Origin: an uncultured Desulfobacteraceae bacterium
Lineage (GTDB): Bacteria; Desulfobacterota; Desulfobacteria; Desulfobacterales; Desulfatirhabdiaceae
Length of the DNA: 47,397 bases
Reading direction: 5' to 3'
Assembly (NCBI GenBank): GCA_903953895.1
Contig: CAJBLH010000090.1
Location: 1-47,397 of the forward strand
The notes under the pieces were generated by a model. It was not told the DNA's origin and did not search any database. It worked only from the letters and a program-made list of their open reading frames with translations. Made by a program: the position numbers and the translations under genes. Positions 1 to 47,397 of this stretch are shown here, in pieces; positions within the stretch are counted from its first letter, which is position 1, and the number at the start of each line of letters is the position of its first letter.

Positions 1-1
1 G

Positions 2-259
2 TTGCAGCAGGATCGAGAAGAGCAGAAGCAAAAGTGGAACGACCTGCAAGTGACGTTGCAGCAGGATCGAGAAGAGCAGAAGCAAAAGTGGAACGACCTG
101 CAAGTGACGTTGCAGCAGGATCGAGAAGAGCAGAAGCAAAAGTGGAACGACCTGCAAGTGACGTTGCAGCAGGACCGAGAAGAGCAGAGGCAAAAGTGGG
201 ACGACCTGCATGTGACGTTACGGCAGGACCGAGAAGAGCAAAGACAGAAATGGGATGCC
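2..259 (+). repeat. 54-bp tandem coding repeats
   Basis: Units start at 2, 56, 110, 164 and 218. The first three are essentially identical at the DNA level, the fourth carries a few substitutions and the fifth is degenerate and shortened. Each full unit encodes 18 residues in frame, so copy-number change would lengthen or shorten the coiled coil without shifting the frame. The array probably continues upstream of the window. Confidence 0.9.
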
Positions 260-712
260 AACCAGAAGGTTATCAGCGAAATGCTGACGGATATCCGAGC
301 GTTGTTCAGGAAACACGATACGACTATCGGTGCGTTGGGGGCACGATGGGGTCTGCATACAGAACAGGCGTTTCGCAACGCATTGAAAGGCATTCTGGAA
401 AGATTTTCCGGCGTGGAAGTCCTGAACATTACGGAATATGATGACACCGGTATGGTTTTCGGCAGGCCGGATCAAATCGAACTGGATGTGATCATAAAAA
501 ACGGTGTATTGATCATTGCCGAGATCAAGTCTTCAATGAGTAAATCCGAGATGTACACGTTTGAAAGAAAAGTTCGCTTTTATGAAGAACGTCATCAACG
601 TAAGGCTTCCGAAATGATTGTCATTTCGCCGATGGTGTCTCCCAATGCCATACCGATTGCGGAAAAACTGGGAATCAGGATTTATAGTTCTGCAGAGGAT
701 GTACAGTTGTGA
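2..712 (+). CDS. DUF3782 / PD-(D/E)XK nuclease-like protein with N-terminal 18-residue repeats (5' end outside window)
   Basis: The reading frame is open from the first base, so the true start lies upstream; a TTG at base 2 is only one of several repeated codons. The N-terminal part is a run of 18-residue repeats of the type LQQDREEQKQKWNDLQVT, strongly charged and probably a helical coiled coil. The C-terminal part, roughly residues 90-236, resembles the DUF3782 family: a helical segment with ALGARWGLHTEQAFRNAL, then a PD-(D/E)XK-like core with ELDVIIKNG followed by IIAEIKSS, which supplies the expected D...ExK acidic/lysine set. Members are often annotated as nuclease-fold proteins of unknown role. 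No partner gene is visible within the window. Whether it cuts DNA cannot be told from sequence. Confidence 0.75.
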   Translation: MQQDREEQKQKWNDLQVTLQQDREEQKQKWNDLQVTLQQDREEQKQKWNDLQVTLQQDREEQRQKWDDLHVTLRQDREEQRQKWDANQKVISEMLTDIRALFRKHDTTIGALGARWGLHTEQAFRNALKGILERFSGVEVLNITEYDDTGMVFGRPDQIELDVIIKNGVLIIAEIKSSMSKSEMYTFERKVRFYEERHQRKASEMIVISPMVSPNAIPIAEKLGIRIYSSAEDVQL

Positions 713-992
713 AAATCGACTGTTTACCAGCTTGCTGTCAAGATAAATTATGAAAAGGCAACAGGCTTTCCGCGTCTTCATGCCGACCCATACGGGGAAA
801 AATAAATGTATGATGGAATGGGGGATTGGCTCTTACGAGAGCTAAGGGGGTTCATACAAGCCATGGCTGAAGGGGGCGAGAATGCTCAAAATCGCTGATC
901 ATAGAACATTAAGTTATATGTTTAAAAAAATACATTTCCTTGTTTGTTCAGATTGAACCGGGAGCGTTGTAGGCAGCTCGTGTGAATAGGAA
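713..992. other. 280-bp intergenic stretch, nothing firm
   Basis: There is no convincing promoter, terminator or RNA gene. A 30-codon frame at 806-898 starts behind a purine-rich stretch, but it has no recognisable product and was not annotated as a gene. Confidence 0.5.
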
Positions 993-2225
993 ATGGGTAC
1001 TACGATGGCTTTCCGGAAACCTGATATGAAAGAAAAATCGAGCTGCTTATGGAAATGTCAGAGACGGGGCGCCCTGCGTGTATTACATGTCGGGAAATTT
1101 TATCCACCTGCTGCCGGCGGCATCGAAAACTTTTTGGGCGATCTGTTGCCTGCGTTGAACAGAAAGGATGTATCGGCGGCAGCCCTGGTTCATGAGATAC
1201 GCCAGAAGCAGGAACCGCCGGATAGTGGCGAAACAATCGTTTTTCGCGTTCCCTGCTATGGCACACTTTTGTATGCGCCTATCAGCCCGGCGTTTCCTTT
1301 TGCCATGAAAAGAGCCATTCAGGCTTTCCAGCCTGATATCCTTCATTTTCATGTTCCAAACACTTCTGCATTCTGGGCGCTCCTCCTGTCCATTGCCGGT
1401 ACTGTGCCATGGGTCGTACACTGGCATGCAGATGTCATTCCTTCCGTAATCGATCGAAGAATGGCGCTGGCCTACCAATTCTACCGCCCCATTGAAAAAC
1501 TGTTTCTGCGGCGAGCTCATTCCATTATCGCTACATCGCAATCCTATCTGGATACCAGCAATGTGCTTGTGGAGTTTAAGGATAAATGTCATATCATCCC
1601 CCTGGGGCTGGACGCGGACCGCCTGAAAAAGCCGGATGACAACAGGCTGGCCTGGGCTGAAAGCGTATGGGGCCGACCCGATGGAAGAATCCTGGTTATA
1701 GGACGCCTGACGTACTATAAAGGACACGACGTCATGCTGGATGCTGCGGCATTCTTACCGAATGCGCGGATTCTGATTGTCGGCAACGGTGAGCGCGAAT
1801 CCAGCCTGCAAAAACAGATTCAAAGCCTTGACTTGTCCGGTAACGTTTCGTTGCTGGGGGCACTGCCGGAACTGGAGCTGCATGCCCTCATAATGACCTG
1901 CGACTGTCTGTGCCTGCCATCCGTTGAGCGGACCGAAGCTTTCGGAATGGTGCTTCTGGAAGCGATGCGGTATGGAAAACCAGTGGTTGCCAGCAATATC
2001 GCCGGTTCCGGTATCGGATGGGTGGTCAAAGACGGTGTTACGGGGTTTCTGGCGCCGCCAGGAGATCCGGTGCTGCTGGCAGGGTTGTTGAGAACACTTT
2101 TCGATCAACCGGAGCTAAAATTGCAAATGGGACGATCTGCTCTGGAGCGGTTTCTGAATGTCTTTCAAATCGATCATGTTGCGCAGGATATTATTTTGTT
2201 ATATTATAGACTTTCAGAAAAATAA
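993..2225 (+). CDS. Glycosyltransferase family 4 (GT-B fold)
   Basis: This is a 410-residue cytoplasmic GT4 enzyme that transfers sugar from an activated nucleotide donor; acceptor and sugar are unknown. The N-terminal lobe has the acceptor-side motif VGKFYPPAAGGIENF and the C-terminal lobe has VIGRLTYYKGHDVM and the canonical E-x7-E donor motif in EAFGMVLLEAM. ATG 993 gives a charged 30-residue lead before the fold starts; ATG 1005 is a fair alternative, with AGGA about 11 bases upstream. The last residues (YRLSEK) and the TAA stop lie inside the palindromic element starting at 2205, so the element has set the present C terminus. It sits upstream of sugar-nucleotide and dolichol-type synthase genes, consistent with surface glycan assembly. 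Confidence 0.85.
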   Translation: MGTTMAFRKPDMKEKSSCLWKCQRRGALRVLHVGKFYPPAAGGIENFLGDLLPALNRKDVSAAALVHEIRQKQEPPDSGETIVFRVPCYGTLLYAPISPAFPFAMKRAIQAFQPDILHFHVPNTSAFWALLLSIAGTVPWVVHWHADVIPSVIDRRMALAYQFYRPIEKLFLRRAHSIIATSQSYLDTSNVLVEFKDKCHIIPLGLDADRLKKPDDNRLAWAESVWGRPDGRILVIGRLTYYKGHDVMLDAAAFLPNARILIVGNGERESSLQKQIQSLDLSGNVSLLGALPELELHALIMTCDCLCLPSVERTEAFGMVLLEAMRYGKPVVASNIAGSGIGWVVKDGVTGFLAPPGDPVLLAGLLRTLFDQPELKLQMGRSALERFLNVFQIDHVAQDIILLYYRLSEK

Positions 2226-2311
2226 TTTCGCTGCGTTATCGGTCGGGAATGGCCGAAAAAGGCCTATTCCCTCCCTGCTGCCTTGCGAAATGAATTTTCT
2301 GAAAGTCTATA
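2205..2311. repeat. Palindromic MITE-like element, copy 1 (complete)
   Basis: This 107-bp element has perfect 17-bp terminal inverted repeats (TATAGACTTTCAGAAAA and its complement). The interior is also self-complementary (TTTCGC/GCGAAA, GGGAAT/ATTCCC, GGCC-loop-GGCC), so the whole unit can fold into one long imperfect hairpin. It begins inside the last codons of the upstream glycosyltransferase. The reverse complement of the same sequence recurs near 18247, with diverged relatives near 25298 and 43215 and a solo end near 4947. Confidence 0.9.
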
Positions 2312-2374
2312 TAAGATGTGGTGGAAACATTGAATTCAGCAATCGGATATGGATTGCAATCAGGTGAAAAATGA

Positions 2375-3082
2375 ATGGATAATAAACTGGCGGTTCTGAT
2401 CCCTGCATTAAATGAAGAAAAAAACATTCGGGAAGTGATTCAGGGGGTTAAAAAAGCCATCACCGCTGAAGTCGTGGTGATCGATGACGCCAGTTCAGAT
2501 TCGACGGCGACCGTTGCGCGGCAGGAAGGCGCCAAAGTCCTGCCGCTTTTGCTCCGTCAGGGGGCGTGGGGGGCCACGCGCACCGGAATCCGTTATGCCA
2601 AAAGGCGTTTATATGAAATCGCCGTTACCATGGATGCCGACGGGCAGCACCTGCCCGACTGCATTGCAGCGCTCATCGCCCCGATTCTGTCGAACCAGGC
2701 TGATGTCGTCATCGGCTCCTGCACGGAACGCGGCAGTACTCCCAGGAAATTGTCATGGCTGTTTTTTCGAAAGATTACCGGGCTCAATGTCCGGGATTTG
2801 ACATCCGGATTTCGCGCCTACAATGCAGCCGCAGTGGCGATGCTGATGACAGCCGACACCGCACTTCTGGATTACCAGGACGTGGGGGTGCTGCTGGCGC
2901 TCAATAAAGCCGGGTTCCGCATTCTGGAAGTGCCGGTCCGGATGTGTCCCCGATCGACCGGTCATTCACGGGTGTTTTCTTCCTGGTGGGATGTGTTTCG
3001 GTATCTGTTGATCACACTCATATTATGCCTTTCCAAAGTGGATATGCAGGCGGTATCCAGACCGCGAACCGTGACTGGGTAA
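2375..3082 (+). CDS. DPM1-like GT2 glycosyltransferase (polyprenyl-phosphate sugar synthase type)
   Basis: This 235-residue GT-A enzyme resembles dolichol/undecaprenyl-phosphate mannose or glucose synthases, which move a sugar from GDP- or UDP-sugar to a polyprenyl phosphate at the cytoplasmic membrane face. Visible motifs are the nucleotide-binding start LIPALNEEKNI, VVVIDDASSDST, the metal-binding MDADGQH and the late GFRAYN segment; the C-terminal end is hydrophobic. ATG 2375 is preceded by AGGTGA seven bases upstream. A DUF2304 gene follows four bases after the stop, a very common pairing. If it makes lipid-linked mannose, it would supply the donor that PMT-type membrane mannosyltransferases such as the one at 25390 need; that link is inference. 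Confidence 0.85.
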   Translation: MDNKLAVLIPALNEEKNIREVIQGVKKAITAEVVVIDDASSDSTATVARQEGAKVLPLLLRQGAWGATRTGIRYAKRRLYEIAVTMDADGQHLPDCIAALIAPILSNQADVVIGSCTERGSTPRKLSWLFFRKITGLNVRDLTSGFRAYNAAAVAMLMTADTALLDYQDVGVLLALNKAGFRILEVPVRMCPRSTGHSRVFSSWWDVFRYLLITLILCLSKVDMQAVSRPRTVTG

Positions 3083-3086
3083 CCCG

Positions 3087-3479
3087 ATGATTCCAGCGTC
3101 TCAACTGACATCCCTCGGAATCGGAATCGGGATAGCGGTTTCCATTCTTGTTCTGGTTCGAAAAAATCATTTGATGGTCAGCCATGCCGTCTGGTGGTTG
3201 ACGGTGGCTGCCGCAAGCATGGCGTTCGGAGCCTATCCGCAATTGATCGATCGGATCGGGTCGGTGCTGGGGATTCACTATCCGCCAACGCTGCTGATTG
3301 TCATCGGAATGGGATTTATCCTGATCAAAATGCTGACCATAGACCTGAAGCGCTCCGAACAGGAACGTCAAATCCGCGCACTCACGCAGCGGATGGCTGT
3401 TCTGGAAAGTGAACTGTATGATGTTGGCCTTTCTCGACAGGATTCTACGGCGGGATCGATCAGCGATTCTATACCGTAG
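3087..3479 (+). CDS. DUF2304 family membrane protein
   Basis: A small 130-residue membrane protein with three hydrophobic segments: SLGIGIGIAVSILVLV near the N terminus, VWWLTVAAASMAFGAY, and TLLIVIGMGFILIKML. A charged amphipathic tail with heptad-like leucines (EQERQIRALTQRMAVLE) follows. Layout and position just after a DPM1-like GT2 match DUF2304, a family of unknown biochemical role that may anchor or regulate the glycosyltransferase. It is separated from the GT2 by only a few bases and is probably co-translated. Confidence 0.8.
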   Translation: MIPASQLTSLGIGIGIAVSILVLVRKNHLMVSHAVWWLTVAAASMAFGAYPQLIDRIGSVLGIHYPPTLLIVIGMGFILIKMLTIDLKRSEQERQIRALTQRMAVLESELYDVGLSRQDSTAGSISDSIP

Positions 3480-3544
3480 TTAAAACGATTTATTACCCCT
3501 ATCCCTCGGCTGCTGGATTTTCTGTAGCCGACCCAACGGAGCGA

Positions 3545-4936
3545 ATGTCCATCATGAAATCTCTTTTCAACCAGAACATCCTGTGTATCGGCGCCGGCTA
3601 TGTGGGCGGGCCGACAATGGCGATGATCGCCCATAAATGTCCCCAGTATCGGGTGACCATCGTTGATATCAATCCCGAACGGATTGCTCAGTGGAAATCG
3701 GATCGATTGCCGATTTTCGAGCCGGGCCTCGATGAGATTGTCCGGGCTGTTCATGGCAGGAATCTGTTCTTCAGTACGGATATCGAAAAGGGGATCCGGG
3801 AAGCGGATATCATTTTTGTCAGTGTCAATACACCGACCAAAACCTTCGGTGTCGGGGCCGGCATGGCGGCAGACCTGCAGTACTGGGAAAAAACCGCCCG
3901 CCAGATTCTGGAATCTGCAACAACCGACAAGATTGTCGTGGAAAAGAGCACCCTTCCGGTTCGTACTGCTCAGGCCATGGAGCGGATTCTGTTTTCAACG
4001 CACAGCGGGGTTCGCTTTGAAGTGCTTTCCAATCCCGAGTTTCTGGCGGAAGGAACGGCTATCCAGGATCTGGAAAATCCGGACCGGGTGCTGATCGGCT
4101 CCCGGCAGACGGAAAGCGGTCTGAAGGCCGGCAGTGCGCTGGCCGAGATATACGCCAACTGGGTTCCGCGCGATCGCATCCTGACTACCGACATCTGGAG
4201 CAGCGAACTGTCGAAGCTTGTCGCCAATGCCTTTCTGGCCCAACGGATATCCTCTATCAACGCAATTTCGGTGCTTTGCGAGAAGACCGAAGCGGATGTG
4301 ACCCAGGTGGCCAGAGCCGTCGGCATGGACAACAGAATCGGGCCTAAATTTCTGAACGCCAGCGTGGGATTCGGTGGGTCATGTTTTAAAAAAGACATTT
4401 TGAATCTGGTTTATATCTGCCAGTATTACGGATTGAATGATGTGGCCAAATACTGGAACAGTGTCATTAAAATCAATGAATATCAGAAAGCGCATTTTGT
4501 CGAAACCATGCTGAACGCCATGTTCAATACGCTTTCCGGAAAACGCATCTGTCTGTTTGGTTTTGCATTCAAGGCCGATACCGGCGATACCCGGGACAGT
4601 CCGGCGATCCAGATCGCCAAACGGCTGATCGAGGAACGGGCCGAACTGGTGATCACCGATCCCCAGGCCCTGGCCAATGCCAGAACCGACCTGAAAGGGG
4701 TGGACGGAAACGTTCAGTTTATCGAAGACCCTTACGAAGCGGCTGCCGGCAGCCATGCCATCGCCATCATGACGGAATGGCGTCAATTCCGGGAACTGGA
4801 TTATGAAAGGATTTATCGTTCCATGACGCAACCGGCCTTTATTTTTGACGGCAGAAATGTCGTCGATCACCGAAAACTTCATCAAATGGGATTCAACGTG
4901 TATCCTATCGGCAAGCCGGCGCTGACGAATCTGTAA
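3545..4936 (+). CDS. ugd: UDP-glucose 6-dehydrogenase, eukaryote-like type
   Basis: This enzyme oxidises UDP-glucose to UDP-glucuronate with two NAD+. The 463-residue protein has the N-terminal Rossmann motif CIGAGYVGGPTMAMIAH, the segment SNPEFLAEGTAI, the catalytic-cysteine motif GFGGSCFKKD (Cys280) and the C-terminal UDP-binding domain with FAFKADTGDTRDSPA. Length and wording (VSVNTPTKT, WSSELSKLVANAFLAQRISSIN, LDYERIY, PAFIFDGRNV) follow animal/plant UGDH far more closely than the shorter typical bacterial Ugd. GGAG lies just before ATG 3545; ATG 3554 is an alternative with better spacing. The next gene converts its product to UDP-xylose, making a two-step pathway. Confidence 0.93.
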   Translation: MSIMKSLFNQNILCIGAGYVGGPTMAMIAHKCPQYRVTIVDINPERIAQWKSDRLPIFEPGLDEIVRAVHGRNLFFSTDIEKGIREADIIFVSVNTPTKTFGVGAGMAADLQYWEKTARQILESATTDKIVVEKSTLPVRTAQAMERILFSTHSGVRFEVLSNPEFLAEGTAIQDLENPDRVLIGSRQTESGLKAGSALAEIYANWVPRDRILTTDIWSSELSKLVANAFLAQRISSINAISVLCEKTEADVTQVARAVGMDNRIGPKFLNASVGFGGSCFKKDILNLVYICQYYGLNDVAKYWNSVIKINEYQKAHFVETMLNAMFNTLSGKRICLFGFAFKADTGDTRDSPAIQIAKRLIEERAELVITDPQALANARTDLKGVDGNVQFIEDPYEAAAGSHAIAIMTEWRQFRELDYERIYRSMTQPAFIFDGRNVVDHRKLHQMGFNVYPIGKPALTNL

Positions 4937-4946
4937 GCTGTTGTCC

Positions 4947-4963
4947 ATAGACTTTCAGAAAAT
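4947..4963 (+). repeat. Solo end of the palindromic element
   Basis: ATAGACTTTCAGAAAAT matches one terminal repeat of the element at 2205. No matching second arm follows, only AT-rich sequence, so this is a truncated remnant lying directly between the ugd stop and the next start. Confidence 0.7.
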
Positions 4964-5013
4964 ACATTATAAATTATATGTTTTTGAGTGGCTTTCATTG
5001 GGGAGTCAGGTAT

Positions 5014-5967
5014 ATGAATTTGCATCAGAGAAAACGTGTATTGGTAACGGGCGGGGCCGGGTTTTTGGGGTCTCACCTGTGTGACCGGCTGGTTGCGGAG
5101 GGGAGCGAAGTCCTGTGCCTGGATAATTTCTATACAGGCGCCCGAGTCAATATTTCTCACCTGCTGGGAAAATCCAATTTCGAACTGATTCGTCATGACC
5201 TGACTCAGCCCATTTTTCTGGAAGTGGACGAAATTTATAATCTGGCCTGCCCGGCGTCTCCGATTCATTATCAGTACAACCCTGTCAAAACGGTCAAGAC
5301 CTGCATCATGGGCGCCATTCATATGCTGGGTCTGGCCAAGCGGGTGAAAGCCAAGATACTTCAGGCCTCGACCAGCGAGGTGTACGGCGATCCTGCCGTG
5401 CATCCGCAGTCTGAAACCTACTGGGGAAACGTCAATCCCATCGGGCAGCGGTCCTGTTATGATGAAGGAAAGCGCTGTGCGGAAACACTTTTTTTTGATT
5501 ACCACCGTCAGAATCGGGTTAATATCCGGGTGGTCCGCATTTTTAACACCTACGGTCCCCGCATGCACCCCAATGACGGCAGGGTGGTAAGCAATTTCAT
5601 CGTTCAGGCCCTTCTCGGGCAGGACATTACGGTATTCGGCGATGGGTCCCAGACGCGAAGTTTCTGTTATGTCGATGATCTGATAGATGGTATGGTACGA
5701 ATGATGCATGCACCGGATGAGTTTATCGGACCGGTCAATCTGGGCAATCCCGGTGAATTCACCATTCTGGAATTGGCCGAAAAAATTGTGACCCTGACAG
5801 GGTCGCGATCCAGAATCATTTTTCACCCTCTGCCTCAGGATGACCCCCTGCAGCGCAGACCCGATATATCGCTGGCCGAGAAAAAACTGGGGTGGACTCC
5901 GGCTGTGAAATTGGAACAAGGGCTGAAGCGGACCATCGCTTATTTCAAAACGCTGACTCAAGCCTGA
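5014..5967 (+). CDS. uxs: UDP-glucuronate decarboxylase (UDP-xylose synthase)
   Basis: This is a 317-residue extended short-chain dehydrogenase/reductase that decarboxylates UDP-glucuronate to UDP-xylose. It has GGAGFLGSH (residues 13-21) for NAD binding, [10 protein letters not shown], the catalytic YDEGK (Tyr149, Lys153), and the UXS signature run [19 protein letters not shown] and GDGSQTRSF. Start ATG 5014 begins the fold at the expected distance and has GGGAG upstream; an in-frame ATG at 4978 would add an unlikely hydrophobic lead. Together with ugd upstream it commits UDP-glucose to UDP-xylose, suggesting xylose or glucuronate in the glycan or glycoprotein made by this locus. Confidence 0.93.
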
Positions 5968-6035
5968 AGGCTTCAAGACGATGGCGATCCCATGCGCCTT
6001 GAACGTTTGCAACAGATAAACGTAAGGAGAAAACC

Positions 6036-6461
6036 ATGAAAAACAACCAACGCCGGAGACAGTCCGGCTTCACCTTGATCGAACTGCTGGTGGTGATTAT
6101 CATTCTGGGGCTGCTGTCCGCCCTGGTGGCGCCCAAATTTTTCGGAAAAGTGGATAAGGCCAAGCTGAAAACCGCCAAAACCCAGATTGAACTCTTTGGA
6201 TCGGCACTCGACGAATTTCGCCTGGACAATGGCCGTTATCCCACAACTTCAGAAGGTCTTGAAGCCTTACGGAGCAAGCCTGGTGCATTGACCAACTGGG
6301 ATGGTCCCTACCTGCCCAAGCAGATTCCCCTGGATCCCTGGGGGCGAAATTATGTGTACACGAGTCCCGGGGAACACGGACCTTATGATCTGATCAGTTA
6401 CGCCGCAGATGGTTCAGCAGGCGGCGACAATAACGACAGAGACATCGCAAGCTGGGAATAG
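6036..6461 (+). CDS. gspG: T2SS major pseudopilin GspG
   Basis: GspG is the main subunit of the periplasmic T2SS pseudopilus that pushes folded exoproteins through the secretin. The 141-residue protein has a short basic leader, a type IV prepilin cleavage site SG/FTLIELLVV with Glu at +5, a long hydrophobic helix, and the typical C-terminal calcium-binding region (LDPWGRNYVYTSPGEHG, then SYAADGSAGGDNNDRD). AAGGAG lies at a good distance before ATG 6036. It opens the gsp operon and its stop overlaps the GTG of gspE. The prepilin peptidase needed to mature it is not in the window. Confidence 0.96.
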   Translation: MKNNQRRRQSGFTLIELLVVIIILGLLSALVAPKFFGKVDKAKLKTAKTQIELFGSALDEFRLDNGRYPTTSEGLEALRSKPGALTNWDGPYLPKQIPLDPWGRNYVYTSPGEHGPYDLISYAADGSAGGDNNDRDIASWE

Positions 6462-8092
6462 TGCTGAATACATCTTTCGATCATATCACGCAGGCGCTTC
6501 TGAAGCAGTTCCGAAGAAAGCCTCCGGAACCGGATATTTCCGGCGCCGGCTCTGATGATCTGCCGGCGCCGGCAGCATTTCCGGAACTTGCGGAAAGCGG
6601 TTTTCCCGAAAATCCTCCGGCGTTAAATCCCTTCAAATCACACTACATGAAGCGATTCCGGTTTATTCCTCTGGATGACGCCAACGGCAGAGTTGTGGTG
6701 GCCATGGCGGACCCGTTGGATTTTATCACCCGCGAAGTCATTGAGCGCTCTTATGACAAGCCGCTTGAGATCTTTTTGTCTGCCGAAGAGACGATTTCCC
6801 AGTTTGTGTATCGCTGGTACGAAGCTGAAGTGGATATGACATCGGGCGAGCGGACCGATGATATGGATATGAGCCTGGAAGATCAACTCTGGGACAGCCC
6901 GGAACATCTGAAAGATATGGCCTCCGAGGCCCCGGTCATCCGCCTGGTGAACCATCTGATCGCAAAAGCACTGGAAGTGGGTGCATCCGATATCCATATC
7001 GAGCCCCGAAAGCTGCATGTTCAGGTCCGCTATCGGGTGGACGGGGTACTAATCGACCAGAACGCCATTGCCATCAAACTCAAGGCCGCCATCAATTCCC
7101 GGGTAAAGCTCATGGCCAAGATGGACATTGCTGAAATGCGGCTGCCGCAGGATGGCCGCATCAAATTCAAGACAGGCCGCGAGGAGATCGATATCCGGGC
7201 GTCCTCGCTGCCGACCCATTTTGGAGAAAGTCTGGTACTCAGGCTGCTTCACAAGGAAAATGTCGAACTCGACATGGATACGCTGGGATTTCCAGAGTCC
7301 ATCCGGGATAAATTCAGATCCACGATAACCCTTCCCTACGGCATGATCCTGGTGACGGGGCCGACCGGGTCCGGCAAGACCACCACGTTGTATTCCGCCT
7401 TGAATACCATCAATTCGCCGGATAAAAAAATCGTCACTGTCGAAGATCCGGTGGAATATCAGATGGACGGGGTCAATCAGGTTCAGGTGCAGCCCAATAT
7501 CGGACTGACCTTTGCTCACAGCCTGAGAACATTTCTACGCCAGGACCCGGACGTTATGCTGATCGGTGAAATCCGGGATCTGGAAACAGCCGAAATTGCC
7601 ATTCAGGCGGCCCTTACCGGCCATGTGGTGTTTTCGACCCTTCATACCAACGATGCGGCAGGGGCCATCACCCGGCTGGAAGATATGGGGGTCGAGCGAT
7701 TTTTGATTGCATCGTCTGTGGTGGCGGTTCTGGCCCAGCGTCTGGTGCGACGGGTGTGCCCGCAGTGCAAACAGACGTTTCACCTGGATGATGAACAGCG
7801 GCTGCTGCTGGCCCGCGAACTGGATCTGCCACCGGATGAAATCGCTTCGACCTATGCCCGGGGAATGGGCTGCAAGGAATGCGCAGGCTCCGGATACCGG
7901 GGGCGGCTGGGGATTTATGAGTTCTTGCAGGTGGATGAAACCATTCAGCGTGAAATTGTCCGGGGATCGGACCGCAACGATATTTTCCGGGCCGCGATGC
8001 AGAACGGCATGATTTCCCTGCGGATGGATGGCATGGATAAAGTTAAAAATGGTATTACCACCTATGAAGAAGTCCTGAGGGTCACCCGCTGA
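6461..8092 (+). CDS. gspE: T2SS ATPase GspE
   Basis: GspE is the cytoplasmic hexameric ATPase powering pseudopilus assembly. In this 543-residue protein, an N-terminal GspE/PilB domain (about residues 50-130) is followed by the RecA-like core with SDIHIEPR, Walker A GPTGSGKTT (Lys306), an Asp box (EDPVEYQMDGVNQVQV), Walker B LIGEIRDLETAEIA and the His box TGHVVFSTLHTNDA. Two CxxC pairs (CPQC and CKEC) form the usual zinc-binding insert. The GTG start at 6461 overlaps the last base of the gspG stop, indicating translational coupling. The first ~50 residues are low-complexity and Pro/Glu-rich. Confidence 0.95.
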   Translation: MLNTSFDHITQALLKQFRRKPPEPDISGAGSDDLPAPAAFPELAESGFPENPPALNPFKSHYMKRFRFIPLDDANGRVVVAMADPLDFITREVIERSYDKPLEIFLSAEETISQFVYRWYEAEVDMTSGERTDDMDMSLEDQLWDSPEHLKDMASEAPVIRLVNHLIAKALEVGASDIHIEPRKLHVQVRYRVDGVLIDQNAIAIKLKAAINSRVKLMAKMDIAEMRLPQDGRIKFKTGREEIDIRASSLPTHFGESLVLRLLHKENVELDMDTLGFPESIRDKFRSTITLPYGMILVTGPTGSGKTTTLYSALNTINSPDKKIVTVEDPVEYQMDGVNQVQVQPNIGLTFAHSLRTFLRQDPDVMLIGEIRDLETAEIAIQAALTGHVVFSTLHTNDAAGAITRLEDMGVERFLIASSVVAVLAQRLVRRVCPQCKQTFHLDDEQRLLLARELDLPPDEIASTYARGMGCKECAGSGYRGRLGIYEFLQVDETIQREIVRGSDRNDIFRAAMQNGMISLRMDGMDKVKNGITTYEEVLRVTR

Positions 8093-9300
8093 TGCCGCGT
8101 TTTTCCTATGAAGCCATGAATGCCGCTGGCCGCCGGATTATGGACAGCGGCGAGGCCAACACGCGCGACGATCTGATGCTGTCCCTTCAGTCAAAAGGGC
8201 TGATACTGGTCCGGTGGGTTGAAGCCGGGCCGTCCGGAAAATCTCTGATGAAGCGGTCCGGACGAAGTTTAAAGAGCAAGGAACTGCTGCTGATGACCCG
8301 TGAGATGGCGCATCTGATGAAGTCCGGCCTGCCGATCGACCGGTCCCTGACCATCATTATCCAGACCAGCGAGGCCAAACCGCTTCTGGCGATGACGCAG
8401 TATCTGAAGGAATCCCTCCAGGGGGGAAAAAGTCTTTCCGACGCCATGGCTGCCAAGGCCGAAGACTTCACCGACCTGTACATCAACATGGTCCGGGTCG
8501 GCGAAATGGGCGGCATTTTGCCTCAGGTCCTTGAAAAACTGGCCGGTTTTATGGAACGCACCGAGGAAATTAAGAAGTTCATCATTTCCAGCTCCATTTA
8601 TCCGGCGATTCTTATGATGATCGGCATGGTTTCTGTCGGCGTCATCATGGGGGTGGTGGTTCCCCGCTTTGCGGCCATATTTACGGATCTTGGGCAGAAA
8701 ATTCCGGCCAGTACGCAACTGCTGATTCAGGCCAGCCAGTTTCTGCGATCCTGGTGGTGGGTGATGATCCTTGCAACCGGTGCGATCACCCTAGGTTTGT
8801 GGCGCTTTTCCGCCTCCCCCTACGGCAAGGACCGGCTGGATCGGATCTGGATCAAGATGCCGGTGCTCGGAAGCCTGATCATGGATATTCAGGTGGGCCG
8901 CTTTACCCGGACGCTGGGCACCCTGGTGCAAAGCGGAGTGCCGCTCTTAAAAGGTCTTTCGATCGTTCGTGAAGTTGTCAACAACGTGGTGGTCAAGCTG
9001 GCGGCCGAGCAGATTTTCCGTCAGGTCAAGGAAGGCAAGCGGATCAGCATGCTGATGAAGGATCAAAGAATTTTTCCGGCCATGGCGGTTCAAATGGTTG
9101 CCCTGGGAGAGGAAACCGGAAAGATCGGAGAAATGCTGATTTCGGTTTCCGATGATTTAGACGCCCGGGTTCAGTCAAAAATCAAATCCCTGCTGTCTCT
9201 TCTCGAGCCGATTGCTATTCTGCTGATGGGTCTGCTGATCGGCGGGGTGGTGATTTCCATGCTGACGGCGATATTCGGTATGAACGATATCGAATTCTGA
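8092..9300 (+). CDS. gspF: T2SS inner-membrane platform protein GspF
   Basis: GspF is the polytopic inner-membrane platform that couples GspE to pseudopilin addition. The 402-residue protein shows the two repeated cytoplasmic T2SSF domains, the first around residues 65-190 (MTREMAHLMKSGLPIDRSL) and the second around 270-395 (RFTRTLGTLVQSGVPLLKGL), each with the family's GE.(G/T)G signature (VGEMGGILPQVL; LGEETGKIGEML). Hydrophobic segments lie near ILMMIGMVSVGVIMGVVVP, WWWVMILATGAITLGLW, and at the C terminus IAILLMGLLIGGVVISML. Its ATG shares one base with the gspE stop. Confidence 0.95.
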   Translation: MPRFSYEAMNAAGRRIMDSGEANTRDDLMLSLQSKGLILVRWVEAGPSGKSLMKRSGRSLKSKELLLMTREMAHLMKSGLPIDRSLTIIIQTSEAKPLLAMTQYLKESLQGGKSLSDAMAAKAEDFTDLYINMVRVGEMGGILPQVLEKLAGFMERTEEIKKFIISSSIYPAILMMIGMVSVGVIMGVVVPRFAAIFTDLGQKIPASTQLLIQASQFLRSWWWVMILATGAITLGLWRFSASPYGKDRLDRIWIKMPVLGSLIMDIQVGRFTRTLGTLVQSGVPLLKGLSIVREVVNNVVVKLAAEQIFRQVKEGKRISMLMKDQRIFPAMAVQMVALGEETGKIGEMLISVSDDLDARVQSKIKSLLSLLEPIAILLMGLLIGGVVISMLTAIFGMNDIEF

Positions 9301-9731
9301 TGAACTCCCGCGGTTTTACACTTGTTGAAATTATAGTGGTCATGCTGCTGATCGCTGTTTCCGGCTCTCTGGTCTTTATGAGTGTGGGCCGCTCCGCCGA
9401 ACAGAAGCAGGGGAAGATGTTTGCACAGGAAATGGTGAGCCTGGTCAAAAAAGCCAGGCGTACATCGGTGGCGCACAGTCGGCCGGTGGCTTTTTTTATC
9501 TCATCTGAGGACCGTATCTGCTGGGTCGAAGGCAGTGCAGCCAGCCTGAAAATACCCGAAAAAGTGATGATTCAGGAACAGGGGATCGCTCAGCCGGAAC
9601 CAGGTGTTTACGGGGTCTATTTCTATCCGGACGGCAGCGCAAGCGGAGGAGAATTGACGCTATTGGCTGATGGCGCGCCTTTCTTTGTCTTTCGTGTGGA
9701 TATTCTGACCGGCCTGGTAACCCCGGGATGA
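9300..9731 (+). CDS. gspH: T2SS minor pseudopilin GspH
   Basis: The 143-residue protein begins with a very short leader and a prepilin cleavage site (RG/FTLVEIIVVML, Glu at +5), followed by the single hydrophobic helix and a small beta-rich periplasmic domain ending in a repeated FYPDG...GG.LTL pattern typical of GspH/FimT C-terminal domains. Minor pseudopilins cap and initiate the pseudopilus. ATG 9300 overlaps the gspF stop by one base, and gspI follows four bases later. Assignment to H rather than another minor pseudopilin rests on gene order plus the GspH-like C-terminal pattern. Confidence 0.88.
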   Translation: MNSRGFTLVEIIVVMLLIAVSGSLVFMSVGRSAEQKQGKMFAQEMVSLVKKARRTSVAHSRPVAFFISSEDRICWVEGSAASLKIPEKVMIQEQGIAQPEPGVYGVYFYPDGSASGGELTLLADGAPFFVFRVDILTGLVTPG

Positions 9732-9735
9732 TCCC

Positions 9736-10128
9736 ATGAAAGCTGCTCAGCGGGGGTTTACCCTGATAGAAGTTCTGGTGGCCCTGATGATTCTGGGCGT
9801 ATCGTTGGGTGCGATTTTTCAGGGGCTTTCCGCCTCCCGGAGAATTTCGTTGAAGGCCGATGAAACATTGACGGCGGTGCGTCTGGCGCAGAACCTTCTG
9901 GCGAATGCGGCGTTGATCGATACGGTGGCCAAGGGCAAAGGCGTTTCCGGGCGCATCGATCAAGAAGCCGGCTGGCGTTATACGTTTTCTGCACTGCCCC
10001 TTGAAATCACTGTCGGCGACAACCGGGATACATTACAGGTGCCGGCCATGTTTGAGTTGACGTTATGCCTTTTTCATGAAACAGATCGTCGGGAAAAAGC
10101 ATTCTGCATGAAGCAGTGGCGGCGGTAA
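9736..10128 (+). CDS. gspI: T2SS minor pseudopilin GspI
   Basis: This 130-residue prepilin-like protein has leader MKAAQRG and cleavage site G/FTLIEVLVALMILG, the hydrophobic helix and the motif RLAQNLLANAALID, which resembles the A..LA.N..A.... region of GspI. GspI nucleates the GspI-J-K tip complex with the next two gene products. Its TAA stop overlaps the ATG of gspJ by one base, so translation is probably coupled. Length fits the family. Confidence 0.88.
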   Translation: MKAAQRGFTLIEVLVALMILGVSLGAIFQGLSASRRISLKADETLTAVRLAQNLLANAALIDTVAKGKGVSGRIDQEAGWRYTFSALPLEITVGDNRDTLQVPAMFELTLCLFHETDRREKAFCMKQWRR

Positions 10129-10868
10129 TGGAATTGATCAGGGGGCAGGGGGCAGGGGGCAGGGGGCAGGGGGCAGGTGTTTCCTGCCTTCGGATTTATG
10201 GCGGATTTACACTTCTGGAGCTTTTGGTGGCCATGGCGCTGGTGGCTATGGTGACACTGATTGCGGCCACCGCCTTCCGATTGACGGTTCAGGCGTGGGA
10301 ACGCGGGGCGGATGAAGGGGAATCCCGGCAAATCCAATCGGCTCTGCCAGCGCTTCTGGAAAAGCAACTGGCGGCGCGGGTGATCTCTCCGGTGTTCGGT
10401 AAGGCGCAGGTGAAACCGGCGATATATTTCTGCGGCGGGGAAAATTCCCTGTCGTTTCTTACGACTTATGCGCCCCAGGGGTCTATGCTGCAGGGCATGC
10501 TATGGGTCAGCTATCGGTTCGATCCTGGCCAGAAAATGCTTTTGATCTATCAGCAGTCTGTGACCCGGATCGAGGATTTAGATGTTGCCGATGGCGGTTC
10601 AGGGTCAAAAAATGCAGGGGGAGGGGTGCCGGTCAGTCAGATTCAGGGGATTTCCGATTTCAGTCTGGCTTATGCCGCTGAATCCCTGTATGATCCGGAT
10701 GTTCCGGGCCAGTGGCTCAACAATTGGAACTGTGGCGCAGAGTCTGCCGGCGTTCCTTTCGGCCTGATGCTGAAGATGACTATCGAGGAAGGGGCGAGGT
10801 CCCGGAGTTTCAGATGGGTTTATCGGATTGGCGAGCAACCATTGGCAGGTGCTTTCGGGGGGCAGTGA
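10128..10868 (+). CDS. gspJ: T2SS minor pseudopilin GspJ with a repeat-bearing leader
   Basis: This is a tip-complex pseudopilin of 246 residues. The cleavage site and helix are clear (GG/FTLLELLVAMALVAMV), followed by a beta-rich periplasmic domain. ATG 10128 overlaps the gspI stop; GTG 10116 is also in frame. The leader before the cleavage site is about 26 residues, long for a prepilin, because a five-copy 7-bp GGGGGCA repeat lies between start and cleavage motif. No start codon exists between the repeat and the cleavage motif, so the repeat has to be translated. Since seven is not a multiple of three, loss or gain of one unit would shift the frame and switch GspJ off. The next gene starts at GTG 10865, overlapping this stop. 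Confidence 0.9.
   Translation: MELIRGQGAGGRGQGAGVSCLRIYGGFTLLELLVAMALVAMVTLIAATAFRLTVQAWERGADEGESRQIQSALPALLEKQLAARVISPVFGKAQVKPAIYFCGGENSLSFLTTYAPQGSMLQGMLWVSYRFDPGQKMLLIYQQSVTRIEDLDVADGGSGSKNAGGGVPVSQIQGISDFSLAYAAESLYDPDVPGQWLNNWNCGAESAGVPFGLMLKMTIEEGARSRSFRWVYRIGEQPLAGAFGGQ
10141..10175 (+). repeat. Five-copy 7-bp tandem repeat (GGGGGCA) inside gspJ leader
   Basis: Five perfect GGGGGCA units run back to back in the first codons of gspJ. The current five-copy state keeps the ATG 10128 frame open into the prepilin motif. A four- or six-copy state would change frame. G-rich heptanucleotide tracts of this type are prone to slipped-strand changes. Confidence 0.95.
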
Positions 10869-11761
10869 TCGCAGTGGCCGGGAACAGCGGAAAAGGGGCG
10901 GCGGATAAGGGGTGGCAGACAGCGGGCAGTGTTCTGGTTATGGTACTCTGGATATTGGTTCTGGTCAGTTTTCTGGCCGGCCAATATCTTGCCCACAACC
11001 GGGAAAAAGCCGATATTTCCCAGAATGCCTGGACAGCCTTTCGGCAGCGACAGGCGGCGGCTTCGATTGTTCAGCTTTTTTCCGTCGATGTCTGGCCCAT
11101 TCCGGATGGAACAGGCGCCAATGGCCGCTGGCTTCGGCTTTTTCCGGACGATACGGCTGTATGGGTGCGGGTGGACAAGGAAAGTCTGCGGACCAACCTG
11201 AATACGGCCGGTGATGGCGAAATCAAACAAAAAATGGCGATGTTGATGGGCGATGATTTTCAGCGTCGGGCGGATGCGGTGTCGGATGCCGTTCTCGACT
11301 GGCGGGATACGGACAGTTTAACCCGAATGTACGGCGCTGAAGAAAAGGACTACGCGGCCAAGGGACTTCCCTACCGACCGGCAAACGGCCCGTTTAATGT
11401 GATGTCCGAGCTGCTTCTGGTTTTCGGGGTAACATCGGACATGTTCTGGGGAAATCCCCTTGATTCGATCGAGATGGATCTGCGCAGCTTCTATGTTCAG
11501 ACCGAGAAAGAAAAGATACCGACGGCGATGATCGATGCCTTTACGATTTATTCGGGCCAGGGCAAACGCATCAGCCTGCTGGCGCCGGGAAATGAAAAAG
11601 GGTATTTATATATGAATATCATTATGGCCAAGGAAGCCGGCCGCCTTGCAGTGGTGGACAGTTTGCAAATGCTGGGAGTGGCCGAACAGGGATTTGACAG
11701 GCTGATCGAACTGGAGATCGAGGCGCGGGGTCTTGAAACCAGAGAAAAAAAGCGGTCGTAA
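10865..11761 (+). CDS. gspK: T2SS minor pseudopilin GspK
   Basis: GspK is the largest minor pseudopilin and the tip of the pseudopilus; this one has 298 residues. Start GTG 10865 overlaps the gspJ TGA. The N-terminal hydrophobic helix (GSVLVMVLWILVLVSFLAGQ) has no Glu+5 and no standard GF site, as is usual for GspK. The periplasmic part contains the family pattern VDKESLRTNLNTA, a VLDWRDTD motif (calcium-site region) and LPYRPANGPFNVMSELLLVFG, the conserved helix-hairpin-helix-like tail of GspK. The frame is open further upstream, but that stretch lies over gspJ coding sequence. Confidence 0.92.
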   Translation: MIAVAGNSGKGAADKGWQTAGSVLVMVLWILVLVSFLAGQYLAHNREKADISQNAWTAFRQRQAAASIVQLFSVDVWPIPDGTGANGRWLRLFPDDTAVWVRVDKESLRTNLNTAGDGEIKQKMAMLMGDDFQRRADAVSDAVLDWRDTDSLTRMYGAEEKDYAAKGLPYRPANGPFNVMSELLLVFGVTSDMFWGNPLDSIEMDLRSFYVQTEKEKIPTAMIDAFTIYSGQGKRISLLAPGNEKGYLYMNIIMAKEAGRLAVVDSLQMLGVAEQGFDRLIELEIEARGLETREKKRS

Positions 11762-11782
11762 AAAGCTGGTTGATTGAAAGCT

Positions 11783-13120
11783 ATGGCCATAAAAGAGCTC
11801 ATCGGAATTTATCTGGAAAAAGATGCCCTGCACTACTGCTGTGCTGTCCGGACCATTTCGTCGTGGCAAATGGCGATTCCGGGTTCGGCCATGGAGCCGA
11901 CCGGCGTTCTTCACGGATCTGCGTTGGCCGTACTTCGGGAATTTTTGCAGCGGATATCCCCAAAGTTTGGGCGACAGATTTTTCTATCGCTTCCGAGAAA
12001 CAGATTTTTCATTCGCGATTTTCAACTGCCGCCCATACCGATAGAAGATGCGCTGGTGTCGGTTCAAAGCATGCTGCCGGTAACCTGCCATCTGCCGCTG
12101 GATGAAATCTACCACGATATTTATTTCTGCCGATTGTCCGATGGAAGGGTCAATGCTCTGCTCATTTACGCCCTTCGGAAAGAAATTCTGCCGATACTGG
12201 AACTTTTTCGGGAAATCGGCCATGAAAAATCGTTGGTGGGTCTATTCCCCATCTCTCTGGGAATCGGCGGATGGCTGAGCCTTCAGAAATGCGACATGCC
12301 CATGGGACTGGTGATTTCCCAGGAAGGATCAGACTGTGAACTGACGGTTTATCAGCCGGCAGGCTGTGTTTATTCGACTGTCTGGCAACAATCGCTGCAC
12401 GCAGGTGATATGTCCGAAAGGGTGGAATCGGTACGGGCCAAGTTTCATCTGTCTGCAGACAATGTGTACAGCATGGATCACTCAGAGGGCTTTTTCCCGC
12501 TGCCTGATCCGTTACAGAACAAACTGCCGTGGCTTCCGTCAATCCGGCAGAATCCGGGAGCTGCCGCGCTGGTGGCGGGCCTTTCCGGTAAGCAGTTGAT
12601 TTTTTTGAACGGGGAAATGCCCCGGATAAAAGTGTTTCGATTCTGGAAACTGTTTGTACCGATTTTTCTGTCTCTTGCCATGATTTTCTCTGTATGGACA
12701 GTGCAAATGAATCATTCCATCGAGAAAGAAAGCAGTTTGGTTTCCGCCATGAAGGACGAGACGCAGCAGTTGCAACAGCGGATCCGGCCCCTTGAAAAAA
12801 CCCGCGATGCGCTGAAAAAGGCCAAATCGCTTTCTGCCGATATCGAGGATTTTATTCGGCTGAGGCCCCACCTTTTTTCCTGCTTCAATGAAATCGCCAA
12901 GCTTGTTCCGGAAGGGACCTGGTTTTCCAGAACCAGCTTTCAGGGGGCGGAACTCACCTTGCAGGGCCAGAGTAAAGATGCGCTGAAAGCCATGGAGTCA
13001 TTACGGACATCGGCGTTGTTCGAACAGGTGAAGCTAGTGGGATCGGTCAGTCGAAACCCGGCCGGAACCGAGCAATTCGGCCTGACCATCCGCCTGAAAG
13101 ATGTGGAAACGAATCCATGA
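11783..13120 (+). CDS. gspL: T2SS assembly protein GspL-like (PilM/PilN-type fusion)
   Basis: This 445-residue protein has an N-terminal cytoplasmic actin-like domain (GspL/PilM-type; residues ~1-240), one membrane segment near residue 290 (FVPIFLSLAMIFSVWTVQM), a coiled-coil stretch (DETQQLQQRIRPLEKTRDAL) and a C-terminal PilN/GspL ferredoxin-like periplasmic domain with LVPEGTWFSRTSFQGAELTL. GspL links the ATPase GspE to the inner-membrane platform. ATG 11783 has a weak GAAAG upstream; TTG 11774 is in frame. Its stop overlaps the next start by ATGA. Identity rests on domain layout and position between gspK and a GspM-like gene. Confidence 0.85.
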   Translation: MAIKELIGIYLEKDALHYCCAVRTISSWQMAIPGSAMEPTGVLHGSALAVLREFLQRISPKFGRQIFLSLPRNRFFIRDFQLPPIPIEDALVSVQSMLPVTCHLPLDEIYHDIYFCRLSDGRVNALLIYALRKEILPILELFREIGHEKSLVGLFPISLGIGGWLSLQKCDMPMGLVISQEGSDCELTVYQPAGCVYSTVWQQSLHAGDMSERVESVRAKFHLSADNVYSMDHSEGFFPLPDPLQNKLPWLPSIRQNPGAAALVAGLSGKQLIFLNGEMPRIKVFRFWKLFVPIFLSLAMIFSVWTVQMNHSIEKESSLVSAMKDETQQLQQRIRPLEKTRDALKKAKSLSADIEDFIRLRPHLFSCFNEIAKLVPEGTWFSRTSFQGAELTLQGQSKDALKAMESLRTSALFEQVKLVGSVSRNPAGTEQFGLTIRLKDVETNP

Positions 13121-13686
13121 AACTGTATCTGGGCCAAAAAAGAAAGCGAATCCTGACTTTTGGTGTGGCAGGCCTGATCTGCGGGGTGCTGATCTGGTGG
13201 GCTCAGGTATATGATCCTCTTCAGGAACAGCAAAGAGATATTGCCGCTGAGCTGGAAAGACTGACCCAGGAACGCTCCCTGTCTATCGAGAAACTCAATA
13301 AGCTCTCGGAGTTCGTTGAAACGCAGAAAACCGTTGAAAACGATCTGGCCCGCTTTGATGCGTTAAAGATTGACGGAAAAACTCCGGAAGAACTCAGCGC
13401 CAGCACGCAGGCTGTTTTTCAGCAGTTTCTGGATAAGCACGCCATCCCCATAAAAGCCTATAAGGATCTTCCGGCATCCAAATGGCGCGAGCATCCGATC
13501 AGCAGAATCGAAATTCAGATTGAAACCCGCATGCAGGGGATTTCGGATCTTCTGGAATATCTGGAAACCCTCGACAAGGTTATCCGCATCGAAAGGCTGA
13601 CAGTGTCTTACCGGCGGATGAAAGAAAATGATCTTCAGATCTCTTTACAGATTGCAACACTTCAAATGGATGGCATCAAGCCGTGA
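13117..13686 (+). CDS. gspM: T2SS assembly protein GspM/PilO-like
   Basis: The 189-residue protein has a short cytoplasmic tail, one membrane helix (ILTFGVAGLICGVLIWWAQV), a coiled coil (QQRDIAAELERLTQERSLS) and a PilO/GspM-like periplasmic domain with the pattern ISDLLEYLETLDKVIRIERL. Such proteins pair with GspL at the inner membrane. The ATG overlaps the gspL stop, indicating coupled translation and matching the L-M partnership. The sequence is closer in style to PilO than to proteobacterial GspM, as is common for deltaproteobacterial systems. Confidence 0.82.
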   Translation: MKLYLGQKRKRILTFGVAGLICGVLIWWAQVYDPLQEQQRDIAAELERLTQERSLSIEKLNKLSEFVETQKTVENDLARFDALKIDGKTPEELSASTQAVFQQFLDKHAIPIKAYKDLPASKWREHPISRIEIQIETRMQGISDLLEYLETLDKVIRIERLTVSYRRMKENDLQISLQIATLQMDGIKP

Positions 13687-13711
13687 GCATGATAACGAGG
13701 AATACACACTT

Positions 13712-16030
13712 ATGACAGATCAAGCCACCGTCCGTGGAATAAAGAGTTGGATAGCCATCTGTCTGGCTCTGCTGGTTATGGGAACCGCCGGCTGCAGCTC
13801 GGGCAAATTGTGGCAGAAGCCGTATACCTCTCCGGAAGTTACGGAAGGCGAGAATCCCTTTGTCCGCGTCAGGGTGCCGGAAGAAAAACCGTCATCCGGC
13901 GCCGAAGAAAAAAAACAGGACAAGCAGGATAAAGCTGGGGTGACCGACAGCAAAACAACAGCGCCTACAAAACACATCTCCACGCAGGCGCCTCCCCAAC
14001 AGCCGGTTTCGGGGCAAATGTCGACCAGAGATAAAAAAGATTCGGCGCAGTCGGTTCATGTTGAACTGGCTTTTGACAATGCAGATCTCTATGAGGTTCT
14101 GGATTTGACGCTTTATGATCTCTTCGGCCTCAGTTATATGGTGGATCCGACCTTGAAATCGACGGTTTCCTTTCACATCACCGGCGATTTTACCCGGGAC
14201 CAGTTTATCAATACGTTCAATCAGGCGCTTCAACTGAACAATCTTTCGATTGTTCGCGGGTCGGGCAATATTTATAAAATACTGCCCAGAGCCAACAGCG
14301 CCGGCTCCGCCAATGCGCCGATGAGCGTTGCGGATGAAACAGGACTGGTCGGCGATGTCACCCGGCTGATCCGGCTGCGCTATGTGTCGGCGGCATCGGC
14401 GGCTACCAATGTCACCCCGTTTCTGTCCAAAGGGGCTCCGATCGTGCAGGATGCGGTCAACAATGCGATTCTGATCACCGATACCGCGGAAAACATTTCC
14501 CGGGCAGTGGCCATTCTGGGGGTGATCGACATTGAATATTTTGCCGATCTTTCCTGGCAGATATTTCCTGTCAAGGAAGTCGATGCCTCCATCATCGCAA
14601 CGGATCTGGACAGCGTGCTTCAGGCAGGCGGCCTCTTCAAAAGACAGGGTGTCGCCGAAGGCGGCTTTGAGATATTTCCCATCAAAACCATGAATGCCAT
14701 TATGGTTGTCACCCGGTGGCCTTCCATCCTGACCCTGGTGCAGGACTGGCTTTCAGCCATGGATCGCATGACCGATTCCGAAACCAATGTATTCGTATAT
14801 TTTGTCGAAAACGGGTCGGCGCTGGATATTTCAGATGTGCTGCAACAGGTTTTTCTGGGGAAAACCGGCGCAGCACGCTCATCCAGATCAACGGCCGGAA
14901 CAACTGGAACCGGAAAAACATCGGGTACCAAGTCTAAAATGGGTTCTTCCAGTTCCAGCGGCTCTTCCAGCGGGGGGCTGGGGGCGTTGAGTTCCGCATC
15001 CTCACAGCAAAAGACCGCTCAATCCCAGTCCAAGCAAACAATCGTCAGACCGACGGCAACCGGCGGCGCCAAAACCGGCGGAGACGATGATTTCGCCGGC
15101 ACTGTTGAAATCATTCCGGATGAAGCCAATAACGCCATTGTCTTTAAAGCCAGCAACCGGGATTATAAACGGGTTCTGACCGTACTCAAACAGTTGGATA
15201 CACAGCCACGCCAGGTTCTGATCAATGTGCTGGTGGCGGAAATCACTTTGAGCGGGTCTGTATCTTATGGTATTGAATGGTTTCTGAACAAAAATATCGG
15301 ATCTCTTGGCGGCAGCAGCGGCGACTATACCGCGCAAGGGGCGCTGGATGCCAAAGGCGTAACTAGAGGCATAAACACGCCTTTGGGAGCCGCCAACGGC
15401 TTTTTTTTCACGGTGTATGATCCGGTGGATTTTTTAAGGGGTCTGGTGTTTGCGCTGGGGAGCGATTCGGATGTCAATATTCTGTCATCCCCCAATATTC
15501 TGGCGCTGGATAATAAGGAAGCCTCGATTGAAGTGGGTACGGATGTTCCGACGGTCACTGGAACAACCACCAGCACCATCAACACCAACAGCGTAACCAA
15601 CACGGTTCAATACCGGAAAACCGGAATACTGCTGACCGTAACACCGCACATCAATTCCAGCGGACTGGTTAAAATGGAGCTGGTTCAGGAAGTCAGCGAC
15701 GTCGGCGAGTTCAACAAGGATCTCAACAATTATACGTTTCTGACGCGTATCGCCAATACATCTCTGGTGGTGGAGGACAATCAGACGGTGGTCATGGCCG
15801 GCTTGATGCGAACCAAAAAAAACAACAGTCAGTCCGGCATCCCCTTTCTGAAAGACATTCCCGTTTTGGGTTACTTGTTCGGCGGTTTGACGAAAGCGAA
15901 CGAAAAAACCGAACTGGTTATGATGATTACTCCCCATGTCATTAAAAACAGAAGCGAAGCGGATCAGATCACCCGGGAGTTTTCGCAGAAGGTTGCAGAC
16001 TTGCAGGCAGGTGGTGTTTCAAAAAAATGA
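13712..16030 (+). CDS. gspD: T2SS outer-membrane secretin GspD
   Basis: GspD forms the outer-membrane channel of the T2SS. This 772-residue protein begins with a lipoprotein-like signal (CLALLVMGTAGC), so it may be self-targeting without a pilotin. N0 (about residues 110-190), N1 and N2 domains follow, then a Ser/Gly/Thr-rich insert (about 395-450) inside N3, and the secretin core with VLINVLVAEI, PNILALDNKEASIEVG, the gate segment VPTVTG, GILLTVTPHI and the C-terminal TELVMMITPHVI. ATG 13712 has GAGG about 12 bases upstream; an earlier in-frame ATG lies within gspM. Placing gspD near the end of the operon differs from the classic C-D-E-F order. Confidence 0.95.
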   Translation: MTDQATVRGIKSWIAICLALLVMGTAGCSSGKLWQKPYTSPEVTEGENPFVRVRVPEEKPSSGAEEKKQDKQDKAGVTDSKTTAPTKHISTQAPPQQPVSGQMSTRDKKDSAQSVHVELAFDNADLYEVLDLTLYDLFGLSYMVDPTLKSTVSFHITGDFTRDQFINTFNQALQLNNLSIVRGSGNIYKILPRANSAGSANAPMSVADETGLVGDVTRLIRLRYVSAASAATNVTPFLSKGAPIVQDAVNNAILITDTAENISRAVAILGVIDIEYFADLSWQIFPVKEVDASIIATDLDSVLQAGGLFKRQGVAEGGFEIFPIKTMNAIMVVTRWPSILTLVQDWLSAMDRMTDSETNVFVYFVENGSALDISDVLQQVFLGKTGAARSSRSTAGTTGTGKTSGTKSKMGSSSSSGSSSGGLGALSSASSQQKTAQSQSKQTIVRPTATGGAKTGGDDDFAGTVEIIPDEANNAIVFKASNRDYKRVLTVLKQLDTQPRQVLINVLVAEITLSGSVSYGIEWFLNKNIGSLGGSSGDYTAQGALDAKGVTRGINTPLGAANGFFFTVYDPVDFLRGLVFALGSDSDVNILSSPNILALDNKEASIEVGTDVPTVTGTTTSTINTNSVTNTVQYRKTGILLTVTPHINSSGLVKMELVQEVSDVGEFNKDLNNYTFLTRIANTSLVVEDNQTVVMAGLMRTKKNNSQSGIPFLKDIPVLGYLFGGLTKANEKTELVMMITPHVIKNRSEADQITREFSQKVADLQAGGVSKK

Positions 16031-16052
16031 ACCCGTGCAGAGGCTTTAATAA

Positions 16053-18242
16053 ATGATGTTATCCCGTATCAAAGAAAGGCGCATCCTCAGCCTGAACACC
16101 CGATGGGGTTACGGGCTGGCGGTATTTCTGATCTGTCTGCTGGCAGTTGTGATATACAGCAACACCTTTCAGTCCCCGTTTGTTTTTGATGACCAGCATA
16201 CCATCCAAGAAAATGCCAAAATCAGGGATATCGATAATTTTTATACACCCGATGTATTGCAATCCCAAAGACCTCTGGTGGATTTTACATTCGCTCTGAA
16301 TTATCATTTCGGCAAGCTTCGGGTATTCGGATATCATCTTGTTAATCTGCTGATTCACGCTGCAAACGGTATTATGGTTTTTTTTCTGTCTCAGATGCTC
16401 TTTCGGAAGTTGACCCGGGCGGACGATCTGAGCATTTATCTTTCAGCGTTGTTCGCTGCACTGATTTTTACTGCCCATCCCTTGCAAACGCAGGCGGTAA
16501 CCTATATCTCCCAGCGATATACCGAGATGGCCGCATTATTTTATTTAGGTTCGGTCATGGCCTACATTAAGGCAAGGGATGCAAGATCAGCAACGAAACA
16601 GGCAGCCAGCGGTGGGTTTTTCCTGGTAGCGGCTGTCTGCGGCGCGCTGGCATTTTTGTGTAAGCAGAATTCCGCTAGTCTGCCCCTGGCCATTCTTCTG
16701 GTTGAATATGTCTGCTATGATCAAAGCCGTCATGGGTGGATTAAAAAACTGTATTTGATCCTTCCGATAATTGTCTTGTTTGGATTTTTTTATGCTTACA
16801 ATACGGGACTGTTCCGCCACGATATCCAGGTTGGCACGTTTCTGGAGGATGTTTCAGAAAAAGCCCGTGAGACACAGAATGTCGACAGATGGCGCTATTT
16901 ATGCACGCAGTTCAATGTCGTAGTCATTTATATCCGGTTGCTGGTCATCCCCGTTCAGCAGAATCTGGATTACGTCTATCCATTTAATAAAGGTTTTTTT
17001 GATGGTGCTACGCCTTACTCCTTTACCTTGCTTCTGGGGGCGCTGGCCGCCGGCTGGTGGTGCCGAAAAAAACAATCTATGATTTTTTTGGGAGTGTTTT
17101 GGTTTTTCATTACCCTCTCAGTGGAGTCTAGTATTATCCCGATTCGGGATGCCTTGTTTGAGCATCGGCTCTACCTGCCTATGTTCGGATTTTCAATCAT
17201 TGCCGGCAGTCTTATGGAAAGGTTCTTCTCTAAGCACCGTTTAATCGTCTGTGGTGTAATGATGACCATTGTGATATCTCTATCTTCATTAACTTACAGT
17301 CGGAATCAAGTCTGGCGAAACGATGTATTGCTGTGGTCGGATGTGGTGCAGAAAAATCCATCAAATTACAGGGGATTGACGAATTTAGGGAATGCATTGA
17401 TGGAGCGAGGTGATTTGAAAGGAGCAATGGATAAATATGACCGAGTGTTACAAATAAAACCCGAAGATCATATTGCGCTTTACAACAAGGGGGTGTTGTT
17501 AGAACGCACTGGAAAGAAACAGGAATCTGTGTCCATGATTCAAAAAGCGATTCGAATAAAGCCGGACTATGTAAAGGCGTTGATCAATCTAGGTGTTTTT
17601 GCCGCAAGAAGTGGAAAAATCAATGAAGCCATTGGATATTTTCAAAAGGCGCTGACTATCCAGCCGCAGTCCATGGAGGCGAATTTGAATATGGCCACTG
17701 TATTAGCCGGCACAGGAAAAGTGGAACCAGCGGTTGAACACTATCTGAAAGTGCTGTATATGGAGCCAGATAACTCGAAGGCACATAAAAAAGTCGGGTT
17801 GCTTCTCCACATCTTGACACGATATAACGATGCAGTTTTTCATTATCATGAATCCATACGGACAGATCCGAATGATGCTGACGCATTTCTGAATCTGGGG
17901 AATTCGCAGTTGGCCTTAAATCTTATAGATGAAGCTGTTGGGTCTTTGAAGGAAGCGATTCGTTTAAATCCAAAGTCAATCGAAGCCTACATAAACCTGG
18001 GCGGGATATATCTGCGGATTGGAAATAACGCGGATGCTATTAAGCAATTTGATGAAGTGCTTAAAATCAATCCTGATTCGTTTGAAGCCCACGCTAATTT
18101 AGGCCATGCGCAGTATCTTCAAGGAAACTGGCCGGAAGCGATGAAGCAGCTAGGGATTGCCTACAGGCTGAAGCCGGACTCAAAAGAAATATTGGATAAC
18201 ATCAATAAAATTCTTCTCAGTAAACCAAATACAGGTAACTGA
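16053..18242 (+). CDS. TMTC-like polytopic membrane protein with C-terminal TPR repeats (putative O-glycosyltransferase)
   Basis: The 729-residue protein has about ten membrane segments over residues 20-430 and then eight TPR units (about 445-720; LTNLGNALMERGDLKGAMDK is the first). The membrane part resembles the DUF1736/TMTC family of GT-C-type O-mannosyltransferases: an early lumenal acidic pair (FVFDDQHTI, Asp46-Asp47), then SQRPLVDFTFALNY and FGYHLVNLLIHAANG. TMTC proteins use polyprenyl-phosphate mannose; activity here is inferred. It starts 22 bases after gspD behind AGAGG and precedes a GspC-like gene, so it sits inside the T2SS gene set. That position suggests it modifies secreted proteins or pseudopilins. 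The second half is richer in A and T than the gsp genes. Confidence 0.75.
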   Translation: MMLSRIKERRILSLNTRWGYGLAVFLICLLAVVIYSNTFQSPFVFDDQHTIQENAKIRDIDNFYTPDVLQSQRPLVDFTFALNYHFGKLRVFGYHLVNLLIHAANGIMVFFLSQMLFRKLTRADDLSIYLSALFAALIFTAHPLQTQAVTYISQRYTEMAALFYLGSVMAYIKARDARSATKQAASGGFFLVAAVCGALAFLCKQNSASLPLAILLVEYVCYDQSRHGWIKKLYLILPIIVLFGFFYAYNTGLFRHDIQVGTFLEDVSEKARETQNVDRWRYLCTQFNVVVIYIRLLVIPVQQNLDYVYPFNKGFFDGATPYSFTLLLGALAAGWWCRKKQSMIFLGVFWFFITLSVESSIIPIRDALFEHRLYLPMFGFSIIAGSLMERFFSKHRLIVCGVMMTIVISLSSLTYSRNQVWRNDVLLWSDVVQKNPSNYRGLTNLGNALMERGDLKGAMDKYDRVLQIKPEDHIALYNKGVLLERTGKKQESVSMIQKAIRIKPDYVKALINLGVFAARSGKINEAIGYFQKALTIQPQSMEANLNMATVLAGTGKVEPAVEHYLKVLYMEPDNSKAHKKVGLLLHILTRYNDAVFHYHESIRTDPNDADAFLNLGNSQLALNLIDEAVGSLKEAIRLNPKSIEAYINLGGIYLRIGNNADAIKQFDEVLKINPDSFEAHANLGHAQYLQGNWPEAMKQLGIAYRLKPDSKEILDNINKILLSKPNTGN

Positions 18243-18246
18243 TTAC

Positions 18247-18340
18247 TATAGACTTTCAGAAAATTCATTTCGCAAGGCAGCAGGGAGGGAATAGGCCTTT
18301 TCCCGCCATTCCCGACCGATAACGAAGCGATATTATTTTT
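18247..18340. repeat. Palindromic MITE-like element, copy 2 (one end eroded)
   Basis: This is the reverse complement of the element at 2205, nearly identical through the interior. It starts four bases after the preceding stop. The far terminal repeat is replaced by unrelated sequence (ATGAATGCC...), so only one terminal arm is intact. It separates the TMTC-like gene from the GspC-like gene and could act as an RNA hairpin between them. Confidence 0.88.
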
Positions 18341-18376
18341 ATGAATGCCTAAATATCTATGCAAGGAGAGATACTT

Positions 18377-19090
18377 ATGACGGTGCGAATTATGATGATT
18401 GCGGGGTTTGTTGTCGGTGTTGCGGCAGTGGGAACGATATACGCTGACAATGTGCCGATGGTTGAACGGCACATTTTTATTCCTGAAGCGATAAATGAAC
18501 AAAAGGAAGAGGCGCCGGTTGCACCGGTCGCCACTGTTTCGGCACTCGAAAAAGAAATTCAGTTTACGGGCGTTATAGTAACGGCAAAAGGGAAGCAAGC
18601 CATCATCTCCGAAATCGCAAAAAATGATAAATCAAAACAAAAACGGGCAATTACTCTTAAAGAAGGGGAGCAGATCAAAGGAATGACCGTCAAGGAGATT
18701 GGCGCCAATTACGTCGTGCTGAACACAAAAGAAAACACGGTCAGGATGGATTTGTACAAAGGAGCAAAAATGCGGCCTGCACCGGCTGCTGAGCCAGTTG
18801 ATGCTCAGTCGAAGCAGAAAATGTCTGCGGATGCGCAGCCGCCAGCAGCGGCCAAAAACAACACAAAATCTGCAAACGAAAGTCCGGCTGAGGATACGCC
18901 GGCCGAGAAGCCGTTGGGCAGTCCTTTCGGCGGCGCAAATGCCGGCAAAAGTGTTGAAGATAGGCCAGTCAATGCTGGAAGCGAATCGAACCCTTTTATA
19001 GATATATTAAAAAGAGGTGGAAGAACCCCAGCCAGCCATGGGAATGAGCCTGTGACGCTGCCGTTTAATCTTCCGCAAGCGAATCAATAA
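18377..19090 (+). CDS. gspC: GspC/PilP-like HR-domain periplasmic protein
   Basis: The 237-residue protein has an N-terminal signal or membrane segment (MMIAGFVVGVAAVGTIYA), a short linker, a small beta domain at about residues 55-120 (FTGVIVTAKGKQAIISE, LKEGEQIKGMTVKEIG, YVVLNTKENTVRM) and a long Ala/Pro/Ser-rich tail. The domain has the pattern of the homology region of GspC and of PilP, which binds the secretin N0 domain. No GspC or PDZ domain is otherwise present in the locus, so this is the best candidate for the inner-membrane-secretin connector. ATG 18377 has an excellent AAGGAG; the palindromic element lies just upstream. The gene symbol is tentative. Confidence 0.6.
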   Translation: MTVRIMMIAGFVVGVAAVGTIYADNVPMVERHIFIPEAINEQKEEAPVAPVATVSALEKEIQFTGVIVTAKGKQAIISEIAKNDKSKQKRAITLKEGEQIKGMTVKEIGANYVVLNTKENTVRMDLYKGAKMRPAPAAEPVDAQSKQKMSADAQPPAAAKNNTKSANESPAEDTPAEKPLGSPFGGANAGKSVEDRPVNAGSESNPFIDILKRGGRTPASHGNEPVTLPFNLPQANQ

Positions 19091-19374
19091 TGTGCTTGCC
19101 TGCATTCGGATCAATTGTTGTTTAATAATTAGAAAATGCAAAATTATGTTGATTTTTTCTGCTGTTGAGTTAATCTTGCCTCAGCTTAAATTCGGAGCAG
19201 GATGGTATGCATCAGGATGCTTGTTCAAGGACATTCCACCGTTAGATAAAAACGATGAACAAAATATTCCTTGCAATAAAAGAATCTTTTCGATATAAGA
19301 ATCAAGACGATACTATACTGAGTGCCTAATTTAATTGATAAAGTATAACTAAATGCGAAAGAAGCAGATTGCAT
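19091..19374. other. AT-rich intergenic region before cassette A
   Basis: About 280 bases with no supported gene. A TATACT-like -10 near 19310 and a TTGATA/TATAAC pair near 19340 hint at a promoter, but spacings are poor. Composition shifts here from the GC-richer gsp genes to the AT-rich cassette. Confidence 0.4.
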
Positions 19375-19962
19375 ATGCGGATAAATCTGGGTCAGGTTGA
19401 AGATAAAATATTGTTTCTAATTGCTGTTGTAATGATAATAATTGTGGGCGCGGTTGGGTCTGGGGAGTCGGGGGAAAATCCCAAAGGTAATGTCGTGGCG
19501 GAAGGTGATGGATTTGTGATGACCCAGGAAAATGTAGATACATTCAATGCGTATTTCGAATCTCAAAATCAGAAAAGACCTCGGAAAGAGTTAATCCATA
19601 TCGCATTAAAATATGAATTGCTGTCGAGAGAATACAGCAAAAATCACGATAGCCAATTGGCGACGCCAGGTTCCGAAAGTGTGGCTCTGAAGGTTTCGCA
19701 AGCAAACAAATATATTCAAAAAGTGCTGGATGATTGGGAAATACCTGGAGTTGTCATAGAGTCGTTTTACCGGGCTAATCCCGAAAAATTCAAATCAGGA
19801 ACGGCGTCGGATGGAAAAATAATCGTAATGCCGATTGATGATGCGCTAAGAGAAGATATCCGTTTTATGATCATTGAAAGCAAAAAAGAGCTTATTGTCA
19901 AAGAATTGGTTGACAAGCTGATCATTCAATATAGAATAAAAACGTTTGAATCAAATAATTAG
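19375..19962 (+). CDS. Cassette A gene 1: exported SurA-N/PpiC-like protein
   Basis: The 195-residue protein has one N-terminal hydrophobic segment (ILFLIAVVMIIIVGAVG), then a helical domain beginning VAEGDGFVMTQENVDTFNAY. The pattern of an early GDGFV(x)T segment, a helix with IALKYELLSREY and a later IESFYRANPEKFK helix is reminiscent of the N-terminal chaperone domain of SurA/PpiC-type peptidyl-prolyl isomerases, but I see no parvulin catalytic domain. It aligns end to end with the protein at 40036-40611 (GDGFV, NPEKF/YPEKF, C-terminal helix). It probably works in the periplasm on the exported proteins encoded downstream; that is inference. The start is ATG 19375, without a strong ribosome site. 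Confidence 0.65.
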   Translation: MRINLGQVEDKILFLIAVVMIIIVGAVGSGESGENPKGNVVAEGDGFVMTQENVDTFNAYFESQNQKRPRKELIHIALKYELLSREYSKNHDSQLATPGSESVALKVSQANKYIQKVLDDWEIPGVVIESFYRANPEKFKSGTASDGKIIVMPIDDALREDIRFMIIESKKELIVKELVDKLIIQYRIKTFESNN

Positions 19963-19977
19963 CAAGGTAAAATCAAA

Positions 19978-20454
19978 TTGAACAAAAAATCCTTGAATTT
20001 CATAAATTCTTCTGTTATGAAACTCATTATGGTCTTATTGCTGAGCGCAGGTTGTGCAACGACATCTGATAAAACCATTCAATTGATATATCAGTCCGAT
20101 AAAGCATCCGCGACGATCTGGCCAGATAAGAAAATGGAAAAACAGTTTTCTAAATATTGGTTCAATCGTTTTTCTGGTGAAATACAGGCGAATTATGCAG
20201 CAGAATATCCATATTTCCGTGAACGTGTTTCGTTTCCAAAGTACCAGACCTATGTGCAGCATGCGGAAAAAAATGCATTGGTAAATATGGAAATATTTCA
20301 GATCCGGTATGTGTCCGACTATCTGGTGGCGGTTGATTGCTTGGCGACAATACAAATAGGTAGCAAAATAGAAAAGGTATCTATTATTGATCGCTGGGTT
20401 TTGGTGGATGAAGAATGGTTTCATGTCATCCGGGATCCATTGTTTCGAATATAA
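19978..20454 (+). CDS. Cassette A gene 2: small lipoprotein
   Basis: The 158-residue protein has a type II signal (LIMVLLLSAGC) and a compact alpha/beta domain with IWPDKKMEKQFSKYW near the start and WVLVDEEWFHVIRDPLF near the end. Its partner at 40624-41130 shows the same landmarks (QWPDNDLQKRFQQYW; SWLLIPGQWYHVLKDPF). The strand pattern with a WFHV-type ending recalls NTF2-like folds, but I cannot assign a family. TTG 19978 with AAGG upstream gives a full-length signal; ATG 20017 would leave a very short one. It follows gene 1 by 15 bases and is probably in the same transcript. Confidence 0.7.
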   Translation: MNKKSLNFINSSVMKLIMVLLLSAGCATTSDKTIQLIYQSDKASATIWPDKKMEKQFSKYWFNRFSGEIQANYAAEYPYFRERVSFPKYQTYVQHAEKNALVNMEIFQIRYVSDYLVAVDCLATIQIGSKIEKVSIIDRWVLVDEEWFHVIRDPLFRI

Positions 20455-20493
20455 TGATCAACCACAAGATGAAAAATTGTTAGGAGAATAACA

Positions 20494-20595
20494 TTGAAAA
20501 AGAAAGGGGGCGATGAAAAAACAGGGTGTTTTGTATGCAAGTCTATATTTAATGTTGTAGAAGTTATGGTTAAAATAAAAGGAGGAAGAAAATGA
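20494..20595 (+). CDS. Possible 33-residue peptide coupled to cassette A gene 3
   Basis: TTG 20494 is preceded by AGGAG at seven bases and opens a 33-codon frame whose TGA overlaps the ATG of the next gene (ATGA). The peptide is basic with a CFVC pair and ends in VKIKGGRK; the next gene's ribosome site GGAGG lies within it. A shorter frame with similar ends (K-GGD, VKI) lies at the matching place in cassette B. It could be a true small protein, a leader peptide coupling translation, or chance. Confidence 0.4.
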   Translation: MKKKGGDEKTGCFVCKSIFNVVEVMVKIKGGRK

Positions 20596-21962
20596 AAAGA
20601 TTGCTTAAGTATACTGGCCTTATATTGATGGTGCTGATGGCAAGCGGATCAGTTTGGGCGTACGATTACAACGATCATGTTACAGTTGCTCCGAATAACA
20701 AGGGTGATGTATTGATATTCCCCTATTACTTGGCTGTAGATGGTGGATGGCAAACCAAATTGACTGTTATTAATACCGATGAAGTAAATTCACTTGTTGC
20801 AAAAATTGTTATCAGAAGTTTTAAAAACAGCGAAGAATTGCTTGACTTTTTCTTGTACCTTTCGCCTGCAGACGTCTGGACAGGAACAATGTTGTATGAT
20901 GCAGCTATAAACAGAGTTGTGATAGACAGCACGGATGATAGCTGCCTAGCATCAAGCTCAGGTACAACATTAGCAACACTTGTATGGGCAAGTACGATCA
21001 CACCCACAGTACAAAAGCTGCATCAGGGGCTTTTCCCTGTTAGTTGTGGAGATGATGGTGACTTTTTAGGGTATATTGAGGTGTTTACGGCAGCATCTGG
21101 TAATGCAGGCGCAAGACCTCTAAAAAAAGATACGATATGGTCTGAATACGATAAATTAGTGAATGGCGCTGCCGCTTCCAGTTTGCTGAGATATGCTAGC
21201 GCCGCGTGGACAAGACCAAATGTTCTTGCTGGGTTTATGCAGTTGCAGAATCCTATGGCTGGCCTTGATGCTTCTCTTCGGGCGACCACATTGAAAGACA
21301 ATCTCAACACTGGACGAATGACCACAAGTGCTGAAACACGTCTTGGAGAGAATTCGCGAAATACTCTGGGAGAAGTTGAGGCTGCTTTGACCAAAGACGA
21401 TATTGCTATGCCGTATGTCAACGGTAGTGATGTTGCAATTCATATTTTCACTTTCCCAACCAAACTGACAAATGTAGAAAATGGTTGTGAAAACAGTGAT
21501 ACTGAGGATATTGCAGTTTTTGGACCTTATTTTAATGTACCCCCGCATGTAACGGCTCAGTATTGTGTAGATTACCAGACGGCTGTATACGACCTCAGAG
21601 AAAATACACCAGGTACCGGTCCTTTTTCAGGTGGTTCTCTCGAAACACGTGAATTTTGTGCTGAAGTCAATATTGTAGCAGCCGACGTATTCCCATCTGG
21701 ATATGTCGAAGGCTGGGCACATTACTTTTTCCCACACAACGTCCAGTACCCGACTACTACCCAGATTTTGGCGCCTTTTAGTAGGTGGATAACCTACTTT
21801 GGTGCACCGGTACTGCCAACTTATCTCTCAATTGGAGCAACCGGGCTATCTGCTAATTATGGGGCATGGGATGATGAATTGGTATTTTGTGGAACAACTG
21901 CTGTAACTACCCTGATGGATTATCAATATTCAGATTCTGCACCGGCAACTGGTTGCAACTAA
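20592..21962 (+). CDS. Cassette A gene 3: large exported protein, family unrecognised
   Basis: The 456-residue protein has a clear signal peptide (LMVLMASGSVWA, cleavage before YDYND) and a beta-rich mature part. Landmarks shared with the copy at 41265-42614 are HVTVAPNNKGDVLIFPYY, LTVINTDEVNSLVAKIVIRS, LYLSPADVWTG, STDDS, LGYIEVFTA, YDLRENTP, EGWAHY and ITYFGAPVLP, in the same order over the full length. The early NxKGDxLxFPYY and TVINT/SxVAKV segments look like a repeated immunoglobulin-like beta-sandwich. An excellent GGAGG precedes ATG 20592. No enzyme motif is visible; a surface or matrix role is likely. The likely export route is Sec, then possibly the neighbouring T2SS. Confidence 0.75.
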   Translation: MKRLLKYTGLILMVLMASGSVWAYDYNDHVTVAPNNKGDVLIFPYYLAVDGGWQTKLTVINTDEVNSLVAKIVIRSFKNSEELLDFFLYLSPADVWTGTMLYDAAINRVVIDSTDDSCLASSSGTTLATLVWASTITPTVQKLHQGLFPVSCGDDGDFLGYIEVFTAASGNAGARPLKKDTIWSEYDKLVNGAAASSLLRYASAAWTRPNVLAGFMQLQNPMAGLDASLRATTLKDNLNTGRMTTSAETRLGENSRNTLGEVEAALTKDDIAMPYVNGSDVAIHIFTFPTKLTNVENGCENSDTEDIAVFGPYFNVPPHVTAQYCVDYQTAVYDLRENTPGTGPFSGGSLETREFCAEVNIVAADVFPSGYVEGWAHYFFPHNVQYPTTTQILAPFSRWITYFGAPVLPTYLSIGATGLSANYGAWDDELVFCGTTAVTTLMDYQYSDSAPATGCN

Positions 21963-22002
21963 TAGATTTGTGGTGACATAAACTATTATCAAATCTGAAG
22001 GC

Positions 22003-22058
22003 AAACAAAATAAGACGGAACTCACATAATAGAGGGTTTCGTCTTATTTGTTTATTTA
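22003..22058 (+). terminator. Rho-independent-type terminator after cassette A gene 3
   Basis: The arms AAACAAAATAAGACGGAA and TTTCGTCTTATTTGTTT pair along about 15 positions with one bulge and one mismatch around a 16-base loop, followed by TATTTAG. It separates gene 3 from gene 4, which has its own promoter. Confidence 0.7.
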
Positions 22059-22219
22059 GTTCGCAGATAAGAGTTATAAGCGGCGCAGATGGCTGGAATT
22101 GCGTAGGAGATGACCAGCAGAAATGTATTATTCTATTAATAAATCAGTTCCGGTTTCTAAGTTCGATCTCTTAAATTTGCTAAAAATAAAGATAGCACAA
22201 GTGATCTGTATTAAGAAAT

Positions 22220-22248
22220 TTGATATTTATTTTCAATAAAGCTATAGC
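22220..22248 (+). promoter_or_regulatory. Sigma-70-type promoter for cassette A gene 4
   Basis: TTGATA (22220-22225), a 17-base spacer and TATAGC (22243-22248). Transcription would begin near 22255, exactly at the first arm of the hairpin that reaches the ribosome site. Confidence 0.55.
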
Positions 22249-22253
22249 AGTGG

Positions 22254-22309
22254 CCTATAACTTGCAAGTTCATTTATGCAATTTAAAAACAACCATAAGT
22301 TATAGGAGG
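22254..22309 (+). promoter_or_regulatory. 5'-leader hairpin overlapping the ribosome site of cassette A gene 4
   Basis: CCTATAACTT (22254-22263) is the perfect complement of AAGTTATAGG (22297-22306). The right arm takes in the first bases of the AGGAGG ribosome site (22304-22309) ahead of ATG 22315. A second small palindrome (AACTTGCAAGTT) overlaps the left arm and could compete with it. Pairing would partly hide the ribosome site. Confidence 0.55.
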
Positions 22310-22314
22310 ACTCT

Positions 22315-24078
22315 ATGAAAAGAAATTTCTTTTTTGTATCAAGATTTTTTGCCATTGTATCGGTGCTGTTTGTGCTATTTGTGATTCAGTCCTATGCTGA
22401 TTCTTATCCTGAAGGTCAATTTCAATCGCTGCACCAGATCCAAAAACTTTATGACTACACCGATGTATCTGGCCAGGCAAAAACACAGGCGCGAAAAGGG
22501 TTTCAATATCAAAACGATTTGACCGATTCGATCGTAGTATGTGGAAAAGAAAATTATCCTAGCTGCATAACTAATGTTGAAAATAAGCAATATCCTTTCT
22601 ATTACGGTGGTACAGGTGGTTTGATGTTATATAAGATATATATACCGCCTGGAGCGATATCAACAGTGGTATTTGCTTATGTTACGCAGTCCTCAACCAG
22701 TACGGCATATAGATCATTCGCTATCGCCAGATTTGGGCAGCCGCCTGATACCGATTCTTCATATTTTCCATCTGACAGCGATTACAAGTCATTTCCAAAT
22801 ACACCAGGAACTTTAGCACAAGCTACCAATAAAGATTATATTTGCAGAAATTCAGTTGGTTATTTAAATATTATCAAAGACTATGGAGTTAATATCACTT
22901 CAGAGTCTCAGGCTGGATGGCTATATGTTGTCATGAAAAATATTACTGGATCATTTATAAGTTATTCCGCACAATATGATGTAAATGTTGGGAATGTTTC
23001 CGATAAAACCACTTATTTGGGATGGTATAATGATAAAGACCTGAGCAATTCGTGGAGCACAATTGATGATCCACCAAGCACAATCGATGGTGTAACCCCA
23101 ACAACCACGCCGGCCCCAACAACCACGCCAGCCCCAACAGCCACGCCAGCTCCGACGACCACGCCGGCATCTACATGTGAGGATTTTCCTTGCGCCGATA
23201 GAGGCGGCAGGTGCGTGAATGGCGTTTGTGTGATACCGACGCCGACACCGACAGTTAAGCCGACGCCGACGCCGACGCCGACAGTTAAGCCGACGCCAAC
23301 GCCGACAGTTAAGCCGACGCCAACACCGACGCCGCCGACGACAACTGGATGCGATGTGGTAACTTGTTTATTAGTGAGTGGCGGTACCTGTGTGAATGAT
23401 GTGTGTGTAAAAGTGAACACAACGCCGACGCCGACGCCCACCCGAACGCCGACACCGACACCAACGCCAACCCCGACGCCAACGCCGACACCAACACCGA
23501 CACCGACACCGACACCGACGCCAACACCGACGCCAACACCGACGCCGACACCAACGCCGACACCGACGCCAACACCGACGCCGACGCCGTCACCGTCACC
23601 GTCACCGTCACCGTCACCCATTAGTTTTACAGCAAAATCGTTGTCTGAATTGTCAACTGTTCCGGCAGAAAAAATATCCTGTAAGGATATTGACCTGAGG
23701 AACCTCATTATTGTGCTTACGGCCAATACAACGCCGACAGGTAATCTCGCCTTTTATAGTGCACTGCTTTTTCCCGGAGAGACTCCTGCTGTTTATTTCA
23801 ACCAGAAAGATATTTTGAGTAAAGATTCTTTTATTTATCTTGCCACGGGTGATCCTATCAAGTCACATTTGAATCAAGCTTTTCCTGCTGGTGGGTGGCA
23901 GGATGATGCGTTTAAGTCATTATTCAATTCTCTATTAAGTACTTATCCTGAAATAACCTGTGATACTTTAGCAGAAGTTGGAGTAAGCTTTCTTTTTGGA
24001 TATACGTTTAACGGGAATCTCTCTGAATTTCAGGGGGCTCTATTCACTTTTTCCAATACGCCCTCCGGTATCAACTGA
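22315..24078 (+). CDS. Cassette A gene 4: exported multidomain protein with Pro-Thr linkers and Cys modules
   Basis: The 587-residue protein has a signal peptide ([18 protein letters not shown]) and an N-terminal domain to about residue 255, related to that of the 43934 protein ([29 protein letters not shown]...YLGWYND). A TTPAP linker (about 259-285), Cys module 1 ([19 protein letters not shown], 287-305), a PT linker, Cys module 2 ([20 protein letters not shown], 345-364), a long (PT)n/(PS)n linker (370-436) and a C-terminal domain with two further cysteines follow. The C-x4-C-x6/7-C-x4-C modules look like small disulphide-bonded EGF-like or knot folds. The layout recalls secreted binding proteins or enzymes with glycosylated linkers. 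No catalytic motif is visible. It has its own promoter. Confidence 0.75.
23229..23619 (+). repeat. Hexanucleotide microsatellites encoding Pro-Thr / Pro-Ser linkers
   Basis: Runs of CCGACG, CCGACA and CCAACG units encode (PT)n from about 23229 to 23333 and again from 23423 to 23590, ending in four CCGTCA units (PS). They are interrupted by the second Cys module. Units are multiples of three, so length can vary without a frame change. The opposite strand reads as a meaningless Val-Gly repeat. Confidence 0.9.
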
Positions 24079-24098
24079 TATATGCAGATAATATGAGC

Positions 24099-24140
24099 TT
24101 GGGCGGTGGTGCGAATAACACGTACCGCCGCCCAAATTTG
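24099..24140 (+). terminator. Terminator at the end of cassette A
   Basis: TTGGGCGGTGGT pairs with ACCGCCGCCCAA (one G-T pair) around a 14-base loop, just 20 bases after the gene 4 stop. The T-run afterwards is weak (ATTTG). Confidence 0.65.
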
Positions 24141-24281
24141 TCCGTTATGCAGAATCGTCTAGCCTCCTTGATTTGCCCGCCTGCGCATGTTTACGAAAAA
24201 AACTTTATTCGAATAATCGACAAAAATCATGTAGTGTGATAAAAATCAAAGAAGTGTTTTACATCGCTTGAAATAGGCGGA

Positions 24282-24304
24282 TATTTGACATTAAATGTCA
24301 AATA
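24282..24304. promoter_or_regulatory. Perfect palindrome, candidate operator for the export cluster
   Basis: TATTTGACAT-TAA-ATGTCAAATA is a perfect 10-bp inverted repeat with a 3-bp spacer, followed at once by a third half-site (AATGTCAA, 24305-24312). It lies about 190 bases upstream of the Wzm gene, in a 400-base gap between a terminator and the cluster. The repeated half-sites suggest a repressor or activator dimer site, or overlap with a TTGACA-like -35. Confidence 0.45.
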
Positions 24305-24374
24305 AATGTCAACCTGCATTTATCGCTCTACACTTTCGTCATTCACGAATGCTTCAGGCGAGGAGTATATGGGA

Positions 24375-24470
24375 ATGACAAGGGAGCTAATGGATAATTT
24401 CAGATGGAAAAGTGTAACCTATTCCTGGGCTGTTATGAAGGATGCCAAGTATATCTGTTTTTATTATTGA
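24375..24470 (+). CDS. Possible 31-residue peptide upstream of wzm
   Basis: GAGGAG (24360-24365) sits nine bases before ATG 24375 (and three before ATG 24369). The 31-codon frame ends at TGA 24470, 26 bases before the permease start. It has no recognisable motif apart from a Tyr-rich end (ICFYY). The good ribosome site is the main support; it may be a leader peptide or chance. Confidence 0.25.
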   Translation: MTRELMDNFRWKSVTYSWAVMKDAKYICFYY

Positions 24471-24496
24471 GATAGAAAATTAATTAACAGGTGGCC

Positions 24497-25291
24497 ATGT
24501 TTACAAAGTGGATCAAAGCTCCTTTTCTGCATAAAAATTTATTTTGGGGATTTGTCAATCAGGAGATTCGAGGAAAATACGTTGGATCGTTCGGCGGCCT
24601 CTTGTGGAGTATCATTACCCCGATAGCGAACATGCTGATATTTATTTTTGTTTTTTCGGCTGTTTTTCAGATTCGCATGAAGCAGATCGAAACCGGTACC
24701 GACAGTTTTGTGGTGTATTTGCTGGCAGGACTGTTGCCGTGGATCGCATTCAACGACGTGGTCTCCGCCAGCACTGGCATGTTTTTGGGAAAGGCCAATC
24801 TGATTACAAAGGTTGCATTTCCACTAGAACTGGTTCCGGCAGCGGGAATTTTTGTTACCTTTATCTTAAACGGTATCGGTTTTACTCTTTTTCTGCTTTA
24901 CCTTACATTCGAAGGCTATTGCCATGTGGCCTGGTTGATGTTGCCGATTGTAACAGCCTTGTTTATGGTATTTACCCTTGGCATCGTCGTATTTATTGCA
25001 AGCCTCAGCGTTTTTGTCAGGGATATTCAACAAATAATCGGCAGTATACTTTCATTGATGATGTATCTGACACCGATACTTTATCCAATCCACATGGTAC
25101 CGGAGTCTCTCAGGTTTCTGCTGCTGGTCAATCCGGTTCTTCCCTTTATCGAGCTGTATCACCAGGTCTTGCTTCAACATGTCATTTCATTCGAGTTGAT
25201 CGGGCAAGCCATTGGATATGCGGCGATTTCTTTTGTATTTGGCGTATGGTTCTACAATAGATCCAGAAATGCATTTGCAGATGTTCTGTAG
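24497..25291 (+). CDS. wzm: ABC-2 polysaccharide export permease (Wzm type)
   Basis: Wzm forms the membrane channel that exports a lipid-linked polysaccharide such as O-antigen or teichoic-type glycans, powered by the Wzt ATPase. The 264-residue protein has the N-terminal amphipathic segment with FVNQEIRGKYVGSFGGLLWSI typical of this family and six membrane segments, ending in YNRSRNAFADVL. ATG 24497 is preceded by AGGTGG; GTG 24491 is in frame. The matching ATPase lies 3.2 kb downstream after two membrane glycosyltransferase genes rather than next to it. Confidence 0.88.
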   Translation: MFTKWIKAPFLHKNLFWGFVNQEIRGKYVGSFGGLLWSIITPIANMLIFIFVFSAVFQIRMKQIETGTDSFVVYLLAGLLPWIAFNDVVSASTGMFLGKANLITKVAFPLELVPAAGIFVTFILNGIGFTLFLLYLTFEGYCHVAWLMLPIVTALFMVFTLGIVVFIASLSVFVRDIQQIIGSILSLMMYLTPILYPIHMVPESLRFLLLVNPVLPFIELYHQVLLQHVISFELIGQAIGYAAISFVFGVWFYNRSRNAFADVL

Positions 25292-25297
25292 ACCAAC

Positions 25298-25380
25298 AGA
25301 TATGAGATTTCGCTGTGTTATTGCTCATCAGCGCATTACAGAACATCGCACACCCTCTATCCTTGCAAAATGTAATATCT
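25298..25380. repeat. Palindromic element, diverged copy
   Basis: ATTTCGCTGTGTTATTGCTC and the later CCTTGCAAAATGTAATATCTGA track the interior and end of the element at 2205 at most positions. The ends AGATAT/ATATCT remain complementary and the inner ATTTCGC/GCAAAAT still nearly pair. It fills the gap between wzm and the PMT gene, so an in-frame GTG at 25315 inside it is unlikely to be the real start of the next gene. Confidence 0.6.
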
Positions 25381-25389
25381 GAAACACAT

Positions 25390-26802
25390 ATGATGCAGAC
25401 GAACCGAATACAAATGTTGAAAACCTCGGCGACCAAAGCCATAAAATCGGTTTTCACTTCGGAAAAAGCCTATGCGCAGTCTCTCATCTTTATTTTGTGT
25501 GTGGGGTTGCTGCTGCGGCTTTCTTTCGTTTCGTACCCGTCCCAGGTGGTATTCGATGAAGTAGGTTTTGGAAAACTGGTTACCGCCTACGGATGGACGG
25601 GTGAACGTCTTTTTGATATTCATCCGCCGCACGGGAAATTGTTGATTACGGCGGGTGCACACATGGGAGGCTATACAGGTACTATCGATTTTTCAAAAAT
25701 CGGTACACCTTGTTCCGAATCCATCGCGCCGCTCAGGTTTGTGCCGGCATTGGCCGGAGCGTTGATTCCAGTGCTGGTTTTGGTTGTATTGGCACAACTG
25801 GGCGGGTCTCTGGCAGCAGCCTTCCTGGGTGCTATTTTGGTGGCTTTTGACAATGCATTTGTCGTCCAATCCCGGGTTATCGGGTTGGATACCCTCCTTG
25901 TCTTTTTTATGCTCTCCTCGCTCATTGCCCTTCTTGCCGCAAAATCGCGAAATGGAAAGTCAAAAATCGTGTTTTTGCTGTTATCCGGAATGTTTGCAGC
26001 ATTGTCTGTTGGTACAAAATTCACCGGGTTGGTGGCCCCAGGGTTGGCAATGGTCATTCTGGGGGATGACTTGCTGCGAGAAAAAAGCGCACAGCGCCGG
26101 TGGATGGTGCTTGCCTATGCCGCAGTTTTTGTAGGTGCGGCAGCAGCCGTCTATCTTATAGGATGGAAAATTCACTTTCAGATGATGCTGTTTCCGGGTG
26201 AAGGCGATGCGTTTTATGTTCCCACAGGAGATTTTATATCAGACACGATTCATCTGCATCGCATCATGCTTTCTGCAAATGCCGGCATTACAACGCAACA
26301 CCCTTACTCAAGTTTCTGGTGGCAATGGCTGCTGATGAAAAGACCGATATTTTACTGGGTGAAAGATAACGCCGGGATATATTTTATCGGCAATCCACTG
26401 ATCTGGTGGGGGGGAGGCGCGATCTATCTCTGGCTGATGGGCTATCTGATTTTCGGCAGAGCAAGAAATTTGACGCGTGAGATTGCCACAGACAGACGTC
26501 CGATGCTCTGGATACCCCTGGCCGGATATTTTATTTCCATCCTTCCCCTCGTGCCGATCATCCGCCCCTTGTTTATGTACCATTATCTGCCTGCGCTGGC
26601 GTTTGCATTGATTGCCGGAATGCTCTGGATCGATGTGCTGGGATTTACGAAAAGCACACCGCTGGGTGCGCAACGGTTTTCTTATTATGTCGTTACCGGA
26701 TGCTGCATGGCCGTTTTTCTCTTGCTTACCCCCATAACTTATGGATTCCCTTCGCTAAGTTTTTATCAGCGCATATTGGGCATGACTGGCTTTGGGCCAT
26801 GA
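25390..26802 (+). CDS. PMT-family (GT39) dolichyl-phosphate-mannose-type protein mannosyltransferase
   Basis: This GT-C membrane enzyme would transfer mannose from polyprenyl-phosphate mannose to Ser/Thr of proteins passing through the membrane. The 470-residue protein with about ten membrane segments carries the family hallmarks VVFDEVGFGKL (Asp56-Glu57), FDIHPPHGKLLI (78-85), FSKIG and LRFVPALAGALIPVL in the expected order. ATG 25390 or 25393 is chosen because sequence upstream belongs to a palindromic repeat; neither has a strong ribosome site. The TGA overlaps the next ATG. Exported proteins with long Pro-Thr linkers are encoded just upstream (22315), and a DPM1-like donor synthase at 2375, so protein O-mannosylation is a reasonable but untested role. 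Confidence 0.82.
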   Translation: MMQTNRIQMLKTSATKAIKSVFTSEKAYAQSLIFILCVGLLLRLSFVSYPSQVVFDEVGFGKLVTAYGWTGERLFDIHPPHGKLLITAGAHMGGYTGTIDFSKIGTPCSESIAPLRFVPALAGALIPVLVLVVLAQLGGSLAAAFLGAILVAFDNAFVVQSRVIGLDTLLVFFMLSSLIALLAAKSRNGKSKIVFLLLSGMFAALSVGTKFTGLVAPGLAMVILGDDLLREKSAQRRWMVLAYAAVFVGAAAAVYLIGWKIHFQMMLFPGEGDAFYVPTGDFISDTIHLHRIMLSANAGITTQHPYSSFWWQWLLMKRPIFYWVKDNAGIYFIGNPLIWWGGGAIYLWLMGYLIFGRARNLTREIATDRRPMLWIPLAGYFISILPLVPIIRPLFMYHYLPALAFALIAGMLWIDVLGFTKSTPLGAQRFSYYVVTGCCMAVFLLLTPITYGFPSLSFYQRILGMTGFGP

Positions 26803-28448
26803 AAGCAATAAAAATCCGTATGCCGGCACGTGATGGTCTCGTGTTTTTTGCCGCCTGGGGCGGTTTTTTGTTGTATGTATGGCCGCGAATGTTTTTTTCA
26901 ACTCCGGAAGGCATATTTGCGGGCGAGCGGGCCATCTGGGGAGATTGGGCCGGTCATCTGGCCGGCACTGCGGTATTTGCTTTTCGCCCCGTATCCATGT
27001 GGTTCGACAATCATCCCCTGTTTTACGGGCAATCGTTTAATTATCCATTTGTATCCAGCATGATATCAGGTCTTCTGATGCGGGCCGGGGCAGATCGGGT
27101 TTCAGCGATGGTTGTTCCGTCCATTGTCACCAGTATTTTACTTCTGATAATTCTCTATTGTTTTTACAACACCATTTTAGAATCCAGAAGGCAGGCCTAT
27201 GCCGCCATTACCTTGTTTTTAATGAGTGGTGGGCTTGGATTTATATATTATATCCAGAATATGTTTCAAACGCCGACACTCAAGGCATTGCTTTTTCCAA
27301 TTCGGGAATATACGTTTTTAGAAGATAAAGGCATCTATTTTCGAAACATCATTCCATCCGAACTGCTGCCGCAGCGAAGCTTCTTATTAGGTCTGCCGGT
27401 GGCGCTATTTCTGCTCTGGTGTCTGATGCGGTGGCTATCGAGAGATTCAGAGAGATCGTCGGTTCTCAGCTTTTTTGCGTTAGGTATTCCGGCTGGTTTT
27501 CTGATGATCATTCACACCCATACCTACATGGCCGTCATCATATTTTGTCTATGCCTCACCATATCGAATATGGCGTCTCTTAAACGAATGCTTGCGTTTG
27601 CACTGAGTGCCGGCTTGATATCGATATGGCTGTATGCCACACTTCATGGGCAATCTCAGCCTGCGCGATGGTTCGGCCTGGAATGGGGATGGATGGCCAA
27701 TTATCACAAAAAAGAACTGCTGCCTTTTTTAAAATTCTGGCTGATGAATTGGGGGCTGGTGCTGCCGCTGGCGCTGTGGGGAACAATTCGGATGCGGGAT
27801 TATCGGCATCCGCTGGTGATGGGTGGATGGGTGCTTTTTGTACTGTGCAATATCGTTCGGTTTCAACCCTGGAACTGGGATAACGCGAAGCTTCTGACGT
27901 GGAGTTATCTGATGCTGGTAATCCCCGTCGTCCGCATATTGGCCTGTCTCTGGAAATCCGGTCATCGGGCGCTCAAGGGGGTTGCAATCGCCCTGACAGG
28001 ACTGATGATCTTTTCCGGTGGACTGGAATTGATGCGACTGATGCAAACTGGTCAGACGACGCACCAGATGTGGAATACGTCAAAAATCGATATGGCGTCG
28101 AACCTTCAGAAAATCCTACAGCCAAACGAAACGGTTCTGACTGATGATGATCACCTGAACTGGGTGTCATGCCTGGCAGGCGGGCAGATATTGATGGGGT
28201 TTCGGGGGTGGCTCTGGTCTTACGGGATCAATTATTCCGAAAGGGAAAAAGATATCCGGCTGATGTATTCCGCAAAACCCGGCGCAGAAGATTTGTTTAA
28301 AAAATATCATGTGCGGTATGCCGTGGTGTCTCCTTCCGCCAAAAGCAATTTTGGCGCCAATGAATTGCTGTTTTTATTGAAATATAAAATGGTGATGAAA
28401 GATAATGATACACGCGTTTACGATGTAACATCACCTCGAAATATGTAA
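26799..28448 (+). CDS. Polytopic membrane protein, probable GT-C glycosyltransferase
   Basis: The 549-residue protein has about ten membrane segments. A first extracytoplasmic loop carries acidic residues (FAGERAIWGDWAGHL) where GT-C enzymes keep their catalytic Asp/Glu, followed by FYGQSFNYPFVSSM. The C-terminal part is a soluble domain of about 110 residues (NLQKILQPNETVLTDDDHLNW... to the end) with a KYHVRYAVVSPSAKS segment, as in many bacterial GT-C proteins. The start overlaps the upstream PMT stop (ATGA), so the two are translationally coupled. Specific donor and acceptor cannot be read. Lipid-linked sugar transfer on the periplasmic side is likely. Confidence 0.7.
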   Translation: MKAIKIRMPARDGLVFFAAWGGFLLYVWPRMFFSTPEGIFAGERAIWGDWAGHLAGTAVFAFRPVSMWFDNHPLFYGQSFNYPFVSSMISGLLMRAGADRVSAMVVPSIVTSILLLIILYCFYNTILESRRQAYAAITLFLMSGGLGFIYYIQNMFQTPTLKALLFPIREYTFLEDKGIYFRNIIPSELLPQRSFLLGLPVALFLLWCLMRWLSRDSERSSVLSFFALGIPAGFLMIIHTHTYMAVIIFCLCLTISNMASLKRMLAFALSAGLISIWLYATLHGQSQPARWFGLEWGWMANYHKKELLPFLKFWLMNWGLVLPLALWGTIRMRDYRHPLVMGGWVLFVLCNIVRFQPWNWDNAKLLTWSYLMLVIPVVRILACLWKSGHRALKGVAIALTGLMIFSGGLELMRLMQTGQTTHQMWNTSKIDMASNLQKILQPNETVLTDDDHLNWVSCLAGGQILMGFRGWLWSYGINYSEREKDIRLMYSAKPGAEDLFKKYHVRYAVVSPSAKSNFGANELLFLLKYKMVMKDNDTRVYDVTSPRNM

Positions 28449-28503
28449 TGAAAATGACTTCCGGTAAATGCCGGGGCCACCGTTTTTGGAGATGTAAAAT
28501 AAG

Positions 28504-29718
28504 ATGTTCAAAGTGATTGTCAATGACCTGCATAAACATTACAGAATTTATAGCCGCCCGATCGACCGATTGGCGGAAGCCATTACGCGCAAGCCCAGGC
28601 ATCAGGTTTATAACGTCTTGAACGGCATCTCTTTTTCACTGGCGCCCAGTCAATCACTGGCGATTATCGGCGATAATGGTGCTGGAAAATCCACGTTGAT
28701 GAAGCTTCTGGCGGGAACGCTTACGCCGAATGCCGGTACAATGGAAATCAAAGGGCGGCTTGCCGCATTGCTCGAGCTGGGGGCGGGATTTCATCCGGAG
28801 TTTACGGGGCGTCAGAACATATATTTAAATGCCGCGCTGCTGGGATTGACCAAAGAAGAAACACAGGAGCGGGAGAAATCGATTATCGCTTTCTCCGAGC
28901 TGGAAGAGTTCATCGATCGCCCGGTGAAAAACTATTCCTCGGGGATGTATGTCCGTCTGGCTTTTTCCATTGCAACCAGCATCGATCCGGACATTCTGAT
29001 CATCGATGAGGCGTTGTCCGTGGGAGATATTGCTTTTCAGCGAAAGTGCATCGATCGGATGAATGTTTTCAGAGCTCAGGGCAAAACCATGATATTTTGC
29101 AGCCATTCCATGTATCATGTACAGGAACTCTGCGAAAAGGCGATGTGGCTGGATCACGGCCAAATCCGCTATATGGGCGCCTGCACAGAGACGGTAGCCC
29201 GGTACGAAAATTTCTGCAAAGCTAAAAAAACACCGGACGACGCAACGAATGCACCGCCTGCTTTGTCTCATGCCAAAGATTGCCACGTTTCGCTGCTACG
29301 TGTCGAAGATATCGCAGGTAATCCGACGGATACGCTGATACCTTTCGGCGATGCGGTGCTTCGGATGGATGTGGATATTTTGAAAGACGGGCTGATGCCC
29401 AGGTTTGGTTTCGGATTTGTCATGCCCGATGAAACGCCTCTTTATGCAGGTTTGACCCACCACGATGACATTTCGTGCGGCCCATATTCTGCCGGAGAAA
29501 AGATTACGGTGCGCCTGCATCTCGATAAATTTCCTGTCAGAGAAGGAACATACCGTTTGGTTGGCGGTGTGGCCGAAAACAGCGGATTGCTGTGGTATGA
29601 ATATAAATATGTCGGACCTGTAAAAGTAGAGCCCAACAAAGGTGTTGGCCTTCTTTCCTGCGGACATGCATGGGAGATCAAAACGACAGCAGAAAGCGGA
29701 GTGGCAACAACAGCATGA
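28504..29718 (+). CDS. wzt: ABC polysaccharide export ATPase with C-terminal glycan-binding domain (Wzt type)
   Basis: This is the energising subunit for the Wzm permease. The 404-residue protein has Walker A GDNGAGKST (56-64), the GRLAALLELGAGFHPEFTGR segment characteristic of Wzt/TagH proteins, signature YSSGMYVRLAF, Walker B DILIIDEALSVGD and the switch histidine SHSMYHV. Residues from about 255 on form an extra beta-sandwich domain (ITVRLHLDKFPVREGTYRLV) like the C-terminal domain of Wzt that recognises the capped end of an O-polysaccharide. GGAG lies about 13 bases before ATG 28504. Its stop overlaps the next start by ATGA. Confidence 0.93.
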   Translation: MFKVIVNDLHKHYRIYSRPIDRLAEAITRKPRHQVYNVLNGISFSLAPSQSLAIIGDNGAGKSTLMKLLAGTLTPNAGTMEIKGRLAALLELGAGFHPEFTGRQNIYLNAALLGLTKEETQEREKSIIAFSELEEFIDRPVKNYSSGMYVRLAFSIATSIDPDILIIDEALSVGDIAFQRKCIDRMNVFRAQGKTMIFCSHSMYHVQELCEKAMWLDHGQIRYMGACTETVARYENFCKAKKTPDDATNAPPALSHAKDCHVSLLRVEDIAGNPTDTLIPFGDAVLRMDVDILKDGLMPRFGFGFVMPDETPLYAGLTHHDDISCGPYSAGEKITVRLHLDKFPVREGTYRLVGGVAENSGLLWYEYKYVGPVKVEPNKGVGLLSCGHAWEIKTTAESGVATTA

Positions 29719-31553
29719 CAGTATATTTTCCCTCTCAGGTGATTCTGGAAGTAACGAGCGCCTGTAATCTGAGATGCAAAGGCTGCGCAATTCACGGGCC
29801 AGACAGTTTTGTAACCCGGCCGGCCGGTCCCATGCCGGAAGAAATCTGGCGTACGGCCATTGCCGAAATCGGATCATGGGACCGGCAACTCAATCTGACC
29901 ACCCACGGCGGCGGAGAGCCGCTGCTTCATCCCCGGTTGAAAGAGATACTACAGTTTGCCAAGTCTTTTCCCGAACTTCAGGCAGGGTTTCTGACCAATG
30001 GAATGCTCTTTGATACGAACTGGTCCGAGTTCGCCTTGTCTGTGGGGCTGGACTGGATCGCTTTCAGCATTGATGGCGTCTCTGCTGAAACACATCGGAT
30101 CGTTAGAAAAAACTCCGATCTGGATATGATTGAAAAAAATCTCCAGGCTCTGCTTTCGCTCAGAAAACGGGAAAAATCGCAGAAGCCTTATACGTCGCTG
30201 AATATGGTGGCTTACGAAGAAGTGGCGGATCAGAAAGAACTTTTTGTAAAACGCTGGCTTAACCAGGTAGACAATATCACGATTTCACATTACAGAAATC
30301 CGCCGAACAGCAAGCGCTGGCCTCTGGTTCCTTCTGAAAGAACCCCCTGCTTTCTGCTCTGGTCTCAGATGGTGATTGCCAGTGATGGCAGGGTCGGGTT
30401 GTGCTGCGAGGATTTCAACATTGATTTTCCCTTCGGAAGAATCGGAGAAAAGCCGTTGATCGAGATATGGAACGGCCCCGAGATTTCCGAATTAAGAAAA
30501 ATGCACGAGAAGGGGGATTTCGCCAGTCATCCGATGTGCCGCGACTGCGATACCTGGGCAGACAATATCATTCAGAAAACCGAAGACAATGACCATATCG
30601 GGTGCCAAATGTTTTATAAAGCATCGCAGATTGAATACAAGCCTCTTCTTCGGAAGTCGGAAAATATTACGCTGCCGTATCCAACGGAGGATCACCCGGC
30701 GATGGTTGCGGCACTCGGTATTTTGCCGCATGAAAAAGTTCTGGATGTCGGGGGCGGCCATTTTCCGTTTTCGCGTGCGGATGTTGTGGTGGATATCGAT
30801 TTTGCTTCGGGCCAGCACCGGGATGGAAGCAAAATGATGATTGATTTTTCAAAACATGGTTACGTTCAGGCCGATATGACCGAGCTGCCGTTCAAAGACA
30901 AGTGCTTTGATGTGGTGGTTTGCATTCAGGCGTTGGAGCATACGGCAAGACCGGAAAAAGCCTGTGAGGAACTGATGCGGGTTGCGCATCGGGGATTTAT
31001 CGAAACTCCCAGGAAATGGACGGAATATTATGCCGGACATCCGACGCATCGCTGGCTGATAGATGATGTAAACAATGTATTAACGTTTGAACCCATTGTC
31101 TTTGATCGTTCCCCCTTTCATAATTTTGCACTGCCGCCGTTGTGGAACTCTCCTGAAATGCTGGGTAAATCCTTGACGGAACATCGTCATATCGCCTGCG
31201 TTCAGTGGGTGTGGCAAGACAGATTTGCGTATCGGGTCATGGCAGGCAGCCCGGTCTCCGAAGTTTCTTTGGCGGCAAGGCATTACCATTTTGCCGGCAA
31301 TCTTCTCTACTGGATGGCGCCTGTGGAACAAGGGCTTTTTCATGCGGCGCTTGCGGCAGAAAAATGTCCGGATAATCCCGAATACTCTAAACGATATGCC
31401 GTTTATCTGGCGCTATGCGGAAAATGGCGCCTGGCTTTCCGGCATGGCTTAAGTTTAAAATTATCGGTAGATGTGATAGAATCCTATCTGATGCTGAAGT
31501 TTTTTCGCCGGCTGGTTGCCTGGTACAGATACAGATTCGAGAAAATTAGATGA
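29715..31553 (+). CDS. Radical SAM/SPASM - class I methyltransferase fusion
   Basis: The 612-residue protein has two modules. Residues 1-300 form a radical SAM domain with CNLRCKGC (Cys17, 21, 24) for the 4Fe-4S cluster, THGGGEPLLHP, and a SPASM-type C-terminal cysteine set (PCFLLW, GLCCEDF, CRDC). From about residue 330 there is a SAM-dependent methyltransferase-like domain with LDVGGGHFPFSRADVVVDID, MTELPFKDKCFDVVVCIQAL and EHTARPEKACEELMRVA. Both modules use SAM but by different chemistry. ATG 29715 overlaps the wzt stop, tying it to glycan export. Substrate is unknown; a sugar, lipid or peptide end-group would fit. I know of no characterised enzyme with exactly this order. Confidence 0.82.
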   Translation: MTVYFPSQVILEVTSACNLRCKGCAIHGPDSFVTRPAGPMPEEIWRTAIAEIGSWDRQLNLTTHGGGEPLLHPRLKEILQFAKSFPELQAGFLTNGMLFDTNWSEFALSVGLDWIAFSIDGVSAETHRIVRKNSDLDMIEKNLQALLSLRKREKSQKPYTSLNMVAYEEVADQKELFVKRWLNQVDNITISHYRNPPNSKRWPLVPSERTPCFLLWSQMVIASDGRVGLCCEDFNIDFPFGRIGEKPLIEIWNGPEISELRKMHEKGDFASHPMCRDCDTWADNIIQKTEDNDHIGCQMFYKASQIEYKPLLRKSENITLPYPTEDHPAMVAALGILPHEKVLDVGGGHFPFSRADVVVDIDFASGQHRDGSKMMIDFSKHGYVQADMTELPFKDKCFDVVVCIQALEHTARPEKACEELMRVAHRGFIETPRKWTEYYAGHPTHRWLIDDVNNVLTFEPIVFDRSPFHNFALPPLWNSPEMLGKSLTEHRHIACVQWVWQDRFAYRVMAGSPVSEVSLAARHYHFAGNLLYWMAPVEQGLFHAALAAEKCPDNPEYSKRYAVYLALCGKWRLAFRHGLSLKLSVDVIESYLMLKFFRRLVAWYRYRFEKIR

Positions 31554-32503
31554 TGCAGCCGTATATTTATGAAATAGAGCCTACCAATCACTGCCCTTAC
31601 ACATGTATCATGTGCCCGCGCGGATTGGGCCGCATGCGCCGTGCCGTCGGGTTTATGGAAGTTGATGCCTTTGGCGATGTGATCAAGCAATTCCCGGCCA
31701 ATCAAAAATTGGTGCGGTTGCATCATTTTGGCGAGGCTGTGCTGCACCCCGAAATTGATACGATGATCGAAATGGTTGCAGATGTCGGGCTTATCTCAGT
31801 GCTTTCCGTCAATCCGGCAACATTGTCTCCGGCCTTGATTCGGAAACTGATACAAAGCGGCATACACATCATCTGTTTTTCACTCGATGCGTTATCCGAC
31901 GAGGGCTTGCAAGATATCAGAGGTATCAGGCGCGCATTTGACGCATGCTGGTCAATGATCGAAGAATTTATCGATGTCAGCCGGGACAGCGGGAGGTTTG
32001 TCTTAAAAATAATCCAGATGGTTCGCTTAAAACAAAATGAAATGCATCGCAAAGCGTTTGCGGAAATTAAAAATAAATACGCTGAATCCGATGTTTATTT
32101 GTATTTAACGGAAAATTACGGATTTGGAGATATCAATCTGGTAGAAAAAACGACACCCGGAGGAAGTGCTTACATTTCTTCAGGGCTTCGGCCCTGCAAT
32201 TCGCCGTTTACGGAGGTATCCATTTTATGGAACGGTGATGTCGTGTTATGCTGCTATGATTATGATGGATTTAATATCATAGGAAATATTCATGATAAGC
32301 CCTTATCTGAAATATGGGGGGATAGTAAAATAAAAGAAATCCGGGGTCTGTTTGAAACCGGACAGACGCGAAAGCTGCCCCTTTGCGCCAATTGTTTTCT
32401 ATCGCCGCATCATTTTTCGGAGAAAGGTGCAACCATCGGAAAAGGATGGCAGGAAGAGTCTGAAATAATAGACATATTCGAAAAAGCAATGGTGAAATCA
32501 TGA
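31550..32503 (+). CDS. Radical SAM/SPASM enzyme
   Basis: The 317-residue cytoplasmic iron-sulphur enzyme has CPYTCIMC (Cys15, 19, 22) near the N terminus, the TIM-barrel landmark LHHFGEAVLHPEID, and a C-terminal SPASM-like set (PCNSPF, WNGDVVLCCYDY, IGNIHDKPLSEIW, PLCANC). Such proteins modify peptides or small molecules using a 5'-deoxyadenosyl radical. Its ATG overlaps the stop of the radical SAM-methyltransferase fusion, so the pair is made together and may act in sequence. Nothing in the sequence identifies the substrate. Confidence 0.85.
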   Translation: MMQPYIYEIEPTNHCPYTCIMCPRGLGRMRRAVGFMEVDAFGDVIKQFPANQKLVRLHHFGEAVLHPEIDTMIEMVADVGLISVLSVNPATLSPALIRKLIQSGIHIICFSLDALSDEGLQDIRGIRRAFDACWSMIEEFIDVSRDSGRFVLKIIQMVRLKQNEMHRKAFAEIKNKYAESDVYLYLTENYGFGDINLVEKTTPGGSAYISSGLRPCNSPFTEVSILWNGDVVLCCYDYDGFNIIGNIHDKPLSEIWGDSKIKEIRGLFETGQTRKLPLCANCFLSPHHFSEKGATIGKGWQEESEIIDIFEKAMVKS

Positions 32504-33408
32504 TGATGGCAGACCGACTCCTGGCGTTTTATTTTCAGAAAGTTTTGAAAGCCGCATCCATGCTGCCCCCCCCTCTGGCTTATAAAATACTGCCGGCCAC
32601 AGGGCATCTGTTTCGAAAATGGGATGTTTATTCTGCGGGAGTGGATGAACCGGGGATATTATTTCGGGCTGAACACAATCTGAAACACATTGGCTTGTTT
32701 TCTGATCGTAACATCAAGCAGATAATCAACAATAATCTACGGTTTGAAAGCCGGGTTGTCACGGAAAAATACTGGATCAGAGAAAGAAATAAATCCAAGA
32801 TATTAAATAGTTTTAACGCTTCTGATTTAACCCTGTTTCAAAATCTGTTAGAAAAAAATACATGCGTGATTGTCAGTGCGCATGTGGCAGGCATATTCAT
32901 GCTGCTGGCATTGCCCGATTTGATCCATCATAACACTCTGGTGATCCGGGGAAATCCGCTGACCCATTCATGGAAACATTTAAACCCTTTCATCATGCAC
33001 TCGATCGAGACCGTAAAAATCTGGAAAGAATACCAGCCTTTCATCTTTATGGATGAGGGGGATATGATGAACAAAAGCAGGGCGGCTCTGAGTTCCGGAA
33101 CAAATGTACTGATATGCCCGGATCTGCCGGGATTTTCTCAGGGGGTGCAGGTCAACTTCTTTAACCAACAGGTTGTTGTGCCGGTCGGTGCGGTAAAGCT
33201 GGCGCGCGATGCCGATGTTCCAATATTGATTACCATCCCCTGGACGTTCACTTGTACGGAACCGCATCGTCTATATTTAAAAATTATTCACCCGGAAGAC
33301 ATCAACGAAGGCATGACGACCATTATGGAGAGCATCGAGTCGGTCATCAAGCTGAATCCGGCGTGTTGGGCCGGGTGGATGTATATTGATCGAATGCTTG
33401 CCGCATGA
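32500..33408 (+). CDS. LpxL/HtrB-like acyltransferase with altered catalytic motif
   Basis: The 302-residue protein matches the layout of lipid A lauroyl/myristoyl-type acyltransferases and related lysophospholipid acyltransferases: N-terminal membrane-associated helix, then VIVSAHVAGIFMLLALPDL in place of the HxxxxD/E block, LVIRGNPLT, and a later VLICPDLPGF and FNQQVVVPVGAVKLARDADVPI. The catalytic His is present (His128), but the expected acidic residue five positions on is Phe133, so classical acyl transfer may be impaired or use another residue. It overlaps the upstream radical SAM gene and the downstream GNAT gene by four bases each, forming a tightly coupled block. Confidence 0.65.
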   Translation: MMMADRLLAFYFQKVLKAASMLPPPLAYKILPATGHLFRKWDVYSAGVDEPGILFRAEHNLKHIGLFSDRNIKQIINNNLRFESRVVTEKYWIRERNKSKILNSFNASDLTLFQNLLEKNTCVIVSAHVAGIFMLLALPDLIHHNTLVIRGNPLTHSWKHLNPFIMHSIETVKIWKEYQPFIFMDEGDMMNKSRAALSSGTNVLICPDLPGFSQGVQVNFFNQQVVVPVGAVKLARDADVPILITIPWTFTCTEPHRLYLKIIHPEDINEGMTTIMESIESVIKLNPACWAGWMYIDRMLAA

Positions 33409-34409
33409 TCGTCGAAAGAGAAAAGATGGAAAAATTCATACAGATCGGCTCAGAAAAATTCATGATCCGGCAATATCGCGACGACGATGAAACCGGTGTG
33501 CGAAAGCTCTGGAAAGCAGCTTTCGGCAAAGAAATGCCCATGCGTCTATGGTATTGGAAATATCTGAACAATCCTTACAAACGACAGATGATCATTTGTG
33601 TGGCTGAAACCGGCGAAACCGTGGTGTCTTATACCGGAATTCCGTATCGGACGAATTTACAGGGCCAGACCGTTGAAATGTCGCAGTTGATGGACATCAT
33701 GTCTCATCCGGAATATCGCAAAACCGGATTGTTCATAAAAACCGCGCATATCTTTTTTGAAATTTTCGGTAAAGACATTCTTTTTGTCTATGGATTTCCC
33801 GGAAAATATCATTATGATATCGGCGAAAAATATCTGGGTTATCAGGCGTTGACGCGGACTGTCAGCTACCTTTCCGCTCAGACGGATGCTTTGGCGCGCC
33901 AGGAAGCCGGATGCTGCAGATCCGAGCCAATCACGGAGATCGACGCCTCGTTTGATGGTCTTTGGGAAAAATGTCTGGATGATTATCCATTTTCGATCAT
34001 CAGAAATGCGGATTTTGTCCGGTGGCGGTTTTGCGATCATCCGATGAAGAACTATGAAATTTTTGGCTGTCGAAAAAATTCAGGCCCTGAATTGCATGCT
34101 TACGCGGTGTTTTCTGTTGAGGGAAAAAACGCCCGAATGGCTGATATTCTTGCGCCAGTGTCGGAAGAGTCAATCGGCGATTTTATGTGTCAGACCGCTC
34201 TGCTATTAAAAGATTCGGGCATTGAACGGATTGAAACATGGCTGCCGGAAAATCATTTTATAACCCAGGCATTAATTTCAGCGGGCTTTATCAACGCTCC
34301 GGAACCTTTGGGTATTATTCCGACCGTGCGCAATTTTGAGCGTGCGCCCCGGCTGGAATGGACATCCGAGCATCTTTATTACACAATGGCTGATGCGGAT
34401 TTGGTGTAA
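33405..34409 (+). CDS. GNAT-family N-acyltransferase
   Basis: The 334-residue protein starts with a GNAT fold (FMIRQYRDDDETGVRKLWKA, then VVSYTGIPYRT, LMDIMSHPEYRKTGLFIKTA around the CoA-binding loop), followed by a second GNAT-like half (about 180-320) with YAVFSVEGKNARMADIL and WLPENHFITQALISAGF. Such two-domain proteins acylate amino sugars or amines. ATG 33405 overlaps the preceding stop; ATG 33426 with an upstream GAAAGAG is an alternative. The next gene is a PIG-L deacetylase, so removal of an N-acetyl group followed by re-acylation of the same amino sugar is a plausible pairing, not proven. Confidence 0.7.
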   Translation: MIVEREKMEKFIQIGSEKFMIRQYRDDDETGVRKLWKAAFGKEMPMRLWYWKYLNNPYKRQMIICVAETGETVVSYTGIPYRTNLQGQTVEMSQLMDIMSHPEYRKTGLFIKTAHIFFEIFGKDILFVYGFPGKYHYDIGEKYLGYQALTRTVSYLSAQTDALARQEAGCCRSEPITEIDASFDGLWEKCLDDYPFSIIRNADFVRWRFCDHPMKNYEIFGCRKNSGPELHAYAVFSVEGKNARMADILAPVSEESIGDFMCQTALLLKDSGIERIETWLPENHFITQALISAGFINAPEPLGIIPTVRNFERAPRLEWTSEHLYYTMADADLV

Positions 34410-34411
34410 TC

Positions 34412-35170
34412 ATGACAGAAGATCAATTCATCCCTTTTCATACAACAGATCTTACGGGCAAGCGCGTGCTGGTTCTGGCGCCACATCCGGATGATGAAAC
34501 CTTCGGCTGCGGCGGAACGCTTGCGCTTCATGCAGAGGCCGTCGACCCGGTCCGGGTGGTGATTTTAACCAACGGGGCCAAAGGAGATATGTCCGGCAGA
34601 TACGACAGGAACGATTACATAGCGATTCGCCAGCAGGAAACTCTGGCGGCATGTGCCTGCCTGGGGATATCCGATGTTATTTTCTGGCCTTATGAAGATC
34701 GGGAGCTGGCAGACTCGGCAACCGTGGATTCGGAACTGGCGGCGCTGATTGATGAATATGCGCCGGAGCTGATTTATGCGCCGTCGCCCCTGGAATTTCA
34801 TCCGGATCATCGCGCAGCAGCATATTTTACCCAGGCTGCGATCAAGTTATGCCAAATGGATGCAGCACTTATTTTTTATGAGGTCGGTCAGCCCCTGCAG
34901 GTGGATATTCTTGTGGACATTACGGGTGTGTTAGACAAGAAAAAACAGGCGATTCAGCAATACAAAAGTCAGTTGGAAGAGCGACCTTATGATGATTTTT
35001 CATTGGCGTTGAATCGCTTCAGAAGCCTGACTCTGTCAAGAGATGTGACGCATGCAGAGGGGTTTATCCGATCCATGGACTGGCATCCGTTACTGGAACC
35101 GGCTGTAAATGGCTATCGATCCTGGGGTAAGAAACTTGGCGCAGCCGTAAAACGCTGCTTGAAATTCTGA
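34412..35170 (+). CDS. PIG-L/LmbE-family deacetylase
   Basis: This zinc hydrolase type removes N-acetyl groups from GlcNAc-containing molecules. The 252-residue protein has the metal motif APHPDDETFGCGG (His25, Asp28) and the second metal ligand site FHPDHRAAAYF (His130-His133), with the interposed RQQETLAACACLGISDV. Both are intact, so it should be catalytic. It begins two bases after the GNAT stop. In this setting it may expose an amine on a sugar of the exported glycan or on a lipid carrier intermediate. Confidence 0.88.
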   Translation: MTEDQFIPFHTTDLTGKRVLVLAPHPDDETFGCGGTLALHAEAVDPVRVVILTNGAKGDMSGRYDRNDYIAIRQQETLAACACLGISDVIFWPYEDRELADSATVDSELAALIDEYAPELIYAPSPLEFHPDHRAAAYFTQAAIKLCQMDAALIFYEVGQPLQVDILVDITGVLDKKKQAIQQYKSQLEERPYDDFSLALNRFRSLTLSRDVTHAEGFIRSMDWHPLLEPAVNGYRSWGKKLGAAVKRCLKF

Positions 35171-35225
35171 AACGATACAAACCGCCGATGAACCGGCAGC
35201 AGTGAATACTGGGAAGATTTTAGAT

Positions 35226-38200
35226 ATGGCGTCACCTGCAATCAGCATCATCATTCCGGCGTATAACCATGAGGCATTCGTTGCCGATGCGATCAAAAGC
35301 GTTCTGAATCAGTCTTTTACGGATTTTGAAATCATCGTCATCGATGATGGATCAACAGACAGTACTTTTGATGAGATCAAAAAAATCGATGATCCCAGGA
35401 TACGTTCCTTTCGTCAATCCAATATCGGGGCCGCGGAAACCATCAACCGCGGCGTCGATCTCTCCCAGGGGCAATATATCACCATTCTCAACTCTGATGA
35501 TATGTATCATCCCGAGCGATTGGCCCATTGTAAACGGTATATGGATGAGAGACCCGAGACGATGGTATTGTCAAGCCTCGTTCAGGCGGTTGATGTTTTG
35601 GGCAATCCTCTGAAACCCGGAGCCGGCAATGCATTCCATGATTACTGGCTGGGCTGGTATGCGGGTGCTATTCAGAAGCTTCAGCAGGATGGCGATTTTT
35701 TTTATTCGCTGCTGCAATCCAATTTCGTAGTTTCCACTTCCAATATATTTTTGAATTCTCGGATATTTCAGGAAGAAAACAAATTTGAGGATAAATTCTC
35801 CTATTGTCACGATTATGCCTTTTTGCTTCGGGTGCTGCAATCGCATCCATTCGGGTTCATCCATAGAAACCTGTTGCAGTATCGCCTGCACGAAACCAAT
35901 ACGATTCGTCACAATCATTTTTTAAAGCGCCTTGAGATCCAGTATGCCGTATTCCATTCACTGAATTTTGATGAGATACTGACAGGCTCCCTCAGTTTTC
36001 AGCACAAAATATCCGGCGTTGTGTTCCGGGGCCTTGAAAACAATCCGGATATCAATTTTGGCATTCGGCTGGCGGAAAAAGACAGGATGCTTGAAAAATC
36101 CGATGGATGGCTAAAAGAACTGCAATCTCAAATTACCCATGCCGAAGAGCGACTGATGCATACCGAAGGGATTGTTGAATGTTTCGAGTCTCTTGCGGCT
36201 GAAAAGGATATGCGGATTCAGGAAAGGGATAATCAACTCCAGCGTCTTGCCAAAGAAGTTGAACAAAAAGATGCTGATCTCCAGGGACTTACCAGAGAAA
36301 TCCAGCAAAAAGATGATAATCTTCAGCGTCTTGCCAAGGAAGTCGAACAAAAAGATGCTGATCTCCAGGGACTTACCAGAGAAATCCAGCAAAAAGATGA
36401 TAGTTTTCAGCGTCTTGCCAAAGGAATCGAACAAAAAGATGCTGATCTCCAGGGACTTACCAGAGAAATCCAGCAAAAAGATGATAATCTTCAGCGTCTT
36501 GCCAAAGAAGTTGAACAAAAAGATGCTGATCTTCAGCGTCTTGCCAAAGAAGTTGAACAAAAAGATGCTGATTTTCAGCGTCTTGCCAAAGAAGTTGAGC
36601 AAAAAGATGTTGATTTTCAGCGTTTTGCTAAAGAGGTTGAGCAAAAAGATGTTGATTTTCAGCGTTTTGCCAAAGAGGTTGAGCAAAAAGATGTTGATTT
36701 TCAGAGACTTGCCAAAGAGGTTGAACAAAAAGATGATAATCTCCGACACCTTATCAAAGAAATTGAACAAAAAGATAATAGCCTCCGGCGCCTATCCGAT
36801 GAGAACAGACAGAAAGACGAACATCTGCATGATCATGCTGAAGAAATCAACCGGAAAAATATCCTGCTTTCCGATATCGGACACCAGATTCAAGCATTAA
36901 AAAAAGAATTTCTGGAACGTCAGCGTCAGTGTGAAGAACAGGAAAAAGAGCTGGCGATGAAGTCAGATTATGAAACTGCTTTAAAAACGCAAGTTCACCT
37001 GGGGGATATACAACTTCAGGAAGCCGACCGAAAAATTGTTTTCCTCGAACATATGATTGCGCAGAAGGACCAGATTGTCAGTGAAAAAGAACGCTTCATG
37101 CAGGAGCTTTTTGCTTCTAAAGGGTGGCGATGGCTTACCCGGTATCGGGATATAAAGTTAAGTCTGGTCGCCAGACCGAAATCACATGCCGATCAACAAG
37201 AACATCAACCGCAAGTCGATGAAAAAACGTATCATGCCAAGGTGTTATCTTCAAATAATCACGTAAGGCCCAAAGTTGTTCATGCCATTGCCAATTTCCT
37301 GACCGGGGGCTCCAGCCGTCTGGTTGTCGATCTGGTTGAACATCTGGGGCACAAATACGATCAGGAGGTCATCTCCTTTTGTATTCCAACACCGCTGGCT
37401 TATGCCGGTGTGGTGTTGCACGATTTTTCGGGGAATGTCGCCAAAGAGCGGATTGAATCCTTCATCCGGCAAAAGAATGCACAGATTCTTCATGTCCATT
37501 ACTGGGGCGAAGGCGATGCGCCGTGGTATCGAAAGGTTTTTGATGCTGCGGAAAACTGGCAGGGTGTTTTGATTGAAAACGTCAATACGCCCGTGGTGCC
37601 CTATGTCAGCGACCGGGTGGATCATTTTGTTTATGTCAGCGAATATGCTAAAAATTTTGCAGCGTGTCGGGAAGAAAAATCCTCCGTGATTTATCCGGGC
37701 AGCAATTTCGCTCTGTTCGATCGAAAAGAAGCACCGGTTCCGGATAATGTTATCGGCATGGTGTATCGCCTGGATCCAGACAAGCTGAAAGCGGATGCCA
37801 TTCGTGTATTTATCCAGGTTGTCAAGAAAAGACCGCAAACTCAGGTGCTGATTGTCGGCGGCGGAGAATTTTTCGATGCCTATCGCACACAGGTGTCCGA
37901 AGAAGGCGCATCCGCCAATTTCGAGTTTACCGGATATGTTCCCTATGAAAAACTGCCGGAATATTATCAGAAAATGTCGATATTCGTTGCGCCGGTATGG
38001 AAAGAAAGCTTTGGGCAGGTATCGCCGTTTGCCATGAGTATGAAAATTCCGGTGGCGGGATATCGGATCGGCGCTCTGTCTGAAATTCTCGGCAGCGAAG
38101 ATCTTCTGGCAACCGACCCTGATGAACTGTCGGACATTATCGTGAATTTGCTGGAAGACAGAGACCGAAGAATCGAAATCGGCCGGAACAATCATCAGCG

Positions 38201-38285
38201 GGCCCACGAACGTTTTTCGGTCGAGGCTATGGTTGCCGCCTACGACCGGCTGTATGACCGGCTGATTCAAGAGCGTAGCCTTTAA
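35226..38285 (+). CDS. Giant glycosyltransferase: GT2 - long coiled coil - GT4 fusion
   Basis: In this 1019-residue protein, residues about 5-270 are a GT-A family 2 enzyme (ISIIIPAYNHEAFVADAI, IIVIDDGSTDST, ILNSDDMYHP). From about 290 to 640 is an extended coiled coil with fifteen 14-residue units of the LQRLAKEVEQKDAD type. From about 680 on is a GT-B family 4-like domain (IANFLTGGSSRLVVDLVEHL, ILHVHYWGEGD, WKESFGQVSPFAMSMKIPVA). In the GT4 E-x7-E motif the second Glu is Phe, so donor binding may be altered. ATG 35226 is preceded by GGGAAG; GTG 35202 is in frame. Two transferases held apart by a rigid rod resemble the molecular-ruler layout known for some O-antigen chain-length enzymes. Confidence 0.85.
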   Translation: MASPAISIIIPAYNHEAFVADAIKSVLNQSFTDFEIIVIDDGSTDSTFDEIKKIDDPRIRSFRQSNIGAAETINRGVDLSQGQYITILNSDDMYHPERLAHCKRYMDERPETMVLSSLVQAVDVLGNPLKPGAGNAFHDYWLGWYAGAIQKLQQDGDFFYSLLQSNFVVSTSNIFLNSRIFQEENKFEDKFSYCHDYAFLLRVLQSHPFGFIHRNLLQYRLHETNTIRHNHFLKRLEIQYAVFHSLNFDEILTGSLSFQHKISGVVFRGLENNPDINFGIRLAEKDRMLEKSDGWLKELQSQITHAEERLMHTEGIVECFESLAAEKDMRIQERDNQLQRLAKEVEQKDADLQGLTREIQQKDDNLQRLAKEVEQKDADLQGLTREIQQKDDSFQRLAKGIEQKDADLQGLTREIQQKDDNLQRLAKEVEQKDADLQRLAKEVEQKDADFQRLAKEVEQKDVDFQRFAKEVEQKDVDFQRFAKEVEQKDVDFQRLAKEVEQKDDNLRHLIKEIEQKDNSLRRLSDENRQKDEHLHDHAEEINRKNILLSDIGHQIQALKKEFLERQRQCEEQEKELAMKSDYETALKTQVHLGDIQLQEADRKIVFLEHMIAQKDQIVSEKERFMQELFASKGWRWLTRYRDIKLSLVARPKSHADQQEHQPQVDEKTYHAKVLSSNNHVRPKVVHAIANFLTGGSSRLVVDLVEHLGHKYDQEVISFCIPTPLAYAGVVLHDFSGNVAKERIESFIRQKNAQILHVHYWGEGDAPWYRKVFDAAENWQGVLIENVNTPVVPYVSDRVDHFVYVSEYAKNFAACREEKSSVIYPGSNFALFDRKEAPVPDNVIGMVYRLDPDKLKADAIRVFIQVVKKRPQTQVLIVGGGEFFDAYRTQVSEEGASANFEFTGYVPYEKLPEYYQKMSIFVAPVWKESFGQVSPFAMSMKIPVAGYRIGALSEILGSEDLLATDPDELSDIIVNLLEDRDRRIEIGRNNHQRAHERFSVEAMVAAYDRLYDRLIQERSL
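36237..36866 (+). repeat. 42-bp tandem repeats encoding coiled-coil units
   Basis: Fifteen consecutive 42-bp units start at 36237 and recur every 42 bases. The first twelve are highly similar at the DNA level, with an alternating GLTREIQQKDD/RLAKEVEQKDA pattern at first and then a homogeneous stretch; the last three are degenerate. Each encodes two heptads. Homogeneity suggests recent expansion by recombination. Confidence 0.92.
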
Positions 38286-38372
38286 CACCCCCGCTTCCTC
38301 CGGCAGATGGCCGGGGCGAGGGCCCGAACTGTTCAGATCAAGATCACGCAAAGTAAAAAAACATGGAGTACC

Positions 38373-39749
38373 ATGAAACCCTTGAATATCCTGCTGCCCG
38401 TTCATGTCTTTTTCCCGGATCATTTTTATGGCACGGAAACCTACACCCTGGAACTGGCCCAGTGCTTGAAACGCATGGGGCACAACCCCACAATATTAAC
38501 GTCGATTCTTTACGGAGAGAAAAGCCCCGGCGGAGATCGGTTTACCTATGAATACGGCGGGCTGACCGTTGACTGCACCGATTTGAATACACAGCCGCTG
38601 AAAAAGTTCAAACAATTATATTCCCGCCCGGATTTATATCCCGTGATAGCGGACATTATTCAGCAGCGGCAGCCGGACATCATTCACGTCACCCACCTGA
38701 TGGGGCATACCCCCGTACTCCTCGAGGTCATTCGGGATATGAAAATCCCTGTGGTGGCCACGCTGACAGACTTTTACGGCATCTGCCCCAACAGCAAACT
38801 CATCGCATTTGACGGCAGCCCTTGTACCGGGCCGAACCGGCGCTCCACCAACTGCCTTTCCTGCTACATCAGAGAACATGACTATGAGTTTTCATCGTCG
38901 AAAACCCTGGCGCCGCTTATCCGGAAAGACAATAAGCTGCCATGGGTGTCTTTCCTGCTGCCCTATGCGGCGGAGCTGGCCCGATTTTCGCACTTGCGCG
39001 AAAGTATTTGGGATGCGATCGATCGGACAGAGCATGTCAGGAAGCTGTACGACATTTACGCCTGCATGATTACGCCGACGGATCTGCTTCATGATGCATA
39101 TGTCCGGAATCGGTTTTATCCGAAAAAATTACATAAAATCAATTTCGGCATCAATCTCGATATGGTAAAAGCCTATCGTCACACCATGACGGAAGCCCCG
39201 GTGTCCATCAGATTCGGTTATATCGGGCAGATCACTTCCCACAAGGGAGTTGATCTGTTAATGAAGGCGTTTGCCGATCTTACCGGGCCACCGGCGACTC
39301 TTTCCATTTATGGACCCAGAGATCAGGATGCGGCATACATGGCGGAGCTGGACCGGCTATCCGATGGTCGGGGGGCTGTCGTATTCAAGGACACCTTCCC
39401 CAAAGATCAACTGGGGCAGGTGCTTTCGGAAATCGATGTGCTGGTAATTCCCTCGCGCTGGTACGAAAACAGCCCCCTGGTGCTGTTGTATGCGCTGGCG
39501 ACGAAAACTCCGGTCATTGTAACTGACATGAAGGGCATGAGCGAATTTGTAAAGAACGGTTATAATGGGTTTACCTTCAAGAAGGACGATGCATCGCAGC
39601 TTGGTTTAATCATGCAGCAGATTGTCGATAATCCTGCAACACTTCTCCAGTTGTCAAAAAATGCCGATTACAATAAGGGTATTATGGATCATGCTGAAAA
39701 TGTTCTTGATATTTATCTGGCTGTTTTGAGGAACACAGAGAACGGTTAG
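38373..39749 (+). CDS. Glycosyltransferase family 4
   Basis: The 458-residue GT-B enzyme has the N-terminal motif HVFFPDHFYGTETYTLELAQ, a Cys-rich insert (GICPNSK, CTGPNRRSTNCLSC), and the C-terminal lobe FGYIGQITSHKGVDLLMKAF and RWYENSPLVLLYALATKTPV. In the E-x7-E position the second Glu is Tyr, a variation seen in some GT4 enzymes. ATG 38373 has GGAG six bases upstream. It follows the giant fusion by 87 bases and is the last gene of the glycan cluster before cassette B. The Cys-rich insert is unusual for GT4 and might bind metal. Confidence 0.83.
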   Translation: MKPLNILLPVHVFFPDHFYGTETYTLELAQCLKRMGHNPTILTSILYGEKSPGGDRFTYEYGGLTVDCTDLNTQPLKKFKQLYSRPDLYPVIADIIQQRQPDIIHVTHLMGHTPVLLEVIRDMKIPVVATLTDFYGICPNSKLIAFDGSPCTGPNRRSTNCLSCYIREHDYEFSSSKTLAPLIRKDNKLPWVSFLLPYAAELARFSHLRESIWDAIDRTEHVRKLYDIYACMITPTDLLHDAYVRNRFYPKKLHKINFGINLDMVKAYRHTMTEAPVSIRFGYIGQITSHKGVDLLMKAFADLTGPPATLSIYGPRDQDAAYMAELDRLSDGRGAVVFKDTFPKDQLGQVLSEIDVLVIPSRWYENSPLVLLYALATKTPVIVTDMKGMSEFVKNGYNGFTFKKDDASQLGLIMQQIVDNPATLLQLSKNADYNKGIMDHAENVLDIYLAVLRNTENG

Positions 39750-40035
39750 ATAATAATCAGGATCAACCTTGTGAAATCCTGAAATGCAGTTTTTTTCAAG
39801 ACAATATTCGGTTATATCAACGTTATAAGGGCAAGTCGGATATCAACATGATGATTCTCATTGAGCTCCAAGGATCATTTTTTTCTTGCAATGATTTGAG
39901 AGTTGGGGTATCAAAAAGCAAAGTCTAATTTAGAATCCAAGCTGTATTGATATTAAACTCTTTACGGACTGCATGTTAATATTAATTTTTCTTGACACAT
40001 TTCGAGAAAAATGCTTAGAAAAGAGGATTGTATAT
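39750..40035. other. AT-rich gap between glycan cluster and cassette B
   Basis: About 290 bases without a supported gene. A weak stem (TCAGGAT/ATCCTGA, near 39760-39785) followed by a T-run may end the glycan operon. A TTGACA hexamer occurs near 39990 but with no good -10 at the right distance. Confidence 0.4.
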
Positions 40036-40611
40036 TTGAATTATAAGGTAATTCGATCTTTTACATTTTTATTTGCTTTGCTGTTGCTTGATTTATGGGG
40101 TGGGGTGGCGGCAACTGCTGGTGTTTTAGCGCGGGGAGACGGTTTTGTTATAGACTCAGGTGATGTCGAGGCGCAAAAAGACTATTTTCTGGAAAAGGGT
40201 TTCGAATCGACCGATCAAGAGCACCTTAATTCCGTACTTAAGGTGCGGCTGTTTGCTCTCGAAGCCAAAAACTCTGGCCTAATCAGCAGCCTGCCGGAGG
40301 CAACAGGTACAAATAAAAAAGATATAACAGAGGAATATTACCGGTTGTTTCTACTTTATTACAAGCATTTAATGGAAACATATCCGGTCAGTGAGGAAGC
40401 CATAAATTCATACTATCTGTCGTACCCGGAAAAGTTTCTACTTAATGCAGATGGTCCAAAACAAGATATCAAAAAGCAGGATTTGTGGGTACTGGATGCA
40501 GACATGAAAAACTGGATACGAAACAATATCGTGCTTTCCCAAAAAGCTGTAATCATCGAAAACGAGTTCGAGCGGCTGAAAACAAAAAACCACGTGGTTA
40601 TAGAGAAATAG
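40036..40611 (+). CDS. Cassette B gene 1: exported SurA-N/PpiC-like protein
   Basis: The 191-residue copy of cassette A gene 1 has a signal peptide (FLFALLLLDLWGGVAATA) and then LARGDGFVIDSGDVEAQKDY, a helical middle and INSYYLSYPEKFLLN near residue 130. I chose TTG 40036 because AAGAGG lies nine bases upstream and the signal peptide is then of normal shape; ATG 39973 would add about 20 odd residues. No parvulin domain is present. It aligns end to end with the 19375 protein but is clearly diverged, so the duplication is not recent. Confidence 0.65.
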   Translation: MNYKVIRSFTFLFALLLLDLWGGVAATAGVLARGDGFVIDSGDVEAQKDYFLEKGFESTDQEHLNSVLKVRLFALEAKNSGLISSLPEATGTNKKDITEEYYRLFLLYYKHLMETYPVSEEAINSYYLSYPEKFLLNADGPKQDIKKQDLWVLDADMKNWIRNNIVLSQKAVIIENEFERLKTKNHVVIEK

Positions 40612-40623
40612 GAAGAGGGCAGG

Positions 40624-41130
40624 TTGAATAGGTTTATCCTTTTTGGGCACCGTATATTGTGTTGCATGTTTGTGGTCATTGGGCTAATGATGGGCTGCGG
40701 TGTAAAAAATGTTCAACCACCGACCGCTGTTGCTGCGCCACAGCCCATTACCATTGAAATCAAGGAAGGCTTCCAGTGGCCAGACAATGATTTGCAGAAG
40801 CGTTTTCAACAATACTGGACGCTTCGCAAGGCTGGAGACTCTACGGGAGCATTTGAATTTGAAGCGCCGCATGTCCGAGAGATGGTTATTTGGGGAAGAT
40901 ATGACGGGTTTTGCAAGGCTGTTAGAAGTGACTGGACTTCAATACGGGTTGAGAAAATAAATAAAATCACGGAACAGTTGATTGAAGTTGATTTTAATAT
41001 GCTGATAAATCCCAAATATGGGACCTCGGCAGAAGTCTTTTATCGTGATTCGTGGTTGTTGATTCCCGGACAGTGGTATCATGTACTAAAAGATCCTTTT
41101 GTCACTGGTGATGGTTTCGGAAGAAAATAA
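40624..41130 (+). CDS. Cassette B gene 2: small lipoprotein
   Basis: The 168-residue copy of cassette A gene 2 has a type II signal (MFVVIGLMMGC), then the shared landmarks FQWPDNDLQKRFQQYW and a C-terminal DSWLLIPGQWYHVLKDPF. TTG 40624 has GAGGGCAGG just upstream and follows gene 1 by 12 bases, the same tight spacing as in cassette A. The middle part is rich in charged residues and strands. No enzymatic residues stand out. It is probably anchored in the outer membrane, with a role in assembly or export of gene 3 or 4 products (inference). Confidence 0.7.
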   Translation: MNRFILFGHRILCCMFVVIGLMMGCGVKNVQPPTAVAAPQPITIEIKEGFQWPDNDLQKRFQQYWTLRKAGDSTGAFEFEAPHVREMVIWGRYDGFCKAVRSDWTSIRVEKINKITEQLIEVDFNMLINPKYGTSAEVFYRDSWLLIPGQWYHVLKDPFVTGDGFGRK

Positions 41131-41169
41131 TGGAAGGAAAATTGGTTAAAAATACAAGTAATAAGATAT

Positions 41170-41235
41170 TTGAAAGGGGGTGACAGTTTAAGCATATCAC
41201 GACATCACACGGTTAAAATACCAAGGGTAAATTGA
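41170..41235 (+). CDS. Possible 21-residue frame at the site of the cassette A peptide
   Basis: TTG 41170 opens MKGGDS...TVKIPRVN and stops at TGA 41235, overlapping an in-frame TTG of the next gene. Position and ends (K-GGD near the start, VKI near the end) match the 33-residue frame at 20494, but no ribosome site is visible, so it may be eroded or chance. The shared DNA blocks GAAAGGGGGYGA and GGTTAAAATA could instead be a leader RNA feature. Confidence 0.25.
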   Translation: MKGGDSLSISRHHTVKIPRVN

Positions 41236-41264
41236 TAACTAAAGATGAGGAGGAGAAAGAAAAG

Positions 41265-42614
41265 ATGAAAAAGTATAAAATTTTTATAGTTGTTCTCATG
41301 ATAGCAACGATGATGAGTGGTTCAGCATGGGCCTGGAATGCCTCCGAGCATGTCAAGGCAGCGCCGAATGGCAAAGGTGATTTGTTGTTTTTCCCGTACT
41401 TTTTTGCTTATCCCGGAGGATATTCAACACACATTACCGTCATCAACACCAGTTCTACTCAAAGCGTGGTAGCGAAGGTTATATATCGCTCGTGGAATTA
41501 TAGCTCTGAATTGCGGGATCATTTGATTTATTTGTCTCCAAACGATGTTTGGACTGCGGATCTGGTGAATGTTGATGGTGTTGCGAGGCTGAGGAGTACG
41601 GATGACAGTATATTGGGCAAGCCAGTTCCCGCAGGCGCCGTAGCAGCCGATGATAACTTCGCTAATATAAGCCCTGTTGACATCGAATTAGTTCCAGCAG
41701 AATGTGCTGGTGACGACAATACTGAGGGGTACATTGAGGTAATCGAGGCAGCGGCAAGAACAGAAAGCGTCACTATGACAGGGTACGCACCTGGATCTAG
41801 AGTTGCAAAGAAACACATTTATGATTGGTATGAGTCATTAAATGTTGATCAGCCAGGGAGCTATTATTACTTATTGAATTATCCACCGGTCAACGTGCTA
41901 ACTGGTTATCAGCAAAATACTTTTGGTGTTGGTTCAACACTGAGCCGAGCGAATGTGTTTGCAGATTATGAAAATCAAGATAAACTTGAGATATCAGCCC
42001 CGACTACCCTTGGGCTTGCCGCCAGAAATAATGTGCCTGAGATAGAAGCAGCAATGGTAAAACTAAATGTTGGACTGCCATATGTCGCAAAAGCAAACGG
42101 CGATTCCGCACTTCATGTTTTCAATTTTCCGACTAAACAGTCATCTGAAAGTCCTGCTGCCCCATGTGCAAACTATAGTGATAGAAGCCCGTATTGGTCT
42201 GCTGTGGGCAGTAAGTACGAAAGATATTCTCGTAATATTTATGATTTATCAGAAAATACGCCTAGCGTATCTTCGCCAATCTTCTCACCAGTAACAACAA
42301 ATCCAACTTACATGGGTGCCGAAGTTCAATTTAACTTTGTTGAATATTCGACTGCCAACCCATCTTACACTGAAGGTTGGATTAGATATAACTGGGAACA
42401 ATCGTCAACAAGGAAAGTAAGTAGAACGCCAAGTGGATCAGAGATATCCTATTATGGAACTCCTGTTCTGGCTAGTGGATTGTATTGGACTGCCACAAGA
42501 TCTAACCCGGCAGAAGCTCTTGCTGCTTACGATGATGGTAACGTTTCAATAGGATCGAGGTTATTACCCTATTACCAATATACTGAGGATCAGGAGGCGA
42601 TGCCTAGCCTGTAG
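41265..42614 (+). CDS. Cassette B gene 3: large exported protein, family unrecognised
   Basis: The 449-residue copy of cassette A gene 3 has a signal peptide (VVLMIATMMSGSAWA, cleavage before WNASEH), then HVKAAPNGKGDLLFFPYF, ITVINTSSTQSVVAKVIYRS, LIYLSPNDVWTADL, STDDS, GYIEVIEAAA, LGLAARNNVPEIEAAM, YDLSENTPSV, EGWIRYNW and SYYGTPVL, all colinear with the other copy. ATG 41265 has GAGGAGG upstream; the frame extends back to TTG 41232 but that lead is highly charged and would spoil the signal. A terminator follows 140 bases after the stop. Function unknown; the strong conservation of NGKGDxLxFPYF suggests a structural core. Confidence 0.75.
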   Translation: MKKYKIFIVVLMIATMMSGSAWAWNASEHVKAAPNGKGDLLFFPYFFAYPGGYSTHITVINTSSTQSVVAKVIYRSWNYSSELRDHLIYLSPNDVWTADLVNVDGVARLRSTDDSILGKPVPAGAVAADDNFANISPVDIELVPAECAGDDNTEGYIEVIEAAARTESVTMTGYAPGSRVAKKHIYDWYESLNVDQPGSYYYLLNYPPVNVLTGYQQNTFGVGSTLSRANVFADYENQDKLEISAPTTLGLAARNNVPEIEAAMVKLNVGLPYVAKANGDSALHVFNFPTKQSSESPAAPCANYSDRSPYWSAVGSKYERYSRNIYDLSENTPSVSSPIFSPVTTNPTYMGAEVQFNFVEYSTANPSYTEGWIRYNWEQSSTRKVSRTPSGSEISYYGTPVLASGLYWTATRSNPAEALAAYDDGNVSIGSRLLPYYQYTEDQEAMPSL

Positions 42615-42753
42615 TAATAGGGCGATGGCGGTAGGCACTTTCCGATGGGCTCCCTTTTGTGTGTGATCGAAACTGGGGAATGTGCCTTGTAATTTGCTTT
42701 TCGCTTAATGTATTGAAAAGACGGCAGTTTGTTAAATTGACCGGAGTCTTAAC

Positions 42754-42804
42754 AAGAAGAAGTTGGAATTGATTTTTTTAGTTGTAATTTCAACTTCTTC
42801 TTTT
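42754..42804 (+). terminator. Terminator after cassette B gene 3
   Basis: AAGAAGAAGTTGGAATT pairs with AATTTCAACTTCTTCTT (17 positions, one mismatch), with a T-rich loop and a final TT. It can work in either direction because the left arm is A-rich. It sits where cassette A also has a terminator between genes 3 and 4. Confidence 0.7.
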
Positions 42805-43214
42805 CGAATTCAGTTTGTATAAATCTTTTCAGTAAGTAGCTTGCCCCCTTTTATATCATGAAGTGATCATTTTTGCTTATCAGAAGAAGATATTCAATAT
42901 CCCTTCTATCCATATAGTACCGGTCTATTTGATTGCATTCCATGCCTGTTTTTGCACGGCTTGTTGTAATGATAGACTGTGTTGCGTAGCAGAAAATCTG
43001 TGAGGACAATACGTTTCATTATAAAAAAGATAACATTGGGGGCCAGAATTAGCGGTCACTCCATCGGCTCCTATCTTTCTCAGATACAATATATGCAGAA
43101 TGGCAAAAAGCTCGCACTATTCCTCGCTGTGGTCATGACCTAATTCGCCAGACACAGTTTTTGTGATAAACTCTTCCTCAGCACAGGTTCAAGCGATGTT
43201 CTCTATTTTGCAAT

Positions 43215-43322
43215 TATAGCTTTAAGATAATGATTTTGGGAAGGCGGCAGGGTGAAGGTATTTTTTGTTTTGTTCATCCCTGACCAATAACGTACCCAAA
43301 ATCTTTATCTGGAAAGTTTTAA
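43215..43322. repeat. Palindromic MITE-like element, diverged copy
   Basis: This copy reads in the same direction as the 18247 copy. AAGGCGGCAGGGTGAAGG corresponds to AAGGCAGCAGGGAGGGAA, and TCATCCCTGACCAATAACG to CCATTCCCGACCGATAACG. The ends (TATAGCTTTAAGATAA; TTATCTGGAAAGTTTTAA) are recognisable but changed. Total length about 108 bases matches copy 1. Confidence 0.7.
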
Positions 43323-43441
43323 AATACTGTTACTGCACTTCATAATACCCCATGTTTCGCTTATTTTTCCTGATACATTGAATTTAAAACATAAAAAAGT
43401 GTAATTCATTTAAAAAATGGAATTCATCGTTGGTTTTATCT

Positions 43442-43577
43442 TGTAACTTACATTTCGTACCTTTCTCTTTAACATTCTGATAATATAGGATGTTAAAAAA
43501 TTAACCCCAACAACCACGTTAATATATCAGCTATAATATCAGATGGTTAAAATTATGTGCGAAATGTAAGTTGTAAA
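43442..43577. repeat. Second type of palindromic element
   Basis: The outer arms TTGTAACTTACATTTCGTAC (43442-43461) and GTGCGAAATGTAAGTTGTAA (43558-43577) are inverted copies with two mismatches. Inside are further imperfect complementary pieces (TCTGATAATATAGGATG against ATATCAGATGG). The 136-bp unit has the form of a small non-coding mobile element or a long hairpin RNA. It is not related to the TATAGACTTTC family. Confidence 0.5.
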
Positions 43578-43933
43578 TATCATTATGTTATAAAAAATGA
43601 GCGAAATTATAGTATTATCTTATGTTTCGCACATTTCTTCAGCCAAAATTGATTTATTTGCTCCACTTTAATTATAAATATAGCCAATATTTGTATGCTT
43701 TGCTCCACTTATTGAATATTGCCAACAAGAAAAAAATCAGTTCAACACAATTTCTTGAAGAAAACTATGTTTGACAGACCAATTTTAGGTTGATTTCATG
43801 AAATAAATACAAATGTCGAAAAAAATGAGCGAAAGGTAAAATGATATGCGTGTGTGCGTATTTATACCACAACATCGGTTTTTTTGTGAGCCTATAATTT
43901 TCGCTAAGCCAAATATTAATATTTGAGGAAACT

Positions 43934-46885
43934 ATGAAGACACGCTTGCCTATTCTGCTATTATCGTCTGCCTTGATTTTTGTCTTTTGCACAGGAGGAG
44001 TGCTTTTTGCTGATAATACAATTCCTGACGGATGTGTGACACTTCATTATCCGTACGCTCTTGCGCAGTGCGGAGGCTCAGACTGTACTTTTTTAGATAA
44101 AACTTCCGGATATATACCCTACTTCCGAGTTTTCATACCACCGGGAACAATTGTATTCCAAATGTATATTCTGGAATATGGAGGGCAATCGGTTATTGCC
44201 CGGCATGAAATCCCGCCTGAAGGAGAGCCTACCTCTCGACCTGCCGGCACACCTCACAACCCATATACGTTAAGTGATTTTGAGCAAGAAGACCAATGGG
44301 CAGCGCAAAGCTATGATGGCGTTTTAAATATTGCATATGATTCATTTCCGGATCCTTACCTTTCTTTTAATAGGGGCGGGTGGTTGTATGTGAAGGTAGG
44401 CGGTGGAAGCTATTCGCAGTATTACAGCACTACTTTTACCGTTACGGTTGACACAGCTACTTACAATAAATGGTGGGTTGACAATATCGTAGATGCTGAT
44501 GGGTGGAATCAAAAAGTTGAAGCCGTTCAAACGTATTGTCCAACAGCGGTTCCAGCAGAAATTTGTACGCAGGATTTGCCTGTTCTGAAGGTAACGCCGA
44601 CCGACCAACTGGTTTTATACGAAGCAGATAAGACCACTTTCACTGTTTCCAACAGCGGAACCGGAACAATGCCTTGGACTGCGGCCGTGCTATCTGGAAG
44701 CGAGTGGCTTACGATCATATCAGAAAGCAGCGGAACCAATGATGGATACATCACTTGCGGCTACAGCGACAATGGCGGCACAACAGCTCGCGTGGGTACA
44801 ATCCGGGTGACAGCAGCCGGGGCGACAAATAGCCCGGTGGATGTGACGGTTACACAGGAACCAACTCCGCAAGCACCGGTTCTATATGTTACGCCGAACA
44901 TTCAAAAGGTTTCCGAGCAAGCTAATACGACCGAATTCATTGTTAAAAACACAGGAACCGGAACAATGCCTTGGACTGCGGCCGTGCTATCTGGAAGCGA
45001 GTGGCTTACGATCATATCAGAAAGCAGCGGAACCAATGATGGAAACATCACTTGCGGCTACAGCGACAATGGCGGCACAACAGCTCGCGTGGGTACAATC
45101 CGGGTGACAGCAGCCGGCGGGGCGACAAACAGCCCGGTGGATGTGACGGTTACACAGGAACCAACTCCGCAAGCACCGGTTCTGGATGTTATGCCGAACA
45201 TTCAAAATGTTTCCAAGGAAGCTGGTACGACCGAATTCATTGTTAAAAACACAGGAACCGGAACAATGCGTTGGACTGCGGCCGTGCTATCCGGAGGCGA
45301 TTGGCTTACGATCACATCTGGAGACAGCGAGAGCAATGCGGGAACCATCATTTGCAGTTTCAGCACCAATTTCACCGCATCGAAGCGCGAGGGTACAATC
45401 CTGGTAAAAGCAGACGTAGATGTGAAATCTGTGTCTGTGCAGGTGATTCAAGAAACAGTCAGCATCGTATTGTCATCACTGGTTCCGGATACCGGGCTGG
45501 CGGCATGCTACGACAACGCTAATGTTATCGCATGTCCTACGTCTGGTCAGCCATTTTACGGCCAGGACGCAAACTTCCCACTCCATCCGATGTCTTACAC
45601 CAAGCTGGATGCCATCGGCAAGCCACTGTCGGATGCGAAAGTACCGTGGGTAATGTTAGCGGATGATGTTACCGGCCTGATCTGGGAGATGAAAACCAAC
45701 AAGGATAATAAACCGGATTACACTAATCCCCACGATGCGGACAACATCTATATCTGGGGCAACGGAAGCAACGCCGGAGCGCTGATCAGCGATGTTCATT
45801 ATGCCGACGACTTTATTAAAGCCTTGAATGTTGCAACTTTTGGCGGATACAGCGACTGGCGACTACCTACCATCAAGGAGCTTGCCTATATTGTTAGTTA
45901 CACTATTTCCTCTCCAGGGCCAAGGATAGATGCTCTTTTTTCTGACACGGCTTCATCTTTTTATTGGTCCGCCGATGCATATGCTGCTATGTTTTCGCAC
46001 GACGCGTGGTGCATGGATTTCAGTAGTGGCAAAAGTTATGTCCGCGATAAGTCTGATAATAGCTATTCTGCCCGCGCTGTTCGGGGGGGGGAGTCTGGGT
46101 CACAGCTTAATTTGGCAAATAAGCTTATTTTAGGCAGCGGTTCGTTGCATTCTGCTTCGACTACAGCCGGAATTTATACGGATAACGGCGATGGCACAGT
46201 AACAGACATATCTACTGGTCTGATGTGGGGGCCAAATACGAGTCTGTTTACCACCTGGCAGGATGCTTTAAGCTATTGTGAAACGGAAAATTATTCTGGC
46301 TACCCTGGCTGGCGACTGCCTACTATCAAAGAATTACAAAGTTTAGTGGATTTCAGTCAACACAACCCAAGCGTAAATCCCGTTTACTTTTCGAACATGG
46401 ACAGTTCCTTCTATTGGTCCTCTACTACCGAAACAAGTGATATGAGCAGGGCATGGGGTGTAGACTTCAGCAATGGCAGCACCGGCCACAAAGATAAAAA
46501 TGACTTCGGTTCTGCTGCTGTTCGAGCTGTTCGAAGCGTATTATTGCAAACAGCATGTACGGCAATTTTAGACGATAAATTATCACTTCATGTACCAATT
46601 ATTGAATCTGACGATCAAACATCTGAGATCAAACCGTATTTTTGGGCGGATTTTCTTTATGATCCCGATTATGCGCCTGATTTTTATTTTCAATTAACTA
46701 ATTTTGATAGGTTAGAAAATCCATCTGTCTCTTGTGAAACATCAACATTATCCGGCGATTTAAAATTACATATTCCTGATGTTTTGTTTTCAGACGGAAG
46801 CCATTATTGGGTAGATTTAGAGTACGTTAGCATCGATGCAAAAAACTACTTTATCGTTACAGGCTCTGATATGCTCAACAGATAA
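43934..46885 (+). CDS. Cassette B gene 4: exported protein with three BACON-like and two DUF1566 domains
   Basis: The 983-residue protein has a signal peptide (LIFVFCTGGVLFA) and an N-terminal domain (27-210) related to that of the 22315 protein (YFRVFIPPGTI, GVLNIAYD, GGWLYVKV, TYNKWWVD). Three BACON-like Ig repeats (about 215-312, 314-412, 414-512) with FTVSNSGTGTMPW, SEWLTI and GTIRVTA follow. Two DUF1566 domains (about 578-720 and 761-870) each carry the hallmarks TGLIW/TGLMW, DWRLPTIKEL/GWRLPTIKEL and a SSFYWS...AVR ending. A C-terminal beta domain (870-983) completes it. BACON domains often bind glycans or mucin; DUF1566 has a lectin-like fold in some proteins. GAGG precedes ATG 43934. 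It is likely a large cell-surface or secreted adhesin-like protein. Confidence 0.82.
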   Translation: MKTRLPILLLSSALIFVFCTGGVLFADNTIPDGCVTLHYPYALAQCGGSDCTFLDKTSGYIPYFRVFIPPGTIVFQMYILEYGGQSVIARHEIPPEGEPTSRPAGTPHNPYTLSDFEQEDQWAAQSYDGVLNIAYDSFPDPYLSFNRGGWLYVKVGGGSYSQYYSTTFTVTVDTATYNKWWVDNIVDADGWNQKVEAVQTYCPTAVPAEICTQDLPVLKVTPTDQLVLYEADKTTFTVSNSGTGTMPWTAAVLSGSEWLTIISESSGTNDGYITCGYSDNGGTTARVGTIRVTAAGATNSPVDVTVTQEPTPQAPVLYVTPNIQKVSEQANTTEFIVKNTGTGTMPWTAAVLSGSEWLTIISESSGTNDGNITCGYSDNGGTTARVGTIRVTAAGGATNSPVDVTVTQEPTPQAPVLDVMPNIQNVSKEAGTTEFIVKNTGTGTMRWTAAVLSGGDWLTITSGDSESNAGTIICSFSTNFTASKREGTILVKADVDVKSVSVQVIQETVSIVLSSLVPDTGLAACYDNANVIACPTSGQPFYGQDANFPLHPMSYTKLDAIGKPLSDAKVPWVMLADDVTGLIWEMKTNKDNKPDYTNPHDADNIYIWGNGSNAGALISDVHYADDFIKALNVATFGGYSDWRLPTIKELAYIVSYTISSPGPRIDALFSDTASSFYWSADAYAAMFSHDAWCMDFSSGKSYVRDKSDNSYSARAVRGGESGSQLNLANKLILGSGSLHSASTTAGIYTDNGDGTVTDISTGLMWGPNTSLFTTWQDALSYCETENYSGYPGWRLPTIKELQSLVDFSQHNPSVNPVYFSNMDSSFYWSSTTETSDMSRAWGVDFSNGSTGHKDKNDFGSAAVRAVRSVLLQTACTAILDDKLSLHVPIIESDDQTSEIKPYFWADFLYDPDYAPDFYFQLTNFDRLENPSVSCETSTLSGDLKLHIPDVLFSDGSHYWVDLEYVSIDAKNYFIVTGSDMLNR
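44651..45470 (+). repeat. Approximately 300-bp tandem repeats encoding BACON-like domains
   Basis: The landmark CCGGAACAAT occurs at 44661, 44958 and 45258, giving periods of 297 and 300 bases. Units one and two are almost identical over about 200 bases, differing by an added Gly codon in the second; unit three shares its first half closely and then diverges. This points to a recent in-frame duplication. Confidence 0.9.
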
Positions 46886-46996
46886 TGTTTTAATGTCGCG
46901 TATTTGGGAATCGCTGAATACACCAAATATTCGACAATTAATCAGTCGCAGGCAGCGCATGTAGATTTCTTCTGCGATTCACGATCGTTGATTAGA

Positions 46997-47027
46997 AAAT
47001 GGGAACAGATAAATGTTCCCATTTTTT
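46997..47027 (+). terminator. Rho-independent terminator closing cassette B
   Basis: AAATGGGAACA and TGTTCCCATTT form a perfect 11-bp stem with a 6-base loop, followed by TTT and TATT. It lies about 110 bases after the gene 4 stop. Confidence 0.88.
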
Positions 47028-47162
47028 ATTGGTTCGCCCGAGAGGTGCTTTCTCTGGTGCTGCAAGCCCCACCCTCCATCGGGCAGGTTTTCGCAGGGGG
47101 TGTGGACCCGTGTGTATTCCTATCATCAAGAACATTGAGACAGTGTGGAACGGTTTAATTTT

Positions 47163-47397
47163 ATGAATGCGACGGAACATTCCCTGCGGTGTAAGTCAAT
47201 GATCCCACATCTTATCGTTATGCTGTGGCTGATTTACATCGCCGCCATGGTGTGGGAACATGACGTCCAGAGCGTTCAGCCACCTCATTATGATTCCCTG
47301 ACGTATATGCAGAAAGCCATGAATTTCTGGAAGGCTGTGGATCAAGGAAATCTGTTTAACCCCCTGAATATTGAGCCGACAAATCGACCACCCGGAA
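47163..47397 (+). CDS. Start of a membrane protein, possibly GT-C glycosyltransferase (3' end outside window)
   Basis: The first 78 residues are visible: a short charged start, one hydrophobic segment (MIPHLIVMLWLIYIAAMVW) and an extracytoplasmic stretch with HYDSLTYMQKAMNFW and NPLNIEPTNRPPG. An acidic residue soon after the first membrane helix, together with the DSLTY motif, is common in GT-C membrane glycosyltransferases. The ATG has no strong ribosome site. Its place after cassette B resembles the placing of the Wzm/PMT genes after cassette A. Confidence 0.5.
   Translation, partial: MNATEHSLRCKSMIPHLIVMLWLIYIAAMVWEHDVQSVQPPHYDSLTYMQKAMNFWKAVDQGNLFNPLNIEPTNRPPG

Follow-up and report, generated by a model that had tools for sequence, protein, structure and literature searches.

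The window (the whole 47,397-nucleotide stretch of DNA analysed here) carries on its forward strand a single open frame at 35226-38285, with an ATG start at 35226 and an in-frame GTG at 35202. The encoded protein is laid out as a GT2 module, a coil of ~352 residues, a short cap and a GT4 module. The N-terminal GT2 (GT-A) module (35226-36053, aa 1-276) matches PF00535 at aa 7-121 (5.4e-29, 101.7 bits against a cut-off of 23.3), and the C-terminal GT4 (GT-B) module (37278-38282, aa 685-1019) matches PF00534 at aa 833-991 (4.2e-22, 78.9 bits against a cut-off of 26.4) in Pfam profile searches. Both lie well above the cut-offs and in one frame, which bears out the initial annotation of two glycosyltransferase domains flanking a coil of about 350 residues. 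Between the modules are the coiled-coil rod (36054-37109, aa 277-628, 352 residues), a cap motif FASKGWRWLTRYRDIK 3' of the coil (37110-37157, aa 629-644), and a weakly conserved linker (37158-37277, aa 645-684, 15-54% identity in six comparisons). The best-scoring solved relatives, among 36 PDB sequences matched by the protein, are chondroitin synthase and SpsA. Single-chain fold prediction, run on a two-row alignment, gave a poor model (mean pLDDT 41.6). In a plasmid search 267 records matched, none covering at least 80% of the query, and the 25 records listed covered 21-34%.

The ortholog set comprises seven fused proteins, the source included, and one unfused GT4 (in genome G404). The GT2 motifs LNSDD and CHD, which have a catalytic role, are retained in all seven fused orthologs. 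The Wzm/Wzt context described earlier for the gene is also found: the same cluster encodes a Wzm-like ABC-2 permease (24491-25291, +; PF01061 at 52.7 bits, the NCBIfam Wzm and KpsM models being below cut-off) and a Wzt-like ATPase with a C-terminal carbohydrate-binding-like domain (28504-29718, +; PF00005 and PF14524), whose Wzt_C match (PF14524) is only about at the cut-off of 30.4 (30.4 bits, and 32.7 bits in a second search). The upstream neighbour is a PIG-L type deacetylase (34412-35170, +; PF02585); G002 and G007 also have one close to the gene, and the stretches at the other five loci lack it. Downstream lies a second GT4 glycosyltransferase, GT4b (38307-39749, +), which stands beside all eight loci (adjacent in seven, with one intervening gene in G338). 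The GT4 fused at the proximal end and this GT4b partner are candidate polymerase modules.

A Wzm/Wzt pair with Wzt_C is linked to the gene in three of the eight loci, the Wzt_C of G007 being below cut-off. It is absent from the same contig at the other five, and this absence weighs little, as four of the contigs are only 13-33 kb long; the G338 genome (91% complete) gave no Wzt_C match at E<=0.001. G007, which belongs to another genus, has a related cluster (Wzm 63%, Wzt 45%, PIG-L 56%, GNAT 25% and GT4b 59% identical) that also includes a Lip_A_acyltrans gene (Pfam). A Wzx-dependent pathway is not supported: PF01943 (Wzx) has matches in seven of the eight ortholog genomes and none in G338, and on the gene's own contig it is found in G007 alone, as a weak match ~50 kb distant, several of the contigs being short.

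The coil and its 42-bp array

The 3.5-residue periodicity of the coil (power 38.2) was reached by none of 2000 shuffles. It is far above shuffles within the array and 3' of it and is weak in the stretch before the array, where 60 of 2000 shuffles reached it. The 354 residues preceding the cap are free of proline, and the rod would be ~52 nm long if it forms one continuous helix. Among window ORFs of at least 200 aa kept after overlapping frames had been dropped, ORF 35226-38285 alone passed our strict coil filter; a laxer version, applied only to glycosyltransferase-matching ORFs, also flagged 40 residues in ORF 2375-3082. This filter is home-made (hydrophobic a/d positions, polar residues elsewhere, no proline), serves for screening and misses imperfect coils such as a heptad stretch in G404.

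Thirteen tandem units of 42 bp were listed at 36237-36782 (+); TRF places the array at 36240-36776, with 12.8 copies (score 591) and an 84-bp higher-order unit (score 668), so that the units are partly arranged as 84-bp doubles. Each unit equals 14 residues, or two heptads (commonest LQRLAKEVEQKDAD), and would add ~2.1 nm to a helix. In the best 500-base window the array matches itself at 0.852 at lag 84 and 0.816 at lag 42, compared with a maximum of 0.376 among 200 codon shuffles. Some units are identical in DNA (aa 422 with aa 436, aa 352 with aa 408), and of the 14 units of the source gene that were compared, 13 have their nearest neighbour within the same gene. These observations uphold the proposed recent expansion. 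The claim that the coil is built from such repeats stands in part: the array of ~13 units is real, but it makes up only about half of the coil (~182 of 352 residues), the remainder being heptad-periodic without visible repeats. The a/d positions of the array are hydrophobic apart from one core position that is an invariant Lys in every second heptad; this Lys weakens the core of the coil.

Variation among orthologs

Five fused orthologs share an anchor, and their coils are 352, 233, 195, 163 and 107 residues long, a natural series of ~16 to 52 nm if each is one helix. Four of these five lengths are congruent modulo 7 (chance 0.013), a test that covers the five of seven fused orthologs sharing an NPDI anchor picked after the sequences had been inspected, with G230 and G383 left out; coil length thus changes mostly by steps that preserve the heptad register. 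The comparison is between species, with one genome per species. The source and G001 differ by 119 residues with the register kept, and the register is also kept between G007 and G338, in both of which the gene lacks a TRF array. The largest array occurs in the source genome alone. Coil length spans a more than threefold range, which could mean weak constraint; in two orthologs the helix preceding the cap is free of proline for just 77 residues, and a proline lies within the coil in G001 and G002.

The flanking GT4 module is 52-83% identical with 0-3 gaps in the five fused orthologs without an N run. The initial annotation stated that the GT4 half had lost one Glu of its E-x7-E motif. This motif is common in GT4, but not every active GT4 enzyme strictly needs it. 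The second Glu is indeed absent from the source protein (E927-x7-F935, 38004-38030, +), but Phe takes its place in all eight GT4 halves. Decay of the domain is rejected, as the Phe is shared by all eight members and the domain is nearly free of gaps in the five comparisons; the replacement is, judged from these sequences, an old subfamily trait.

The cap is conserved, at 81-100% identity in three orthologs of its own family and 31-56% in three distant ones. A cap-like motif occurs 3' of GT2 in 17 of 29 related ORFs against 2.5 expected by shuffling, a count made with a pattern that was shaped on some of the counted proteins, misses the G383 cap and includes matches away from the coil end (for example in L080 and L084). 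The 29 ORFs come from 27 hand-chosen loci: the window, three f1 orthologs, five further loci and 18 regions, one each from 18 of 34 matched genomes with long open frames preferred. A peptide of this kind is probably widespread among enzymes of this type, and the count suggests a generic module border. A literature search for it gave papers on unrelated subjects among the matches listed. A membrane-binding amphipathic helix like that of WbdD is not supported by the hydrophobic moment of the cap, which is unremarkable (the best window ranks 284th of 1004). Related GT2 modules have other partners, namely a second GT2 or GT4 (by BLAST) or an NKWYS domain. By eye, we also saw a GT2 module joined to a HAD-like region (L035) and to a methyltransferase-like region (L036).

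Likeness to chain-length rulers and alternative readings

Excerpts of several papers describe coiled coils in polysaccharide assembly. One describes a coiled-coil ruler as a hallmark of the enzymes that terminate chains in ABC-dependent pathways (PMC11127046), and in E. coli O101/O162 a protein combining a methyltransferase with a coil has been proposed as a ruler (PMC13168486). In E. coli O9a, the long coil of WbdD keeps a catalytic head away from the polymerase, and artificial insertions in this coil raise the modal chain length while truncations lower it (PMC5082667). The ruler analogy originally offered with WbdD is sound, and rod length does vary strongly between species here. WbdD differs in its parallel trimeric coil of ~20 nm, its methyltransferase-kinase head and its separate polymerase WbdA; the protein with the coil has no sugar transferase of its own. 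Closer precedents are WbbB of Klebsiella O12 and ORF6 of Klebsiella serotype O7, each a single polypeptide with a terminator, a coil and polymerase glycosyltransferases (PMC11231755). WbbB (GT99-GT102-GT103) resembles our protein in that its transferase modules share one chain with a coiled-coil ruler, in an ABC-dependent O-polysaccharide pathway (PMC11231755), but has an N-terminal beta-Kdo terminator and two C-terminal transferases of other families. Membership in the WbbB family is disfavoured by the PF00535 and PF00534 modules and by the chondroitin synthase and SpsA relatives, with GT99, GT102 and GT103 judged by description only; none of the 36 matched PDB sequences is named WbbB, several being named merely 'glycosyltransferase'. 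O7 ORF6, encoded in a wzm/wzt cluster, shares the order of catalytic module, central coil and polymerase transferase in one chain (PMC11231755); its distal module is a methyltransferase-kinase where ours is a GT2, and its proximal pair is GT2-GT2 where ours is a GT4. The excerpt of PMC12220298 makes no mention of this kind of ruler, and among the matches listed no paper deals with natural differences in repeat number within a coil of this type.

An extended coil inside a glycan-assembly enzyme, one feature of the ruler class, is found at the sequence level, and at that level the architecture of the protein resembles that of WbdD, WbbB and O7 ORF6, the coiled-coil rulers that set chain length in ABC-exported O-polysaccharides. 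The analogy falls short at the distal end, where the known rulers have a terminator (a methyltransferase, methyltransferase-kinase or Kdo transferase) and the source protein has an ordinary GT2, with no match to a methyltransferase, a kinase or a known terminator transferase in Pfam or NCBIfam; the Wzm/Wzt linkage in only three of eight loci also counts against it. The G404 locus is similar in combining Wzm/Wzt_C, GT4 and GT4b, and encodes a protein (L084:5130-7172, minus strand) in which a GT2 is followed by a heptad-repeat stretch recognised by eye, QLAEKDRQLAEKE... That protein differs in that the stretch, unflagged by the coil filter, ends in an NKWYS domain (a putative capsular polysaccharide synthesis protein in Pfam), and the GT4 is a separate gene.

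Ruler-like action is, tentatively, the single most likely function, just ahead of a plain scaffold. The coiled-coil spacer, probably an oligomeric rod with the cap proximal to the membrane, would fix the distance of the GT2 active site from the GT4 active site and GT4b. The GT4, with GT4b, may lengthen a lipid-linked chain close to the membrane, and the distal GT2 would then act on, and probably finish, chains long enough to reach it, which would set their length. In-frame gain or loss of 42-bp units would alter the spacer by 14 residues (~2.1 nm) with the register intact. This reading is favoured by the heptad periodicity, the length series with four of five members equal modulo 7, the near gap-free GT4, the cluster with Wzm/Wzt and Wzt_C and its relative in G007, and the reported hallmark (PMC11127046) and single-chain precedents (PMC11231755). 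It is weakened by the missing distal terminator, the more than threefold range of the coil, the Wzm/Wzt linkage in three of eight loci only, the prolines in G001 and G002, the core Lys, the weak periodicity before the array, the unremarkable cap moment, the poor fold prediction and the unfused GT4 of G404. The stronger proposal that the protein is a self-contained adjustable ruler, in which 42-bp copy number sets transferase spacing and species, perhaps also strains, thereby tune the length of their polysaccharide, is rather unlikely.

A credible competitor is that the coil oligomerises the enzyme and tethers the two polymerising transferases and GT4b, its length being irrelevant to chain length. 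The ordinary kind of both modules, the varied further parts found with related GT2 modules, the generic module border suggested by the cap-like motif (17 of 29 against 2.5), the unconserved coil length and the name membrane-associated scaffold also given to the coil protein (PMC11231755) all fit such a tether, but it needs neither a ~350-residue coil nor a coil that differs from that of G001 by 119 residues with the register kept. Replication slippage may instead add and remove units neutrally in a permissive linker, the register being kept merely because a unit equals 14 residues. The privacy of the largest array to the source genome agrees with this, and since 42 = 3 x 14, whole-unit changes need no selection to preserve both frame and register; a within-array dN/dS of 0.32 (78 non-independent pairs), the a/d positions that remain hydrophobic except for the fixed Lys, and the register shared by G007 and G338 without a TRF array in either gene argue against it and make it improbable. 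That the unit number is wrong, through collapse or stretching of the repeat, is very improbable. The assembly is a draft of 315 contigs and this contig begins inside another repeat (54 bp), but exact repeats within the array reach at most 77 bp, less than the length of common short reads, many units have private differences, the frame is intact, and the orthologs have coils regardless.

The ortholog group is a natural series of coil lengths beside a near gap-free GT4, in one genome reached via duplication of a two-heptad unit. Should chain length not follow coil length in this group, a long coil could be taken as the mark of a ruler only with some restriction; should it do so, a change in repeat number would be a route by which polysaccharide length evolves.

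Organization of the gene and its relatives

The ORF at 35226-38285 (+) lies on a contig that is covered entirely by the window and belongs to a 5.47-Mb draft genome (G000). Its product of 1019 residues has an N-terminal GT2 module (PF00535, 101.7 bits), a heptad-periodic coil (aa 277-628, 352 residues), a short cap motif (FASKGWRWLTRYRDIK) followed by a variable linker, and a C-terminal GT4 module (PF00534, 78.9 bits). Matches to the GT4 half at E<=1e-50 were detected in 6 of 395 genomes across the phylum, 4 of 389 across the class and 2 of 16 from one further family, in samples that overlap; the large searches stop scoring after a few candidates in each genome. The gene is present in half of the genomes searched from its own family (4 of 8). 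These GT4-half searches gave at least eight loci in total, own included. The fused GT2-coil-cap-GT4 is found in seven of eight (G000, G001 from the same genus, G002, G007, G338, G230 and G383), and in G404 the GT4 is a separate, unfused gene. The G002 gene contains an N run and appears as two frames.

The initial annotation described the GT4 half as having lost one Glu of its E-x7-E motif. This is correct as a reading of the motif, but the replacement by E-x7-F (ESFGQVS[PT]F) is found in all eight loci compared, including the unfused G404 gene, so that Phe is fixed groupwide. A second GT4 gene, GT4b (38307-39749 in the window), adjoins the gene in all eight loci, with one gene between in G338; in the other seven loci its identity to the window copy is 76, 81, 59, 51, 45, 46 and 42%. 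The window copy of GT4b, read by eye, apparently also lacks the second Glu (ENSPLVLLY).

Both exporter components, Wzm and Wzt, are encoded on the gene's contig in G000, G007 and G404. The Wzt C-terminal domain (Wzt_C) is strong in G404 (79.3 bits), about at the cut-off in the window and below it in G007. The G007 counterparts of window genes are 63% (Wzm), 45% (Wzt), 56% (PIG-L, there fused to a GT2) and 25% (GNAT) identical; a Lip_A_acyltrans gene is common to both by Pfam only, the window copy having no tblastn match in the G007 stretch. An ABC-2 pair without Wzt_C lies ~3 kb upstream of the gene in G001. Neither PF01061 nor Wzt_C was matched on the contigs of G002 (26.5 kb), G338 (15.0 kb), G230 (13.3 kb) and G383 (33.0 kb), Wzt_C had no match at E<=0.001 anywhere in the G338 genome (91% complete), and Wzx (PF01943) had no match near the gene in any locus. 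Methyltransferase domains of these clusters are carried by other genes. The window's glycan cluster also contains two consecutive radical SAM genes, 29670-31553 (radical SAM/SPASM, with a methyltransferase domain) and 31550-32503. On either side, the cluster is flanked by apparent paralogues without a Pfam match (20592-21962 and 41232-42614), both matching one place in the comparison locus L033 (52% and 74% identity).

Repeat array and coil length

The coil had been described as built from recently expanded 42-bp repeats. The array is real (36240-36776, 12.8 copies of the unit, in part as 84-bp double units, TRF) and comprises 13 units of 14 residues in register (aa 338-519), which cover about half of the coil's 352 residues. 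Its self-match in the best-scoring 500-base window reaches 0.852 at lag 84 and 0.816 at lag 42, against a maximum of 0.376 in 200 codon-shuffled versions. Recent expansion is borne out: mean DNA identity among the 14 own units compared is 0.766 versus 0.598, 0.618 and 0.525 to units of G001, G002 and G007, and for 13 of the 14 the nearest neighbour is another own unit. Only three of seven G001 units are nearest to one of their own, so the window's genome alone shows clear single-species expansion. The array's units give a dN/dS of 0.32 (13 units, 78 non-independent pairs). Gross misassembly of the array is unlikely because its longest exact repeat is 77 bp.

The 3.5-residue hydrophobicity period is strongest in the array (power 30.8), followed by the coil after it (7.1) and before it (3.4); of 2000 shuffles, 0, 0 and 60 reach the observed power, respectively, making the stretch before the array the weakest. 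Core positions of the units are L/F, L/F, V/I and, in all 13 units, Lys. Such a residue is uncommon in a tight core and speaks somewhat against a very stable coil. Single-chain structure prediction from a two-sequence alignment gave an unusable model (mean pLDDT 41.6), whose predicted helices (278-401, 412-543, 552-629 and 634-648) give weak support to a helical rod. Among the other window ORFs of at least 200 aa (overlapping frames dropped), none passed a stricter home-made coil filter.

The GT4 modules of G001, G007, G338, G230 and G383 are 83, 73, 60, 52 and 53% identical to that of the window with 0, 0, 3, 2 and 1 gaps, versus 119, 196, 252, 218 and 225 gaps in the coil (G002, disturbed by the N run: 63% and 54 gaps in GT4, 157 in the coil). 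Between an NPDI anchor, which closes the GT2 region, and the cap, coils are 352 (G000), 233 (G001), 195 (G002), 163 (G007) and 107 (G338) residues long, or 2, 2, 6, 2 and 2 modulo 7 (chance probability of at least four of five in one class, 0.013). G230 and G383, which lack the anchor and were left out of this count, have 77 proline-free residues ahead of the cap; proline occurs within the coil in G001 and G002. The shared class, as read from these sequences, supports a continuous coil and is no proof of selection, because the anchor was picked after the sequences had been seen and unit duplication alone preserves register.

Other repeats on the contig

The contig starts inside near-perfect 54-bp repeats (1-712), where the assembly probably broke. 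The repeats, 18 residues long (LQQDREEQKQKWNDLQVT), belong to another protein that looks rich in helix; its 236-residue piece had no NCBIfam match. In ORF 10116-10868, which lies close to genes for type II secretion, 5.6 perfect copies of the heptanucleotide CAGGGGG (10139-10177) occur near the beginning. Gain or loss of copies of this 7-bp unit would change the reading frame, since 7 cannot be divided by 3, and phase variation is possible. A 300-bp direct repeat (44657-45318, 2.2 copies, 95% matching) lies within ORF 43934-46885, and low-complexity Pro-Thr repeats (23096-23618) within ORF 22315-24078.

Possible glycan ruler or scaffold

The proposal that the rod between two transferases may be a glycan ruler, with 42-bp copy number tuning chain length between strains, is a reasonable, if unproven, interpretation. 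It was likened to WbdD, and there are nearer precedents: WbbB (Klebsiella O12) and ORF6 (Klebsiella O7) carry terminator, coil and polymerase on one chain (PMC11231755). Judging from position, GT2 would be the distal, finishing transferase, and GT4 and GT4b the proximal, extending ones. Unlike the distal module of known rulers, this GT2 is not among recognised terminators. A single continuous helix would give ~52 nm for the window's coil and ~16 nm for the shortest anchored one; WbdD heads are kept ~20 nm from the membrane (PMC5082667).

The same loci are also accounted for if the coil is a scaffold. Related GT2 modules are found in ORFs with differing further parts. In 17 of 29 such ORFs, versus 2.5 expected from shuffling, GT2 is followed by a motif resembling the cap (S-[RKQ]-x-[YWF]-[RKQI]); the ORFs were hand-chosen, and some of them served to shape the motif. 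G404 (locus L084, 5130-7172, minus strand) has a heptad-repeat stretch that links a GT2 with an NKWYS domain, and the Wzm/Wzt_C cluster around it also holds the solitary GT4; this suggests that heptad-repeat stretches may be swapped between transferases as connectors.

Among the literature matches listed, from a search with most subscription journals outside it, none describes natural variation of such a coil. The addition to the known picture is a GT2-coil-GT4 protein whose coil forms a length series, mostly in steps that preserve register; in one genome, 42-bp units drive this change.
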